From Sycon ciliatum (taxonomy: Eukaryota > Porifera > Calcarea > Leucosolenida > Sycettidae): a DNA stretch of 64,000 nucleotides. The position numbers were made by a program, and so were the translations under genes. Below are positions 1-64,000 of this stretch, in pieces (within the stretch, counting starts at the first letter, position 1; every line of letters starts with the position of its first letter). The notes below the pieces were generated by a model. That model was not told the origin of the DNA. It saw nothing but the letters and a program-made list of their open reading frames with translations, and searched no databases. The stretch spans positions 15,290,647 through 15,354,646 of the forward strand of contig NC_088649.1 of the NCBI RefSeq assembly GCF_964019385.1, written 5' to 3'.

Positions 1-415
1 AGCGGAAAATAGCTCGTCGTCCATTAGCGGCTCTAATAGTACCTGGTCTGAAGTGTCGCAGTCTAGCAACTATGATTTTTTCCAGGAGGGTAAGGGTTGC
101 AAACCCAAAGAGACCCTAAGCTTCGTCTATCAAACAAAATTGGCAATTGCCCTAAAAAATGGAAGAGGAAATGAGTGAGCGAGCTGGTCTGAGCGCGCTA
201 CTTTTCAAAAAATAGAAGCTGAAAGCCATCAAAGTCAAAGCATTCTGGCTAGCGCGTTTGTGTATGTCACGAGCGCTAGCGCGCTAGTCGCAGCAAACGC
301 TCGCAGGCCAGAGTTAGCGCTTTTTGGGCTGTTTGCCGCACGCGGCAGCTGGATGGATCACGTGATCCAAGCTGACAAATAAGGTCCGATGGTTCAGCTA
401 CATTGAGCCACAAGC
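1..415. other. Unassigned flank, no gene seen
   Basis: No convincing coding region. The stretch at about 250-310 has several short GCTAGCGC-type palindromes, like those near 1000. The nature of this DNA is unknown; it may be the edge of a repeat that starts outside the window. Confidence 0.4.
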
Positions 416-1551
416 CTGCAGTGCGATATTGCACCCCGGCGAGTGAGCGTGCAAATAACCTATATCTGCACGCTCACTTCGAAGCGAGCGTGCAAATAAC
501 CTTTCTGACATGTCACATGACAATCGACATGGCAACAGCGAATCCTAGCGCGACTTGCCGTGCTTTGAATCAGCCACTGAAGACCTGTGAGCGCTTGCAG
601 GTCTCCGATTTTCCAATCGGAGCACGCCCAGGCGTGCTCCGATTCAGCCATCAGAGGCCGCTTTTTTTTTTAGAAAAGAGATGGCTGCAGTTCTGGATGG
701 AGAGTCTCCAACTGCAACCAATGCTGCTACCCGTGCTCTTACAGCGCCAACAACGAGCGTTCAGCGATCACAGCAGCAGACTGAGTTCCACGATCCCGAC
801 ATTGATGAGTACATCGCAACTTGTGACCCAACAGTGCAATCCCCAACTCACCAACGGTCTCTGATGATAGGTACTAGGTATGTGTGAAGTACTACATGTA
901 GTAGTACTAGTAGTACGAAGTAGTTCGTGCAATGCATGTCAGAAATGGTATCAAAGCATTCGTACTCGGACTCAAGTGCTAGAATCGGAGCCCTCCGCGC
1001 TAGCGCGCGTCGGGCTCCGATTCCGCACTTTCGTCCTCGTACTCATGCTCGATTCCATACATATTTGCACGCTCACTTCGAAGTGAGCGTGCAAATAGAA
1101 ATATAGGTTCGAAGTGAGCGTGCAAATATAGGTTACCGGTACTAGCAGCACCCCCGCCAGCGTTGCCTGGCCGAATGTGGCGTGTGGGTGAAGCAAGTAC
1201 ATGAACAGCACACGTGCTCAGCGCGTGGTGGTGGCCAGACCGCTGAAGTCCTGGTGAGGGAGGTTCTTCATCGTTGGAAGGAGAAGGAGGGACGTCTGTT
1301 ACACCTTCGGGAGGCTGGTCAGGGTTGTCCATCACCTGGTGGCGGATGAAGCGGCTCAAAAAATTCATAAACTTACTTACGAACAAAAGTGCGATGCGCT
1401 CTTCACTGCAGATCAGATGCAGAGTGCATGCAGTCAGTGCAGATCTTTTGTATCCTTTTGTTGCAGATGTTTCTATTTGCAGAGAACGGTTCACGTGGTC
1501 CGCAGCGCTTGTGCGGCTGCTAGTGCTACCTATGGCCTAGGCTAGGTGGCT

Positions 1552-1846
1552 AGGCTACATGATTCGCACGCTTCGCGTGCTCAGTGCTTCTGCGCGCGGC
1601 TGCTACTGCTACTCGTACTGATCGTGTCTGCTATAAGTATAAGCGCTACCACCGTACCTACACTGTTCGCACGCTTCGCGTGCTCAGCACGTTGTGGTGG
1701 CTACACGATTCGAACGCTTCGCGTGCTCAGTGCTTCTGTGGCTGCTTCCGCTAGCTACACGATTCGCACGCGAAGCGTGCTCAGTGCTTCTGCGGCCGCT
1801 AGCTACACTGTGCTACACTGTTCGCACGCTTCGCGTGCTCAGGGCA
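1552..1846. repeat. Minisatellite of palindromic units
   Basis: About five irregular units of 40-70 bp. Each carries a GCACGCTTCGCGTGC-like palindrome followed by a TCAGTGCTTCTG-like spacer and GCTACAC. Open frames across it are low-complexity and not credible genes. Three similar units occur at 38506-38642, so this is part of a dispersed repeat family. Confidence 0.65.
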
Positions 1847-1917
1847 GCGCTGCTCCGCAGCGCTTCAGCGTGACACAAAAACACACGTCACAGGTGCCTC
1901 TTCTTTATAAGGAGCGT

Positions 1918-1959
<42 letters not shown>
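1918..1959. repeat. (CA)n microsatellite
   Basis: An almost pure CA run, flanked on both sides by copies of ACACGTCACAGGTGCCTC. The same flanking motif without the CA tract is at about 38690-38710. Confidence 0.9.
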
Positions 1960-1962
<3 letters not shown>

Positions 1963-2238
1963 ACGTCACAGGTGCCTCTCTTTTATAAGTAAAGATTTGC
2001 ACGCTCACCCGCCGGGGTGCAATATCGCACTGCAGTGCATCCACATTGGCTGGCGGTGTACTGGGGAATATTGCACGCTCAGTAAGGCCGCTGATTGGCT
2101 CAAACCATGGAGACACTCACGTGGGGTGCGATAATGTTAATTATTAATTTTTAGTACAATGTAGTACTACCCGTACTACCGTGGTAGTATAGTTGTGTGT
2201 AGATCTTTGCCTTTGAATGTGAGTTTGGTCGTTTTCGG

Positions 2239-4781
2239 ATGCACTGCGCATTGTACAACTACCGGTATAGACTCGCACTTTGTGTAGCTAGACTTGGTAG
2301 AAGTGAAAGAGAAGTGTCAACGTCGTTTTGTGATCCGCAAGTCGAATGGATTCTTATGAAAATGTCGATCTTGAAGTATTTCAGTCGAGGGAAGTCGAAG
2401 AGACCAGATACCAGTAGCAGCAGTGCCAGTGCCATTTCCGAATCTGACGAATCTAATTGCGAAATTGTCGAAGTCGAAGACTCTGAAGAGCCGCAGTTGT
2501 CGCCCTTGGCTGTACCAGTAGCAGTCGTCCGAAATGACATCGGTACCTTCATGGAGGACATTGCGAAGGGTGCACCGCTCGACGACGACGTGATGTTTGC
2601 CCTGCTAAAGGACCATGTCAAACCGGATAGTTCGTTTGTTTTCCCGAAGAATGGTGGCCGGTCTTTTCAGCCCCGCTGGCTCGATGTATACAAACCATGG
2701 CTGGTGTTTAGCCCTTCGCTTTCCGGCGGAGTCTGCGTTCCATGCTGTCTATTTGCAAATGCATTCCGAGGATCGTCGCTCGGTGTTTTGGCAAGACGTC
2801 CCTTGACGAACTTTCGGAAAGCACTGGCGCTCCTGGATGAGCATATGGGGAAAGCCTACCACCGGGACGCTGTGGTAAGAGCTGACGGCTTCCTCAGTGT
2901 CATGGAGGGGAACGAAGGACATAGCACAGCTGACCAATGATGGACTCGCGGCTAGGGTAGCTGCGAATCGCGCCAAGTTGGAGGCGATAATCAAAATCCT
3001 GATCTTGTGCGGCAGACAAAATATTCCTCTGCGAGGTCACAGAGACGCCAGCACAAACAAGGAGGCCGCGGATTCCGCAAACTGTGGAAATTTCTGGGCT
3101 TTGATGGACTTCAGAGTGGAGGCTGGTGACAAGATCCTAGCTGGTCATATTGCTTCTGCCCCAGCCAATGCAACGTACACGTCAGGAGATATCCAGAACC
3201 AACTGATCGACATCATTGGTGACCAGATTGCCCAGAGGATTGTTGATCGGGTCAAGGATGCTGGATGGTTCACGGTCATCGCTGATGAGGTGACAGATGT
3301 GGCAAACAAGGAGCAACTCAGCTTGGTGTTACGGTACGTGGACCTATCGACAAAGGTGGTTCGAGAGGATTTTGTCGTGTTCGTTGAGTGTGCAGCAGGA
3401 GTTACCGGAGAGGCCCTCGCTAAGCTGATCACGGATACCATCACCCGTCTTGGCCTTGACCTTGGCAAGCTCCGTGGACAGAGCTATGACGGAGCAGGCA
3501 ACATGGCAGGAGCCAGGAAAGGTGCCGCTGCCCGTATCACAGAGAAGTACCCCCGAGCTTTGTACCTGCACTGTGCCTCGCACTGCCTGAACTTGGTGGT
3601 CGTCTCGTCTCTGCAAGATCGTTTGGTGCAGAATATGATGGGCGTCGTCACCCGAGTAGCAGTTTTCTTCGACTCCCATCCGAAACGCCAGAAAGCGCTC
3701 GAGCCCCGCTTTGAATGATGCAGACGAGGAACCTGATACATCCAAGGTAAAGGATCTCTGCAGGACACGGTGGGTGCAGCGACTTGATGCACTGGAATCC
3801 TTCCTGGCCCTTCACCCCATGCTTGTGGTCTGCTTCAATGCAATCCTGGATGAAGGTCCCCAGGCGTGGTCAAGAGATTCCATTACGGATGCGAATGGTT
3901 TGCTGACGGCTATCACCAACACCGACTTTATCGCAGCCTTAGTTATTGTCAACAAGTGCCTTCATTACGTGCGTGGCATCACCTCCAGTCTCCAAGCAGA
4001 AGCCAAGGACTTGATTGCAGCAATGCACGATGTGAGTTCCGTCACAACCACACTGGCAGAAGTCCGAAGAAATGTGGACAATTACCATGGTGAGTGGTTT
4101 GAAGTGGTGAAGTCCGTATGTGAGGCAGTGCACGTTACGCCATCACTTCCTAGGCTGTGTGGTCGCCAGACCCAACGGAACAACGTTCAGGCCGATACGC
4201 CCGTCCAGTACTACCGACGTGCCCTGACAGTGCCCATTCTGGACCACATGGTGTCGGAGATAGAGGCCAGGTTCACGCCGCACCACTCGACCGCACTCCA
4301 GGGCTTCTGTGCCATCCCAGCACTGCTGCTAAAGATGTCCATGGACGCTGCGAAGTCCCAAGTACAGGAGCTGGTGAAGCTGTATGACGACGACTTTGTG
4401 TCTGGCCGTAGTATGGAGGCTGAGCTCCACTGCTGGCGCGTGAAGTGGGTGAAGGCAAAGGCAGAGCACGGTGAAGCTAGCTTGCCGACCTCGGTATCAA
4501 CAGCGCTACCCCACGCTTCCCAGATGTTCCCGAACATCCGCTGCCTTCTGCAACTTCTTGCAACCTTGCCAGTGACGTCTTGCTCGTCCGAACGGTCCTT
4601 CAGCGCCCTGAAACTGGTCAAGGACCGGCAGAGATCAGTGATGAAGAACTCCCGGCTGTCTGGCCTCACCTTGCTGCAGGTTCATCATGACATTCCAGTT
4701 GACGTGGGTGCGGTTATCGATGAGTTTGCTCGCCGCCATCCACGACGAATGCAGCTGGTGAATGTATTGCACAGTGAATGA
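2239..4781 (+). pseudogene. hAT-superfamily transposase (ZMYM1-like), two frameshifts
   Basis: Three overlapping frames (2239-2940, 2897-3718, 3711-4781) together read as one hAT transposase of the kind related to zinc-finger MYM-type protein 1. The first has a Ser/acidic N-terminus and a TTF-type zinc-finger-like region around RWLDVYKPWL and GVCVPCCLF. The second has the DUF4371 region with the catalytic-type motifs IADEVTD and SYDGAGNM and the motif LHCASHCLNL. The third has RTRWVQRLDAL and the C-terminal dimerisation region with SCSSERSFSALKLVK. The frame changes once near 2905-2915, at a G run, and once near 3700-3710, at a C run. Each is a single-base shift, so the copy is inactive unless these are assembly errors. 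The family cuts and pastes DNA with 8-bp target duplications. The coding GC is higher than that of the flanks. Confidence 0.9.
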
Positions 4782-5275
4782 TGCAGCGTACTGTGGTACA
4801 TCTCACTCTGGCACATCTGGACTGTAAATACAAATCTCATGAGGCAGATTGAACATGAGCACTCGTCGGCAGACATACGTAACCTCTAATACCTGTATAA
4901 TAAGATTTCCCCTGTATTATAAAATTTTCCTATCCTGGCTGGTATAATGTGCAGCAGTGTCCTGGTGATTACATGTATTCAATCGTGGATTGAACGAACT
5001 TCAACAATTGTCTGTATTATATTCTGGGTCTAACCACACCCTGTCAATCTCTTACCATCCAACTTCTGTAGCAAAGTACTGTGCGTTTCATACGATTATC
5101 TGACTTTTTATTGAATCATTGGTGGAATGGAAAATAATGAAATAGATGCAAAAATGAAGGATTTGGCACTCAATATGGAAAATTTTTCCGGGGGAGGCCC
5201 CCCCACCCCCCCCCATTTTTCGCACCCTTCGGGCGCAGGCCCACACTTCCAGTGAGCACCCCCCTCAGCCACAAT
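4782..5275. other. 3' untranslated / non-coding part of hAT element
   Basis: AT-rich DNA between the transposase stop and the right terminus. There is a homopolymer C/G-rich stretch at about 5190-5215 and no coding potential on either strand. Confidence 0.5.
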
Positions 5276-5291
5276 CCTGCCTACGCCCCTG
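5276..5291 (-). mobile_element. Right terminal inverted repeat of a hAT element
   Basis: Read inward on the minus strand the end is CAGGGGCGTAGGCAGG, a form typical of hAT/Tip100-type termini. It lies about 500 bp past the transposase stop. The next 8 bases, GAATAACT, would be the target duplication. A matching left terminus was not found in 1-2239, so the left end is lost, diverged or outside the window. Confidence 0.6.
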
Positions 5292-6214
5292 GAATAACTG
5301 GCAGGGCAGGGTTGGGCCTTTCTCGCACAGCGATAAGCCACATTCGCTACACACCAAACAACAGCACATTTGTATTGCGGTTAGGAGGGCCAGAAGTGTG
5401 ACACCACGTTCTTTTACATGGAAGGATGCGGAATTGTAGAATAGCGGAAGAAGGGACAGAGCACATGGTTATTCTATGAAAGCAACGCAATGGCAGCAAC
5501 TGAGAGAGCAATGACCGAAAACCAGAAGCACCACTTGGGACCGTCAGATTAATTCGTCTGGGCCGATCCAGCCGGGAAAAAACCCTCGCGCCGACGGACG
5601 CATTATTTTTTTGAGGGAAAAAACCGGGTGTAAAACCCCAAGTGGCTAATCTGACAAGTACAAAAAACAGGGAGGGAGGGTGGGTACCTCAAGACGACTG
5701 GCCAGTCGTGCTCATGCGCGGCGGTTTAGAGAACATGTGAAGATGTACGAGTAAAAAGAAATTGATCAGATGACTGCTCACTTGTGAGAAAAAACACGAG
5801 AAAAAACCGCTGTGACGAGAAAATACTTCTCGCCTCTGTCGCTGCGCTCTGCCGTCGAGAAGATACCATTTTCTTTCTTCTCGGATTTATTTTCATGACA
5901 TGCTCAGAAGTGAGTGTACTTTCCCTCTAGTTTGAAATGAACTTTCGTACGGAACTGGAGTTCACGCGCCAGAAAAAAAAAAATCTTGGGTCAACCCACC
6001 TCGGGGAGCAGGGTTGACCGGATCCAACGGATCCAAATGTGACCTTTGTGCGTATATGGCGGGTAAAATCATTTTTGTACACATTGTGGTACGCACACGT
6101 GGATGGAGCTCCGGAGATAGAGCTTGTTGACTTTTTGTACGACGTTCACCCTTTTGGGTGCCTTGTGAGCGCCATTTTCAACATGGCAACAGTCAAGGAC
6201 TAGGTCCAAGATAA
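5292..6214. other. Non-coding spacer
   Basis: No gene. A motif around GGCAGGGCAGGGTTGGGCC at about 5301 recurs near 36485. The stretch 5540-5660 has inverted segments around CACTTGGG / CCCCAAGTG. It ends with the 7-bp duplication AAGATAA (6208-6214) that flanks the next element. Confidence 0.5.
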
Positions 6215-6897
6215 GAGGTATATTATGGCACCGCAGGCCGCGCACCTGAGGGCCTTTCTGGAAGCCTTACTCGATCGGATAGAGCGAAACTGAGCACCCT
6301 GGGATGCGAGCAGTTTTTAGTACTCCCGGGTCCAAAATCTCACCACCAGGCCGGGCTGATCAAAACGTCTGCCGGGTCTGCAGCCTACAAACGTGGATCT
6401 GCCAACACTGTGCTGTCGACGACATGTCCCGCAAGGCATCTTGCGTGAAAGCAAGGAACGCTTTTTTTTAGAAAGGAAGCTTCTTCTCCAAAATTTAAAA
6501 AAATTTGAAAATTATTCCTTCTGAAAATATCATCGCGCTCTTGACCTCGAAGCTGACTGCTGAATGCGATTAGGAAAGAAGATTCCTGAAGATGCAAGCC
6601 GTCTGTCGTCTGGATATGCACTGTTGTTCGTTATGGTCAGCAATCTTCTTCGTTCGTCCTTTCGTTTTCCTGACCACGATGATGACAAGCAGCTCTCATG
6701 CTCAGGTTAGTGCTACTTGTATGTCTGGGCACACAACACATCTGAGATGCACCCACTGACGTTATCGAACTGAAGAATGCAGCAAGGGTTCCTCGGATTC
6801 TCTTGATTTCGGAACAAATTTCCTTCACTTTCACCCTCTCAGTCTCTTCCCCATGTGCCCTCCATGCATGCACAATGGAGCTTGCATTTCAAATGTT
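6215..6897. repeat. Left long terminal inverted repeat
   Basis: Reverse complement of 12994-13690 with only scattered substitutions and small indels. It carries a 78-codon frame reading on the minus strand (6637-6873) that is conserved in the right arm but resembles no family I know; I do not call it a gene. Confidence 0.85.
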
Positions 6898-9800
6898 TTT
6901 TTTTTACTTAGGCAGTGCGTTCGATAACGTTAGGACAGTCTAAGTTAAGTGTTCTTCTCTTCAGGCTTATTGGGCCTGTAAAAATTCTAAAAAATAGCCG
7001 AAATGTAATGCTAAACGCAGGTCCCTATGATTATGAATACGGTTCTGCTGGGCAATGATGTTTGCACCAATCTACACTCTATGCTGTCACAGCACCCACA
7101 ACTGATCCTCTCTCTCTCTCTCTGATCACTATTTGATAAAGCTAATCTTTAAATCGCTGTTGCACAGGATCTCAGTTGCGAAGAAGCGATGAATCGATAC
7201 ATGGCATTGTGAATAAAAGAAGAACAAATTCACAGTGCACGTGAGACTCGGTTAGAAAGACTGCGTTTCCGCGTTCGTAAGAACGCCACACGTACACCCG
7301 GGGATCATGATAAAGAAAATATGTGGTGAAAATGACTGAAAAAAATAAAAATATTTTTCTGTATTTGTGCCGAAAATCACTCCTTGTTCGCACTACAGAA
7401 TTTGGGCAAATGGTACAGAAAATCGAAGAGGATCAATCAGCTGTGTAGAAGCATTGCAAGTGTAAGCTGAGCGATTAATAGTCTTGTACCAAAGTGAGTG
7501 CATGCCGTACCACGACAACATGTACTTGTAGCACAAAAAATAATGTCGTGAGTGCAAGTCACACATGTTTTACACTACCAAATGCAGCCTACGACATGCA
7601 TGTGCGTGTCAAAAAACTTTATAGTGCAAGTATGCATGCAATGTACACGGCAGTACGCAAAACACTGCAAGATACGGAAAATCAGAAGTCTGAGTACGCA
7701 AAACAGACTCAATTGGTGGGCAGCTCTGTACTGGCCTGTACGGAGGGAGTGAATCTCAATGTGTGCAATGCATGGACTTCGGCCGACAGTGAAAACTATG
7801 CAAGTCGTGTAGGTTTGCAGGATGAACATGAGTCCTTTTAGACAAGCGCCTTAGTGAAGTAGTCCACCGAAAGAAGAGTACTTGACACCGCAAAGTGGAG
7901 TCTGCGCATACAACAGTGAGGGGGTAAAATTAGCTATGACTGATTCTGCATGTGTGTCACATTACACTAGCAGATAGGCACATGTGTTGTTCCAAAAAGA
8001 TGTTTACGTCAGTGTCTGAATATGTCATGTACCAGGTAATATTGTTGCCAGGATCTCACGGTGAGAGTCAGACTTGGATATGGTATCAATTAGGGGTGAA
8101 ACGATTACACTTTTCAACTATCGGTTAACCTACCCTTGTATCGATTCGATTATCGATTATGATTATTGATTACTGCGTCCTAGAAATTGTCGTGCCAGAC
8201 CAGCACAAAGCATGCCGTGTTGAAATATGCACATATACATGTACATACACGCGTGCAGATAGACCGCGTACTCTACGCAATGCAGTGGCACATCACGTGC
8301 AGGTGCAGACAGTCAGTTTTTAATTTTTTAATTTTTTCACAGCCCTACTGGAAAACATATGGACAACAAAAAGAAACGAGGAAAAGAACAAAGTACAGTA
8401 TCTAGTAGTGCTGTACATGACATATTTTGATTCTTGCAGACGTTTTTTATTTAGAATCGCGTAATCGAAACAGACAGCGTAATCGAAATCGTTTCCTTGT
8501 TATGATCGATTAGACGGATAACCGATATAATCGTTTCAGCCCTAGTATCAATAGATTATCAATATCATACATCACCACCCAAATTATAATAGCCGAAGGG
8601 CCCGTTTGTGTGGTGGTGTATGATTTCGTGAGCAAGATGAAGTGGCTACAGATGTGTTTTATATAACACCCTAAGAAAAGATCATCAATACTGGGGAAAG
8701 TGATTCTGGTAGCATGTTGTATCCTGTGTGGCATGACAGAGACTCCCTCGATTTAGGCTAAGGCCTGTGGAGAATCCATGAATCAATGAATACAATACAT
8801 ACAGGCATCGCAACCTTCGGATTATATGCACTTTTGCTTGCCTCCTGGAGTGTGGTTGTACCTTGGTTCAGTAGACTTTGTTTTTCGAATTCGTTTCTAT
8901 AACATTAGGTTTCTTTGTGTTGCTGCTATGTCTTTTCATGTGTTTTACAGGATTGCCATCTGTTGATGAATACCACTCTGAGGCACTCTCACGAGCGAAG
9001 GTGTTTGAGAATCCATGTCGGAATGATGGTTGTGTTGGCCTAAAGGTGCATTACATTGCAGATGCTCGCCACCTCCACCCTGGAACATGTTCAATTTCTG
9101 TTTCTCGTATGGAGGGACCGAACAGGTTGTTTTCCTGCCTCAGTGGACCACTCAAGACTGAACAGCACTGATGGAAGAAGATTTGCCGTGAATCTCGTTC
9201 ACATAATCAGCCTGTTTAATTGCTGTACTGAGGTGACTGCTTCATACCAATGACCATGCAGCATTAATTTTTGCATAGTACTTTAGTGTCCCTAAAATTG
9301 GAGAATATCGAATTTCTCTGCTAGCATTGTGATTCTTTTGTGAATAAACATCACTACTCTTTTTGAGTAGCATAGCAATGACAGAGTTGGTTTGATGTAT
9401 GACAAAAATGGAGCTGCTTTTTAAACCTGTACTGTATAATCAGTACCGCCGGAAGCAGTTTTTGATCGGTCTGGTAGTTTCATGGCCTTTTATACTTTGT
9501 GTGTGATATGGCGGGTACACACGTCCTCCACAGCAGGAAACATTTGTTGGTGGCCAACAAGTTGGTCCGGTGATAACCCGACCAACCAGACCGGTTCCGG
9601 TGGGCCTGATAATTGTGGGGTTCATGAGCAGCTCAAGTACTTAGCATGGTTTTGGACATGTCCTCAGTTGAAACCGACTTCACCCAAGCGTTCTCTGAGG
9701 GGACGGAGGTCTAATCTATCAGTTCATGTATTCTGTGAAGTGACATGACCATTCGTGGGGACCTTGCTCATAACTGCAAAAGTCCTTGTCTGATTTTTCC

Positions 9801-12800
9801 GCATCAATTGAACGTTGTACATGTGCATGTAGTGAAAGCCACATGCAAAAGGCTGTTCCATGGCACCATGCCACCAAGCTCTGGGTTCATTGGCTGAAAA
9901 TATTCTTCGGCACAGTAAAGTCGTGCGCCCAAGAGCGTGGAAGCCTAGAACATCCAGCCTGGAATACTAAGAACACCACAGCCCAAATTTAAGAATTGTG
10001 GTGCTGGGTTTGTGCTGTTGTAAAACACGGGGATTGTTATTGATTGTCATGTTGTACATGTATTTGAGCTTTACCACTACATACACGTCTGTCTATACAC
10101 AATACTCAATCTGCGGACAGCATGCTGTTTCGCTCATCAATGCAGCACAGAGAAAATGAGGCAGATGAATGTCCTGCTAGAGAGCATCGAATATAGGTAT
10201 AGAATCATGCCTTGCAGATCTCGTTACGGCCCCTTCCATGCATGCATGTTTGAACATTAGATGGCTGTGTAGCTTCAGTTATCTCAGAATATTTATTTAT
10301 CCAGCAGCAACAACGTTGGGCACCGATTAACTGACACACAACTATTCACTATAATGAGTATGCGTTGGAACACTTTACCCCGAGTCATACTATAGCAGTG
10401 AATGCCATGCATGGGTTTACCTCACAAACTGAATTTCATAATTTGACATCCAAATCACAGAAGAGTGAGTGGTGCTCCAAACTCACTCTATGTCCTGCGA
10501 GCTCCAGTAGAATACTTTTAATAATAGAATACTTCTTATAGCACGTTCTTAGAAACAAATCGTATAGGTTTGAGGCTGTCAACCCATAAATTTGTGATTT
10601 CACAGCCATAGATGTTACCTGTCAGGTCACTGTATACAGTAGGTATGCAGAAGAAAATAATAGTAACTCTTTGTGGAAGAGCTGTGCCAAAATGTGTACA
10701 GTACAGTAAATTAATAAAAAGTGAGAAAAGCAGTGACAAGGCTGTGCATGATGTAGATCCACCAGTAAGTACAGTGTACCAGTGAAACTGTTGGTGTAGT
10801 ACCGGTATACCACTATAATGATGGCATGGCCCATGCCACTACAATCTATTTGCAGTGGGCCGCAGTAGGCCAGTGCAACAGAAAGCATTTCAGAAGCTGT
10901 GTGCAAATTTAACATCTATGACATACAAGTAAACTGCCATATAGCACAATCGATTACTCTCAGCCCACATAAGTACAATGTAGGCCAATCAGTAGTATAG
11001 ATACATAGAGCACACTCTGCATCATACATAGTCAGCACCAAATCTATATTGTCGATGTACTTTGCAATGATGAAATGATGGCAAGCGTGCTTGATTCATC
11101 ATAATACTGCCTTGAACTTGGTTGGAAGTTAGTTGTAAGTTCAGTGGTCGAGGTAAGCAGAGCTGCTCCAGCTTTCAGAATCCTGCATGAAAAGGCAGAA
11201 AGCAAACCATTGCCTTTGGGTTATCCGTCATAATAATAATAATAATAATAAATGTAGGTATAATAGTAGCAAGCTGACGTAAAGAGCCTGTCTTTCAATC
11301 CAATAATTCTATCCACTGCATGGACAGACCTGGTGCTTCATTCACCTCTGTTTCTTGCTTTCTCAGAAAACCTACTTCCTCCTTCTGCCATCTAGCTCAT
11401 GACATACATTTTCTTTACGCCTTTTCAGCCGTGGTCGACTTTCGCCCCTCCTGTTTGATTGGCAATTGCAGTCAACCTGGGGAATACTGACCCTCGATTG
11501 TGAATGAAAAAAGTGTCGCTATTGGTGTATTGTTGTTACTCGTGAGGTTGGAAGTATGCAATCAAATGGTCACTAGATCTGAAGATTGTTATTTGCGAGT
11601 TGTTTTGTAAATCCGAGGTACATTATTCACAAGTTGGATTGTACATGCTATGGGATGTAGAATAACTAACCAAACAAGAATGGTGTAACAATGATTGAGT
11701 CCATTTCCAATTGGATGAACCTAGAGCGCATGATCCATTCCAGAAAGGCGACTTCAGTGAGTCTTGAATTGTCAGCAGCATCATACTTCCATTGAGCTTT
11801 TTTTTCTTTTTCGAAACGACCCTCTCTTTTCAATTCGAACGAAGGTCAACATACGATTACGACAGGCATCCATGCACTGATCTTCACTGTATACATGTGC
11901 ATGTATACTGTACTGTAGTCTGTTCAGTCAACTAGTCGTGTTCCACTTGGCTTCCATAGGTGCAACTTGGCTTACGGTAAGTGTCACTACAAGCGCATAG
12001 TAGCCCCCCCCCCCCGGGAGTGCGTGTGAACAGGAACTGTGAACTGGTAAAAGAATTATTCGACACCTTCGGTCGTTTCGATGGAGAAGGTTCATTTGGC
12101 AAATTGAGGCCTTCGTTTCACCCCTAGCCCCAGGAGCGAAATTTTCACTCCTTGGCTGCCTGTTTGAGCCGTTCTTGTGGAGGAGTTGATTTATGCATGC
12201 CCGCATATAGACCTTATTCGATAAACGTCACGATCACGTGAACCGGGGACCAGGGAGCGGCAAGAGACCTGCACTCAGTGCACAGAGGACTCGTCGTGGG
12301 AACATAGGAACAGAAAAATACCGGTATTTTACTACTCCCTTGTACGAACTGGGCCTTTCTTGCCACTTGCTTCACGTACGCGTGCCCCAGCTTACGACAA
12401 ATCCCTGGAGGCGAGTCCAAAAATCACGTATCTACATATACAATGTAACCGTAACTCTACCAATGTTGCGGACGATGACCCCCCCCCCCCCCGGCATACA
12501 GAAAGTTGCTATGTCCTGGCCCTCATACAGCATTGCGGAGGCACTGAATCACTTCTGCAAAAAGGACTAGCCGAAAGTGGCACAACAAATTTCTATTCCC
12601 AGAAAAGCGGCGTTCCAGCCGAGTTTATCTTCTAATTAAATGGTTTTCTCGGTTGGGATTTCATACCTGACAACCATCCCGACATCGAGGGCGGTAATAG
12701 GCACCCAAAAGAGCATTAGTTCCATGCCTCACCGCGAGGTATATTTGTATACATTTTCATGCCTAGGTATGTCATTCCATTTCAGGTTTGCAAAGGTCGG

Positions 12801-12993
12801 CAGGTATGGGATTTGTAGAGTGACCAGTTCTGACTATTGCCACCTGCTGCGCAGAAGTGTCATTCCTACATCCTGGCTGCAAACATACCTTCCCCCCCCC
12901 CACACACACACCACCACCAACAATGTTGGATCCTATTTACAGGACCTCACTCTATATGAAAGTGTAGCAGAGGCACTGCCAAAGTATAAAAAC
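6898..12993. other. Interior of the long-TIR element, no gene recognised
   Basis: AT-rich, mostly non-coding. Short simple repeats are present: CT near 7110, AAT near 11230, poly-C near 12004 and 12480, CA near 12900. The longest frames (for example 8878-9171 plus and 7494-7841 plus) lack recognisable domains and codon structure. A separate hAT-type MITE lies at 8091-8544. Confidence 0.6.
8091..8544. mobile_element. hAT-type MITE
   Basis: 454-bp non-autonomous element. The left terminus is TAGGGGTGAAACGATTA and the right, read inward, is TAGGGCTGAAACGATTA. An exact 8-bp duplication GTATCAAT lies at 8083-8090 and 8545-8552. Internal ATCGATTA-type motifs form further inverted pairs. There is no coding capacity. 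Eight-base duplications and YAGGG termini are hAT hallmarks. Confidence 0.9.
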
Positions 12994-13690
12994 AACATTT
13001 GAAATGCAAGCTCCATTGTGTATGCATGGAGGGCATGGGGAAGAGACTGAGAGGGTGAAAGTGAAGGAAATTTGTTCCGAAATCAAGAGAATCCAAGGAA
13101 CCCTTGCTACATTCTTCAGTTCGATAACGTCAGTGGGTGCATCTCAGATGTGTTGTGTGCCCAGACATACAAGTAGCACTAACCTGAGCATGAGAGCTGC
13201 TTGTCATCATCGTGGTCAGGAAAACGAAAGGACGAACGAAGAAGATTGCTGACCATAATGAACAACAGTGCATATCCAGACGACAGACGGCTTGCCAGAA
13301 TCAGTCTGGTGCATCTTCAGGAATCTTCTTTCCTAATCGCATTCAGCCGTCAGCTTCGAGGTCAAGAGCGCGATGATATTTTCAGAAGGAATAATTTTCA
13401 ATTTTTTTAAATTTTGGGGAAGAAGCTTCCTTTCTAAAAAAAAGCGTTCCTTGCTTTCACGCAAGATGCCTTGCGGGACATGTCGTCGACAGCACAGTGT
13501 CGGCAGATCCACGTTTGTAGGCTGCAGACCCGGCAGACGTTTTGATCAGCCCGGCCTGGTGGTGAGATTTTGGACCCGGGAGTACTAAAAACTGCTCGCA
13601 TCCCAGGGTGCTCAGTTTCGCTCTATCCGATCGAGTAAGGCTTCCAGAAAGGCTCTCAGGTGCGCGGCCTGCGGTGCCATAATATACCTC
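12994..13690. repeat. Right long terminal inverted repeat
   Basis: Mirror copy of 6215-6897. The outermost 50 bases differ from the left arm at only one position. AAGATAA follows at 13691-13697. Confidence 0.85.
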
Positions 13691-13697
13691 AAGATAA

Positions 13698-13881
13698 AGA
13701 CTTTAGTGTTCAGTTGAATCTGAAGGATCCGAGGGATCTGAGATCTGGATCCCGATCCCGATCCTTACTAATCGAACATGCCCCAAGAGTCCATCTTGGT
13801 CTGACACTTCACGGGTGACTTGTAGTTTTTATTGTGACTTGTACGAGTACTGCGCCAACATGCACGAATAGGAAAGAGGAC
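13698..13881. other. Short host spacer ending in the BEL/Pao target site
   Basis: Includes GGATC-rich short repeats at about 13725-13765. The last ~60 bases match, on the other strand, the loop of the foldback repeat near 36005-36065. AGGAC at 13877-13881 is the left target-site duplication of the retrotransposon. Confidence 0.7.
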
Positions 13882-14833
13882 TGGACAGGAGACTGCACTC
13901 TTGAACATTATCTTTTCATGTTGTCACATGTTGCACGTTGATACTATTAGTGTATTGTAGTTACGAATTGTGTACAGAACTGTCACATGCTGCAAGGGCA
14001 GTATTGTCAAGACATGCTAGGTCGCTTGCAATATTGGTGCGTTGCGTATTACTGCTATGTATTTCGCGAGTGTAATATTTATTTGTTAGTCTGTTAGAAT
14101 TACATCACGAGTGCATGTCTGTTACGTCTACGTCGAGACACATTTTACGATACAGTAATTGCTATGCGTGTTCGTACCACGCCATGTTCACGAGCGGAAT
14201 ATCTTGTGAATTGTTCTAATGTATTATATAAGTAGAATTGTTGACACACTAATTGGTTGCAATGTACATGTACTTACTAGTATTTGATCCGTTGCATTAT
14301 CGCCATCCGCGGCAACTCCGCTACGATCTACTTGGCGAAACTTACTCTCGCTGACAGGGTGTGCTGTCACCCTGTCGCTGGGTGCAAGCACCCCTTGACA
14401 GACACTGTTTTCACCTCCGTAACCAACAATTCTTTATTCTTTCACTCCAGCACATTGCAAGTCATTATTAGTTTCTGCTTGTTCTGCATTTCAAATTATT
14501 GCTTTTCTTTTCGTTGCATGCACTCGTACTCGTCCGCGCTGCACGCGGACTTTGGCAGTCGCCATATTTTAGTATCTCTATGGCTACGATGATCATGCAT
14601 TTTCTGTACGCTGCATTTTCTCTCTATGCCACGTCGTTGTGTGCATGCATGCAGCGCAAGCCAAATGCACGCACGCTGCACGTTTTGCCCAGGACAGCGA
14701 TTTGGCGATCGTTGTTCGGTGTGTTCTTTGGTGTTCTTGTGGAAAACGAGTGGTAATGTAGATTAAAGGAGTTTCTGGGTTTTTGTGGTCTGCCTGACGA
14801 TGGTTAGTTGCGGGACCAAGTCGCACCGCAACA
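13882..14833 (+). repeat. 5' LTR of BEL/Pao element
   Basis: 952 bp. It contains a TATA-like TATTATATAAG at about 14223, the likely U3 promoter. No clear polyadenylation signal was picked out. Open frames inside (for example around 14284-14592) are repeated in the 3' LTR and are not genes. Confidence 0.95.
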
Positions 14834-14851
14834 TTTGGTAGCAGAGGATGG
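14834..14851 (+). other. Primer-binding site of BEL/Pao element
   Basis: Immediately after the LTR, TTTGGTAGCAGAGGATGG has the TGG start expected of complementarity to a tRNA 3' CCA end. The tRNA itself was not assigned. Confidence 0.7.
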
Positions 14852-14958
14852 TTGTTATCGAAGTAATAGTTGTAGTATAGTAGTCACGTCTAGGCAGTAG
14901 TACTAGAACTACATTGTAGTAGTAAGAGTAAGACAGAGACTCAGTAACTGAAGCAAGA

Positions 14959-17900
14959 ATGCCAGAAACCACGAAGAAGGAAAGAACACTGGCAAAGGCC
15001 CAGTTCACCAACAGCAGAAGAGCGCTGCTAGTAGAGATCAATAAGGATGAAGCGGACAAGAAGGAGATACTAAGGGCACTGGATGGCCTCAGTGCTCTTG
15101 CCACATCCACCATCGCCTGTTGTGTGGAAGGTGATGCCGCAGACTGGTATGAGGAAGTCCAGCTGTTGGAACAGCAATATGGCGAAGCAGTATCGAGAGC
15201 GGGGGATGTGCTGGAGCAGCTGAGAATAGAAAGGCCCAGCAAAGCCACCAGCATCAGCCACAGCCCCGCAACCAGAGAACGTGCGGCAAAAATCAGAGAA
15301 GTAAGGTCGTTGTTGAAAGAGAAACTGTACGACGAAGAAGATGAAGAAGAGGAGGTACCAAGTGTGGATGTAAGTGAGAGTGCAGGTGTCTACCAGAGTA
15401 AAGTGAAAAGCAACGCACCTGTAAAGCGTACATGTATGTCTGACACGCCCACAACGTCAACCCAGGGAAGGGTCACGTCATCGTGGTCGGCGGTTACTAT
15501 GGCAACAGCGTTGCCAGAGCCGAAGGCATCTGAGCTTAGCCAAGCCAGAATGAAGCCAGAGCCATTAATAGCCAGAACTGTGGCACCAAGCAGCACGGGT
15601 TCACAACGGGTACCCATGGCAACGGGTTTCGTGACTATGGCCACTGGCACAGCAGTCATACAGAGTACACCAAGTACATCAGCTACTACTAGGGACTTCA
15701 CCCGGCGTACAGGTGCGCCATTGGCGTTGAGCCAGCAGTACCCCGCACCGAATCCGGCGTACACGGCATCGAATCCGGTGTACACAGCACCGAATCCGGC
15801 GTACACAGCACCGAATCCGGCGTACACGGCACCGAATCCGGCGTACACGGCACCGAATCCGGCGTACACAGCACCGAATCCGGCGTACACGGCACCGAAT
15901 CCGGCGTACACTGCACCGAATCCGGCACCGCAGCAGCAGTCCCAGGCAGCATACACGTACACTCCGCAACAGCAGCAGTTCCAGCCGTCATACACGTACA
16001 CTCCGCAACAGCAGCAGTCTCAGCCGTCATACACGTACACGTCGCAACAGTACCTACCGCAGCAGCAGCAACAGCTGCCATCGACGTATACGCCACAATA
16101 TCAGCCGCAGAACGTGCAACAGCTACAGTACCTGCGAACAAGTCAGCCACAGACAGACATCACCAAGCACATGAAGAAAGTTTCTATTGCCACGTTTGCC
16201 GGCGACAAACGGGAATACGAGGCTTGGAAGGCGGCTTTTGATGTATCCATTGATCAGCAGGCAACTTCAACAGAAATGAAGATGCTGCAACTTAGGCAGT
16301 ACCTGTCTGGCGAAGCTCTGGCGGTCGTACAAAACCTGGGTTTCACGCCATCAGCGTATAGTGCGGCACGCAGACGGCTTGAGAAGAGGTACGGCGGACA
16401 GCGGAGGTTGGTGGCCGTCCATATGCAAGAACTAGAGGACTTCCCTGCAGTGAAAAACAGAGCAGCAGACTTTGAGAAGTTTGCAGATTTGCTAGAGGTG
16501 GCGGTGGTAAAAATGACGGATGCCGGCATGACCAGTGAACTCGGTACGGGTACTTTGTATACACGTATGCAGAAGAAGCTAGCAACGGAAAACCTCGTCC
16601 AGTATCATCGCTGGGTGCAGGAGACCAATGCCAATGAATCTGTGACGACTCTTCTAGATTGGGTGAACCGAGAAGCCGAAATAATGGCTACAGCATCGGA
16701 AACCATTGACGGCATCGCCAGTACTGCCAGCAGCAGACAGCGACGTGGTGGTTTCAATGACCGGAAACCGAGAAACGCAGAGTCGTCCGGAAGAGTCTTC
16801 CTAGCAGAGAAGAAGAGCGAGAGCTGTGCCGCTTGCAGCGAGCAGCACCCCGTCTGGAAATGTCCGTCTTTCAAGGCAAAGACCATGGATGAACGGTGGG
16901 ACCTGGCAAAAGAGAAAAGGCTATGCTATCGATGCCTTGGGTCAGGTCACTGTGGAGCGCAGTGTTCCAGAACCAGACAATGCGGTGTGGATAAGTGCAG
17001 CGATACACACAATTGGTTGCTGCATCGTAAACCCAAGTTCGACAAAGTACACAGCGAACCGGATCGCAGCACTGAAGGGGAGCGACCTTCAAGGCACAAC
17101 GTCGGCAACGTTATGTCAGCGAGTAACGTCAGCGCAGTACCAGGGTCACTGCGCACTGTGCCAGTGTTGTTGAGCAACAACGAGCGGACCATACGGGTCA
17201 ACGCGTTTCTGGACGACGGCGCAACGCAGACGCTGATCAGCGCAAGTGCCGCAGGTGCACTTGGTCTCCGCGGAGAGACGAAGAGGATTACAATGTCTAC
17301 TCTGAATGGGCACCAAGAAACGTTTCAGAGTATGCCAGTCACCGTCACACTGTCTGACTTGACCAAGAAGACAAACGTGGACATCTGTGCTAACACTGTA
17401 CCAGCAGTATCTCGGTCGCTAACACCAGTAGACTGGGAGATTGTCAAGAAGAGCTGGCCACACTTGCAGAATGTCAAGTTCCCGAAGCTCAGTGATTGGT
17501 CGACAGTTGACCTTCTGATTGGTATTGACAACAGCAGCCTGCATGTATCGCTAGAAGAAGTCATCGGTGGTCCAGGTGAGCCAAGTGCCCGGAGAACACC
17601 ACTCGGCTGGACATGTGTGGGTCCCATCAGTCAAACGGCGGGAGACTCCCGGGTATCGGCCAGCGTGCACCATTGTCTGATGACTCAGTCAGACGCCGAC
17701 CTCACTCAGCTGGTGAGGAAGTTCTGGGAAGTAGACAGTCAGCCTGCGGCAGATGGAGCGGCACTTCTAACCCCAAATGAGCGACATGCACAGGAGACGG
17801 TCGCAAAGTCGATCAAGCACATTGGAAGCCAATACAGTGTTGGCATTCCATGGAAGGATCACCCGCCCGGAGCTAATGCTAGCTACCACACTGCTCTGAA

Positions 17901-20900
17901 GCGTTTGGCCAACACCGAGCAGCGGCTGAGGCGAGACGCAGCAGTCGGAGAAGTCTACGCCGCTACGATAGCGGAACACATCAGCCAGGGCTATGTGCGC
18001 CGGGTTGACGCCGCAGACGTCAACGACGGAAACGCGTGGTACTTGCCCCACTTCCCGATAGTCAAGCCGGACAAGACCACAACAAAAGTACGCATCGTGT
18101 TCGACGCCGCAGCGAAGTCGAATGGCAAGTCATTGAACGACTTCATCTTGCCCGGCCCCAAACTACAGCAAGACCTGGTGAATGTACTGGTTAGGTTCCG
18201 TCGTGAGCCGATAGCACTGGTCTGCGATATTGCCCAGATGTACCTCCGTATCAGCCTAAATCCAGACGACCGGCCCTACCATCGATTTCTGTGGCGCACA
18301 GACCCAAGTAAGCCACCGGAAGTTTACGAATTCTGCAGCGTGGTGTTCGGTGTCAATGCTTCGCCATTCCTAGCGCAGTACGTGTCGCAGCAGCATGCCA
18401 GATCGCTCAGCTCAGAGATGCCGCAAGCCGCTAGTGTCGTGCTGGACTCCACATACATGGATGATAGCATGACGTCAGCACCTGATGTTACAGCAGCCAA
18501 GTCCTTATATGCGGATTTGTCGGATCTCTGGGGCCAAGCGAACATGCACGCGCGGAAGTGGCTCTCTAACTCGGCGGAGGTTCTGGCTGAGATCCCACAA
18601 GCGGATCGGGCAAGTCAACTCGAGCTCACGGACGAACAGCTGCCGAACATCAAGACGCTCGGCGTCCTCTGGCAGGCCGAGATCGACATGTTTACATTTC
18701 AGTACAAGGTGCCAGATTTCACACGTCTGACGAAGCGGCAGTTTCTGCGTATTCTGGCAACCATATTTGATCCGCTCGGGTTTCTAGCTCCGTACATCGT
18801 CCGAGCCAAAGTCCTGTTCCAATCCATGTGGATCGAAGGCTTCGATTGGGACGCCGACTTGCCAGAGGATCTCGTCAGCGCAGCTGTAGCGTGGTGCGCC
18901 GAGCTACCGGATTTGAAAAGAGTTCAAATTCCGAGGTGCCTGCGACAATCAGCAGCGACAACAGCAACTAGCAGCGTGGAAGTGTTTGTGGATGCCTCCG
19001 AAAAGGCGTTCGGCGCAGTCGTCTACATCCGGCAGCAGTTCAGCGATGGCAGCGACTCAATGCGTCTCGTCGCGTCGAAGATGAAAGTCGCCCCGCTTGC
19101 TGTCCACAGTATTCCTAGGTTGGAATTGATGGCCGCAGTTCTGGGTTTGCAGCTAGTGAAGTCTCTTCTACCTCCACTTGATCTCACAATGAGTACTGTC
19201 ACGTTCTGGTCTGACAGTGCTGATGTCCTCTACTGGATTCGTGGACAGAGCCGAAAGTACAAGCCGTTCGTTGCCCACAGAGTCGGCACGATTCAGACAG
19301 CGAGTGATCCCGACCAGTGGAAGCATGTAGCTACTACCCGCAACCCAGCCGACCTGTTGACGCGTGGTATGTCTGCAAGTCAGCTCGCAGATTCCCAGTT
19401 CTGGTGGTGCGGTCCAGACATGTCCGGGTTACACACGCCGTCCCCAGGAAAGGCATTGTCAGCAACAGCGGCGGCAGAGCTGAAGAAGCCTGCAGTTGAG
19501 ATAGCTCATTTCAGTTATCTGGCGATCGCCGCCCTGCCCGCATTGGATCCAGAGCGCTACAGCAGCCTCCTCAAGCTGGCCCGGGTCATTGCCTGGATCA
19601 ATCGCTTCTCAAGCAACGCAAGACGCCTGAACACTGAGCGAGTGTCAGGCCCCCTGTCCGTAGATGAGATCCGCAGCGCCGAGTATGTCATCATACGTCA
19701 GTGCCAGCAGTCAGCCTTCCCAGAGGAAATCAGTGCTCTTCAGCGGGGAAAGCCTATCTCTCCTAAGAGTGTGCTGAGCAGCTTACAGCCGCAGCTCGAC
19801 GAAGATGGTATTCTGAGGTGTGGTGGTCGGTTGCGCTATGCAGAGCATATTTCGGATGATGCCAGGTGCCCGATCATTCTGCCCCGCTCGAGCAGAGTAA
19901 CCACTTTGATAGTGAAACGAGCACACGTCCGCCTGTTTCACGTCGGTGGAACCAACCAGACCTTGGCAGCGCTCAGCCAACGGTTTTGGATAGTTTCGGC
20001 CAGAGAAGCTATTCGTGAGTATGAGCAGCAGTGTCAAGCGTGTCGACGGCAGAAAGCAAAGACCCTGCAGCAGGTCATGGCTCCTCTACCGAGTCACCGT
20101 ACGAAGCCGTCATTGAGTGCGTTCGCTACAACCGCGGTGGATTTCTGCGGACCATTCTTCACGAAGCAGGGTCGAGGACGAGCCCAGTATAAGCGGTACA
20201 TGGCTGTCTTTACTTGCACCGCTACGCGAGCAGTTCATCTCGAGCTGGTGAACGACCTCACCACCGATGGATTTCTCAACTGCTTGAGTCGGTTTGTCAG
20301 TCGTCGTGGAACGCCTACAGATATCATCTCGGATAACGGCACCAACTTCGTCGGCGCAGTCAATGAGCTGCAACAGTTGGTCGGCGAAGTCAACCAGCAG
20401 CGAGTAGCCAACAAGTTGTCTGCTATTGGAGTGACTTGGCACTTTAACCCACCAGCAGCACCTCACTTCGGAGGAATTCATGAGTCCATGGTCAAGAGCG
20501 CCAAGAGAGCAGCCTACGCCATACTCACCCGAGCAGATATCACCGATGAAGAGCTAGCAACGTGCTTTGCCTCAGCTGAAAGCATGCTCAACTCGCGTCC
20601 CCTAACGTATCAGTCAGCTCACCCGTCGGACGACATTCCATTGACGCCAAACCACTTCCTCATCGGCCAAGTCGGTGGTCAGTTCGCACCAGCTTGCAGC
20701 GAAAGTAGCTTCAGCCCGCGCAGGCGCTGGCGCGCTGTGCAGCATCTGATTGGTCAAGTGTGGACTCGCTGGATGAGAGAGTGGGTGCCTCTTCTCAACC
20801 CAGCCAAGAAATGGAGGCAAGAGTTGCCAGACCTGAAGGTCAACGACGTGGTTGTAGTGGCATCTAACGATACACCACGTGGGCAATGGCCGTTAGCACG

Positions 20901-21012
20901 AGTAATGGAAGTCTATCCCGGTAAGGATAACCATGTACGAGTGGTGAAGCTGCGTCTAGCAACCGGTAAGAGCCTTGTGCGGCCTATTGCTAAGCTATGT
21001 CCGTTGTGTTGA
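14959..21012 (+). CDS. BEL/Pao gag-pol polyprotein, intact
   Basis: 2017 codons with no internal stop. The N-terminal third is gag-like, with a coiled/acidic start, a (PNPAYTA)n tract at about residues 261-325, then Gln/Tyr-rich sequence. It is followed by the DUF1759-type gag core (about 390-560) and Cys-rich zinc-knuckle sequence from about residue 623 (CAACSEQHPVWKC, CYRCLGSGHC). The aspartic protease motif LDDGATQT lies near 751-758. Reverse transcriptase has YMDDSM at 1166-1171. An RNase H-like region has EVFVDASEKAFGA. The integrase has an HHCC-type zinc-binding region (HVRLFHVGG...CQACRRQK), catalytic D1728, D1792 and E1842, and a C-terminal DUF5641-like tail. The element copies itself through RNA. 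All catalytic residues looked for are present, so this copy could be autonomous. The ATG is the first in frame, about 125 bp past the LTR. Confidence 0.96.
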   Translation: MPETTKKERTLAKAQFTNSRRALLVEINKDEADKKEILRALDGLSALATSTIACCVEGDAADWYEEVQLLEQQYGEAVSRAGDVLEQLRIERPSKATSISHSPATRERAAKIREVRSLLKEKLYDEEDEEEEVPSVDVSESAGVYQSKVKSNAPVKRTCMSDTPTTSTQGRVTSSWSAVTMATALPEPKASELSQARMKPEPLIARTVAPSSTGSQRVPMATGFVTMATGTAVIQSTPSTSATTRDFTRRTGAPLALSQQYPAPNPAYTASNPVYTAPNPAYTAPNPAYTAPNPAYTAPNPAYTAPNPAYTAPNPAYTAPNPAPQQQSQAAYTYTPQQQQFQPSYTYTPQQQQSQPSYTYTSQQYLPQQQQQLPSTYTPQYQPQNVQQLQYLRTSQPQTDITKHMKKVSIATFAGDKREYEAWKAAFDVSIDQQATSTEMKMLQLRQYLSGEALAVVQNLGFTPSAYSAARRRLEKRYGGQRRLVAVHMQELEDFPAVKNRAADFEKFADLLEVAVVKMTDAGMTSELGTGTLYTRMQKKLATENLVQYHRWVQETNANESVTTLLDWVNREAEIMATASETIDGIASTASSRQRRGGFNDRKPRNAESSGRVFLAEKKSESCAACSEQHPVWKCPSFKAKTMDERWDLAKEKRLCYRCLGSGHCGAQCSRTRQCGVDKCSDTHNWLLHRKPKFDKVHSEPDRSTEGERPSRHNVGNVMSASNVSAVPGSLRTVPVLLSNNERTIRVNAFLDDGATQTLISASAAGALGLRGETKRITMSTLNGHQETFQSMPVTVTLSDLTKKTNVDICANTVPAVSRSLTPVDWEIVKKSWPHLQNVKFPKLSDWSTVDLLIGIDNSSLHVSLEEVIGGPGEPSARRTPLGWTCVGPISQTAGDSRVSASVHHCLMTQSDADLTQLVRKFWEVDSQPAADGAALLTPNERHAQETVAKSIKHIGSQYSVGIPWKDHPPGANASYHTALKRLANTEQRLRRDAAVGEVYAATIAEHISQGYVRRVDAADVNDGNAWYLPHFPIVKPDKTTTKVRIVFDAAAKSNGKSLNDFILPGPKLQQDLVNVLVRFRREPIALVCDIAQMYLRISLNPDDRPYHRFLWRTDPSKPPEVYEFCSVVFGVNASPFLAQYVSQQHARSLSSEMPQAASVVLDSTYMDDSMTSAPDVTAAKSLYADLSDLWGQANMHARKWLSNSAEVLAEIPQADRASQLELTDEQLPNIKTLGVLWQAEIDMFTFQYKVPDFTRLTKRQFLRILATIFDPLGFLAPYIVRAKVLFQSMWIEGFDWDADLPEDLVSAAVAWCAELPDLKRVQIPRCLRQSAATTATSSVEVFVDASEKAFGAVVYIRQQFSDGSDSMRLVASKMKVAPLAVHSIPRLELMAAVLGLQLVKSLLPPLDLTMSTVTFWSDSADVLYWIRGQSRKYKPFVAHRVGTIQTASDPDQWKHVATTRNPADLLTRGMSASQLADSQFWWCGPDMSGLHTPSPGKALSATAAAELKKPAVEIAHFSYLAIAALPALDPERYSSLLKLARVIAWINRFSSNARRLNTERVSGPLSVDEIRSAEYVIIRQCQQSAFPEEISALQRGKPISPKSVLSSLQPQLDEDGILRCGGRLRYAEHISDDARCPIILPRSSRVTTLIVKRAHVRLFHVGGTNQTLAALSQRFWIVSAREAIREYEQQCQACRRQKAKTLQQVMAPLPSHRTKPSLSAFATTAVDFCGPFFTKQGRGRAQYKRYMAVFTCTATRAVHLELVNDLTTDGFLNCLSRFVSRRGTPTDIISDNGTNFVGAVNELQQLVGEVNQQRVANKLSAIGVTWHFNPPAAPHFGGIHESMVKSAKRAAYAILTRADITDEELATCFASAESMLNSRPLTYQSAHPSDDIPLTPNHFLIGQVGGQFAPACSESSFSPRRRWRAVQHLIGQVWTRWMREWVPLLNPAKKWRQELPDLKVNDVVVVASNDTPRGQWPLARVMEVYPGKDNHVRVVKLRLATGKSLVRPIAKLCPLC
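15738..15930 (+). repeat. 21-bp in-frame tandem repeat in gag
   Basis: About nine copies of a 21-bp unit coding for APNPAYT. The units are nearly identical, which suggests recent expansion by slippage or unequal exchange. The multiple of three keeps the frame open. Confidence 0.9.
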
Positions 21013-21030
21013 AGCCCCCGCGGTTCATCA

Positions 21031-21042
21031 AGGTGGGGAGAA
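21031..21042 (+). other. Polypurine tract of BEL/Pao element
   Basis: AGGTGGGGAGAA directly abuts the first base of the 3' LTR, the usual place for second-strand priming. Confidence 0.75.
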
Positions 21043-22509
21043 TGGACAGGAGACTGCACTCTTGAACATTATCTTTTCATGTTGTCACATGTTGCACGTT
21101 GATACTATTAGTGTATTGTAGTTACGAATTGTGTACAGAACTGTCACATGCTGCAAGGGCAGTATTGTCAAGACATGCTAGGTCGCTTGCAATATTGGTG
21201 CGTTGCGTATTACTGCTATGTATTTCGCGAGTGTAATATTTATTTGTTAGTCTGTTAGAATTACATCACGAGTGCATGTCTGTTACGTCTACGTCGAGAC
21301 ACATTTTACGATACAGTAATTGCTATGCGTGTTCGTACCACGCCATGTTCACGAGCGGAATATCTTGTGAATTGTTCTAATGTATTATATAAGTAGAATT
21401 GTTGACACACTAATTGGTTGCAATGTACATGTACTTACTAGTATTTGATCCGTTGCATTATCGCCATCCGCGGCAACTCCGCTACGATCTACTTGGCGAA
21501 ACTTACTCTCGCTGACAGGGTGTGCTGTCACCCTGTCGCTGGGTGCAAGCACCCCTTGACAGACACTGTTTTCACCTCCGTAACCAACAATTCTTTATTC
21601 TTTCACTCCAGCACATTGCAAGTCATTACAGTAGATACTGGTTATAACGTGCCCTTCTGATTTTTCACATTTTATCACTATAACCGGTATATCACTACAG
21701 GCGATTTTCAACTGCTCGCGTCATACATACACATTATTATACACGTGTGGGTACTCGATCGCGCTAATGTAGCGTACTGATACGTGATGGATGCTACTGC
21801 ACCTTCTCCAGTCTAGAGTGAAGAACTTCTTGGCCCAAAGGCATCATCCAGGAAGCACCAGACCAGAATACCCTATGACAACACACATGTGGCTCCAAAT
21901 CGAGACATCAATGCCTCACACTCGTGTGTTGCTATCACTATAGACGATAATTTTTCTGCACAAAGAGGTGTTTTGAATGGTGATTCTGTATCCTTATAGC
22001 CGATTTATCGCTATATACGATATATTGGTTATAATGATAATTTGACTGGCTTTTTCTGGTTTTGCTTTTGATATTTTCATTTTGTATCAATATAGCCGGT
22101 TTATCACTATGTCCGATGACTTTATAACCGATATCCACTGTATTAGTTTCTGCTTGTTCTGCATTTCAAATTATTGCTTTTCTTTTCGTTGCATGCACTC
22201 GTACTCGTCCGCGCTGCACGCGGACTTTGGCAGTCGCCATATTTTAGTATCTCTATGGCTACGATGATCATGCATTTTCTGTACGCTGCATTTTCTCTCT
22301 ATGCCACGTCGTTGTGTGCATGCATGCAGCGCAAGCCAAATGCACGCACGCTGCACGTTTTGCCCAGGACAGCGATTTGGCGATCGTTGTTCGGTGTGTT
22401 CTTTGGTGTTCTTGTTGAAAACGAGTGGTAATGTCGATTAAAGGAGTTTCTGGGTTTTTTGTGGTCTGCCTGACGATGGTTAGTTGCGGGACCAAGTCGC
22501 ACCGCAACA
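21043..22509 (+). repeat. 3' LTR of BEL/Pao element, interrupted by a MITE
   Basis: 1467 bp. Removing the 512-bp MITE and one TA leaves 953 bp, almost identical to the 5' LTR. The few differences are near 22415-22460, including one extra T. The right target duplication AGGAC follows at 22510-22514. Confidence 0.95.
21629..22140. mobile_element. TA-flanked MITE (pogo/Tc1-like) inside 3' LTR
   Basis: 512 bp with termini CAGTAGATACTGGTTATAA and, read inward from the right, CAGTGGATATCGGTTATAA. It is flanked by TA on both sides; the 5' LTR preserves the empty TA site. Several TATAGCCGATTTATC-like subrepeats lie inside. It must have inserted after the retrotransposon, because the 5' LTR lacks it. 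Confidence 0.93.
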
Positions 22510-22906
22510 AGGACCACGAGGGGAAAAGGTCTTATAGCTTTTCATCCTGTGTGTGGTTATTGTGAGGTTTTGTGTGAAATTTTAATTTTCGGCTATCACA
22601 TTTCGTTAATTTCTTACTTTCTAGACGGGGTGCATGGACTCACACAATAACTTTTTTAGAAAACTGCCATAAGGCCAAGTAAAAAAAAAAGCTAGATGAT
22701 CGTCCCCGTCCGCCCCAGTTTTTGTCAGCGCCCCAAGAAATATTTTATTTTTTAAATCGTGAGTTTTTGCCGAAATCGTTGGTATTTTACCGATCGCGGA
22801 TGCAGGAAACATGTGCACGCTTTGTTTAATACTTTCTTTACTATATGGACCACATACTACTAGTATATCACAACGTCAGTATCGATCTGCTGAAGAAAGA
22901 AAAAGA
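22510..22906. repeat. Fragment of a dispersed foldback repeat (BEL target)
   Basis: 22520-22690 matches 36095-36225 directly and 35840-36000 in inverse. It includes GGTTTTGTGTGAAATTTTAA and AAAACTGCCATAA. The segment around CTAGATGATCGTCC (about 22690) recurs inverted at about 26603-26618, on the far side of the Penelope pair. No gene. Confidence 0.7.
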
Positions 22907-24733
22907 AAAAAAGAAAAAATGTGATATGGAAAAAAATGTGATGAACAAAAAATTTGTACTTCGAACTAGTTTTCGCACAACACTCCTCAGGAAGCTACGT
23001 TGTACTAATTAAAAACAATCCAGAAAGATACTAATAAAGAGAAATGGAGTGAGAAGAAACAACACCTATGAAAATGATAATCCTAGCACTAAGGTAATAA
23101 CAGGAAAAACTGCGAAAGCAATTAACGAACTTGTAAGGACTACTAGTATACTGTGACACAAGATATGACACCATGGCCAACCAGAGCCAAACCGACAGAA
23201 CAAGCTGCCACTAAAACAATTTCAAACGAATAATGCTGTCCTTCTGGACACACAGATCAGGCTTATGAATACGTTGACAAACAGCTTCTAACACACTCAA
23301 CTGCAACTTATAACCATGACGAGCACGGCACAAAACAGAAAAAGAAGAATCAGAATACACCTTGCAACAATCAGGACGAGATGCAAGATGCTTATACACT
23401 GATGACTTCCTACTAGAAAACACACGCTCGCACCCACTCTTACTCACACAATCATTCTCGCTCTCACACTCACCGGAATCACTGGACTCACTGGCCGAAT
23501 CCTCCTCAACGACGTCCTGCCTCGGAGCAATCAGGTCCCGTCTCCTCCCATCCCTCGTCTCACGTTCCTGTTGTGTATTACGTTGGCTCGGTACTTCCGT
23601 ACTGAAATAGGTCATGGTGTAATTAGCAGTTGTTCTTCTGGGTCTCGTTGATATTGAGGTAGGTATTTTTGTCGTCTCTGCCGGTGATGCAGCAAGCGAT
23701 GCTGATGCAAACGTGTCTGCATGCAACACACGTGGCGTCGCCGAAGCCACATCCACCTCCGCTGGTGGAGGGAGTGACTTGGTCATGGCCACGGGAGCCA
23801 ATGGTGGACTTGCCGAGTGGGACGCTAGGTCCTGTGTTGGCGGAGGTAGTGGTTGTTTACGGGGTCTTCCCCGCGTGGGACGCTCCAGTTGTGCGCTACG
23901 TGGGATAATGTGTAAAGGAGTGTGTTGCTTGATGCGTTCGCTCAGGTGCTGAACAGTCCTACCAACATACCGGCTAGCACAATTCCGGCATTCAAAGTTG
24001 TAGATTACATGACTTAAATGATGGGTTGGTAGGACGTCCTTCAACACCGTGAACGAACGCATCGTTGTGTAGACGGGTATGAAGTGTACCGCATAGTAGG
24101 TTTGTTTGATGATCGCACGAACTTCACGACTCACATTGTCAGACTTCTTGCCCTTCCATGGTAAGCACAAAAAGACGGGACAACGAGCAGGCCCTATCAA
24201 TTCATGTTTCGGCGTGGGGGCTGTAGACAACAGTTCTGCCAACATGTCGCCTGGGTATCCGTTTTTGGTGAAAACTGAACGGAGAAATTCGAGCTCACCA
24301 CTGAGTTTACAAGGCGAACAGATCCGTTTGGCGCGATCCACGAGATTCTTTACTAAGTTGACTTTATAATTAGATGAACAGTACGAGTCATAGGAAATGT
24401 ATTGTCCGGTGAATGTCGGTTTACGATACACCGATGTTACGCTACCAAATTCGGTTTTCTCAACAAGTACGTCGAGGAAGGATAACTTGCTTGACTGCTC
24501 GTGCTCACATGTGAAGCGGAGGGAAGGGTGAAGGTTGTTGAGAGCACCAAGAAAGACCTCGCTGTCTTCTATGGAATCAAAGTATGTGAAAGAGTCATCA
24601 ACGAAACGGAAATAGAGACTCGGCCATAGAGACGCATCAATCTTGCACTCACAGTAACCGACAAAGACATTAGCTAACACGGGACCCAACGGAGAGCCCA
24701 TGGCTACTCCATCTATCTGCTTATACATCACGT
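22907..24733 (-). mobile_element. Penelope-like element copy, left arm of head-to-head pair
   Basis: Mirror of 24737-26349, extending about 210 bp further 5' at the centre. The 3' untranslated part (22907-23210) contains CCTGAGGAGTGTTGTGCG on the minus strand. Being 5'-truncated and placed in inverse next to another truncated copy is common for Penelope-like insertions. Confidence 0.85.
23211..24731 (-). pseudogene. Penelope-like reverse transcriptase with GIY-YIG region, 5'-truncated
   Basis: About 506 codons open to the truncation point. It starts in the reverse transcriptase with the motif DGVAMGSPLGPVLANVF and the catalytic-type FVDD (RFVDDSFTYFD, near 24595). A thumb region follows (SFLDVLVEKTEFG, SVYRKPTFTGQYISYDSYCS). 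Next is a GIY-YIG-type endonuclease start (HVIYNFEC..CASRYVGRT..H). It then has a GRPRK AT-hook-like stretch, an acidic/Ser region, and a C-terminal part ending LSVLEAVCQRIHKPDLC. Full elements carry the rest of the RT upstream; here it is missing, so the copy cannot be autonomous. Confidence 0.9.
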
Positions 24734-24736
24734 CAC

Positions 24737-26044
24737 ATGTTCACATGTGAGCACGAGCAGTCAAGCAAGTTATCCTTCCTCGACGTACTTGTTGAGAAAA
24801 CCGAATTTGGTAGCGTAACATCGGTGTATCGTAAACCGACATTCACCGGACAATACATTTCCTATGACTCGTACTGTTCATCTAATTATAAAGTCAACTT
24901 AGTAAAGAATCTCGTGGATCGCGCCAAACGGATCTGTTCGCCTTGTAAACTCAGTGGTGAGCTCGAATTTCTCCGTTCAGTTTTCACCAAAAACGGATAC
25001 CCAGGCGACATGTTGGCAGAACTGTTGTCTACAGCCCCCACGCCGAAACATGAATTGATAGGGCCTGCTCGTTGTCCCGTCTTTTTGTGCTTACCATGGA
25101 AGGGCAAGAAGTCTGACAATGTGAGTCGTGAAGTTCGTGCGATCATCAAACAAACCTACTATGCGGTACACTTCATACCCGTCTACACAACGATGCGTTC
25201 GTTCACGGTGTTGAAGGACGTCCTACCAACCCATCATTTAAGTCATGTAATCTACAACTTTGAATGCCGGAATTGTGCTAGCCGGTATGTTGGTAGGACT
25301 GTTCAGCACCTGAGCGAACGCATCAAGCAACACACTCCTTTACACATTATCCCACGTAGCGCACAACTGGAGCGTCCCACGCGGGGAAGACCCCGTAAAC
25401 AACCACTACCTCCGCCAACACAGGACCTAGCGTCCCACTCGGCAAGTCCACCATTGGCTCCCGTGGCCATGACCAAGTCACTCCCTCCACCAGCGGAGGT
25501 GGATGTGGCTTCGGCGACGCCACGTGTGTTGCATGCAGACACGTTTGCATCAGCATCGCTTGCTGCATCACCGGCAGAGACGACAAAAATACCTACCTCA
25601 ATATCAACGAGACCCAGAAGAACAACTGCTAATTACACCATGACCTATTTCAGTACGGAAGTACCGAGCCAACGTAATACACAACAGGAACGTGAGACGA
25701 GGGATGGGAGGAGACGGGACCTGATTGCTCCGAGGCAGGACGTCGTTGAGGAGGATTCGGCCAGTGAGTCCAGTGATTCCGGTGAGTGTGAGAGCGAGAA
25801 TGATTGTGTGAGTAAGAGTGGGTGCGAGCGTGTGTTTTCTAGTAGGAAGTCATCAGTGTATAAGCATCTTGCATCTCGTCCTGATTGTTGCAAGGTGTAT
25901 TCTGATTCTTCTTTTTCTGTTTTTTGCCGTGCTCGTCATGGTTATAAGTTGCAGTTGAGTGTGTTAGAAGCTGTTTGTCAACGTATTCATAAGCCTGATC
26001 TGTGTGTCCAGAAGGACAGCATTATTCGTTTGAAATTGTTTTAG
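24737..26044 (+). pseudogene. Penelope-like RT/GIY-YIG fragment, second copy
   Basis: 435 codons, nearly identical to the left copy but truncated further, so it lacks the FVDD catalytic motif. It starts at FTCEHEQSSKLSFLD and runs through the GIY-YIG-type segment to the same C-terminus. Only a handful of differences from the left arm were seen (for example FCRARHG versus LCRARHG), so the two copies are recent. Confidence 0.9.
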
Positions 26045-26349
26045 TGGCAGCTTGTTCTGTCGGTTTGGCTCTGGTTGGCCATGGTGTCATATCTTGTGTC
26101 ACAGTATACTAGTAGTCCTTACAAGTTCGTTAATTGCTTTCGCAGTTTTTCCTGTTATTACCTTAGTGCTAGGATTATCATTTTCATAGGTGTTGTTTCT
26201 TCTCACTCCATTTCTCTTTATTAGTATCTTTCTGGATTGTTTTTCATTAGTACAACGTAGCTTCCTGAGGAGTGTTGTGCGAAAACTAGTTCGAAGTACA
26301 AATTTTTTGTTCATCACATTTTTTTCCATATCACATTTTTTCTTTCTTC
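24737..26349 (+). mobile_element. Penelope-like element copy, right arm of head-to-head pair
   Basis: Inverted relative to the left arm, with a centre of only a few bases at 24732-24736. The shared 3' part ends near TTTTTCTTTCTTCC at about 26349. An AATAAA lies shortly beyond, near 26391. Confidence 0.85.
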
Positions 26350-27079
26350 CACGTTCTTCACTGCCTTCGTATCCACTCGTTTTTTGAAAACAATAAAAGC
26401 CTTTGTGAAATGTCGGTTCAGCTCGTTCTGTTGATCGCAATTCTAAAACTATTGTCGCCTCGACGCCTATTTAAAAAAAGAAAAAAAAGAAAAAAAGAGA
26501 AAAAAAACCTTGATGTTGTTGTGTACACTGTGTGCATGAGAGGGTAAAAAGTAAAAAAATAAAAATAAAATCCTCCCGCCCTCCCCGATTTTTCCAAAAA
26601 AAAGGACGATCATCTAGTAATTTTTTTTACTCGGCCTAAAGCAGTTTTTATTGCTACTCCCTCCCTCCTTAAGCCTTCTAGTATATTAAGGGTGCGTTCT
26701 TAAATTCTCTAGCTTCTAGGAGAAGAAGAAAAGAGAAGTCGAAGAAACTGGGATTCTTCAAGAACGGGTCTCGAAGAATTCGGAGATATTTTGCAGATGT
26801 CAAGCAAAATGAAGCGCCAAAGGGGCCGCGATCTTGAGTGCCACGAATATAGTATGCGCTGTGCGTATTCGAAAAGGGAAATGCGTACACTCATGAACAA
26901 ATTACCGCCTGTAAAAAAAAAAAAAATCAACACGTGGCTTTTCGTTAATTTCTTACTTTCTAGACGGGGTCCATGGACTTACACAATAACTTTTTTTAGA
27001 AAACTGCCATAAAGCAGTGCGGAGCTCCGCCAGATTTGCTTGCGCAAGTCGGCTGCATGCGGCGGCACGGCGGAGTGCG
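26350..27079. other. Non-coding, repeat fragments
   Basis: A-rich stretches at 26470-26515. 26600-26665 is the inverse of sequence near 22670-22700 and ends in GCAGTTTTTATTGCTA, the terminus of the foldback repeat seen at 35822-36238. 26940-27013 is another copy of that repeat's arm. No gene. Confidence 0.6.
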
Positions 27080-27082
27080 TTA

Positions 27083-27455
27083 GGCCCTCTTCAGACTAGG
27101 TACAAAACAGCCTATAAGTCACATTTACATAGAAGTTTCCAAGACAACAACAAGAATCTGGCGGGAAGCCTAAAAAGCTGCCCAATCCTTTCAGGCAGGG
27201 TGCGAACCCTTGTACAAGGCAACTTTCCTGCATTTATCGTACTTTCACCAGGCAGTTGTACGAACTTTGTACCCGGGTACGACTGTCCGCTGCTTTCACA
27301 CATCCCAGGCCCATTGCGCAATTTCGTAGGGTCAAAGGTTGCCTGTATATTGCATGTAAAATGTGTAGTCTGAATGCAGGCATGGAAAAATGTTGTCTTT
27401 TAGGTTTTATGTGATTTTGTACTGGATTTTCTATGTACGTAGTCTGATGAGGGCC
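27083..27455. mobile_element. PIF/Harbinger-like MITE, copy A1
   Basis: Termini GGCCCTCTTCAGACTAGGTAC and, inward from the right, GGCCCTCATCAGACTACGTAC. Flanked by TTA (27080-27082 and 27456-27458), the 3-bp target typical of PIF/Harbinger. 373 bp, no coding capacity. Confidence 0.88.
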
Positions 27456-27458
27456 TTA

Positions 27459-28227
27459 GGCCGCAACCACACTAAGTAAAAATCACAGTACAAATTTTCA
27501 TGCATATCTCAGTGCAAGTCGGTACGCAACCACACTACACTTTTTGGTCTGCATAGATGACGTTTTCACGCAACCAGCACGTGACGTTGTCGTACCAAAG
27601 CGTGTGCCATGCGCTGGAAAAGACCGGGAAATTCAAAAACACTAGAGAGGTTAAGTTACACGTTTCTTGCCCTTTTTCAAAACGCGGTGCAAATCTCACG
27701 TTACGTGTAATTTTTAGAGGTTAAGTTACACGTGCGACGTGACGTGAAATTTTGCCTGGCAGGATTCGGGTTTAGTTCGCACAAATATCAAATCTTCCAA
27801 CAAACTCGATAAAACTCGATAAAATTCCGGAAACTCACATAAATTCGGTCGGAATAACCAAGCGAAACTTCCAAAAACTCACGTCATGAACTTACGTGCG
27901 GGACAGTCAACTCACGTAAAACACGTCAAATTTTACGTGAGTTTTTTCACTTTTTGACGTAAAAGTTCACGGACGTAAGACTTTTACGTGAAACTTAACC
28001 TCTCTAATGCTGATGCTGATGCTATGTACGACAACCAGGTACAAAAACAAAGTTGTACACAGGAGATGGACCGCGAAAACGACGAAAACGACAAACGTGG
28101 CTTTCTACAGGGGTGCGCCAGTTGCTGAAAACCTACAAAGCGCATTTTGCATTTCGCACGCGTCGGCATGACGATTTCTACTGTAATGCCGTTTGTACGT
28201 GATTTTGTACCTAGTGTGGTTGCAGCC
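27459..28227. mobile_element. PIF/Harbinger-like MITE B, interrupted
   Basis: Termini GGCCGCAACCACACTAAGTA and, inward from the right, GGCTGCAACCACACTAGGTA, flanked by TTA on both sides. It is interrupted by the TA-flanked MITE at 27645-28004. It shares the TTA with copy A1 on its left and abuts copy A2 on its right. Confidence 0.8.
27645..28004. mobile_element. TA-flanked MITE with GAGAGGTT termini
   Basis: 360 bp. Termini are GAGAGGTTAAGTTACACG and, inward from the right, GAGAGGTTAAGTTTCACG, with TA at 27643-27644 and 28005-28006. The interior repeats TTAAGTTACACGT and ACGTAAAA-like motifs. The terminus resembles those of the elements at 28710-32569 and 34696-34939. Confidence 0.82.
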
Positions 28228-28233
28228 TTATTA

Positions 28234-28605
28234 GGCCCTCTTCAGACTAGGTACAAAACAGCCTATAAGTCACATTTACATAGAAGTTTCCAGGACAACA
28301 ACAAGAATCTGGCGGGAAGCCTAAAAAGCTGCCCAATCCTTTCAGGCAGGGTGCCAACCCTTGTACAAGGCAACTTTCCTGCATTTATCGTACTTTCACC
28401 AGGCAGTTGTACGAACTTTGTACCCGGGTACGACTGTCCGCTGCTTTCACACATCCCAGGCCCCTTGCGCAATTTCGTAGGGTCAAAGGTTGCTGTATAT
28501 TGCATGTAAAATGTGTAGTCTGAAAGCAGGCATGGAAAAATGTTGCCTTTTAGGTTTTATGTGATTTTGTACTGGATGTTCTATGTACGTAGTCTGATGA
28601 GGGCC
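28234..28605. mobile_element. PIF/Harbinger-like MITE, copy A2
   Basis: Direct copy of A1 with few differences, flanked by TTA (28231-28233 and 28606-28608). 372 bp. Because A1 and A2 are so similar, they inserted recently and independently, or one was copied from the other. Confidence 0.88.
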
Positions 28606-29336
28606 TTAGGTCAGGTAAAGCATTCCGCACCGCATACGCGCGTTCTCGACCGGCCGCGACCCGGTTGGAAATGTACGCAACCGTACCCTCGTCAGATAGC
28701 ACTTCAGTAGGGAGGTTCTGCTCTACGTTTTGGGAACGCGACGCAAAGAATCACGCGAACTTTCTTCGCGTTCCCGTAACGTAAAGAAATGCTGTTCTGC
28801 TCTACGTTTCACCTAGAGAAGTCACGTGGAATGTGTACTGGGAATTTCCCCTTCCATATTTGGCAGTTTTCTGCATGCAGTTGATCGATACCCAGCAAAT
28901 CCGTACGCATTTTCTCTGCGTGTGCCACAACGTAGAGAACCCCATCTCCGCGTAGAAATCTGGAGCCAAAACACGCGAAGCCGTAGACTCTAACCCAGAC
29001 ACCTGCTCTCTACGTGATTTCTCTACGTTTCACGTATACAGTCCGTGCGCCAAGTTCAAAAAAGGCGTCTAAAAGTTGCACTTTTATTTGCAACCGCGGG
29101 AAATTTGAAGACGAATTTAGTGACATACCGAATTCTTCTCAATTTTCGACAATTGGTTACCTTGAGAATACAGGCTTATCCTCCTATATCGATTGCTTTT
29201 GCGCCGTTATCGTGTTAGAAGGGTGAGTGATGAGCACATTTTCGAAAGTGCACCACGATATTCGACATCTCACGTCGTTGCGGTGCCTTTTTGTTTCTCT
29301 TCTCAATTTCCCATTTCGTAGATACGTCGCAGGAGA

Positions 29337-29855
29337 TTGTGGGCCGTCTTATTTTGCAAGGCTCTATCTCTGATAAAACTACGCGAATGGGCGGACAGAT
29401 GGTGTTGCTATAGGCCAGGAAGAAACCACGAGTGTCCGCACTGTGACCAAGTCCAAATAGGCCGCCAAAGCCAGGGCTCGAAATTGCATCCTGACAGGCA
29501 ATGCGGACCATGTGTAGCCTGCCAAGATGTTCCCCTTGATGGCAGATATGCCCACCCCGAGACCACGCAATGCTGGGAATATGCACATCATCCTACAATA
29601 CCACGAAATGCATGTATCTGCAAGAAATGCATGAAAAGGCTCATAAATCATTCAGCAGAGCCAATGCCTGTCACTGACAACGTGCAGCCTACAGAAGCAA
29701 TGCCTGCACAGCATGTTGCAGCACCAGCAGCAGCACCAGCACCAGCACCACCACCAACACCTGTACCCGTACTCGCAACAACACCAGACTGCTCAGTAGA
29801 TGGTTGTGACTTGCCACGGCATGTCACAGTTTCATTACAAGCAGTAGAGCAGTAG
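29337..29855 (+). pseudogene. Cys/His-rich zinc-binding-like frame of transposon
   Basis: 173-codon frame with cysteine pairs CPHC, CGPCVAC, CICKKC and a C-terminal Pro/Ala-rich linker followed by CSVDGC. These look like metal-binding clusters, perhaps RING- or DNA-binding-like. After its stop the same style of sequence (LCNRHNMQLHDS, CTMCSAQI) continues in another frame to about 29975, so the gene is broken. I do not recognise a named family. Confidence 0.5.
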
Positions 29856-29968
29856 ACTTTCATTACAAGCATTAAACGATCAGCCAGCGGGTCTCTGCAA
29901 CCGGCATAACATGCAGCTACATGACAGCAACAGGCCCACATGCACCATGTGCAGCGCACAAATAAGGA

Positions 29969-30568
29969 GTGTTAATTAAGCGTAAATGTCCGAACGTCGG
30001 AGCCGTTCAACGTCAGCTGCACGCTGAGCGTGGTCTTACGGTCACCGCGGATAGTGCTTTTTGCCTAGCCTGTTATAAAGGCCAACTGGATATGGTGGAC
30101 AGTCAGACTACTGACTTCAAGCTGGAGAGCCTGATGCAGAGTATAACAGACGAAATGCACCAGTGCACCTCACCCGAGGAGTCCGCATTGTTGGCAACAG
30201 CAAGATTCGTCTGTCTTGCATTCCTCGAGAACCGTTCTCTTCTTCTGGCAACGGCTGCTGATTTCTTCACCTCTTCTTTACCATCCATCAACTGCAACAA
30301 CCGGTGGCTACTGTCCAGCCTTATTTCGAAGCTTGGCGCTCATCTCAGCCATGGGTCATATGGTACCAGTAAGAAACGAGGTACGCTCCTGTACCGTACA
30401 GGGTGTGACACAGTTCTGTGCTTATACAATTCCCTCGCCGTTGCACGATCCGAGACCCTGAAACACAGAGCACAAAATGAAACCCAGCGCACACAGCACA
30501 CAAGCCAACCCAGTGGCCCATCATCCTTCGTGTCAGAGCTGTCGGCTGCAATGCACTCACAAAATTAA
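29969..30568 (+). pseudogene. Transposon-borne frame, middle part
   Basis: 199 codons with FCLACYKGQLDM near the N-terminus, then a region around NRWLLSSLISKLGAHLSHG and LLYRTGCDTVLCL. From memory this resembles uncharacterised large proteins spread in cnidarian and sponge genomes, which usually sit in transposons. A search would be needed. It overlaps the next frame by about 90 bp, consistent with a frameshift around 30480-30560. Confidence 0.5.
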
Positions 30569-31319
30569 TCAAAAGTCAAGCACAAGAATTCAACACAAAG
30601 AGCATAACGTTCTAACTTCACTGTCGGAAATGAAGCTGGACGCAGTGGTGGATAGTGTGGACAGTGAGTTGTGGGGACACATTTGGCTGATGATGTACGG
30701 CCAATCAAAGTCAGAAGGAAGTCAAGCATCCAACCACCGTGCAAAGAGGATCAGGTGCTTGTTTGTGCTATCATGTATGATGCATGCAAGCACACCAGCA
30801 TGCACTTACCCTTTCCAGCTTGTTCTTTCGGACTTTGTGGATGCACATAGCAATTCCAGCGAGCTCATGCGAGTACTAGCTCGAGCCGGCGCAACAGCAG
30901 GTGTCGACTCCTACAAGCGATATCAAAAGACCATCATTGATAAGAAATCAGAGCTCGGAATGAACAGTGAGATACCTCGCGCAAAGTTCTCCATTGCAAC
31001 AGTGGATAATATCGACAAAAACGAGCCAGGCAAGCGAATGTACTGCGGAGACCAATCAAGAGGCTTTCATGGTACATCTATTCAGAGCATCACACCAAAG
31101 CCCATCAGTAGCAATATTGTCGCGTGCAACAACATACATGTACACCGAGTGCCACATCAAGGATTCCACTGTGCATCACAGCCTGCCAACACGAGTGAAC
31201 CACAGGGTATGAGAGGCAGGTCCCGGGCAAGAACAATGATTGAAGGCCAGAAGCCACAAGTCGACCATCAGAGCACGCAGAGACACTTACCTACACCCAC
31301 CCCAGTCACAGCTGGATGA
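30477..31319 (+). pseudogene. Transposon-borne frame, C-terminal part
   Basis: 280 codons continuing the previous frame. Recognisable stretches are LWGHIWLMMYGQSK, KRIRCLFVLSCMMHAST, and VDNIDKNEPGKRMYCG followed by RGFHGTSIQSITPKP. The Asp-Asn-Ile-Asp and His-Gly-Thr motifs recur in the uncharacterised transposon proteins mentioned for the preceding frame. The DNIDK aspartates could be catalytic, but that is a guess. Confidence 0.5.
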
Positions 31320-31513
31320 TGACGTTCAGCCTGATTGGCCCACTGGACCTACAGTAGTGTAGTGCTGTTGATGACGAGCGCACAAGACCATCTACAGAAA
31401 GCACAGAGAATCCAGAAAATAGGGCAAAAACCTGTGACACAACTATCACACATGATCAAGATAAGGCTGCAAGTACAGAATGTTCAGTATGCAACACCCC
31501 ACCAGCGCCAGAT

Positions 31514-31582
31514 GTGCGTGCGTGTGTGTGGTGTGTATGTGTGTGTGTGTGTGTGTGTGGTGTGTATGTGTGTGTGTGTGGT

Positions 31583-31625
<43 letters not shown>

Positions 31626-31670
31626 TGTGTGTGTGTGTGTGTGTGTGTGAGTGTGCATATGTGTGTGATG
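31514..31670. repeat. (GT)n microsatellite
   Basis: Imperfect GT tracts separated by GTGTAT. Frames across it on either strand are low-complexity artefacts. Confidence 0.9.
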
Positions 31671-32571
31671 CTGAATTCGAAGACACATGCTCTCACAATG
31701 CATTCGCATATGCTGCGGACGCTGAGTCTCCAGCTCTTGTTTTGTTTCAGGCCCTGCACTTCTGTGCAGCTGTGCTAAACTACATAAAAAGTTTCTTTGA
31801 CTATGTACTCCATCTATAATTATGTAATGAACGTCCTACCATCTGACCATGGTACATACAAAAGAAACTGTTCAACCGACTACCTTCAGCCAGAACTTTA
31901 GCAAACTAGATTAGCAGCCAGGAATACTGCTGGATTTTGATTAAAATCTGGACCCCAACCACACGACTTACATAGAAATTCCGTTTAGATGTCGAAGACA
32001 CAACAGCAAGGGGACTAGTTTGCAATGTCGAGATGCCCAAGGAAAATAAGCAGCCAAAACGTCCTTGTTCAAGCACAATTACTTTAGTGCAAAATTCCAC
32101 ACAATTCGACATACCTCCACGAAATTGTGGGCCGCTCCATTTTGCATAGCCTCATTGGGATGTGCTTTGGGAATCCAAACCCAAATATATCTACCTTTCG
32201 CTTAGAGCATAAGCCGAGAGTGTCCGATTATGCTATCCACTCCAGCACGACAAGCAAGTTGATGGTACGATTACGACGAAAAAATATGTAGTGCAAACAC
32301 AGGTCTTCATGGTCTACAGTTGGGCGCAACGAACCTCAGCTAAAGTGCCATAGGTTACAAAGGGACATACCTCAGCTGCAAACCAGTTTAAGCAGTTATG
32401 AACAAGGATTCCTCCAGCACACGACAGTTCAGGTCCAAATAAGGTTGCAAAATACCAACAAAACAATTGTGTCGTCGACATCTTTTTGCACCTCGATTTT
32501 TCCCGCGGTTGCAAATAAAAAACAGGCTACTCAAGGGCTTGGCGCACGGACTGTATAGCAGAACCTCCCTA

Positions 32572-33526
32572 GTATCTTCCAAACAAAATCACAGTCACCA
32601 CTTCCGCTGCATAGCTCGCTGGGCATCCCATTGCTTCGTACCTTGCTAATCCCTACCCCTCTTTCGTGTACTTGCTTTTATATTTCTTTCTTTTTCTTTC
32701 TCTTCTTCCGTGGTTGGTTTCACTCTCTCATGGCTAGGTTGGTTTGGTTTTTATTTATTTATTTTTATTTATTTTATTTCACCGTCCATGGCAGAAGCCA
32801 ATGCAAAGGAGGGGGCGTTAGCCGGCTAGCCAGCCATGGCAAGAGAAGAAAAAGAAAGAAAGAAGGAAAGAAAGAATATGATAATCGGAATAAAAGAATT
32901 CATCAGCGGGGTGAAATTTATCACTATGTTTTAGAATTTCAATTCGTTGCCTGAACAGTACAAAGTACAAATATCAAGAGGGACGAACGAAAAGAGAAAG
33001 TAAAACAGAGCAGCTGAAAGAAAAGAAAACGGAGAAGGAATGTGGACTGGGCGGATTCATGCACTATTTAGAGCAGGGCAATGCACGAACAGAAGGGGCA
33101 AGCCCGTCAATGATTCATGCTTATAAAATTCCAAGCCTTATTTTATTGGTGAAATACATTATCAAAAAGGAGGGGATATAGTCAATTTGTCGTCATTTAG
33201 AGGGTGCAACAGTACTGTAGAAAACGATCTGTAATGCCTTCGCTTCGTTTCAAGTCCTCAATTCAATTGACTGTCTTGCCATGCTACGAGGTACAGAAAT
33301 AAATATTATATAAACAGTTGACACCCTCTTGTCCAGGGATCGCACAAACCCTGGGTTTGGATGGGTCTGTACGACTCAGGTAACCGTGCAACTTTGAACT
33401 TTGTATGCAACTTCTCTGCATGCAATGCACTCCCAAGTCTCCCAGTGTGTAGTTGCACCAAGATTATAACCCCCGGGGTTATTTAGAAAAGCGATCCTGT
33501 CAGCTTTTCTATTATTGTGTTCACAT
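32572..33526. other. Non-coding, no gene seen
   Basis: T-rich 32670-32780 and A-rich 32840-33010 stretches. An AATAAATATTATATAAA-type stretch lies at about 33298. No domain-bearing frame. Confidence 0.5.
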
Positions 33527-33560
33527 CAGGGAGTCGTAAAATACTATTTACGACTCCCTG
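33527..33560. mobile_element. 34-bp remnant made only of hAT-type termini
   Basis: CAGGGAGTCGTAAA and its exact inverse are separated by 6 bases. The exact 8-bp duplication GTTCACAT lies on both sides (33519-33526 and 33561-33568). This is the signature of a hAT insertion whose interior has been deleted down to the terminal repeats. Confidence 0.8.
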
Positions 33561-33591
33561 GTTCACATGGCAGAAAAAACGACATCGCTAT

Positions 33592-33668
33592 GCTACGTAA
33601 GTTTCTACGTAAGGTGCTCGGTATTTCACTTAGGCTACGTAAGTCTCTACGTATGGTGCTCGGTATTA
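33592..33668. repeat. Short tandem duplication
   Basis: Two copies of a unit containing CTACGTA(A/T)GGTGCTCGGTATT. A related inverted stretch is at about 43970-44000, so both belong to a dispersed repeat. Confidence 0.6.
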
Positions 33669-33848
33669 GATCTACCAACGCGTGGTAGCCGTGTGCTGTG
33701 CAGGTGCACGGCAGACATTGTGTTCAGTGCATGCAGTCCGCGGATCCGTGTTCGGATGTGCATACACGAGGAACTTCCTTCTTTGGAACTGCTTCTTGCA
33801 TGATCTGTTTCGGATATTTCGTCTCATGGCCTGGCTTATTTCGTTTCG

Positions 33849-34150
33849 GCGCTGCTGAGACCTCCTTTCGCGGAATATTACTCAATGACAGGTGAGTTGA
33901 CCAGTTGCCTTTGATTCATTTGCTTGTGTTGACTCTTTCATTTAGGAAAAGTGTGCTGATTTTGGGGCGGAATGCAATAAATAATGGAAAAGTTGACAGG
34001 ATCTCTTTTCTAAATTTTGCTTTTCTGCTGCCGAGCTGCGAGGCCTCCTTTTACGGAATACTCGATGACAGGTGATCTCTAAGTTGACCGGTTTCCTTCG
34101 ATTCATTTGCTTATGTTCACCTTTCATTTACGGAAACGTGTGCTGATTTT
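33849..34150. repeat. Imperfect tandem duplication, about 180-bp period
   Basis: 33849-33963 and about 34027-34150 share GAATA..ACTC(A)ATGACAGGTGA, TTGACC, GATTCATTTGCTT and GTGTGCTGATTTT with moderate divergence. No coding role seen. Confidence 0.65.
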
Positions 34151-34695
34151 ATTCGGATTTAGATCCATTTTTATCTCTTTGCCCTTGTCTACAGTGTGCG
34201 AAAAACGCGAGTTCAACATCTTGACGGTAAGGCTTATGTTAGATGTGTTGTCGAAATACTCATATTCATTGTACATTGGTACGTTACAAGTAAGGCACTG
34301 GTCAGTGGCATACTATCGTTGGCAGTTCCCAATCTGGAGGGAAAGGTTCAAGTACCAATTGACCGAGTTTGCAAAATATATTCGCATATCAGGGGAAATC
34401 TCTATTGTGGAGACGTTCAGTAACTTGTTTGTTTCATACGAAACAAGCCAATGGGTGCAGTCTCGTCTCGTGAAAATCTCGTACTTTTATGATTGGATTT
34501 GTTTGCTCAAGTCTGGGCTGTTTGATTTGTGAGTACCGCCGAGATTGCACTGCCTCAAATAAAGTTTCGTGCCGCCAAAGCAAGAATTACGATCTGCAAT
34601 CTGTTTGTAGTACCTGTAAGAATGTGGAGTACATGTATCGTACTTTCTCTGTTGCTGTTTCAGTTGCCGTCATGTTGCTAAAGAAAGGTTCAGTA

Positions 34696-34939
34696 GAGAG
34701 GTTCTGCAAAACGAAAATTCGACCGAAGTTTCGCGACAGTCCTTGCGAAAGTGTGTGCGAATTTTAGCACGAACTTTGCGTTCTGCACATTTTCGTAGTT
34801 TGCGCGGGCCAAGTGCACTTACGCTATGACCCGATCTCACGAAATTTCCTACGACAGTTCATTTCGCGTTCCCTGCAAGTTTCGCATTTCATGATGTAGA
34901 GCGAAAGTTTGTACGCATTTTCGTTTGGCAGAATCTCTC
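34696..34939. mobile_element. TA-flanked MITE with GAGAGGTTCTGC terminus
   Basis: 244 bp. Left terminus GAGAGGTTCTGC; right terminus inward GAGAGATTCTGC; TA at 34694-34695 and 34940-34941. Interior carries TTTCGC/GCGAAA-type short inverted motifs. Same terminus class as 28710-32569. Confidence 0.78.
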
Positions 34940-34941
34940 TA

Positions 34942-35821
34942 GTGACTCAATTGTTTCATACGAGACGAGTCAATGAGTCGGTGTGGCTTAGAATCTTTCG
35001 CTGTAGAAGAAATCTATTCGTATGTCTATTGGAGATATAATTGTATTCTCTGGTTATAAAATAGGTTAAGCTCACAGAATAAATACCATCGGTCCCTTGG
35101 TGTTCGTCCTAAAGAGGTTCGACTGGATATCATTCATACTCACCAAAAGATGTGTAAGATTTTATTATTGTGGAGTGCCTTGTTTATCTCTCAGTACCTC
35201 CAACCATAGCCTTGCCCCCTTTTCTCCTCAGGATCAGTGTAGTTGTTGGAACGAGGTTTTGGACTCAGCAATGTATTCGTTTACATTTTAATACATGTTT
35301 ATTGTTCCTCCTTTGCTGTGTTGTTTTAGACAATCGTGGACTAACAGTTTGAAGTCATTGAACTACTTCCAAAAGTTGTATCGACATCAACATGGTTACG
35401 ATTTCAGTTTCAATATGATGCTGGATGACCTTATCACGATAACCCATGACTATAAACCATTATAAACACAGAATCAACAAAAAAATCTGCGACACGCACC
35501 TGGCGCATGGCTACATTTCTCAAATAAATCTGATTGAGGGTGGAGAAATCTGAAATATCTGAAAGGCAAAACAAATTTATGACAGAGTAATGAAATTCTG
35601 CAACAGCAACATGCACAGAATGACCTCCGTATAAAAAAAGTATCACCGCCACTGCTCACATGTTTCCCCGCAGAAGAACATGCATTATGCTAGTGCCATT
35701 TTCTGCAAGAAAAGGCTTGCACATCAATGCGTTTAACATAGTATTGATATGATGTGAAGGCCATCATTTACATATTGATATAGGGCATTCCATTGATTGG
35801 TGACAGAAAAAACAAAAGAAA
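34942..35821. other. Non-coding with one dispersed repeat
   Basis: 35115-35300 matches 43597-43755 in inverse orientation, around CTCAGTACCTCCAACCATAG. No gene recognised. Confidence 0.6.
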
Positions 35822-36238
35822 TTATAGCAATAAAAACTGCTTTATGGCAGTTTTCTAAAAAAAGTTATTGTGTTCTAGTCCATGGACCCCGTCTAAAAAG
35901 TAAGAAATTAACGAAATGTGATAGCCGAAAATTAAAATTTCACACAAAACCTCACAATAATCACACACAGAATGAAAAGCTACATGTAGAAGACCTTTTC
36001 CCCTCGTGATCCTCTTTCCTATGCATACATGACATGCATGTTGCCAATTGTTGGTGCTGTACAAGTTTAGTGTTGAAAGCAGCATTTCAACTGTTGTGAT
36101 TATTGTGAGGTTTTGTGTGAAATTTTAATTTTCGGCTATCACATTTCGTTAATTTCTTACTTTTTAGACGGGGTCCATGGACTAGAACACAATAACTTTT
36201 TTTAGAAAACTGCCATAAAGCAGTTTTTATTGCTATAA
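35822..36238. mobile_element. Foldback MITE with about 145-bp arms
   Basis: Both ends read TTATAGCAATAAAAACTGC inward. The arms (about 35822-35966 and 36094-36238) are near-perfect inverses around a loop of about 130 bp. Fragments of the same family are at 22515-22690, 26600-26665 and 26940-27013; one of them is the insertion site of the BEL/Pao element. The exact target duplication is unclear; TA is possible. Confidence 0.85.
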
Positions 36239-38409
36239 TGTACTCTTGATCTTGGTTGCACGTTACTTGGTATATCAGCAAGAGTACAGTGGGGGTTATG
36301 GACTCTTGATATCAGCTATTGACCGTTGCATTGATCGATGTACGAGACGCACCCACAGTGTTCGTACGGTGGGTTTTTTTTTTTTTTTCATGTTCTTCAT
36401 GTACAGAGAGCCGAGTTCATGTGCATGTACAATGTAGTACCAAGAGTACCTATTTATGTACTCTTGGTAGTACCTACCGAATGACTGGCAGGGCAGGGTT
36501 GGGCCTTTTTCTTGCGTTTCGTGTTCTTACCTCACACTGTCAGGTTTCTCATCATGAAAAAAAATACGAAAGTACGACCAAGAGTGCATAAACTCTTGGT
36601 ACGACTCATAGTACTCGCCCAGGCCATCCGCCTCTCCCCACCTGGACCCAAGCCTCGAGGCGTGGCTGAGCTGAGGTAGGGTGCTCTGCATCTGGCGGGA
36701 TATACGGTACGCGTACAGGTGGGGGGGGGGGGGAGTAGTTGACATCGTGATCGAATGAGTCACTGAGGAGTGATAAGCTCCAAGCGATAAGTAGTGGAAG
36801 CACCGGTATTGGCAAGTTGACAGGAGACAGCATCCACTTCTTCACACCCACTTCTCTTCTTGGGAAGGCTCGGAGCAGGTTTCAAGCAGTGGACACACGA
36901 AGAAACAGTAGATCTCATCGTCCTCTATTCTGCTCGTGGCCAGCAGAGACCTATTGCGGAGGACGTCTTCTAGTCGCGTCGGCAGTGCATGCGTGCCCAT
37001 GCACCCATCGTCTAACAGGATGGTATTCCCGATGGTAAGTGCCTGAGTCGGGTATGAATGGGATAGGTTTTGGAAAAGCATGTGAATGAATAACATTATT
37101 GTTGATAACGTTTAAGTTGGAATAGTGTAGGGCATACATTGGGCTATACGTGTACATTTCCTGCGGGAGAGAGAGAACGAGAGAATGAGAGAATGTAATA
37201 GAGCGAGAGACAGAGAGACAGGTTATGTTAGGTTTGTTATCTTCATTTTACTTTCTACCTTAGGTACAGGCATCGCTGCCTTCCTCCTGTGGGTCATGAA
37301 TGATGTCACGGCTCCTAGATTAAGATATCAAGCAGAATTGTAGAAGTGAGAGATGGCAATAAGCAGCTTCTTAGCATGCTGGCTTTGTGGAAAAAGAGAG
37401 ATTAAAATCGTGTGCACCCTTGATGGCTCATTTTGAGTGCTTTGCGTCTCCTGGTATTCAAAGCCAGAGACAGGTGGAGACGTTCAAACAGTTCAGGAAA
37501 TAATATGTTCTAGGCATGAATTTAGCAACAATGTGCTAGTAAACACAGAAGAGATTTGTCTACCAGGACGCAAGGAGTCAAGTTCGCAAAGACCTTTTAG
37601 TTGTGATTGGATTTCATATCTACTGTATCTACTTCAAAATATACCCAATGCTGTAGACAGCAAGCTGTTTCGGCCATACATACCTCATTAGTACAGCTAC
37701 TGGCCGAAAATTTGATTGAGAATTATTGTAATTTGCAGCGAAGAGACTACTTGAATTGAAGATGGTGTGTGTAAGGTTTTTAGTACGAAGCATGCAAAAT
37801 AGGAGAGGGCGAGAATCCTGGAAATGCAGGGCATGACCTTGAGTGTCAAGACCAGACGGTAGGAAACATGTGATCTCCCACGTAGGGAGCTACACACAAG
37901 TCCTCAATGACATTGTATAGCCGAAGTCGCTACCCATATAAAGGCTATTTCAAATGCCATCTTTTAGTAGTTTGGTGTCTTCCTACAGGCGTATGGCACA
38001 CATGTATGCTTAAACTCAGGTAGCCGAGTGATTGTGCGGACCTCACAAGTGAGAGCGTTCCACAGCAGAGCACCAATTATTATTTACTGTTCTGGATGCT
38101 CTTCATCATTTTTGTTGGGACTAGGTCTCCGGACCTGGTGAGAGGGCAGAAATGCTTGTTTACTTGGTGAAGTAAAAATAGAATAAGCAAACAAACAAAT
38201 GAGTCCAGGATGCAGTCAATTTGGGCGTTCGATGACTTGTAGGCTACTACAAGCGCAGGAAAGCGAAGCGCAGCTAGCAGAGTTCGTTACATGTAGATCT
38301 ACATCTAACACTAGCCATAGACTAGTGCTAGTAGTAGTAGTAGATCTACACGACAAGTATTAGTTAGATCTACTAGAATAGTTATTAATATTATCAAGAG
38401 TGTTTATGG
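36239..38409. other. Non-coding, several short hairpins
   Basis: Repeated AAGAGTAC/GTACTCTTG motifs at 36240-36605 belong to the family seen as MITEs near 50559 and 51377. Poly-T lies at 36374, poly-G at 36721 and GA-rich sequence at 37160-37225. No convincing gene. Confidence 0.5.
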
Positions 38410-38727
38410 ACTACTAGCAGCACCCGCGGCCAGGCCGAACGTGGCATGCGGGTGAAGCAAGTACATGAACAGCACACGTGCTCAGCACGTGGTGGTGGCT
38501 ACACGATTCGCACGCTTAACGCTTCGCGTGCTCAGTGCTTCTGTGGCTGCTTCCGCTAGCTACACGATTCGCACCCTTTGCGTGCTCAGTGCTTCTGCGG
38601 CCGCTAGCTACACTGTACATGTTCGCACGCTTCGCGTGCTCAGGGCAGCGCTGCTCCGCAGCAAGGCCTGAGCGTGACACGCAGACAAACACACGTCACA
38701 GGTGCCTCTTCTTTATAAGTAAAGATT
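38410..38727. repeat. Second copy of the 1140-1990 repeat
   Basis: Begins ACTAGCAGCACCC and continues with GGTGAAGCAAGTACATGAAC, then three palindromic minisatellite units and CACGTCACAGGTGCCTC, in the same order and orientation as 1140-1990 but shorter. Confidence 0.8.
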
Positions 38728-38784
38728 AATAATTATTATTATCAAAAGACAATAATAATATTATTAAATTATTATTATTAAAAG

Positions 38785-39001
38785 ACAATAAAACGATGAA
38801 AATATGAAGAAATGGTGTAGGGAAAAGTAATTTATTTTATTATGGATTCAAACAAGTTTTCTTACAACACTCATCAGGAATCGTCGTTGTACTAAAGGAC
38901 ACTGAAACAAAAATTGACGATTCCTGATGAGTGTTGTACGAAAACTTGTTTGAATCCATATTTTTTCCCTACACCATTTCTTCATATTTTCATCGTTTTA
39001 T
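38785..39001. mobile_element. Foldback made of Penelope-like 3' ends
   Basis: Two inverted arms share AAACGATGAAAATATGAAG at the outside and TTCCTGATGAGTGTTGTACG near the centre. The inner motif is close to CTTCCTGAGGAGTGTTGTGCG in the 3' part of the Penelope-like pair at 22907-26349. The arrangement is again head to head, but only 3' sequence is left. Confidence 0.65.
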
Positions 39002-39575
39002 TGCACATCGTCTCCACCGTTTTTACATTAAAAGACAAGTCAATCATTGAATGTAGTTTATATTTGTTCTTGCAAAAAGTGCAACTCTCTCGGCCACTCC
39101 GGCCACTGGCACTGGCTATATTATAGTATAGCGTCACGACGCCAAGTTCTTGTGTGACCAGAGTGACAGTACGGGTAGAGGATTCGTCGAAGCTTAGCTG
39201 GCCGCTTGCTTTTCCTATCCTATTATTATGACAAGAATTGTCCGACTAAGTACGTGGAAAATGCGGTGCACAAGGAGCTGGCTGACGGTATCAAGTAACT
39301 TAGTTTTTGCTGAGCCTAGAGGCTTTGGATTTCTGCCTGCTCGTGGTAGAGGTAGGAGAGTAGAGTTCTTTCCGGCCATTTGCAACTGTCGCTCCAGGTA
39401 AGGCATGACGTTAGGAAAGATAAGTACTGAGGCCACCGCGCACCAGTGGTGACCTACATTGTAACTACACCTACTACTGCTGTTTTCTCTCAGAAACTCG
39501 ACACTTGCGAGCTAGATAAAAAAAACACCTCTCTGTCAGACCAGCGTGGCACTGGACATTGAACATTGTCTTGGT

Positions 39576-39618
39576 GTTGTGTGTGTTGTGTGTGTTGTGT
39601 GTGTGTGTGTTGTGTGTG

Positions 39619-39650
<32 letters not shown>
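39576..39650. repeat. (GT)n microsatellite
   Basis: GT tract with TTGTG interruptions, about 90 bp upstream of the putative signal-peptide exon. Confidence 0.9.
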
Positions 39651-39654
<4 letters not shown>

Positions 39655-39744
39655 TTGCAGACATTAAGATGATACGCCGAATAGAAAACTCTTCGCTAGA
39701 ATCTTTTCCAATAATAAGTTGTCTCTCTGTGTGGTGTTTCACAG

Positions 39745-39874
39745 CTGGGGAGAATACCGCCAAGGGCAAAGCTGCTCTTTTCTTTGCTGCTCGTGGTGCT
39801 GGCAATCGACACATGTAACGCAGAATGCCCTAAAGGCAAACATCAAAGTGGCAACGCTACCAGCCCCTGTGTTC
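39745..39874 (+). CDS. Putative signal-peptide exon of modular EGF protein
   Basis: After a pyrimidine-rich acceptor (...GTTTCACAG) the frame reads a basic stretch (PPRAK), a hydrophobic core (LLFSLLLVVLAI) and a likely cleavage region (DTCNA), then ECPKGKHQSG..SPCV. It ends in phase 1 at a GTAAGT donor. This is a credible secretion signal. The frame is closed by a stop at 39715-39717 with no ATG after it, so the start codon must come from an upstream exon, or the acceptor is wrong. The phase matches the next exon (A1). The last 15 bases recur at 57836-57850 as part of a chimeric exon. Confidence 0.6.
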
Positions 39875-40687
39875 GTAAGTTGTCACAATGTACAGCTTGT
39901 ACCCAATATCTTGATCAGGTCTGACCTCTACTCCTGACCTGGCCTTGGTAGCACTATGATAAGTTTGAATCCGGTGAACACTGCATTTTTGCTTTTGCCT
40001 TCGGGGCCTGACGCACTTTACAAAACCACTCTGTGACGAGCCAAATTGCAATGATAGAGTGTAGTACGGCACACTATTATTCATGGGACTGTGTTCTTCA
40101 TGCAAGTGCTTGCAGCGGCAGTGGCAACCCAGCCGATTTACTTGCCCCAGGCGCTGCTACGTCTGACTCTGAAATTTCCCGCGTTTTCGTCAGTTGCCAT
40201 GGAAAAAATTCACGATTCAGACGCTGACGCACTATTTCTGACATAGTGCGATCGGGGCCTGATCCCTTGCCACATCTGATGCCAAAACGTCTAAGGACAG
40301 AGAATAAGAGATCGAGGCAAGGTGTTCAAAATTGCGCCAGGTAGGCCATGGCAAAATGTATGGAGAAGCAGATCCCGGACCCAGATTCAAACTGTGGATA
40401 GTCTCAATCCGGCCTAAAATTTGACTTTCCAGCGGGACTATCGTGTATGAATGGACTGCATTGGAATATGCATTTATGTATTTGCCGTGGAGTATTCCAG
40501 TAATAGTACCCTGGATATGCCTCCCTATTGGCTTCAAATAATGGTGGAATAAGGCCTACATTTGCTGCGATTCGAGTTTCATGTTTGTGCGATCATCCAT
40601 ATTGGCAAAACCATTCTGCATTGGCTCATGGGTCCACTTTTCTTCATTTTGGTGACGCAAAGTTATTTTAAGTACAGCCCTTGGATA

Positions 40688-41050
40688 CGAAGTAGTGGTA
40701 GCGACTTCGGCGATGATTTGTAAGAATGGTTTGCTCCCCACACCGGAGCTCGCGCTATTCCGCGGAGCGTCTCTGTAAGTTTGTATCCCTGGTGATGTTT
40801 GTGCCTGGAGAGCACTATATAAGTGGTGCTCTTCAGGCACAATCTTCCTCAGCCTACTCAAGCTCAACTGATGAGGGGTGAATTCCCCGAAACACTGTGT
40901 ATTGAGCAGGGAGTGGTGCTTTCTTGCAGGTTTGCCGAGTCGAAGGTTCGATGGACTTCTCGTGTGCTCTGGATGGCAGTCGTGAGTCAGTCAAGTGTCA
41001 AGTAAAGTCGGCGGAATAGCGCGAGCTCCGGTGTGGGGAGCCCTTGGATA
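40688..41050. mobile_element. Hammerhead-bearing insertion in intron 1
   Basis: Absent from the duplicated intron, where AGCCCTTGGATA occurs once and is followed directly by GTCCATA. Here AGCCCTTGGATA occurs at 40676-40687 and again at 41039-41050, a 12-bp direct repeat bounding about 351 bp. Inside are a long inverted pair (GCTCCCCACACCGGAGCTCG near 40733 and its inverse near 41021-41040), a strong hairpin at 40801-40840 with TATATAA in its loop, and a hammerhead ribozyme. It has no coding capacity. It could be a small ribozyme-bearing retroelement; the class is not established. Confidence 0.8.
40851..40920 (+). ncRNA. Type I hammerhead ribozyme
   Basis: All core elements are in order. Stem I 5' strand GCTCAA (40862-40867), then CTGATGA (40868-40874). 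Stem II is GGGG-TGAATT-CCCC (40875-40888), then GAAA (40889-40892). A short stem III CA-CTG-TG (40893-40899) is followed by TA, giving a GUA cleavage triplet at 40899-40901. Stem I 3' strand TTGAGC (40902-40907) pairs fully with the 5' strand. Stem I extends outward after an internal loop through ACTC/GAGT and AGC/GCT. The very short stem III resembles hammerheads of Penelope-like elements and animal retrozymes. Cleavage is predicted after A40901. Confidence 0.88.
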
Positions 41051-41308
41051 GTCCATATATTATGGAACATTTCCTGAAACGCTGCAGGGGACTGATGGTT
41101 GGGTAATCGTGGTCAGTTTGAATAGCAGTTTTCTATCATATAATTATACTTTTTCGTTTTGTGAAAATTATCGATAATGCCGGATGGCCCCTTAAAGTGT
41201 TCTCTCAAATTTTGTATCTGAGCTCGAGTGTATGTCTTATCGGAGCATGTGCCTGGTGAGTTGCACAGTACCTGATTGTGTTCTGAATATGCACTGTGTT
41301 GTGTTCAG

Positions 41309-41686
41309 CTCTCAAGACCATCTGCCCAGGCACAGATAAGGCAATGTACTCCTGGATGGCTCTCGCTGGCTTGCCGGTTCATCCGCACGCTAACGAGCCC
41401 AGCCTCACGGAAAAGGCCAATCTGAGGCAAGCCCGCCGTTTATGCCAGCGTCGAGGATACGACGTGATCGATTATAGCGCCTTCACCAACAGGACCAAGG
41501 GCGTGCGCGGCTGCATGGAAGCATTGCTCCAAAAGATGATGGCGAGCACTTACGGCAGCACTATCATCGTATGGACGTCGCACGTGTACAGAGGGGAGCA
41601 TGTCCTTTTCAAGCAGGACAAAAACAACCATGATGAAGCGGTATTTGACCGGGCTGGAACAACCCTTAATGACGTCATTTGCGAAG
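41309..41686 (+). CDS. Module A exon, copy 1 (A1)
   Basis: 126 aa, phase 1-1, acceptor GTGTTCAG and donor GGTAGG. Four cysteines: near the start (TICPG), in ARRLCQRRGYDVI, in RGCMEALL, and at the end (NDVICE). The layout A..LC..RGY.VI....F, a central IxVWTS and a terminal cysteine recalls a divergent C-type-lectin-like fold. That is a guess from spacing only; calcium-site motifs are not evident. It is probably extracellular, given the signal exon and EGF neighbours. It is almost identical to A3 (58887) and more distant from A2 (49924). Confidence 0.78.
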
Positions 41687-42733
41687 GTAGGCTGTTGCCT
41701 TTTTAGCCACATGGGGGAATGCTCAGGGCAGCAGGGCAAGCAGTGAAAGCACAGGGTAGGGACATTAACAGGGTAGGAGACATGAACGCAGAGAAATAAA
41801 CAACAGCATGTGTGCCTCACAACCCGGGCTCCCCGCTCTAATGGGCGACTTACTGTTGTAGGTCGTACCGGGGACAAAAACTGGGTAACCAGTGAAGGAA
41901 CAATGCCCATTCCATTTTATGTACAGAGTGAAATGCCATCGCATGGACTATCCTGTCCCATTGGAAAAACTCGGACAAGAATTCTGAATTCCGCGGCAAA
42001 TAAAATCCGCGGGGAAAAGAGGGTAATTCTGCGCCACTTTCTGCAGTAACATCAAAAATCTGCGGCATTTTCTGCATGTTTTTCATCCTCCTTGTAAAGG
42101 ATATGCAGAAAGGAGTACTTTTTGCACTATCCTTTGCTTTTTTTACTTTCCTTTTCCACCAACTGATTAGGAGTGAAGAATCTTGGAGAGACCTTCACTC
42201 GCCTTGACTGGCAAGAGCAATGTGTTCAAACAGATCCCAAAGTAGCTTTTCTGCAGCTTTCTCATCAGTAATTTACCTGCAAAATTCAGATTCCGGGGGA
42301 CCGCCGGCAAAGTTGGACATTGCCCAGCTCTTGCGATCTGCCCCATACAAATTTGGCCAACAGTGGTCTGTGAACCATTCACGCCGGTGATCGCCGGTGC
42401 CGGGAGCCAGACTTTGTCAACATTTCAAACCAAGACTCATCCTAAATTTTCCTAAATTGAAGCTAAAGATGAGGTCCATTCGTGTAGAAGTAGTTTCATG
42501 ATCTCCGGTAAAAGGTAGCACCGAGTGGCCATCACCGAACGGCATTGAACTACGGAAGAACAAAGAATTCAGGCTTCAATTGGCAAATCTGTCGTAGTAT
42601 TTGGGCGCATTCTGTACTACTTTGTAGTAGATTTGGTACTCGCACCGTATGCGCAACGGGTCGGGAGCTGGCTCACCGCCGATTTCTTGCGATCTCTTGC
42701 GGCACCGATTTTGCGTATGTGAACCAACCCTTA

Positions 42734-43126
42734 AGCGGGATTCACAGAAGCTTTTTTGCGATGCGACACGCGATGCAACAGGCGCGAAACCCCAAATCGC
42801 AGCCATGTCGCACTCCACGCAACTGCCGCATCTGGGCCATCGCAGAAGTTGAGCTTGGCTCAACTTTTGCGATGCGATGCGATGCGACAAGAGATTTGGC
42901 GTACAATTGTGACCTTTTCTACAGCAAAGTTGTACAAAGGTTCAAGAGTTGCCTATAAATTTGTACAAATTGTATCAAACCGCGCGAATATCACGGTGAC
43001 GTAGCCAAATCAGCAAGATGTTGTCGCATCACTGACTTCTTCTGTGAATGGTATTTCGCAAGTTCGCATCGCACGCGTCCGTCGCAGGTCGCGTCGCATC
43101 GCAAAAAAGCTTCTGTGAATCCCGCT
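42734..43126. mobile_element. PIF/Harbinger-like MITE
   Basis: Termini AGCGGGATTCACAGAAGCTT on both sides, continuing inward to TTTTGCGATGCGA. Flanked by TTA at 42731-42733 and 43127-43129. 393 bp with internal GCGATGCGA-type repeats. It is not in the other copies of this intron; it lies beyond the end of block alpha. Confidence 0.88.
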
Positions 43127-43240
43127 TTAAGCAGCACAGCAAAGGAGGAATAATAATAATAATAATAATAATAGAACAAGGCAGCAAATGCTAACCCTTC
43201 CGCTTCTGTCTCTTTTGAGACAAAGGAGGAATAAAAGGTA

Positions 43241-43590
43241 CCGTAAAGTCGCGGTTAAAAACCGGGTTTGCATACAAGCACATCGCGGATAGAAGCCTGA
43301 AAATCAAACGGGTCAAATGCATATAAGCCTGTCGCGTGTAGAAGCCTGGCTTCTATGCAAGCGCGGATCGGGTAGGTCAAAAGTGCATGCGCTATGTACA
43401 GTGCATAGTAAAACCATACCACCATACCTGTAGTCAGTGGTAGATCTACGCGTGTCGCGCGTAGAAGCCTGGCTTCTATGCAAGTGTGGTGCATATAAGC
43501 TTGGTTTGCATTCAAGCCTGGTTTGCATTAAAGCCTCATGCAGAAAGCGGCTTATGCGCTTATAAGCCCGGCTTTTATCCGCGACTTTAC
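43241..43590. mobile_element. TA-flanked palindromic MITE
   Basis: Termini CCGTAAAGTCGCGGTTAAAA and, inward from the right, TCGTAAAGTCGCGGATAAAA, with TA on both sides (43239-43240 and 43591-43592). The interior has multiple AGCCTGGCTTCTATGCAAG-like subrepeats in both orientations. Confidence 0.82.
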
Positions 43591-44245
43591 GATATGTACT
43601 ATAGAATTGTAAACGAATAAATTGTTGATTCGAACACTGATGCTCCTGAGGATATAGGGGCAAGGCTATGGTTGGAGGTACTGAGAGATAAACAAGGCAC
43701 ACCATAACAATAAAATGTTACACATCTTTTGGTGAGTATGAATGATATCTAGAGTACATAAACCCCCCAGAGTGTGCAGCTTGGGGCCTTTTCTACTATG
43801 GGTGTCTGTCACGGCGGAATTCCGTGATTACATCATATTTGGCGCAGATCTGAGGCGGGAAATGGCGTAGTGCGTACAACTGAGAAAACGGATTGCAAAA
43901 GAATGTCTGCCATGCACGCCACCGGCCACGCGATGGTACAAGCCATGGAGTAGTGCTCCCGGGTCCAGGTACGTACCGAGCACCTTACGTAAAAACTTAC
44001 GTAGACAACGTGTCAAATATCGGTGCCGTTTGGTCTTGCATTGTGACCACAATAAGAGAAAAGCTGACAGGATTGCTTTTCTAATTAATACGGTATGCAC
44101 TGTTTCGGGGGCCTGACCTATCCAATATGTCGAAATTCATGGAACGTGCCAGCAATTTCCAGGAAGCCCATTCTTCAGGCTTGCTTCCTGCTGTGCTTTT
44201 TTAATGTTTCTCCAAATGCCTCTATACCTGTCTGTTGTCCTGCAG

Positions 44246-44578
44246 CTAAATGGATTCATGCTTTCTCCTCAGCATACGTCGCAGCAACACCGGCATCGAG
44301 ACGTGCCGTTACCCAGCCTTTTGCGCGTGAAGCTTGTCAGCAGTACGGACTAAACTTTATAACCGTGGACTGGCTGCAAGCACATGGCCATGTATTCAGA
44401 GAGCGCTGGCTACAACGATTGCCTATAGAGCATAACCCTCATCACGGCACCAAGCCCTTCCACGTCGAACCAATCTCGGCGGATGGCGAACACCATTACA
44501 GAACCGTAACGTTTAGCAGCGGAAGTCATACGATTCACAACGCCCCAAGCGATGAGCAAGCCCGGATCCTCTGTGTCA
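44246..44578 (+). CDS. Module B exon, copy 1 (B1)
   Basis: 111 aa, phase 1-1; acceptor GTCCTGCAG, donor AGTAAGTG. It reads AKWIHAFSSAY, then ATPASRRAVTQPFAREACQQ, YGLNFITVDWLQAHGHVFRE, and ends ARILCV. Two cysteines, in EACQQYG and ILCV, are placed much like the second and last cysteines of module A, so A and B may be related folds. It is diverged from B2 and B3, which are nearly identical to each other. Confidence 0.78.
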
Positions 44579-44984
44579 GTAAGTGAGGCGATAATAAATG
44601 ACTGGCTATGCGCAAGCAGTATAGCCATTCCCTGTCCCTTATCCCTGTGTCTTGCTTCAACATGTCCTTTTCAAACATGTCCTTGTAGCAAAAGTCCTTG
44701 CCCTCTCCCCTGCCCCCCATATCATACCATGCATTGTGCATGCTCAAATTTTGATTGTTGTTGTTGGTGGGAATACCTAACGAAGAAACCTCCTTTGACT
44801 GATCGTTTTTGGGAGCATGTATAAGGATTCAACGAGAGAGAATGCTTTTCCGTCAGGGAACATAACACAAATGTCTTGAACAACACTTTTTTGTATAAGC
44901 AATCATTTAGATAATTGGCATTCTACTTTCATAAACTGCAGAAGAGTAACGCAATTGAGCTGCTCGTATTCTTTTTCTGCACAG

Positions 44985-45071
44985 AATTCTGTGAGAACAA
45001 AGGTGTTGTTGCAGCAAACATGAGTTGTGTGTGTAACCGCACCACATCCTACGGCGAACGATGTGAAAAGG
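44985..45071 (+). CDS. EGF-like exon E0
   Basis: 29 aa, phase 1-1; acceptor CTGCACAG, donor GGTAAG. It reads EFCENKGVVAANMSCVCNRT..SYGERCEKG: the C-x-C..C second half of an EGF-like repeat is clear but two of the six usual cysteines are absent. No counterpart was found in copies 2 and 3. Confidence 0.7.
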
Positions 45072-45093
45072 GTAAGACAGCAGGCCTTAAAAT

Positions 45094-45095
<2 letters not shown>

Positions 45096-45128
<33 letters not shown>
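45096..45128. repeat. (GT)n microsatellite, unit copy 1
   Basis: Followed by GCAAGCGTGCGCGTGTTTGA, which also follows the GT tracts at 53682-53716 and 62786-62884. The tract length differs in the three copies. Confidence 0.92.
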
Positions 45129-45129
<1 letters not shown>

Positions 45130-45590
45130 AAGCGTGCGCGTGTTTGATAATCTGAGTACACCCATTTTAGAGAAGGTGAAGAACACTAACAAGATAGCGG
45201 GAAAACAGCAGAGATCTGCCAGATGTATTTGAATTTTATTATATTTGGATTTCCTAAAGGCTTTGGGCTTGTCGAGGGGATCTCCTGCAAGAAGAATGAA
45301 ATGAAAACTTTATGTAGAGGGAGCAGTTAATCGAGGATAGGCTAAGGAAATAGATCGGAGCATACAAAATCTGGTAATTAAGGAGTTGGGATACCATAAG
45401 TGTAATGTGACCACTATTTATAGCTAGAGTATGTAATGCCTGACGTGTGTGTAGCCTGCAGTTTCACATACAACTCCGTGTATTTCATTGAGAATTCTCA
45501 CAACTTGAATGCTACTATGCACACACGATCAGAAGTCTTCTCTGGAATAATAGCCCCCCCCCCACCCTGTAATGACCGTTTTTGAAGGAA
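45129..45590. repeat. Segmental duplication block delta, copy 1
   Basis: Homologous to 53717-54525 and 62885-63180. Copy 2 is interrupted by a MITE (53891-54235), and copy 3 keeps only that MITE's left end. Confidence 0.85.
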
Positions 45591-46430
45591 AGTATACCCT
45601 GAATCCTGAATCAAATTTTCACCAGTTGTAGTCTTCGGGGTGCTCTGGGTCGAATGGTCTTGGTCCGAGGAAGCTGAGACGCTCCCTTCCTCCTTTATTC
45701 CCAATCGAATTCACGCACTTCCAACAAAACTGGGTGAGTGCGCCGTACTAGATGGGGATTCTAAAAGCGCGGATGACCGCAATTGGCCCATATGTTGTAG
45801 TCTTTTGGGTGCTGAGTAGACTGGTTTTGGTCCGAAAAGGCTGCAGTGCAGCGTTCGGCCCTTATTAGACACACACCCTTAGGGCCTGGTCAGACTGGTT
45901 GCCTGACTAAAAAAGAAAAGCGTCCAGAATTTGGAATCGCGATCGACGTCAAATTCCTTCACCTTGGGGATCGCCAACACCTTGCAACCATGCATATGAG
46001 TTTTGTTGTTGTCCGTGGCCAAATTAGCTCCCTTGATATCGAGATGAAAAAATCAGTGAATATCAGCGTCAATGGCGTATCAGCGTCAAACTCCTGTTTG
46101 GAGCAGCAAAGCATGGTATTGCCGCTCTGGCGGCAAGTTACTATGGAGATTCGGATCATAATCACAGGATTTTTTCGTTTCTGACCAGGCCCTTAGCAAA
46201 AAACGTTATGTTGTAGTGGTATTACCGCAAGGGGGAAAATACCGGGATCTGGGTTAGACCTTTAGCAAGATGCACACTATTTTTAGTACGCTGTTGCCAC
46301 GAGAATAGCTTTTATTTCGCGCAGTACAACCATGTATGTCAATATACGCGATACAAGGTGAAATGGGTACAGACTATGCAACATTTGGCCAAAAAGCATA
46401 CCGTTTGTCACAGCGATAAATCAGCCTCCA
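45591..46430. repeat. Segmental duplication block epsilon, copy 1
   Basis: Homologous to 63229-64000 and absent from copy 2, which has a deletion at about 54565. It contains the Harbinger-like MITE at 45882-46192. Confidence 0.85.
45882..46192. mobile_element. PIF/Harbinger-like MITE
   Basis: Termini GGGCCTGGTCAGACTGG and, inward from the right, GGGCCTGGTCAGAAACG, flanked by TTA (45879-45881 and 46193-46195). 311 bp. It is shared with copy 3 (about 63505-63820), where the left end is altered, so it predates that duplication. Confidence 0.87.
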
Positions 46431-47417
46431 TAACGTTTTAACGCTGCCGCTTCAGCGCTATTTGGGTGATGAAGGTGCGAGTACCGTAAAAATAGCATTA
46501 CTGTTATTTGATAAGGGTGTCTATTCCCAGTCCAAAAAAATTCCCAATCCATCAAGGGTGAGTAAGCGGTCACGTGCTCATGCGTACACCAGTCACCTGG
46601 TCGCCGTGCCTGCAGGCTACGCCGTTGACAGCGTTCCTGTCACTCGAGTTGCACCTTTGAACCTTTGATTTGAACCTTGGTGTGAAAGCTGTAGCATGCA
46701 CTGGCCCTGCATGCATGGTGACCATATGACTCGTGTACGAGTACGCATGAACACGTGACCGCTTGCTTGCATTTTCTCTGTGTCAGCTGCTCGGTCATTA
46801 TGGGTGGTCAAATTTCACTATTTCCACTGCTCATTGAGTATGGGGTCATTCGTAGATATCAAGGGTTATTCTTTTGAATACAAATTATTTCTGTTATGAG
46901 CTGGGACGGGTTGACCAATTTCCTTTCAGGATACATTGAAACATGTCCAGAGAAGTAGGAGCATTGACACACGCGTGACAGGGTGCTGTATATGCACGTT
47001 CTGAGAGGAGGGGTATAGGGTGGGTTTGAGTTGTAAATATCGATACTTACGGCCGGCCCCTAATGGGCCATTTACACTACGGTCAGAACGTGGCGTACGT
47101 GACGTTTTCGTCATGACAACATGGAACGTAGCGGGAAAATCGTACCTCTGGTACGAAATCGTAGACGACGTATCCAGACTCCTGTACCGAGTTTTGTTCT
47201 GTCGTTCCCAGCAGTTTGTGTCCAAGAGAAGCTGAACACGCAGCTGTATGAGCAGCGTCTGAGTGCCTGTGTGAATGCACCTGCATGAAAACGACGTATG
47301 CCTGTACGTCGTGCTCCAAAACGTCACGCGTATTGTAACGTAGTATGAATAGCCTATAACATACCATCATTTCCTCTTTCTCACGTCTTGTTTGTGCGTA
47401 TGCGATGGCTGATGCAG

Positions 47418-47504
47418 CATGCGACTGTTTGAATCAAGGTCATTGTGACGACACGGGTAAATGCATCTGCCCGAAAGAATTTACCGGTAACAAGTGCCAA
47501 TCGG
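47418..47504 (+). CDS. EGF-like exon E1, copy 1
   Basis: 29 aa, phase 1-1; acceptor GATGCAG, donor GGTAAGT. Complete six-cysteine EGF-like spacing: C.C....HC....KCICP..F.G.KC. Glycine and aromatic positions before the last cysteine fit an extracellular EGF repeat. Near-identical to 55474-55560, with one residue change (T to K). Confidence 0.9.
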
Positions 47505-48427
47505 GTAAGTATGAATGAATATTTTTTACAGCTCTTATGGGATTCCCAAAGCATACCTCCATGTTGACGTGGCATCCAGTGACTGTGTGAGCCGTTTCCG
47601 TTTCAACAAACCAACGGATAATTATATAATAAAACAATTGAAAAGACAAGCTGAGCCAACATTTGTGTAATTTAATTGATAGCTTGCATAGACCTCGGTC
47701 CTACCCGTAGGACCTACCGGTAGGACCATCATACAGAGACATGCTGCACAGTCTTTGTTATGACACTGACCTAAAACCTGACCCTAAACTGTTGCTATGG
47801 GGCTAATGAATGAGTCCACAGATTTTAGACGTGATCGCAGAAGGTATACTATGAAATTCCATGGAAATAGCCCATGGTTACCATGGAAACGTACTATGGA
47901 ATACTAACGTACTATGGAATTTTGCATTCCACCGCCTTGGCAGGCTAATGTTGTAATGAAAACATTAGGTCTTCGCCATGATTCACTTTGGACAGTGTCT
48001 CTAGAGCTCCGACACGAGCATGTGCGGCCGTTTTGACAATTATTAAAATGGCACATATGCAATGCTCTGGCCAAAGTCTTGAATTTTACGCCATTACTGT
48101 GCCTTATAAAGACCCAACATCAACAATTGTTTCCAGAAAATTCCCCAATAAAAAGCACTTTTGCGCCGCGATTTTTTGGAGCTGTGTCGAGTGACCCTGA
48201 GTATGCAGCCTTTGTCTGTGTTTCAACTATGTGTGAAGAAAGTAGAACCCCATTTATTTTTATTTTTATGATGAGTTCGACTCCCTACTGGACTTCTGAC
48301 TGTTTATAGGACAATGGCTGCCTACTGAGTAAAACATCTATTTGTCTCTCAGTCTTTTTGTCTGTCCATTTTTGCGCTGATTTACTCTCCTGTTTTCTTT
48401 CCCCTCGGTGTGTGATATGCGATGCAG

Positions 48428-48508
48428 TTGTGTGCACGAATCCCTGGGTGAAAAAGAACAAAGAATGTGAATGTAAACCCAGACTAGATGGACCTAAGTG
48501 CACAGAAG
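48428..48508 (+). CDS. EGF-like exon E2, copy 1
   Basis: 27 aa, phase 1-1; acceptor GATGCAG, donor GGTAAGG. It reads VVCTNPWVKKNKECECKPRLDGPKC: four cysteines, with the C-terminal EGF half (CxC..G..C) intact and two N-terminal cysteines missing. Identical to 57248-57328. Confidence 0.82.
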
Positions 48509-48847
48509 GTAAGGGCTAAATAAACAGCTGTAATATAATATAAGGGGAAAAGAAAGATGCTGTCATTTTAGGCCGCGTGTCAACGAGTGTATGACCCATG
48601 GGTATATTTACAATTTCTAGAATCATACTCATCATTGGAAGGAAAATATTTCTCTCTTATCTCGGTGGAGCAAACTCAAACCACCAACCTATTTTGTGCT
48701 ATTTACGTGCAATAATAGATACCATATAATTGATTATATGGGTACGAGTTGGTGATACTAACTTCTTTAGGGTCTGATATTGTATGGGGGTCTGTTGCTA
48801 TCTGTGTGTTTTGGGAAATACGTGAATGCACCCAATCTCTACTGCAG

Positions 48848-48934
48848 TATGCCATTGCTTGAATCATGGGAAGTGTGCTGAAGACGGTACCTGCGTCTGC
48901 CAGAAAGGTTTCCATGGAGACCTGTGTCAACAGA
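48848..48934 (+). CDS. EGF-like exon E3, copy 1
   Basis: 29 aa, phase 1-1; acceptor CTACTGCAG, donor AGTAAGT. Full six-cysteine EGF-like repeat: VCHCLNHGKCAEDGTCVCQK then GFHGDLC. Same residues as 57668-57754. Confidence 0.9.
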
Positions 48935-48991
48935 GTAAGTAACTTCTGAATGAAATGAATAATTATGCATGTTTCTTTGAAACACATGCAG

Positions 48992-49041
48992 CTGCGAAAT
49001 GTGAAAATTATGCTCAGGGGATGTGCATTTTACTCAGATAA
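48992..49041 (+). CDS. Possible terminal exon E4, copy 1
   Basis: Acceptor ACACATGCAG is followed by AAKCENYAQGMCILLR and a stop (49039-49041), starting in phase 1 like its neighbours. No donor is obvious before the stop, so it may end the copy-1 protein. An AATAAA lies at 49490-49495. Its first half is reused at 57812 in the chimeric exon. Confidence 0.5.
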
Positions 49042-49503
49042 ACACGGATATACTTGAAATGGACTACGGTATCAATAGGGGGGGGGGCAGTGTATGTCTT
49101 AAAAGAGTGTGTACTCCAGTCATGCTCTGCTGTACCTCCACCCACTCAGCCTACGCCTCACTCTTAAGCTTTTCATTTTTACTTTTCGGTGAATCAGATC
49201 CCTTGGCAGTCCCCTCATCTCCCAAATCTTCACGACCCGAAATGATGCTACCCACACTACCTCCCAAACCAGAGGCCAAACATTCAGTAGTATATTTCTT
49301 CCCCCATTCATGTCCCGGCCAGGCCTTTACAGTCTCCCATTAATTTTTGCAGTTTTTACCGCTTTAATGCACTACCCGCTATCATTCCATCCCAGCGTAC
49401 CTTGCCTGCTTTCGCGCTAGCTGCTCACAATTTCTCCTTGGGCACCCTGTGAGAAGGCCATAGGCCTGTTTGTTATACCCAAGTAAAATAATAAATACTA
49501 CTA
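49042..49503. other. Spacer between copy 1 and A2
   Basis: No gene. Poly-G lies at about 49079; a possible polyadenylation signal AATAAA is at 49490-49495, just before a MITE. Confidence 0.5.
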
Positions 49504-49691
49504 CAGTCAGACCTCGCTTATCCGGTCCTCGTTTATCCGGATCCCTCGCCATCCGGAAGAAAATAGTTGGTTACAAATGTACAGCATATGCCATGCTTAC
49601 ATACAGTATGTGTGTTCGATTATCCGGTTCCCTCGCCTATCCGGATATTTTTGTGTCCAACGGATGTGTGCGGTTAACCGAGGTCTGACTG
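49504..49691. mobile_element. pogo/Tigger-like MITE
   Basis: 188 bp. Left terminus CAGTCAGACCTCGCTTATCC; right terminus inward CAGTCAGACCTCGGTTAACC; TA at 49502-49503 and 49692-49693. CAGT termini with a TA target are typical of pogo/Tigger-type elements. It carries TATCCGG subrepeats. Confidence 0.92.
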
Positions 49692-49708
49692 TACTACTAC
49701 TTCTACTG

Positions 49709-49923
49709 TACAAGAATGTCCTTTGCATGTGTACTGTGTTATGTTCAGACTACTATTTCTACTACTGCTGCTGCTGCTGCTGCTGTTGCTGTTGCTGCTG
49801 CTGCTGCTGTTGCTGCTACTACTACTGCTGCTACTGCTACTGCTACTACTGCTACTACTGCTACTTCTACTACTTCTACTACTTACAAGAATGTACTTTG
49901 CATGTGTACTGTGTTATGTTCAG
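49709..49923 (+). repeat. Duplicated splice-acceptor region around CTG/CTA repeats
   Basis: About 39 bases ending GTGTTATGTTCAG occur twice (49709-49747 and 49884-49923) with one difference. They flank about 135 bp of CTG, TTG and CTA triplets. The second copy directly precedes exon A2. Use of the first acceptor would place the triplet tract in the exon and meets a stop in that phase. Confidence 0.8.
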
Positions 49924-50316
49924 CTTTTAAGACAAAGTGCCTGGGTACAGATAACGCAACGTACACCTGGATGGCTCTCGCCAGCTTGCCGTGTCATCCA
50001 GACCTGGACGGTGACAGCTGCCAGAAGAAAACGAACTTGACGCATGCCCGCCAGATGTGCAAGAGAAGAGGATACGACGTGGTCGAATTTCATGCCTTCA
50101 CAAACCGGTCTATGAACGTGCGCGACTGCATGGAAGCCTTGCTCAACGAGATGATGGAGAGCAGTTTCAAGAGCCCTATCACAATATGGACATCTTTCTT
50201 GAGAGAGTTGAGGGATAGTACCAAGATGCATGTCTTGTACAAGCAGGGCAAGAACGGCTTAAGAGAAGAGGTACATGATAGAACCGGAGCAGGCCATCAT
50301 GATGTCATCTGCGAAG
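49924..50316 (+). CDS. Module A exon, copy 2 (A2)
   Basis: 131 aa, phase 1-1; acceptor GTTATGTTCAG, donor GGTATG. It shares WMALA.LP, LTHARQMCKRRGYDVVEF, the CMEALL motif, ITIWTS and a final HDVICE with A1 and A3. It is clearly diverged, has about five extra residues, and has two extra cysteines (PCHPDLDGDSC). The extra pair could form a copy-specific disulfide. Confidence 0.78.
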
Positions 50317-50558
50317 GTATGCTGTTGCATTGTGATAGAAAAAGAACGTGTGAGAGAGGTGCTGAGTAGCCAGCAATGGGTGGTTAGAGTAGACAATGAT
50401 ATTGACAAGATTAGAGGACTGAAACAGAGAGCAAGAGCGATTACAACCAAGGTTTCCCACGTCAATGGGAAACCTACGGTTCTAGCCAGGGTCAGATCCA
50501 CACATGATTAGCCAACTGACCACATGTGCGGAGAAACATTTCATGTGATTATTATTAG

Positions 50559-50971
50559 CAAGAGTACATAACCCCCCAAAGTGTGCAACTCGACTATGGG
50601 TGCTGTCCAGACAGAATTTCAAGTTGACGTCATTTTGATGATGCAATGCACACTGTACACGGATTATCAGACGAATCCGGAACCTATGGTTGACCCACGC
50701 CGATCTGATCCTGTACAAATTATTGCAAAGAAAAACGTGTGATGCGTCAACTTGAAACTCTTTGGGGATTGTGTACTCTTGGTTATACCAATGGAGTGGT
50801 ATAATATCGGCAAGAGTACAAAGAAAAACAAGTGATGCGTTGACACCCGTGCACATGTTGTAAATCACCGGTGCAAGGAGCTTTGCGTCATAAATAATGA
50901 CGGCAACTTGAAATTCTGTCGGGACAGCAGGGTATGTGGGAGTTGCACACTCTGGGGGTTATGTACTCTTG
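50559..50971. mobile_element. MITE with CAAGAGTACATAAC termini, copy 1
   Basis: Both ends read CAAGAGTACATAACCCC or close to it inward. TTATTAG flanks both sides (50552-50558 and 50972-50978), a 7-bp duplication. Further AAGAGTAC/GTACTCTTG pairs inside suggest nested or rearranged copies. Confidence 0.75.
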
Positions 50972-51376
50972 TTATTAGGTATGACCAACGTTAGTGCCAC
51001 ATAAAAATGCACTGCCACATAAGGCTACTTCGAAGTTCATACATCTTATGTGCAACATTGGCAGTCCAGTATGCACATACATGTGCAAACATGCAGTACA
51101 AAATCACAGGCAGGCTGTACACACTGCACTGTGCTGTGTTTGGCGTGCATGTATGTACATGCACTGCATTCAAAGTGACGTCACAAGTACTTGAATGCGA
51201 CTTCGAGAATATTCGAATGTGACAAACCGAACGAATCATGTTCGAATATTCGAGTATTGTTATTAGAGAGGTTCCGCATAACGTAATTGGGTAGCCTTCG
51301 CATAGCCCAATTTGACCAAAGAAATGAGGAACGAGCAAGGTCATGAGGTGAACACACTTGTGTAATAACCCGACAT

Positions 51377-51782
51377 CAAGAGTACATAACCCGCAGAGTG
51401 TGCAACTCCCTCATACCCTGCTGTCCCGACAGAATTTCAAGGTGACATGATTAATATGATGCAATGCTTCTTGCACCAGTGATTAACAACATGTGTACGA
51501 GTGTCAACGCATCACTTGTTTTTCTTTGTACTCTTGCCGATATTATACCACTCCATTGGTATAACCAAGAGTACACAATCTCCAAAGAGTTTCAAGTTGA
51601 CGTCAAGTTGACGATGAACCAAAGCCTATCTGATCCTGTACAATTGTTTTGCAAGGAAAAAGGTGTGATGCATTGACGTCCGCACACATGTTGTACATCA
51701 CTGGTGCAAGGAGCAACTTGAAAGTCTGTTGGGACAGCAGGGTATGTGGCAGTTGCACCCTGTGGGGGGTTATGTACTCTTG
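51377..51782. mobile_element. MITE with CAAGAGTACATAAC termini, copy 2
   Basis: Same termini. Its left half is the inverse of the right half of copy 1, so one is flipped or rearranged relative to the other. No clear target duplication here. The centre carries TTATACCA..TGGTATAA, as in copy 1. Confidence 0.72.
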
Positions 51783-51833
51783 GCATAGCCGCTGGGTGAT
51801 TTGCAACTATGGCACGGTGCTGCTCCATGAAGG

Positions 51834-53095
51834 CTTCCCAGCCCCATGCCTGCAAATATTGACCGATACCTTAACCTGGCTCGGAATAAAGAAAAACAAT
51901 TGCACTGACTTATTGGGTTGCATTGAGATAGATTTCAGTGCACCCTTTATTCATATTGCGTATATGTATTTTCTACCCACCACTGGATGTGCCCTTGTCT
52001 TTCAGCCAAGTGGCTTCACGACAACAACTCAGCATATACCGTAGCAACCCCAGCATCCAGACGCATTGTCACTGAGCCATTCGCAGAGGAGGCATGTCAG
52101 CAGTACGGACTTCAGCTCGTAACCGAAGACTGGCTGCGAGCACATGGCGATGTATTAAGAGAGCGCGGGCTCGAGAGGTTGGCTCTGAAGCATGAACGTG
52201 ACCAAGGCGCTTACCACGTCAAGGCAATCCGGGTCAATGGTGGCTCCCTTTACAGAACCGTAACATTTAGCGAGAACAATCAAGAGTTTCACCACACGAG
52301 AAGCAATGACAGAGCCCAAATCCTCTGTGTCGGTAAGTGAGATCATGATAAGTGTAACGTAGTAGTGTAGCGCTAGTCGGGGTCAGCAGCGCTGTATTTC
52401 GTATGTGTATTTCGTATGTGTATGTGTACGTGTGTGTATGTGTGTATGTGTGTGTGTGTGTGTGTGTTTATTTTGGTTTGAATTTGAATTCTTTATTCTC
52501 ATGATGGCCCCATCGCCAATAAGAGATACATTTATGAGAAGGTGAGATTGTGGGTTATGCAGTTGGAAAGTGATTTACATTACTTTGAATTTGGTTATAC
52601 TGTACGTTGAAATCCGCTGAGAGTTAAGTGGCCATGGGGCGCTGGCCGTACAGCCATGAGCACTGCTGGTCTTTGCTGACAGTTCTCTGATAAGACAGAC
52701 GACTGGTGTGTACGACTGACTTTTCAGCAGGGCTGCAACAGGTAGGGGTTTGGTTGGGCAACGAGTTCGGGTATGTTTATCCGGGTAGCACGGATACCCT
52801 ATCAGGCACTTGCACTACATAAGAAAGTGTACAGTAAGCAGGTGGCCATGCTTTTTACATGCATTGTTGTGGCAAACAAATTCACGGTTCGCGCTGGAAG
52901 CCGAGTTTTCCGTATCCGTAGGAACGCCACAACCCTTCAAGGAAACCCTTCTACAATACAATAATAGTTATTCTTAGTTATAATTATCCACTGAATAAAG
53001 ACCCCCATTGATTTGTGACCACAGATTGGTCATAAAAACGAATCAGAAAAATAAAAGCTGTTAATAAAAACTTCTCAGCACTATACAAGTTGTAA
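51834..53095. repeat. Segmental duplication block gamma, copy 2
   Basis: Near-identical to 60229-61490 at a constant offset of about 8395, covering exon B2 and flanking introns. Similarity resumes at 53096-53570 against about 61739-62525. Confidence 0.92.
52006..52332 (+). CDS. Module B exon, copy 2 (B2)
   Basis: 109 aa, phase 1-1; acceptor GTCTTTCAG, donor GGTAAGTG. It reads AKWLHDNNSAYTVATPASRR, then VTEPFAEEACQQYGLQLVTE, DWLRAHGDV and terminal AQILCV. Cysteines as in B1. Differs from B3 at only a few residues. Confidence 0.8.
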
Positions 53096-53679
53096 GTTGA
53101 CATCAGATTTCTTTTTTGGATCCACTAAGGTGTGACTTTGCTATTGCCTCTGTGTGTGGGTTCATAGCAACCCACGCATGTCTTACGCAGTGGAATCCTG
53201 GTGGGATTTTTGGATGCCAACACTCCTTTTGCTTGGTGGATTCTTTCGTGGGCAGTGTTTTTTTGTAACGTAAAATTTTGCAGTATTCTTTTCTTTCCTG
53301 TTCATTTTCAGTCGTTGTCACTGTCAGGTTGTTGTAACAGTACAGCAGTTGTCCGTTCTACTCCATTGTTTCATCTGTTTTGCCATTGCTGCTAGCTGAT
53401 TCTCTTTATTTGCCACTGCCCCTCATAGTGCCCATGCTTGGGTGGAGGGCGGCGTGACCCATTTAGGGTAGCTGTATCATAGTAGTAGTAGTAGTAGTAG
53501 TGTGTGTGTGTGTGTGTGTGCGCGTGCGTGCGAGTGTGTGTGTATGTATGTGCACGGGTGTGTGGTCACAAAGCCTCAGCTCGCCTCTCTCAGCAAAATG
53601 ATCACGATAAACAAGCATTGTGAACGGTTCTCAGCTTTTAAGAGGGTTCGAGTTGATCTAAAATAGTTTCCTGGTAACT

Positions 53680-53681
<2 letters not shown>

Positions 53682-53716
<35 letters not shown>
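53682..53716. repeat. (GT)n microsatellite, unit copy 2
   Basis: Homologous to 45096-45128 and 62786-62884, with length differences. Confidence 0.92.
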
Positions 53717-53717
<1 letters not shown>

Positions 53718-53890
53718 AAGCGTGCGCGTGTTTGATAATCTGAGTAGAGAAGGTGAAGAACACTAACAAGATAGCGGGAAAACAGCAGAGATCTGTTAGA
53801 TGTATTTGAATTTTATTATATTTAAGGATTTCCCAAAGGCTTTGGGCTTGTTGAGGGGATCTCCTGCAAGAAGAATGAAATGAAAACTTT

Positions 53891-54235
53891 GGCTGCGTTC
53901 GTTTTTAGCTACCTGGTAGAGTAGAGTAGAGTCACACTACCGATAGAGGTAGATGGTGGAGGCAAGTGTACGAACGCTGTTCTACCAGATCTAGTAGTTT
54001 ACACAATGTGTACGTGAAATGTTTCTTTTTGTATGGAGTTGTGTACAAATCCTTGATCTTGCTGGAAATCCTGTAGCTCTACCAACTTCTACCGGATTCT
54101 ACCAACTTTTTCCCGGTAGAGCCGGTAGAGGAAAGTAGAATCTACCCTATTGAGTAGAATTTTTTTTCAAAAAACGAACACCTCTACTGTAAGAAGTAGT
54201 TTCTACCCAAACGTAGATCAAAAACGAACGCCCCC
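53891..54235. mobile_element. MITE in copy 2 (GGCTGCGTTCGTTTTT termini)
   Basis: Interrupts AAAACTTT/ATGTAGAGG, which is continuous in copy 1 (about 45302-45320). Ends are GGCTGCGTTCGTTTTT and, inward from the right, GGGGGCGTTCGTTTTTG. The interior is rich in GGTAGA/TCTACC. Copy 3 (63048-63092) keeps only the left ~45 bases. Confidence 0.8.
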
Positions 54236-55473
54236 TTTATGTACATGTAGAGGGAGCAGTTAATCGAGGATAGGCTAAGGAAATAGATCGGAGCATACAA
54301 AATCTGGTAATTAAAGAGTTGGGATACCGTCAGTGTAATGTGACCACTATTTATAGCTAGATGGAGTGTGTAATGCCTGACGTGTGTGTAGCCTGCAGTT
54401 TCACATACAACTCCGTGTATTTCATTGAGAATTCTCACAACTTGAATGCTACTATGCTCACATGATCAGAAGTCTTCTCTGGAATAATAGCCCCCCCCCC
54501 CTCCCACACCCTGTAATGACCGTTTTTTTTTTAAAATGCAGAATTTTGAAACTTTCCTGTGGCTCCATAACGTTGCAGCTTCAGCGCTATTTGGGTGATG
54601 AAGGTGTGAGTACCGTAAAAATAGCGTTACCGTTATTTGATAACGGTGTCTATTCCCAATCCCAAAAAAATTTGACAGCATTCCTGTCACTCGAGTTGCA
54701 CCTTTGAACCTTTGATTTGAACCTTGGTGTGAAAGCTGTAGCATGCACTGGCCCTGCATGCATGGTGACCAGGTGACTCGTGTACGAGTACGCATGAACA
54801 CGTGACCGCTTGCTTGCATTTTCTCTGTGTCAGCTGCTCGGTCATTATGGGTGGTCAAATTTCACTATTTCCACTGCTCATTGAGTAAGGGGTCATTCGT
54901 AGATATCAAGGGTTATTCTTTTGAATACAAATTATTTCTGTTATGAGCTGGGACGGGTTGACCAATTTCCTTTCAGGATACATTGAAACATGTCCAGAGA
55001 AGTAGGAGCATTGACACACGCGTGACAGGGTGCTGTATATGCACGTTCTGAGAGGAGGGGTATAGGGTGGGTTTGAGTTGTAAATATCGATACTTACGGC
55101 CGGCCCCTAATGGGCCATTCACACTACGCCCAGAACGTGGCGTACGTGACGTTTTCGTCCGGATAGCCATGACAACATGGAACGTGGCGGGAAAATCGTA
55201 CCTCTGGTACGAAATCGTAGACGACGTATCCAGACTCCTGTACCGAGTTTTGTTCTGTCGTTCCCAGCAGTTTGTGTCGAAAAGAAGCTGAACACGCAGC
55301 TGTATGAGCAGCGTGTGAGTGCCTGTGTGAATGCACCTGCATGAAAACGACGTATGCCAGTACGTCATGCTCCAAAACGTCACGCGTATTGTAACGTAGT
55401 ATGAATAGCCTATAACATACCATCATTTCCTCTGTCTCACGTCTTGTTTGTGCGCATGCGATGGCTGATGCAG

Positions 55474-55560
55474 CATGCGACTGTTTGAATCAAGGTCATT
55501 GTGACGACAAGGGTAAATGCATCTGCCCGAAAGAATTTACCGGTAACAAGTGCCAATCGG
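55474..55560 (+). CDS. EGF-like exon E1, copy 2
   Basis: Same acceptor, donor, length and phase as 47418-47504. Six-cysteine EGF-like repeat; GKCICPKEFTGNKC is conserved. Confidence 0.9.
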
Positions 55561-56283
55561 GTAAGTATGAATGAATATTTTTTACAGCTCTTATGGGATT
55601 CCCAAAGCATACCTCCATGTTGACGTGGCATCCAGTGACTGTGTGGGCCGTTTCCGTTTCAACAAACCAACGAAATTGTTAAATAAAACAATAAAACAAT
55701 TGAAAAGACAAGCTGAGCCAACATTTGTGTAATTTAATTGATAGCTTGCATAGACCTTGGTCCTACCCGTAGGACCTACCGGTAGGACCATCATACAGAA
55801 ACATGCTGCACAGTCTTTGTTATGACACTGACCTAAAACCTGACCCTTAACTGTTGCTATGGGGCTAATGAATGAGTCCACAGATTTTAGACGTGATCGC
55901 AGAAGGTATACTATGAAATTCCATGGAAATAGCCCATGGTAACCATGGAAACGTACTATGGAATTTTTCATTCCACTGCCTTGGCAGGCTAATGTCGTAA
56001 TGAAAACATTAGGTCTTCGCCACGATTCACTTTGGACAGTGTCTCTAGAGCTTCGACAGGAGCATAGGCGGCCATTTTGACAATTGATAAAATGGCACAT
56101 ATGCAATGCTCTGGACAAAGTCTTTTGCGCCATTACTGTGCCTTATAAAGACCCAACATCAACAATTGTATCCAGAAAATTCCCCGGCAAAAAGCACTTT
56201 TGCGCCGCGATTTTTCGGAGCTGTGTCGACTGACCCTGAGTATGCAGCCTGTGTTTCAACTATGTGTGAAGAAAGCAGAACCC

Positions 56284-57082
56284 CATTTTGCTCAAGTGCT
56301 AGGTATACATGCAGCATCAGGTTCAAGTGCCTCAAATCATGCACTCAGGAGTACCTTGACTCTGCCAAGGAAAAGTGAAGAGAGCCGCCGTTCCACAACG
56401 ACATTATGGAATTGTTATGTCAAGTGATTCCTAGTTGATTCTGGCGCGTTTGTTTGGTCAGGTTATTCTTACCCATTCCCATTCCAGAATGGTTGTCATT
56501 TACATTCTGGAAATGCCCAACGAAACGCAATCTAATATTGCAGCAGCCAAGACTACAGACTTTAGATTGCCTTGAAGCAGAAGAAAAGACCAAAGCGGTC
56601 ACTTTCTCGAGTCCTGGTGGTGATGGTCAATGTTTTCTCCAGACTGTTCCCATTTACATCTTTCCCTCAAACCAATGAAGTGAAGACCAATGAGTTTAAA
56701 CGGTCTCCGTTGCTGTACACCAGTGCTATACGTGCAGTATTTGCACCGAAGGGATGGCTGGCCTCCAAGCTACGTCAAGTTCTGCTAGAATGTCGACTAG
56801 CTGGCGATGGTGTCCTTTCCACTGGCTTCAGCTCCCTGTGTGAGCGGCTCAAACGCAGACTCCAAGACTCCGACTGTCGTTATAGCTGCTCTGTCTTGCG
56901 TTGAGTGCAGGTGCGCAGTTCAAGCTATTCTACACCCAGTCTATGACTGGATGATGTGGGCACATGATCCCAACTGACGAAAACTCAGACTGCGCACTGG
57001 AAATGTGTCGAACTGTGGAAATGTGTAGACTTTCTACAGAGAAAGTCGCCCGCGTTTAACGGAGTCGTGCAAATATGACGGT
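56284..57082. other. Copy-2-specific insertion of about 800 bp
   Basis: Replaces a short T-rich stretch (about 48247-48268) of copy 1. It contains an open frame at 56572-56904 (110 codons, basic) that resembles nothing I recognise. Ends lack obvious inverted repeats; nature unknown. Confidence 0.6.
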
Positions 57083-57247
57083 ATGATGAGTTCGACTCCC
57101 TACTGGACTTCTGACTGTTTATAGGACAATGGCTGCCTATTGAGTAAAACATCTATTTGTCTCTCAGTCTTTTTGTCTGTCCATTTTTGTGTCTGGCTGA
57201 TTTACTCTCCTGTTTTCTTTCCCCTCGGTGTGTGATATGCGATGCAG

Positions 57248-57328
57248 TTGTGTGCACGAATCCCTGGGTGAAAAAGAACAAAGAATGTGAATGTAAACCC
57301 AGACTAGATGGACCTAAGTGCACAGAAG
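57248..57328 (+). CDS. EGF-like exon E2, copy 2
   Basis: Identical in protein sequence and splice sites to 48428-48508. Four-cysteine partial EGF-like repeat, phase 1-1. Confidence 0.82.
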
Positions 57329-57667
57329 GTAAGGGCTAAATAAACAGCTGTAATATAATATAAGGGGAAAAGAAAGATGCTGTCATTTTAGGCCGCGTGT
57401 CAACAAGTGTATGACCCATGGGTATATTTACAATTTCTAGAATCATACTCATCATTGTAAGGAAAATATTTCTCTCTTATCTCGGTGGAGCAAACTCTAA
57501 CCTCCAACCTTTTTTGTGCTATTTACGTGCAATAATAGATACCATATAATTGATTATATGGGTATGAGTTGGTGATACTAACTTCTGTAGGGTCTGATAT
57601 TGTATGGTGGTCTGTTCCTATCTGTGTGTTTTGGGAAATACGTGAATGCACCCAATCTCTACTGCAG

Positions 57668-57754
57668 TATGCCATTGCTTGAATCATGGGAAGTGCGCTG
57701 AAGACGGTACCTGCGTCTGCCAGAAAGGTTTCCATGGAGACCTGTGTCAGCAGA
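57668..57754 (+). CDS. EGF-like exon E3, copy 2
   Basis: Same residues as 48848-48934, phase 1-1, six cysteines. Confidence 0.9.
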
Positions 57755-57811
57755 GTAAGTAACTTCTGAATGAAGTGTATAATTATGTATGTTTCTTTGA
57801 AACACATGCAG

Positions 57812-57850
57812 CTGCGAAATGTGAAAATTATGCTTCCAGCCCCTGTGTTC
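57812..57850 (+). CDS. Chimeric exon at the duplication junction
   Basis: 39 bp, phase 1-1, reads AAKCENYASSPCV. The first ~23 bases come from exon E4 (compare 48992-49014) and the last 15 from the end of the signal-peptide exon (compare 39860-39874), including its GTAAGT donor. GCT is shared by both parents at the breakpoint. The new exon keeps frame and would link copy 2 to exon A3. Confidence 0.72.
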
Positions 57851-60061
57851 GTAAGTTGTCACAATGTACAGCTTGTACCCAACATCTTGATCAGGTCTGA
57901 CCTCTACTCCTGACCTGGCCTTGGTGGCACTATGATAAGTTTGAATCCGGTGAACACTGCATTTTTGCTTTTGCCTTCGGGGCCTGACGAGCCAAATTGC
58001 AATGATAGAGTGTAGTACGGCACGCTATTATTCATGGGTCTGTGTTCTTCATGCAAGTGCTTGCAGCGGCAGTGGCAACCCAGCCGATTTGCTTGCCCCA
58101 GGCGCTGCTACGTCTGAATTTCCCGCTTTTTCGTCAGTTGCCATGGAAAAAATTCACGATTCAGACGCTGACGCGCTATTTCTGACATAGTGCGATCGGG
58201 GCCTGATCCCTTGCCACATCTGCCAAAACGTCTAAGGACAGAGAATAAGAGATCGAGGCAAGGTGTTCAAAATTGCGTCAGGTAGGCCATGGCAAAATGT
58301 ATGGAGAAGCAGATCCCGGACCCAGATTCAAACTGTGGACAGTCTCAATCCGGCCTAAAATTTGACTTTCCAGCGGGACTATCGTGTATGAATGGACTGC
58401 ATTGGAGTATGCATTTATGTATTTGCCGTGGAGTATTCCAGTAATAGTACCCTGGATATGCCTCCCTGTTGGCTTCAAATAATGGTGGAATAAGGCCTAC
58501 ATTTGCTGCGATTCGAGTTTCATGTTTGTGCGATCATCCATATTGGCAAAACCATTCTACATCGGCTAATGGGTCCACTTTTCTTCATTTTGGTGACGCA
58601 AAGTTATTTTAAGTACAGCCCTTGGATAGTCCATATATTATGGAACATTTCCTGAAACACTGCAGGAGACTGATGGTTGGGTAATCGTGGTCGGTTTGAA
58701 TAGCAGTTTTCTATCATATAATTATACTTTTTCGTTTCGTGAAAATTATTGATAATGCCGGATGGCCCCTTAAAGTGTTCTCTCAAATTTTGTATCTGAG
58801 CCCGAGTGTATGTCTTATCGGAGCATGTGCCTGGTGAGTTGCACAGTACCTGATTGTGTTCTGAATATGCACTGTGTTGTGTTCAGCTCTCAAGACCATC
58901 TGCCCAGGCACAGATAAGGCAATGTACTCCTGGATGGCTCTCGCTGGCTTGCCGGTTCATCCGCACGCTAACGAGCCCAGCCTCACGGAAAAGGCCAATC
59001 TGACGCAAGCCCGCCGTTTATGCCAGCGTCGAGGATACGACGTGATCGAATATAGCGCCTTCATCAACCCGACCAAGGGCGTGCGCGGCTGCATGGAAGC
59101 ATTGCTCCGAAAGATGATGGCGAGCACTTACGGCAGCACTATCACCGTATGGACGTCGTACGTGCACAGAGGGGATCATGTCATTTACAAGCAGGACAAG
59201 AACAACCATAGGCAAGCGGTATTTGACCGGGCTGGAACAACCCTTAATGACGTCATTTGCGAAGGTAGGCTGTTGCCTTTTTAGCCACATGGGGGAAAGC
59301 TCAGGGCAGCAGGGCAAGCAGTGAAAGCACAGGGTAGGGACATTAACAGGGTAGGAGGCATGACCGCAGAGAAATAAACAACAGCATGTGTGCCTCACAA
59401 CCCGGGCTCCCCGCTCTAATGGGCGACTTACTGTTGTAGGTCGTACCGGCGACAAAACATGGGTAACCAGTGAAGGAACTATCCCCATTCCATTTTATGT
59501 ACAGAGTGAAATGCCATCGCATGGACTATCCTGTCCCATTGGAAAAACTCGGACAAGAATTCTGAATTCCGCGGCAAATAAAATCCGCGGGGAAAAGAGG
59601 GTAATTCTGCGCCACTTTCTGCAGTAACATCAAAAATCTGCGGCATTTTCTGCATGTTTTTCATCCTCCTTGTAAAGGATATGCAGAAAGGAGTACTTTT
59701 TGTACTATCCTTTGCTTTTTTTACTTTCCTTTTTCCACCAACTGATTAGGAGTGAAGAATCTTGGAGAGACCTTCACTCGCCTTGACTGGCAAGAGCAAT
59801 GTGTTCAAACAGATCCCAAAGTAGCTTTTCTGCAGCTTTCTCATCAGTAATTTACCTGCAAAATTCAGATTCCGGGGGACCGCCGGCAAAGTTGGACATT
59901 GCCCAGCTCTTGCGATCTGCCCCATACAAATTTGGCCAACAGTGGTCTGTGAACCATTCACGCCGGTGATCGCCGGTGCCGGGAGCCAGACTTTGTCAAC
60001 ATTTCAAACCAAGACTCATCCTAAATTTTCCTAAATTGAAGCTAAAGATGAGGTCCATTCG
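57836..60061. repeat. Segmental duplication block alpha, copy 3
   Basis: Near-identical to 39860-42482, without the hammerhead-bearing insertion and with a few small indels. After 60061 similarity to copy 1 stops abruptly. Confidence 0.93.
58887..59264 (+). CDS. Module A exon, copy 3 (A3)
   Basis: 126 aa, phase 1-1, same splice sites as A1. A few substitutions cluster in the second half (SYVHRGDHVIYKQ versus SHVYRGEHVLFKQ). Cysteines are conserved. No stops, so it is probably functional. Confidence 0.78.
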
Positions 60062-60400
60062 CCATTCTTGTAGTCGTTTCAAGGTGGCGAATTAATTCAG
60101 CATATCAACCCATCCTTCTCGGATGATCTGCATGACTGTTGTGCAACTTTCGAGACAAATACAATTGAAAGAAGTAAAGAAATACAAAGGATACATAGAC
60201 AAGCTCATGTGACTTCCCAGCCCCATGTCTTCCCAGCCCCATGCCTGCAAATATTGACCGATACCTTAACCTGGCTCGGAATAAAGAAAAACAATTGCAC
60301 TGACTTATCGGGTTGCATTGAGATAGATTTCAGTGCACCCTTTATTCATATTGCGTATATGTATTTTCTACCCACCACTGGATGTGCCCTTGTCTTGCAG
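59265..60400. other. Intron between A3 and B3
   Basis: Left part copies 41687-42482 and right part copies 51834-52005. Between them, 60062-60228 matches neither. A 16-bp motif CTTCCCAGCCCCATG is doubled at about 60213-60243. The MITEs present in copy 1's intron are absent. Confidence 0.75.
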
Positions 60401-61490
60401 CCAAGTGGCTTCACGCCAACAACTCAGCATATACCGCAGCAACCCCAGCATCCAGACGTATTGTCACTGAGCCATTCGCAGAGGAGGCATGTCAACAGTA
60501 CGGACTTCAGCTCGTAACCGAAGACTGGCTGCGAGCACATGGCGATGTATTAAGAGAGCGCGGGCTCGAGAGGTTGGCTCTGAAGCATGAACGTGACCAA
60601 GCCGCTTACCACGTCAAGGCAATCCGGGTCGATGGTGATTCCCTTTACAGAACCGTAACATTTAGCGAGAACAATCAAGAGTTTCACCACACCAGAAGCA
60701 ATGACAGAGCCCAAATCCTCTGTGTCGGTAAGTGAGATCATGATAAGTGTAACGTAGTAGTGTAGCGCTAGTCCGGGTCAGCAGCGCTGTATTTCGTATG
60801 TGTATTTCGTATGTGTGTGTGTATGTGTGTATGTGTGTATGTGTGTGTATGTGTGTGTGTGTGTGTTTTTTTGGTTTGAATTTGTATTCTTTATTCTCAC
60901 GATGGCCCCATCGCCAAAAAGAGATACATTTATGAGAAGGTGAGATTGTGGGTTATGCAGTTGGAAAGTGATTTACATTACTTTGAATTTGGTTATACTG
61001 TACGTTGAAATCCGCTGAGAGTTAAGTGGCCATGGAGCGCTGGCCGTACAGCCATGAGCACTGCTGGTCTTTGCTGACAGTTCTCTGATAAGACGGACGA
61101 CTGGTGTGTACGACTGACTTTTCAGCAGGGCTGCAACAGGTAGGTGTTTGGTCGGGCAACGAGTTCGGGTATTTTTATCCGGGTAGCACGGATACCCTAT
61201 CAGGCACTTGCACTACATAAGAAAGTGTACAGTTAGCAGGTAGCCATGCTTTTAGCATGCATTGTTGTGGCAAACAAATTCACGGTTCGCGCGAGACGCG
61301 GCTGGAAGCCCAGTTTTCCGTATCCGTAGGAACGCCACCACCCTTCAAGGAAACCCTTCTACAACACAATAATAGTTATTCTTAGTTATAATTATCCACT
61401 GAATAAAGACCCCCATTGATTTGTGACCACAGATTGGTCATAAAAACGAATCAGAAAAATAAAAACTGTTAATAAAAACTTCTCAGCACT
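60229..61490. repeat. Segmental duplication block gamma, copy 3
   Basis: Near-identical to 51834-53095. 61491-61738 and about 61838-62140 are additional sequence not in copy 2. Confidence 0.92.
60401..60727 (+). CDS. Module B exon, copy 3 (B3)
   Basis: 109 aa, phase 1-1; acceptor GTCTTGCAG, donor GGTAAGTG. Residues as in B2 except for a few changes (for example NGGS to DGDS). No stops. Downstream EGF-like exons would lie beyond the window. Confidence 0.8.
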
Positions 61491-62428
61491 ATACAAGTAC
61501 AACCATTCAGCGCAATAAAAACGGCTCAGCAAACTGAATAGGTCTGGGGATGAATCCAGCAGAAATCACACATTGCCACAAAATGAAACGCTGAGGAGAA
61601 AAAAGTGCAAATTAAAAAAAAACCTTTTTAGGATTCAGAGGGCAATGTCTTCTTCATCTCAGCTTTTCCCCCGCTCTTTTTTAGCTGCAAGGAGAGCTTT
61701 TTCTTCTTACGCTGCAAGGTTACATTGAAAGTAACATTGTAAGTTGACATCAGATTTCTTTTTTGGATCCACTAAGGTGTGACTTTGCTATTGCCTCTGT
61801 GTGTGGGTGCATGGCAACCCACGCATGTCTTACGCAGGTATGACTTTTTCTTTGCAACCAATTGTCACCCCATCCCCATTAGCCAACCCAGTCAATTTCA
61901 CCTTTGCTGTGAGTAAAACCGCTTGAAATGTGCTTGGATCCATACAAAAACTGGATCCAAGTGCATCCAGTTTTTGAATTTTTGAAATTGTTGCTATGCT
62001 GTGACGTAGCACTTTCAAGCCCTGGTGGGAATTGAAACTTCAATCTTTCGTCGTCATAAGTGCACACTGGTCAAGCGTTGTGGCATTTGTGAGGCACTGC
62101 TCTGCCGCTAACATCGTCAGCGTGGAAGAACTGCCAGTGGAATCCTGGTGGGATTTCGGATGCCAACACTCCTTTTGCTTGGTGGATTCTTTCGTGGGCA
62201 GTGTTTTTTTGTAACGTAAAATTTTGCAGTATTCTTTTCTTTCCTGTTCATTTTCAGTCGTTGTCACTGTCAGGTTGTTGTTACAGTACAGCAGTTGTCC
62301 GTTCTACTCCATTGTTTCATCTGTTTTGCCATTGCTGCTAGCTGATTCTCTTTATTTGCCACTGCCCCTCATAGTACCCATGCTTGGGTGGAGGGCGGCG
62401 TGACCCGTTTAGGGTAGCTGTATCATAG

Positions 62429-62481
<53 letters not shown>

Positions 62482-62783
62482 CGTGCGCGTGTGTGTGTAT
62501 GTATGTGCACGGGTGTGTGGTCACAAAGAACGTGACTAGTTCGTCCAGAATTCAATTAACATGCATGATGACGTAGGTAAAGAGGAAGCACAGCGAGCGT
62601 TCCTGGTACGTACGTCGTCACTTTGACGGGGTGTGTCAAGCCAGCGCCAGGCATTCAGCCGTAACACATGACAAAGCCTCAGCTCGCCTCTCTCAGCAAA
62701 ATGATCACGATAAACAAGCATTGTGAACGGTTCTCAGCCTTTAAGAGGGTTCGAGTCGATCTAAAAATAGTTTCCTGGTAACT

Positions 62784-62885
<102 letters not shown>

Positions 62886-63228
62886 AAGCGTGCGCGTGTT
62901 TGATAACCTGAGTACACTCATTTTAGAGAAGGTGAAGAACACTAACAAGATAACGGGAAAACAGCAGAGATCTGCCAGATGTATTTGAATTTTATTATTT
63001 AAAAGGATTTCCCAAAGGCTTTGGGCTTGTTGAAATGAAAACTTTGGCTGCGTTGGTTTTTAGCTACCTGGTAGAGTAGAGTAGAGTCACACAACTTGAA
63101 TGCTACTGTGCTCACATGATCAGAAGTCTTCTCTGGAATAATAGCCCCCCCCCCGTCCCACACCCTGTAATGACCGTTTTAAAAAAAATGCAGAATTTTG
63201 AAACTTTTCTGTGGCTCTTAAAGGGTTA

Positions 63229-64000
63229 AAGGGAAGTATACCCTGAATCCTAAATCAATTTTTCACCAGTTGTAGTCTTCGGGGTGCTCTGGGTCGAATG
63301 GTCTTGGTCCGAGGAAGCTGAGACGCTCCCTTCCTCCTTTATTTCCAATCGAATTCACGCACTTCCAACAAAACTGGGTGAGTGCGCCCTACTAGATGGG
63401 GATTCTAAAAGCGCGGATGACCGCAATTAGCCCATATGTTGTAGTCTTTTGGGCGCTGAGTAGACTGGTTTTGGTCCGAAAAGGCTGCGGTGCAGCGTTC
63501 GGCCCGTAGGTTCTGGTCAGACTGGTTGCCTGACGAAAAAAGAAAAGGGTCCAGAATTTGGAATTGCAATCAACGTCAAATTCCTTCACCTTGGGGATCG
63601 CCAACACCTTGCAACCATGCATATGAGTTTTGTTGTTGTCCGTGGCCAAATTAGCTCCTCGATATCGAGATGAAAAAATCAGTGAATATCAGCGTCAATG
63701 GCGTATCAGCGTCAAACTCCTGTTTGGAGCAGAAACGCATGGTATTGCAGCTCTGGCGGCAAGTTACTATGGAGATTCGGATTATAATCACAGGATTTTT
63801 TTCGTTTCTGACCAGGCCCTTAGCAAAAAACGTTATGTTGTAATGGTATTACCGCAAGGGGGAAAATACCGGGATCTGGGTTCGACCTTTAGCAAGATGC
63901 ATGCTATCTTTAGTATGCTGTTGCCACGAGAATAGCTTTTATTTCGTGCGGTTCAACCATTTATGTCATCATATACGCGATACAAGGTGAAATGGGTACA
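63229..64000. repeat. Segmental duplication block epsilon, copy 3
   Basis: Homologous to 45591-46375 of copy 1 and absent from copy 2, so copy 3 cannot be a simple copy of copy 2. Confidence 0.88.

What the first reader, a model, noticed from the sequence alone, without database searches (positions are those of the whole stretch)
40851..40920. Complete type I hammerhead ribozyme inside an intronic insertion
Every conserved core element (CUGAUGA, stem II with G-C closing pair, GAAA, GUA cleavage triplet) is present in order. Stem I pairs over 6 bp and extends outward. The match is too long and structured to be chance. The very short stem III is like that of Penelope-like elements and animal retrozymes.
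Basis: partly seen in the sequence, partly recalled or inferred. Interest (0 to 1): 0.87.

Follow-up and report, generated by a model that had tools for sequence, protein, structure and literature searches.

The report
Twin-armed retrozyme copied by Penelope-like machinery
The hammerhead ribozyme sits in a short, very abundant mobile element whose copies look as if one small RNA, probably a circle, was copied into DNA from both edges of a chromosome break, in the way Penelope-type jumping genes insert, which bears on the open question of what moves these ribozyme elements in animals.

Summary
The motif is real: a complete type I hammerhead at 40854-40916 (+), predicted cleavage after A40901. 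Rfam's type I model misses it, although it finds another hammerhead family of this genome. The motif occurs 4,964 times (up to 3 mismatches) in the 538-Mb eukaryotic genome; reversed-pattern control 0.

It lies in a 351-bp insertion with a 12-bp target duplication; a paralogous copy at 58.5 kb keeps the empty site. The insertion is a truncated copy of a 480-nt head-to-tail repeat, a retrozyme.

Of 63 inserts examined, 40 have two arms meeting head-to-head with 3' ends outward; none is plus-then-minus (two are compound). In 31 of 33 scorable two-arm inserts (29 of 31 with stricter limits) one arm ends at site A, the other about 35-45 nt further at site B. Units within an insert are mostly near-identical; between inserts they differ. 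(TTA/TAA)n flanks 31 of 63.

Outward 3' ends, a tail on one arm and AT-rich targets are published marks of Penelope-like elements, which this genome carries. Best reading: circular retrozyme RNA reverse-transcribed from both target ends by Penelope-like machinery. Circles, catalysis and the partner element are untested; I found no description of this architecture for retrozymes.

The parts
40676..40687 (+). left target-site duplication AGCCCTTGGATA
   Evidence: 12-bp direct repeat; single copy at the empty site 58617-58628 in the paralogous duplication
40688..40766 (-). left arm: short minus-strand retrozyme copy (monomer about 105-188, ends at site B; carries the tail)
   Evidence: blastn to the 480-nt monomer of L020: 86% over 85 columns
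40688..40732 (-). tail segment present only on the left arm, with hairpin CGAAGT...ACTTCG around an AC-rich loop
   Evidence: the part of the left arm outside the 34-bp inverted repeat; comparison with 43 B ends and 54 A ends
40763..41038 (+). right arm: plus-strand retrozyme copy (monomer 342-480 then 1 to about 134-138, ends near site A)
   Evidence: blastn to the L020 monomer: 97.1% over 275 bp
40816..40823 (+). TATATAAG in the loop of a hairpin (arms 40789-40815 / 40826-40852); Inr-like TCAG at 40849-40852; possible internal promoter (inference)
   Evidence: sequence, inverted repeat I2
40854..40916 (+). type I hammerhead ribozyme including the outer stem I helix; predicted cleavage after A40901
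   Evidence: 4,964 places in the genome
41039..41050 (+). right target-site duplication AGCCCTTGGATA
58541..58778 (+). empty site in the tandem segmental duplicate (97% identical flanks, no insert)
22907..26473 (.). Penelope-like element pair, head-to-head, 3' ends outward, each arm with a minimal hammerhead (22990 -, 26265 +); ORFs 23211-24731 (-) and 24737-26044 (+)
   Evidence: Pfam gave nothing for these two ORFs; the longer 1030-aa frame of the same family in L068 has sub-threshold RVT_1 (25.0 of 29.6 bits) followed by GIY-YIG (16.4 of 22.6 bits)
38777..39038 (.). second Penelope-type insertion, head-to-head, hammerhead at 38924 (+) and a degraded one at 38877 (-), 12-bp target duplication ATTAAAAGACAA at 38777-38788 and 39027-39038, ends of unequal length

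Best explanation
The ribozyme belongs to a non-autonomous retrozyme with a 480-nt repeat unit. Inferred cycle: transcription, possibly from the element's own TATA box; hammerhead cleavage of multimers, most readily as a dimer because stem III can pair between two copies; ligation of the 480-nt monomer into a circle by host ligase; binding of a tail hairpin near monomer position 140-190 by a Penelope-like reverse transcriptase/GIY-YIG nuclease, probably as a dimer; cleavage of AT-rich, often (TTA)n, DNA on both strands; and reverse transcription primed from both target ends, one at site A and one at site B of the same RNA, each running part of the way or several times round the circle. The two cDNAs are joined head-to-head in the middle and the gap repair leaves a duplication of about 11-15 bp. 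Shown here in the inserts examined: architecture, end sites, A+B rule, near-identity of units, target preference and one empty site. Inferred: circle, enzyme, dimer and promoter.
For: Empty site and 12-bp duplication. Monomer 480 nt, five hammerheads in tandem. 63 inserts: -+ 40, - 11, + 10, -+-+ 2, +- 0. One A end and one B end in 31 of 33 two-arm inserts with both ends classed, A/A 2, B/B 0; 29 of 31 with stricter limits; 0 of 100,000 shuffles reach either. In the 100 listed of 278 places of a stem III loop variant, adjacent pairs under 1 kb are -+ 14, +- 0, same strand 15. Full-length units within an insert differ at 0-1 positions in 13 pairs from four inserts; between inserts minimum 1, median 20, n = 262. 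Opposite arms identical over 130 nt in 12 of 18 inserts; shuffled partners mean 4.3, maximum 9. Rare loop II variants recur in both arms of the same insert in 6 clusters. Inner ends of the two arms lie within 20 nt of each other in monomer coordinates in only 5 of 40 two-arm inserts, so the arms end independently. (TTA/TAA)n beside 31 of 63 inserts versus 54 of 2220 background windows. PLE copies here lie head-to-head and, by reading, end at more than one place in (TTA)n. Published PLE marks: head-to-head inverted pLTRs, 31-bp tail optionally on one, 8-10-bp duplications, simple AT-rich targets (PMC3846280, passages); two start sites, AC-rich stem loop, both strands cut and extended, ATT preference (PMC11167929, part 1 and passages).
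Against: No RNA data: circles, cleavage and expression are untested. The tail sequence is not convincingly related to the PLEs I could read (mononucleotide-shuffle p 0.28, 0.064, 0.017; 0, 27, 27 and 51 of 196 windows score higher), so no partner PLE is identified. The window's large PLE pair has ends about 125 nt apart, not 35-45. 21 of 63 inserts have one arm only, and for 17 of 63 no flanking repeat of 7 bp or more was found. In 6 of 18 inserts the arms differ at 1-5 of 130 positions (5 in L059, 3 in L002), and 3 of 36 same-arm pairs are not identical. One ribozyme-core variant (A14) occurs in two tandem units of one insert, so a dead ribozyme was copied or duplicated at least once. Near-identical units could also come from a uniform tandem source read as a long linear RNA.
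Confidence: 0.66

Rival explanations
1. Same retrozyme moved by Penelope-like machinery, but the template is a linear, uncleaved multimeric transcript of a uniform tandem locus, not a circle; the ribozyme serves another step or none.
For: [quoted passage not shown] One core-mutant two-unit insert exists. The loop II versus core comparison alone is not significant (1/65 vs 6/67 events, p 0.115).
Against: Units inside one insert are 0-1 differences apart in 13 pairs, against a median of 20 between inserts; one arm reaches 2,477 nt, which needs a source with at least five identical uncut units. Including the stem III loop variant, core variants occur less often in multi-unit inserts (1/65 vs 24/138 events, p 0.0009).
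Confidence: 0.19
2. Head-to-head arms arise by self-priming (snap-back) of one cDNA, the explanation that PMC3846280 prefers for Penelope elements, so only one target end is primed.
For: That paper notes palindromes at the inverted junction of rotifer PLEs and proposes self-priming on an antisense template. Five of 40 inserts here have inner ends within 20 nt of each other.
Against: In 35 of 40 two-arm inserts the inner ends are more than 20 nt apart in monomer coordinates, up to 238, so there is no palindrome at the junction; the outer ends are unequal, A versus B, in 31 of 33, whereas a snap-back copy should mirror its own start.
Confidence: 0.07
3. Moved by a different reverse transcriptase (such as a LINE) that merely coexists with Penelope-like elements.
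For: No sequence kinship between the retrozyme tail and the two PLE families read here was established. Sea-anemone repeats with 15-bp duplications were likened to LINE insertions (PMC4918200, passage).
Against: Two fixed 3' ends 35-45 nt apart on opposite arms with outward 3' ends are described for PLEs; from recall, they are not the rule for LINEs. PLE copies in this genome share the (TTA)n targets.
Confidence: 0.06
4. DNA-level origin: a MITE or palindromic/satellite amplification with terminal inverted repeats.
For: The window copy has a 34-bp near-terminal inverted repeat.
Against: The arms differ in length from insert to insert, the two ends are unequal in 31 of 33 cases, and head-to-tail units run through the ribozyme cleavage site.
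Confidence: 0.02

Closest known systems
Metazoan non-LTR retrozymes (Cervera and de la Pena 2020, PMC7229834; parts 1-3, passages and discussion read)
   Same: type I hammerhead, non-coding tandem units of a few hundred nt, thousands of copies, target duplications longer than 4 bp, coexistence with PLEs
   Different: unit is 480 nt (published about 170-400) with 52% GC (published below 50%); the word 'inverted' does not occur in that paper's main text, so twin arms are not described there; cleavage triplet GUA and a 3-bp stem III with a 3-nt loop
Penelope-like elements with minimal hammerheads (PMC3846280 passages; PMC11167929 part 1 and passages)
   Same: head-to-head inverted arms, tail on one end, AC-rich hairpin at the reverse-transcription start region, simple AT-rich targets, TATA and Inr-like motifs in the terminal repeat
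   Different: unit far too short for the RT-nuclease protein; a fuller ribozyme than the minimal ones; different sequence from the PLE hammerheads in the same window
Amphibian satellite / axolotl retrozymes (described in PMC7229834)
   Same: weak stem III, predicted to work better as a dimer
   Different: sequence; those units are 330 and 350 bp
Plant LTR retrozymes (PMC4918200, passages; PMC7761336, passages)
   Same: hammerhead-processed non-autonomous retroelement
   Different: mostly type III ribozyme, LTRs with PBS/PPT and 4-bp duplications; here type I and a 12-bp duplication

Membership tests
type I hammerhead ribozyme | CUGANGA core, stem II, GAAA, NUH triplet and stem I in type I order | tested here: met
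type I hammerhead ribozyme | match to Rfam RF00163 | tested here: not met
   control family in L023 matches at 35.4 bits
type I hammerhead ribozyme | self-cleavage | not testable with these tools
   needs in vitro transcription
metazoan retrozyme | short tandem units each with a type I hammerhead | tested here: met
   L020: five hammerheads at 480-nt spacing; many listed pairs at 477-482 nt
metazoan retrozyme | unit size about 170-400 nt | tested here: not met
   480 nt
metazoan retrozyme | GC content below 50% | tested here: not met
   52% for the L020 unit, 53% for the window insert
metazoan retrozyme | target duplications longer than 4 bp | tested here: met
   12 bp with empty site; 11-15 bp at inserts outside microsatellites such as L011, L051, L052, L059; none of 7 bp or more found for 17 of 63
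metazoan retrozyme | circular RNA in tissue | not testable with these tools
   no transcriptome
metazoan retrozyme | no LTR, PBS or PPT | not tested
   PBS and PPT were not searched for
metazoan retrozyme | host is an animal | not tested
   species unknown; eukaryotic transposons in the window, 538 Mb genome
Penelope-like element | ORF with telomerase-like RT and GIY-YIG nuclease | tested here: not met
   480-nt unit is too short to hold it; hence works like, but is not, a PLE
Penelope-like insertion mechanism | head-to-head arms with outward 3' ends | tested here: met
   40 of 63 inserts -+, 0 of 63 +-, 2 compound -+-+
Penelope-like insertion mechanism | optional 30-40-nt tail on one end | tested here: met
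   31 of 33 or 29 of 31 with one A and one B end; tail about 35 nt
Penelope-like insertion mechanism | simple AT-rich targets | tested here: met
   31 of 63 vs 54 of 2220 background windows
Penelope-like insertion mechanism | palindrome at the inverted junction (as in rotifer PLEs) | tested here: not met
   inner ends within 20 nt in 5 of 40
Penelope-like insertion mechanism | tail sequence shared with a PLE of the same genome | tested here: inconclusive

The most novel reading that the evidence does not exclude
Each insertion is the record of one circular ribozyme RNA held by a dimer of a Penelope-like reverse transcriptase that starts copying at two different sites of the same RNA, A for one target end and B for the other, and rolls round the circle from both sides until the cDNAs are joined. 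This would settle how retrozymes move in animals, and give the two PLE start sites a physical meaning: one start per subunit.
Probability: 0.4. Interest if true: 0.8.

Novelty: new variant of a known kind. Interest (0 to 1): 0.62.

Why it matters
Animal retrozymes were described in 2020 with the mobilising enzyme left open; Penelope-like elements were called a strong or likely candidate from shared ribozyme type, tandem arrangement and coexistence (PMC7229834; PMC7761336). Here a family of some five thousand ribozyme copies in one genome, of which 63 inserts were examined, carries insertion marks of Penelope-like elements: outward 3' ends, a tail on one of two arms, AT-rich targets. Because an insert can hold several units in two arms, rare sequence variants act as natural barcodes that tell which units came from the same RNA. 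That makes circle templating, start-site pairing and the need for ribozyme activity testable from genome sequence alone, in any species with such elements.

Tried and rejected
Rfam as proof: no hit, and shown to be a limit of the model for this family. Thermodynamic stability of the bare motif as evidence: z -0.56, dropped. TIR transposon reading: rejected, see rivals. Sequence match between the retrozyme tail and PLE ends: not convincing (broke off before its third unit). Selection on the ribozyme core: variants at core G5 23 places, G8 24, A14 19 against loop II G 47, loop II A 30 and stem III loop 278 (of which the 100 listed were analysed). Multi-unit events sharing a variant: 1 of 65 core versus 6 of 67 loop II (p 0.115); only with the stem III loop variant added does it become 24 of 138 (p 0.0009). 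I treat this as suggestive only. The event counts for searches were made by eye; two neighbouring units with different letters at the loop II G (C12:4383517, 4383996) were counted as two events. Exact ribozyme in viral contigs: 0. DNA search of the own genome with 200 bp found nothing, not even the window itself, presumably because very common words are skipped.

Limits of the sample: the inserts come from 67 partly overlapping loci (30, 37 regions) plus the window; one search gave 65 rows, of which two (L018, L019) were dropped as partial views of L020, leaving 63. All but the window copy lie in the first 16.3 Mb of contig C1 and most were chosen by an exact ribozyme match. L006/L007, L061/L063 and L065/L067 look like duplicates of one another and were kept; without L067 the strict A/B count is 28 of 30. 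A and B ranges (90-165, 178-195) were set after seeing the end positions; 7 of 40 two-arm inserts with an end outside them were left out of the 33, and 9 of 40 with the strict A range 130-165. The two compound inserts (L055, L066) contain an internal plus-minus neighbour and were left out of the A/B test; they look like two inserts side by side. In one search one within-locus pair (L035, 13 differences) was dropped because it joins two separate inserts. Automatic duplication calls inside microsatellites are not meaningful. In one search low within-insert identities came from segments running past the arm; one search repeats the test inside the arms.

Full report
What is in the window. The sequence at 40854-40916 on the + strand reads as a complete type I hammerhead: stem I GCUCAA/UUGAGC extended by CUACUC/GAGUGG across an AA/AGG internal loop, CUGAUGA, a 4-bp stem II with a 6-nt loop, GAAA, a 3-bp stem III with a 3-nt loop, and GUA ending at A40901. 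A strict type I descriptor found no hit in 10.88 Mb of simulated sequence of the same composition. Rfam does not recognise it at the levels tried, while the same Rfam model recognises another hammerhead family of this genome in L023 (three units 352 bp apart, 35.4 bits).

It is an insertion. A tandem segmental duplicate in the window (39.9-42.5 kb versus 57.8-60.1 kb) lacks the ribozyme segment. The flanks match at 97% on both sides and overlap by 12 bp at 58617-58628, which occur twice around the insert as AGCCCTTGGATA. The insert is 351 bp plus the 12-bp duplication.

It is one of thousands. The window lies in a genome of 538 Mb in 313 contigs, species not named. The 40-letter ribozyme pattern occurs 2511 + 2453 times at up to three mismatches; the reversed control pattern never. 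Listed places are often 477-482 bp apart in tandem. From L020 I took a real 480-nt unit, numbered from the base after the cleavage site. The window insert is a truncated copy: a right, plus-strand arm (monomer 342-480, then 1 to about 134-138) and a short left, minus-strand arm (about 105-188). The 34-bp 'terminal inverted repeat' is the overlap of the two arms.

Architecture across copies. Of 63 inserts, 40 are minus-then-plus, 11 minus only, 10 plus only, 2 compound (minus-plus-minus-plus), and none plus-then-minus. Thus in the two-arm inserts the RNA 3' ends point outward to the target DNA. In the 100 listed of 278 places of a stem III loop variant, adjacent pairs under 1 kb are 14 minus-plus, 0 plus-minus and 15 same-strand. 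The outer ends cluster at two places (end coordinates). Site A is at about 139-161, typically ...GGAGCAAACCCTTTCTTA before the target, and site B is at about 181-192...GCAACCACTACTTCGTA; 8 of the 54 ends classed A lie earlier, at 96-123. Among 33 two-arm inserts with both ends classed, 31 have one A and one B, 2 are A/A and none B/B; with A limited to 130-165 it is 29 of 31. None of 100,000 shuffles reached either count. The segment between, about 35 nt, contains a hairpin with an AC-rich loop (read). (TTA/TAA)n lies beside 31 of 63 inserts, against 54 of 2220 background windows; 237 places in the genome join the B end directly to TTATTATTA.

One template per insert, mostly. Full-length units inside an insert differ at 0-1 positions in 13 pairs from four inserts (L020, L038, L048, L051), including plus versus minus arm in L051; between inserts the minimum is 1 and the median 20 of 262 pairs. 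The two arms of an insert carry an identical 130-nt stretch in 12 of 18 inserts, against a mean of 4.3 and a maximum of 9 for shuffled partners; in the other 6 they differ at 1-5 positions, most in L059 (5) and L002 (3). Rare loop II variants recur in both arms of one insert, for example five units at C11:2811456-2813033, and in five other clusters. Nineteen of 80 arms exceed one unit and the longest is 2,477 nt. A circle copied by rolling reverse transcription from both sides explains this most simply; a long linear transcript of a uniform locus is the main rival.

Two ends primed, or snap-back. PMC3846280 explains head-to-head Penelope copies by self-priming, from palindromes at the inverted junction (passages). 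In the retrozyme inserts the inner ends of the two arms lie within 20 nt of each other, in monomer coordinates, in only 5 of 40, and the outer ends are unequal. Both speak for two independent cDNAs.

Kinship to Penelope-like elements. The window itself holds two Penelope-type insertions with minimal hammerheads of different sequence (22990, 26265, 38924): one head-to-head pair of about 1.8 and 1.7 kb and one short head-to-head insert with a 12-bp duplication and unequal ends. The large element matched all 97 places scored of 9,693 first-look candidates in the genome and has a 3.3-kb tandem arrangement in L068. Its 1030-aa frame there shows RVT_1 followed by GIY-YIG, both below Pfam's cut-offs (25.0 of 29.6 and 16.4 of 22.6 bits); the Penelope label otherwise rests on recalled features. 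By reading, copies of a second PLE family end in (TTA)n at two places about 25 nt apart (L047, L061), and the first family ends in (AAT)n in L068. These are single copies; the A/B rule was not counted on PLEs. In the literature, PLEs have head-to-head inverted pLTRs, a 31-bp tail optionally at one of them, 8-10-bp duplications, TATA and Inr-like motifs in the pLTR and simple AT-rich targets (PMC3846280). The anole PLE enzyme cuts and extends both strands, prefers ATT, and starts reverse transcription at two sites in an AC-rich stem loop that define the tail (PMC11167929, part 1 and passages). Retrozyme papers call PLEs likely mobilisers (PMC7229834; PMC7761336, passages; PMC11722881, passages).

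Is it in print? The main text of PMC7229834 holds no 'inverted'; in PMC7761336, PMC11722881 and PMC4918200 the passages with 'inverted' concern other things. Searches listed no paper on head-to-head retrozyme arms, judged from listings. Most subscription papers are not held, and Cervera and de la Pena 2014 was not available. I therefore say 'not found', not 'new to science'.

What weakens the case. The retrozyme tail does not show a convincing sequence match to the two PLE ends I could read, so the partner family is not known. The large PLE pair in the window has ends about 125 nt apart. For 17 of 63 inserts no flanking repeat of 7 bp or more was found. The anole enzyme inserted RNA without ribozyme activity, and one A14 core variant occurs in two tandem units. 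Selection on the core is suggestive only. No RNA evidence exists here.

Mechanism. Shown in the sample: insertion with duplication, two outward arms, paired A and B ends, near-identical units, target preference. Inferred: transcription from the TATATAAG at 40816 (Inr-like TCAG about 35 nt downstream), dimeric ribozyme action (stem III of two copies pairs over 8 bp with a U.U mismatch, -7.5 kcal/mol), circle formation, and a two-subunit Penelope-like enzyme that primes one cDNA at A and one at B.

Noticed in passing
L023:179-926 (+): A second retrozyme-like family: three canonical GUC hammerheads 352 bp apart, recognised by Rfam, beside a Penelope-type hammerhead on the other strand (L023:1259).
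   Followed up: partly
L032:1404 and L063:79 (+): A third hammerhead family with a longer stem II (CTGATGAGCCGTCACGAACCATACGGCGAAAC), below the Rfam threshold in L063 (26.8 bits; L032 not scanned).
   Followed up: no
window 39856-42482 versus 57832-60061, 46625-49014 versus 54672-57834, 51834-53090 versus 60229-61498: Large tandem segmental duplications (about 94-98% identity) across the right half of the window.
   Followed up: no
window 14959-21012 (+): Open 2017-aa BEL/Pao-type retrotransposon polyprotein (Pfam Peptidase_A17, DUF5641, DUF1759, Integrase_H2C2) with 99.8% direct repeats 13879-14467 / 21040-21628 around it, so probably a recent insertion.
   Followed up: partly
window 2239-4781 (+): hAT-type transposase split over several frames (DUF4371, Dimer_Tnp_hAT).
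   Followed up: no
L063:729-999: Two tRNA matches (49.4 bits each) on opposite strands 127 bases apart, about 0.9 kb from a retrozyme insert.
   Followed up: no
G000 C12:4383517 and 4383996: Two adjacent retrozyme units on the same strand carry different substitutions (T and A) at the same loop II position, an exception to unit identity.
   Followed up: no
G000 C7:27163942 (-) and 27164046 (+): Two facing retrozyme copies about 100 bases apart carry different variants, one at core G5, one at the loop II G.
   Followed up: no
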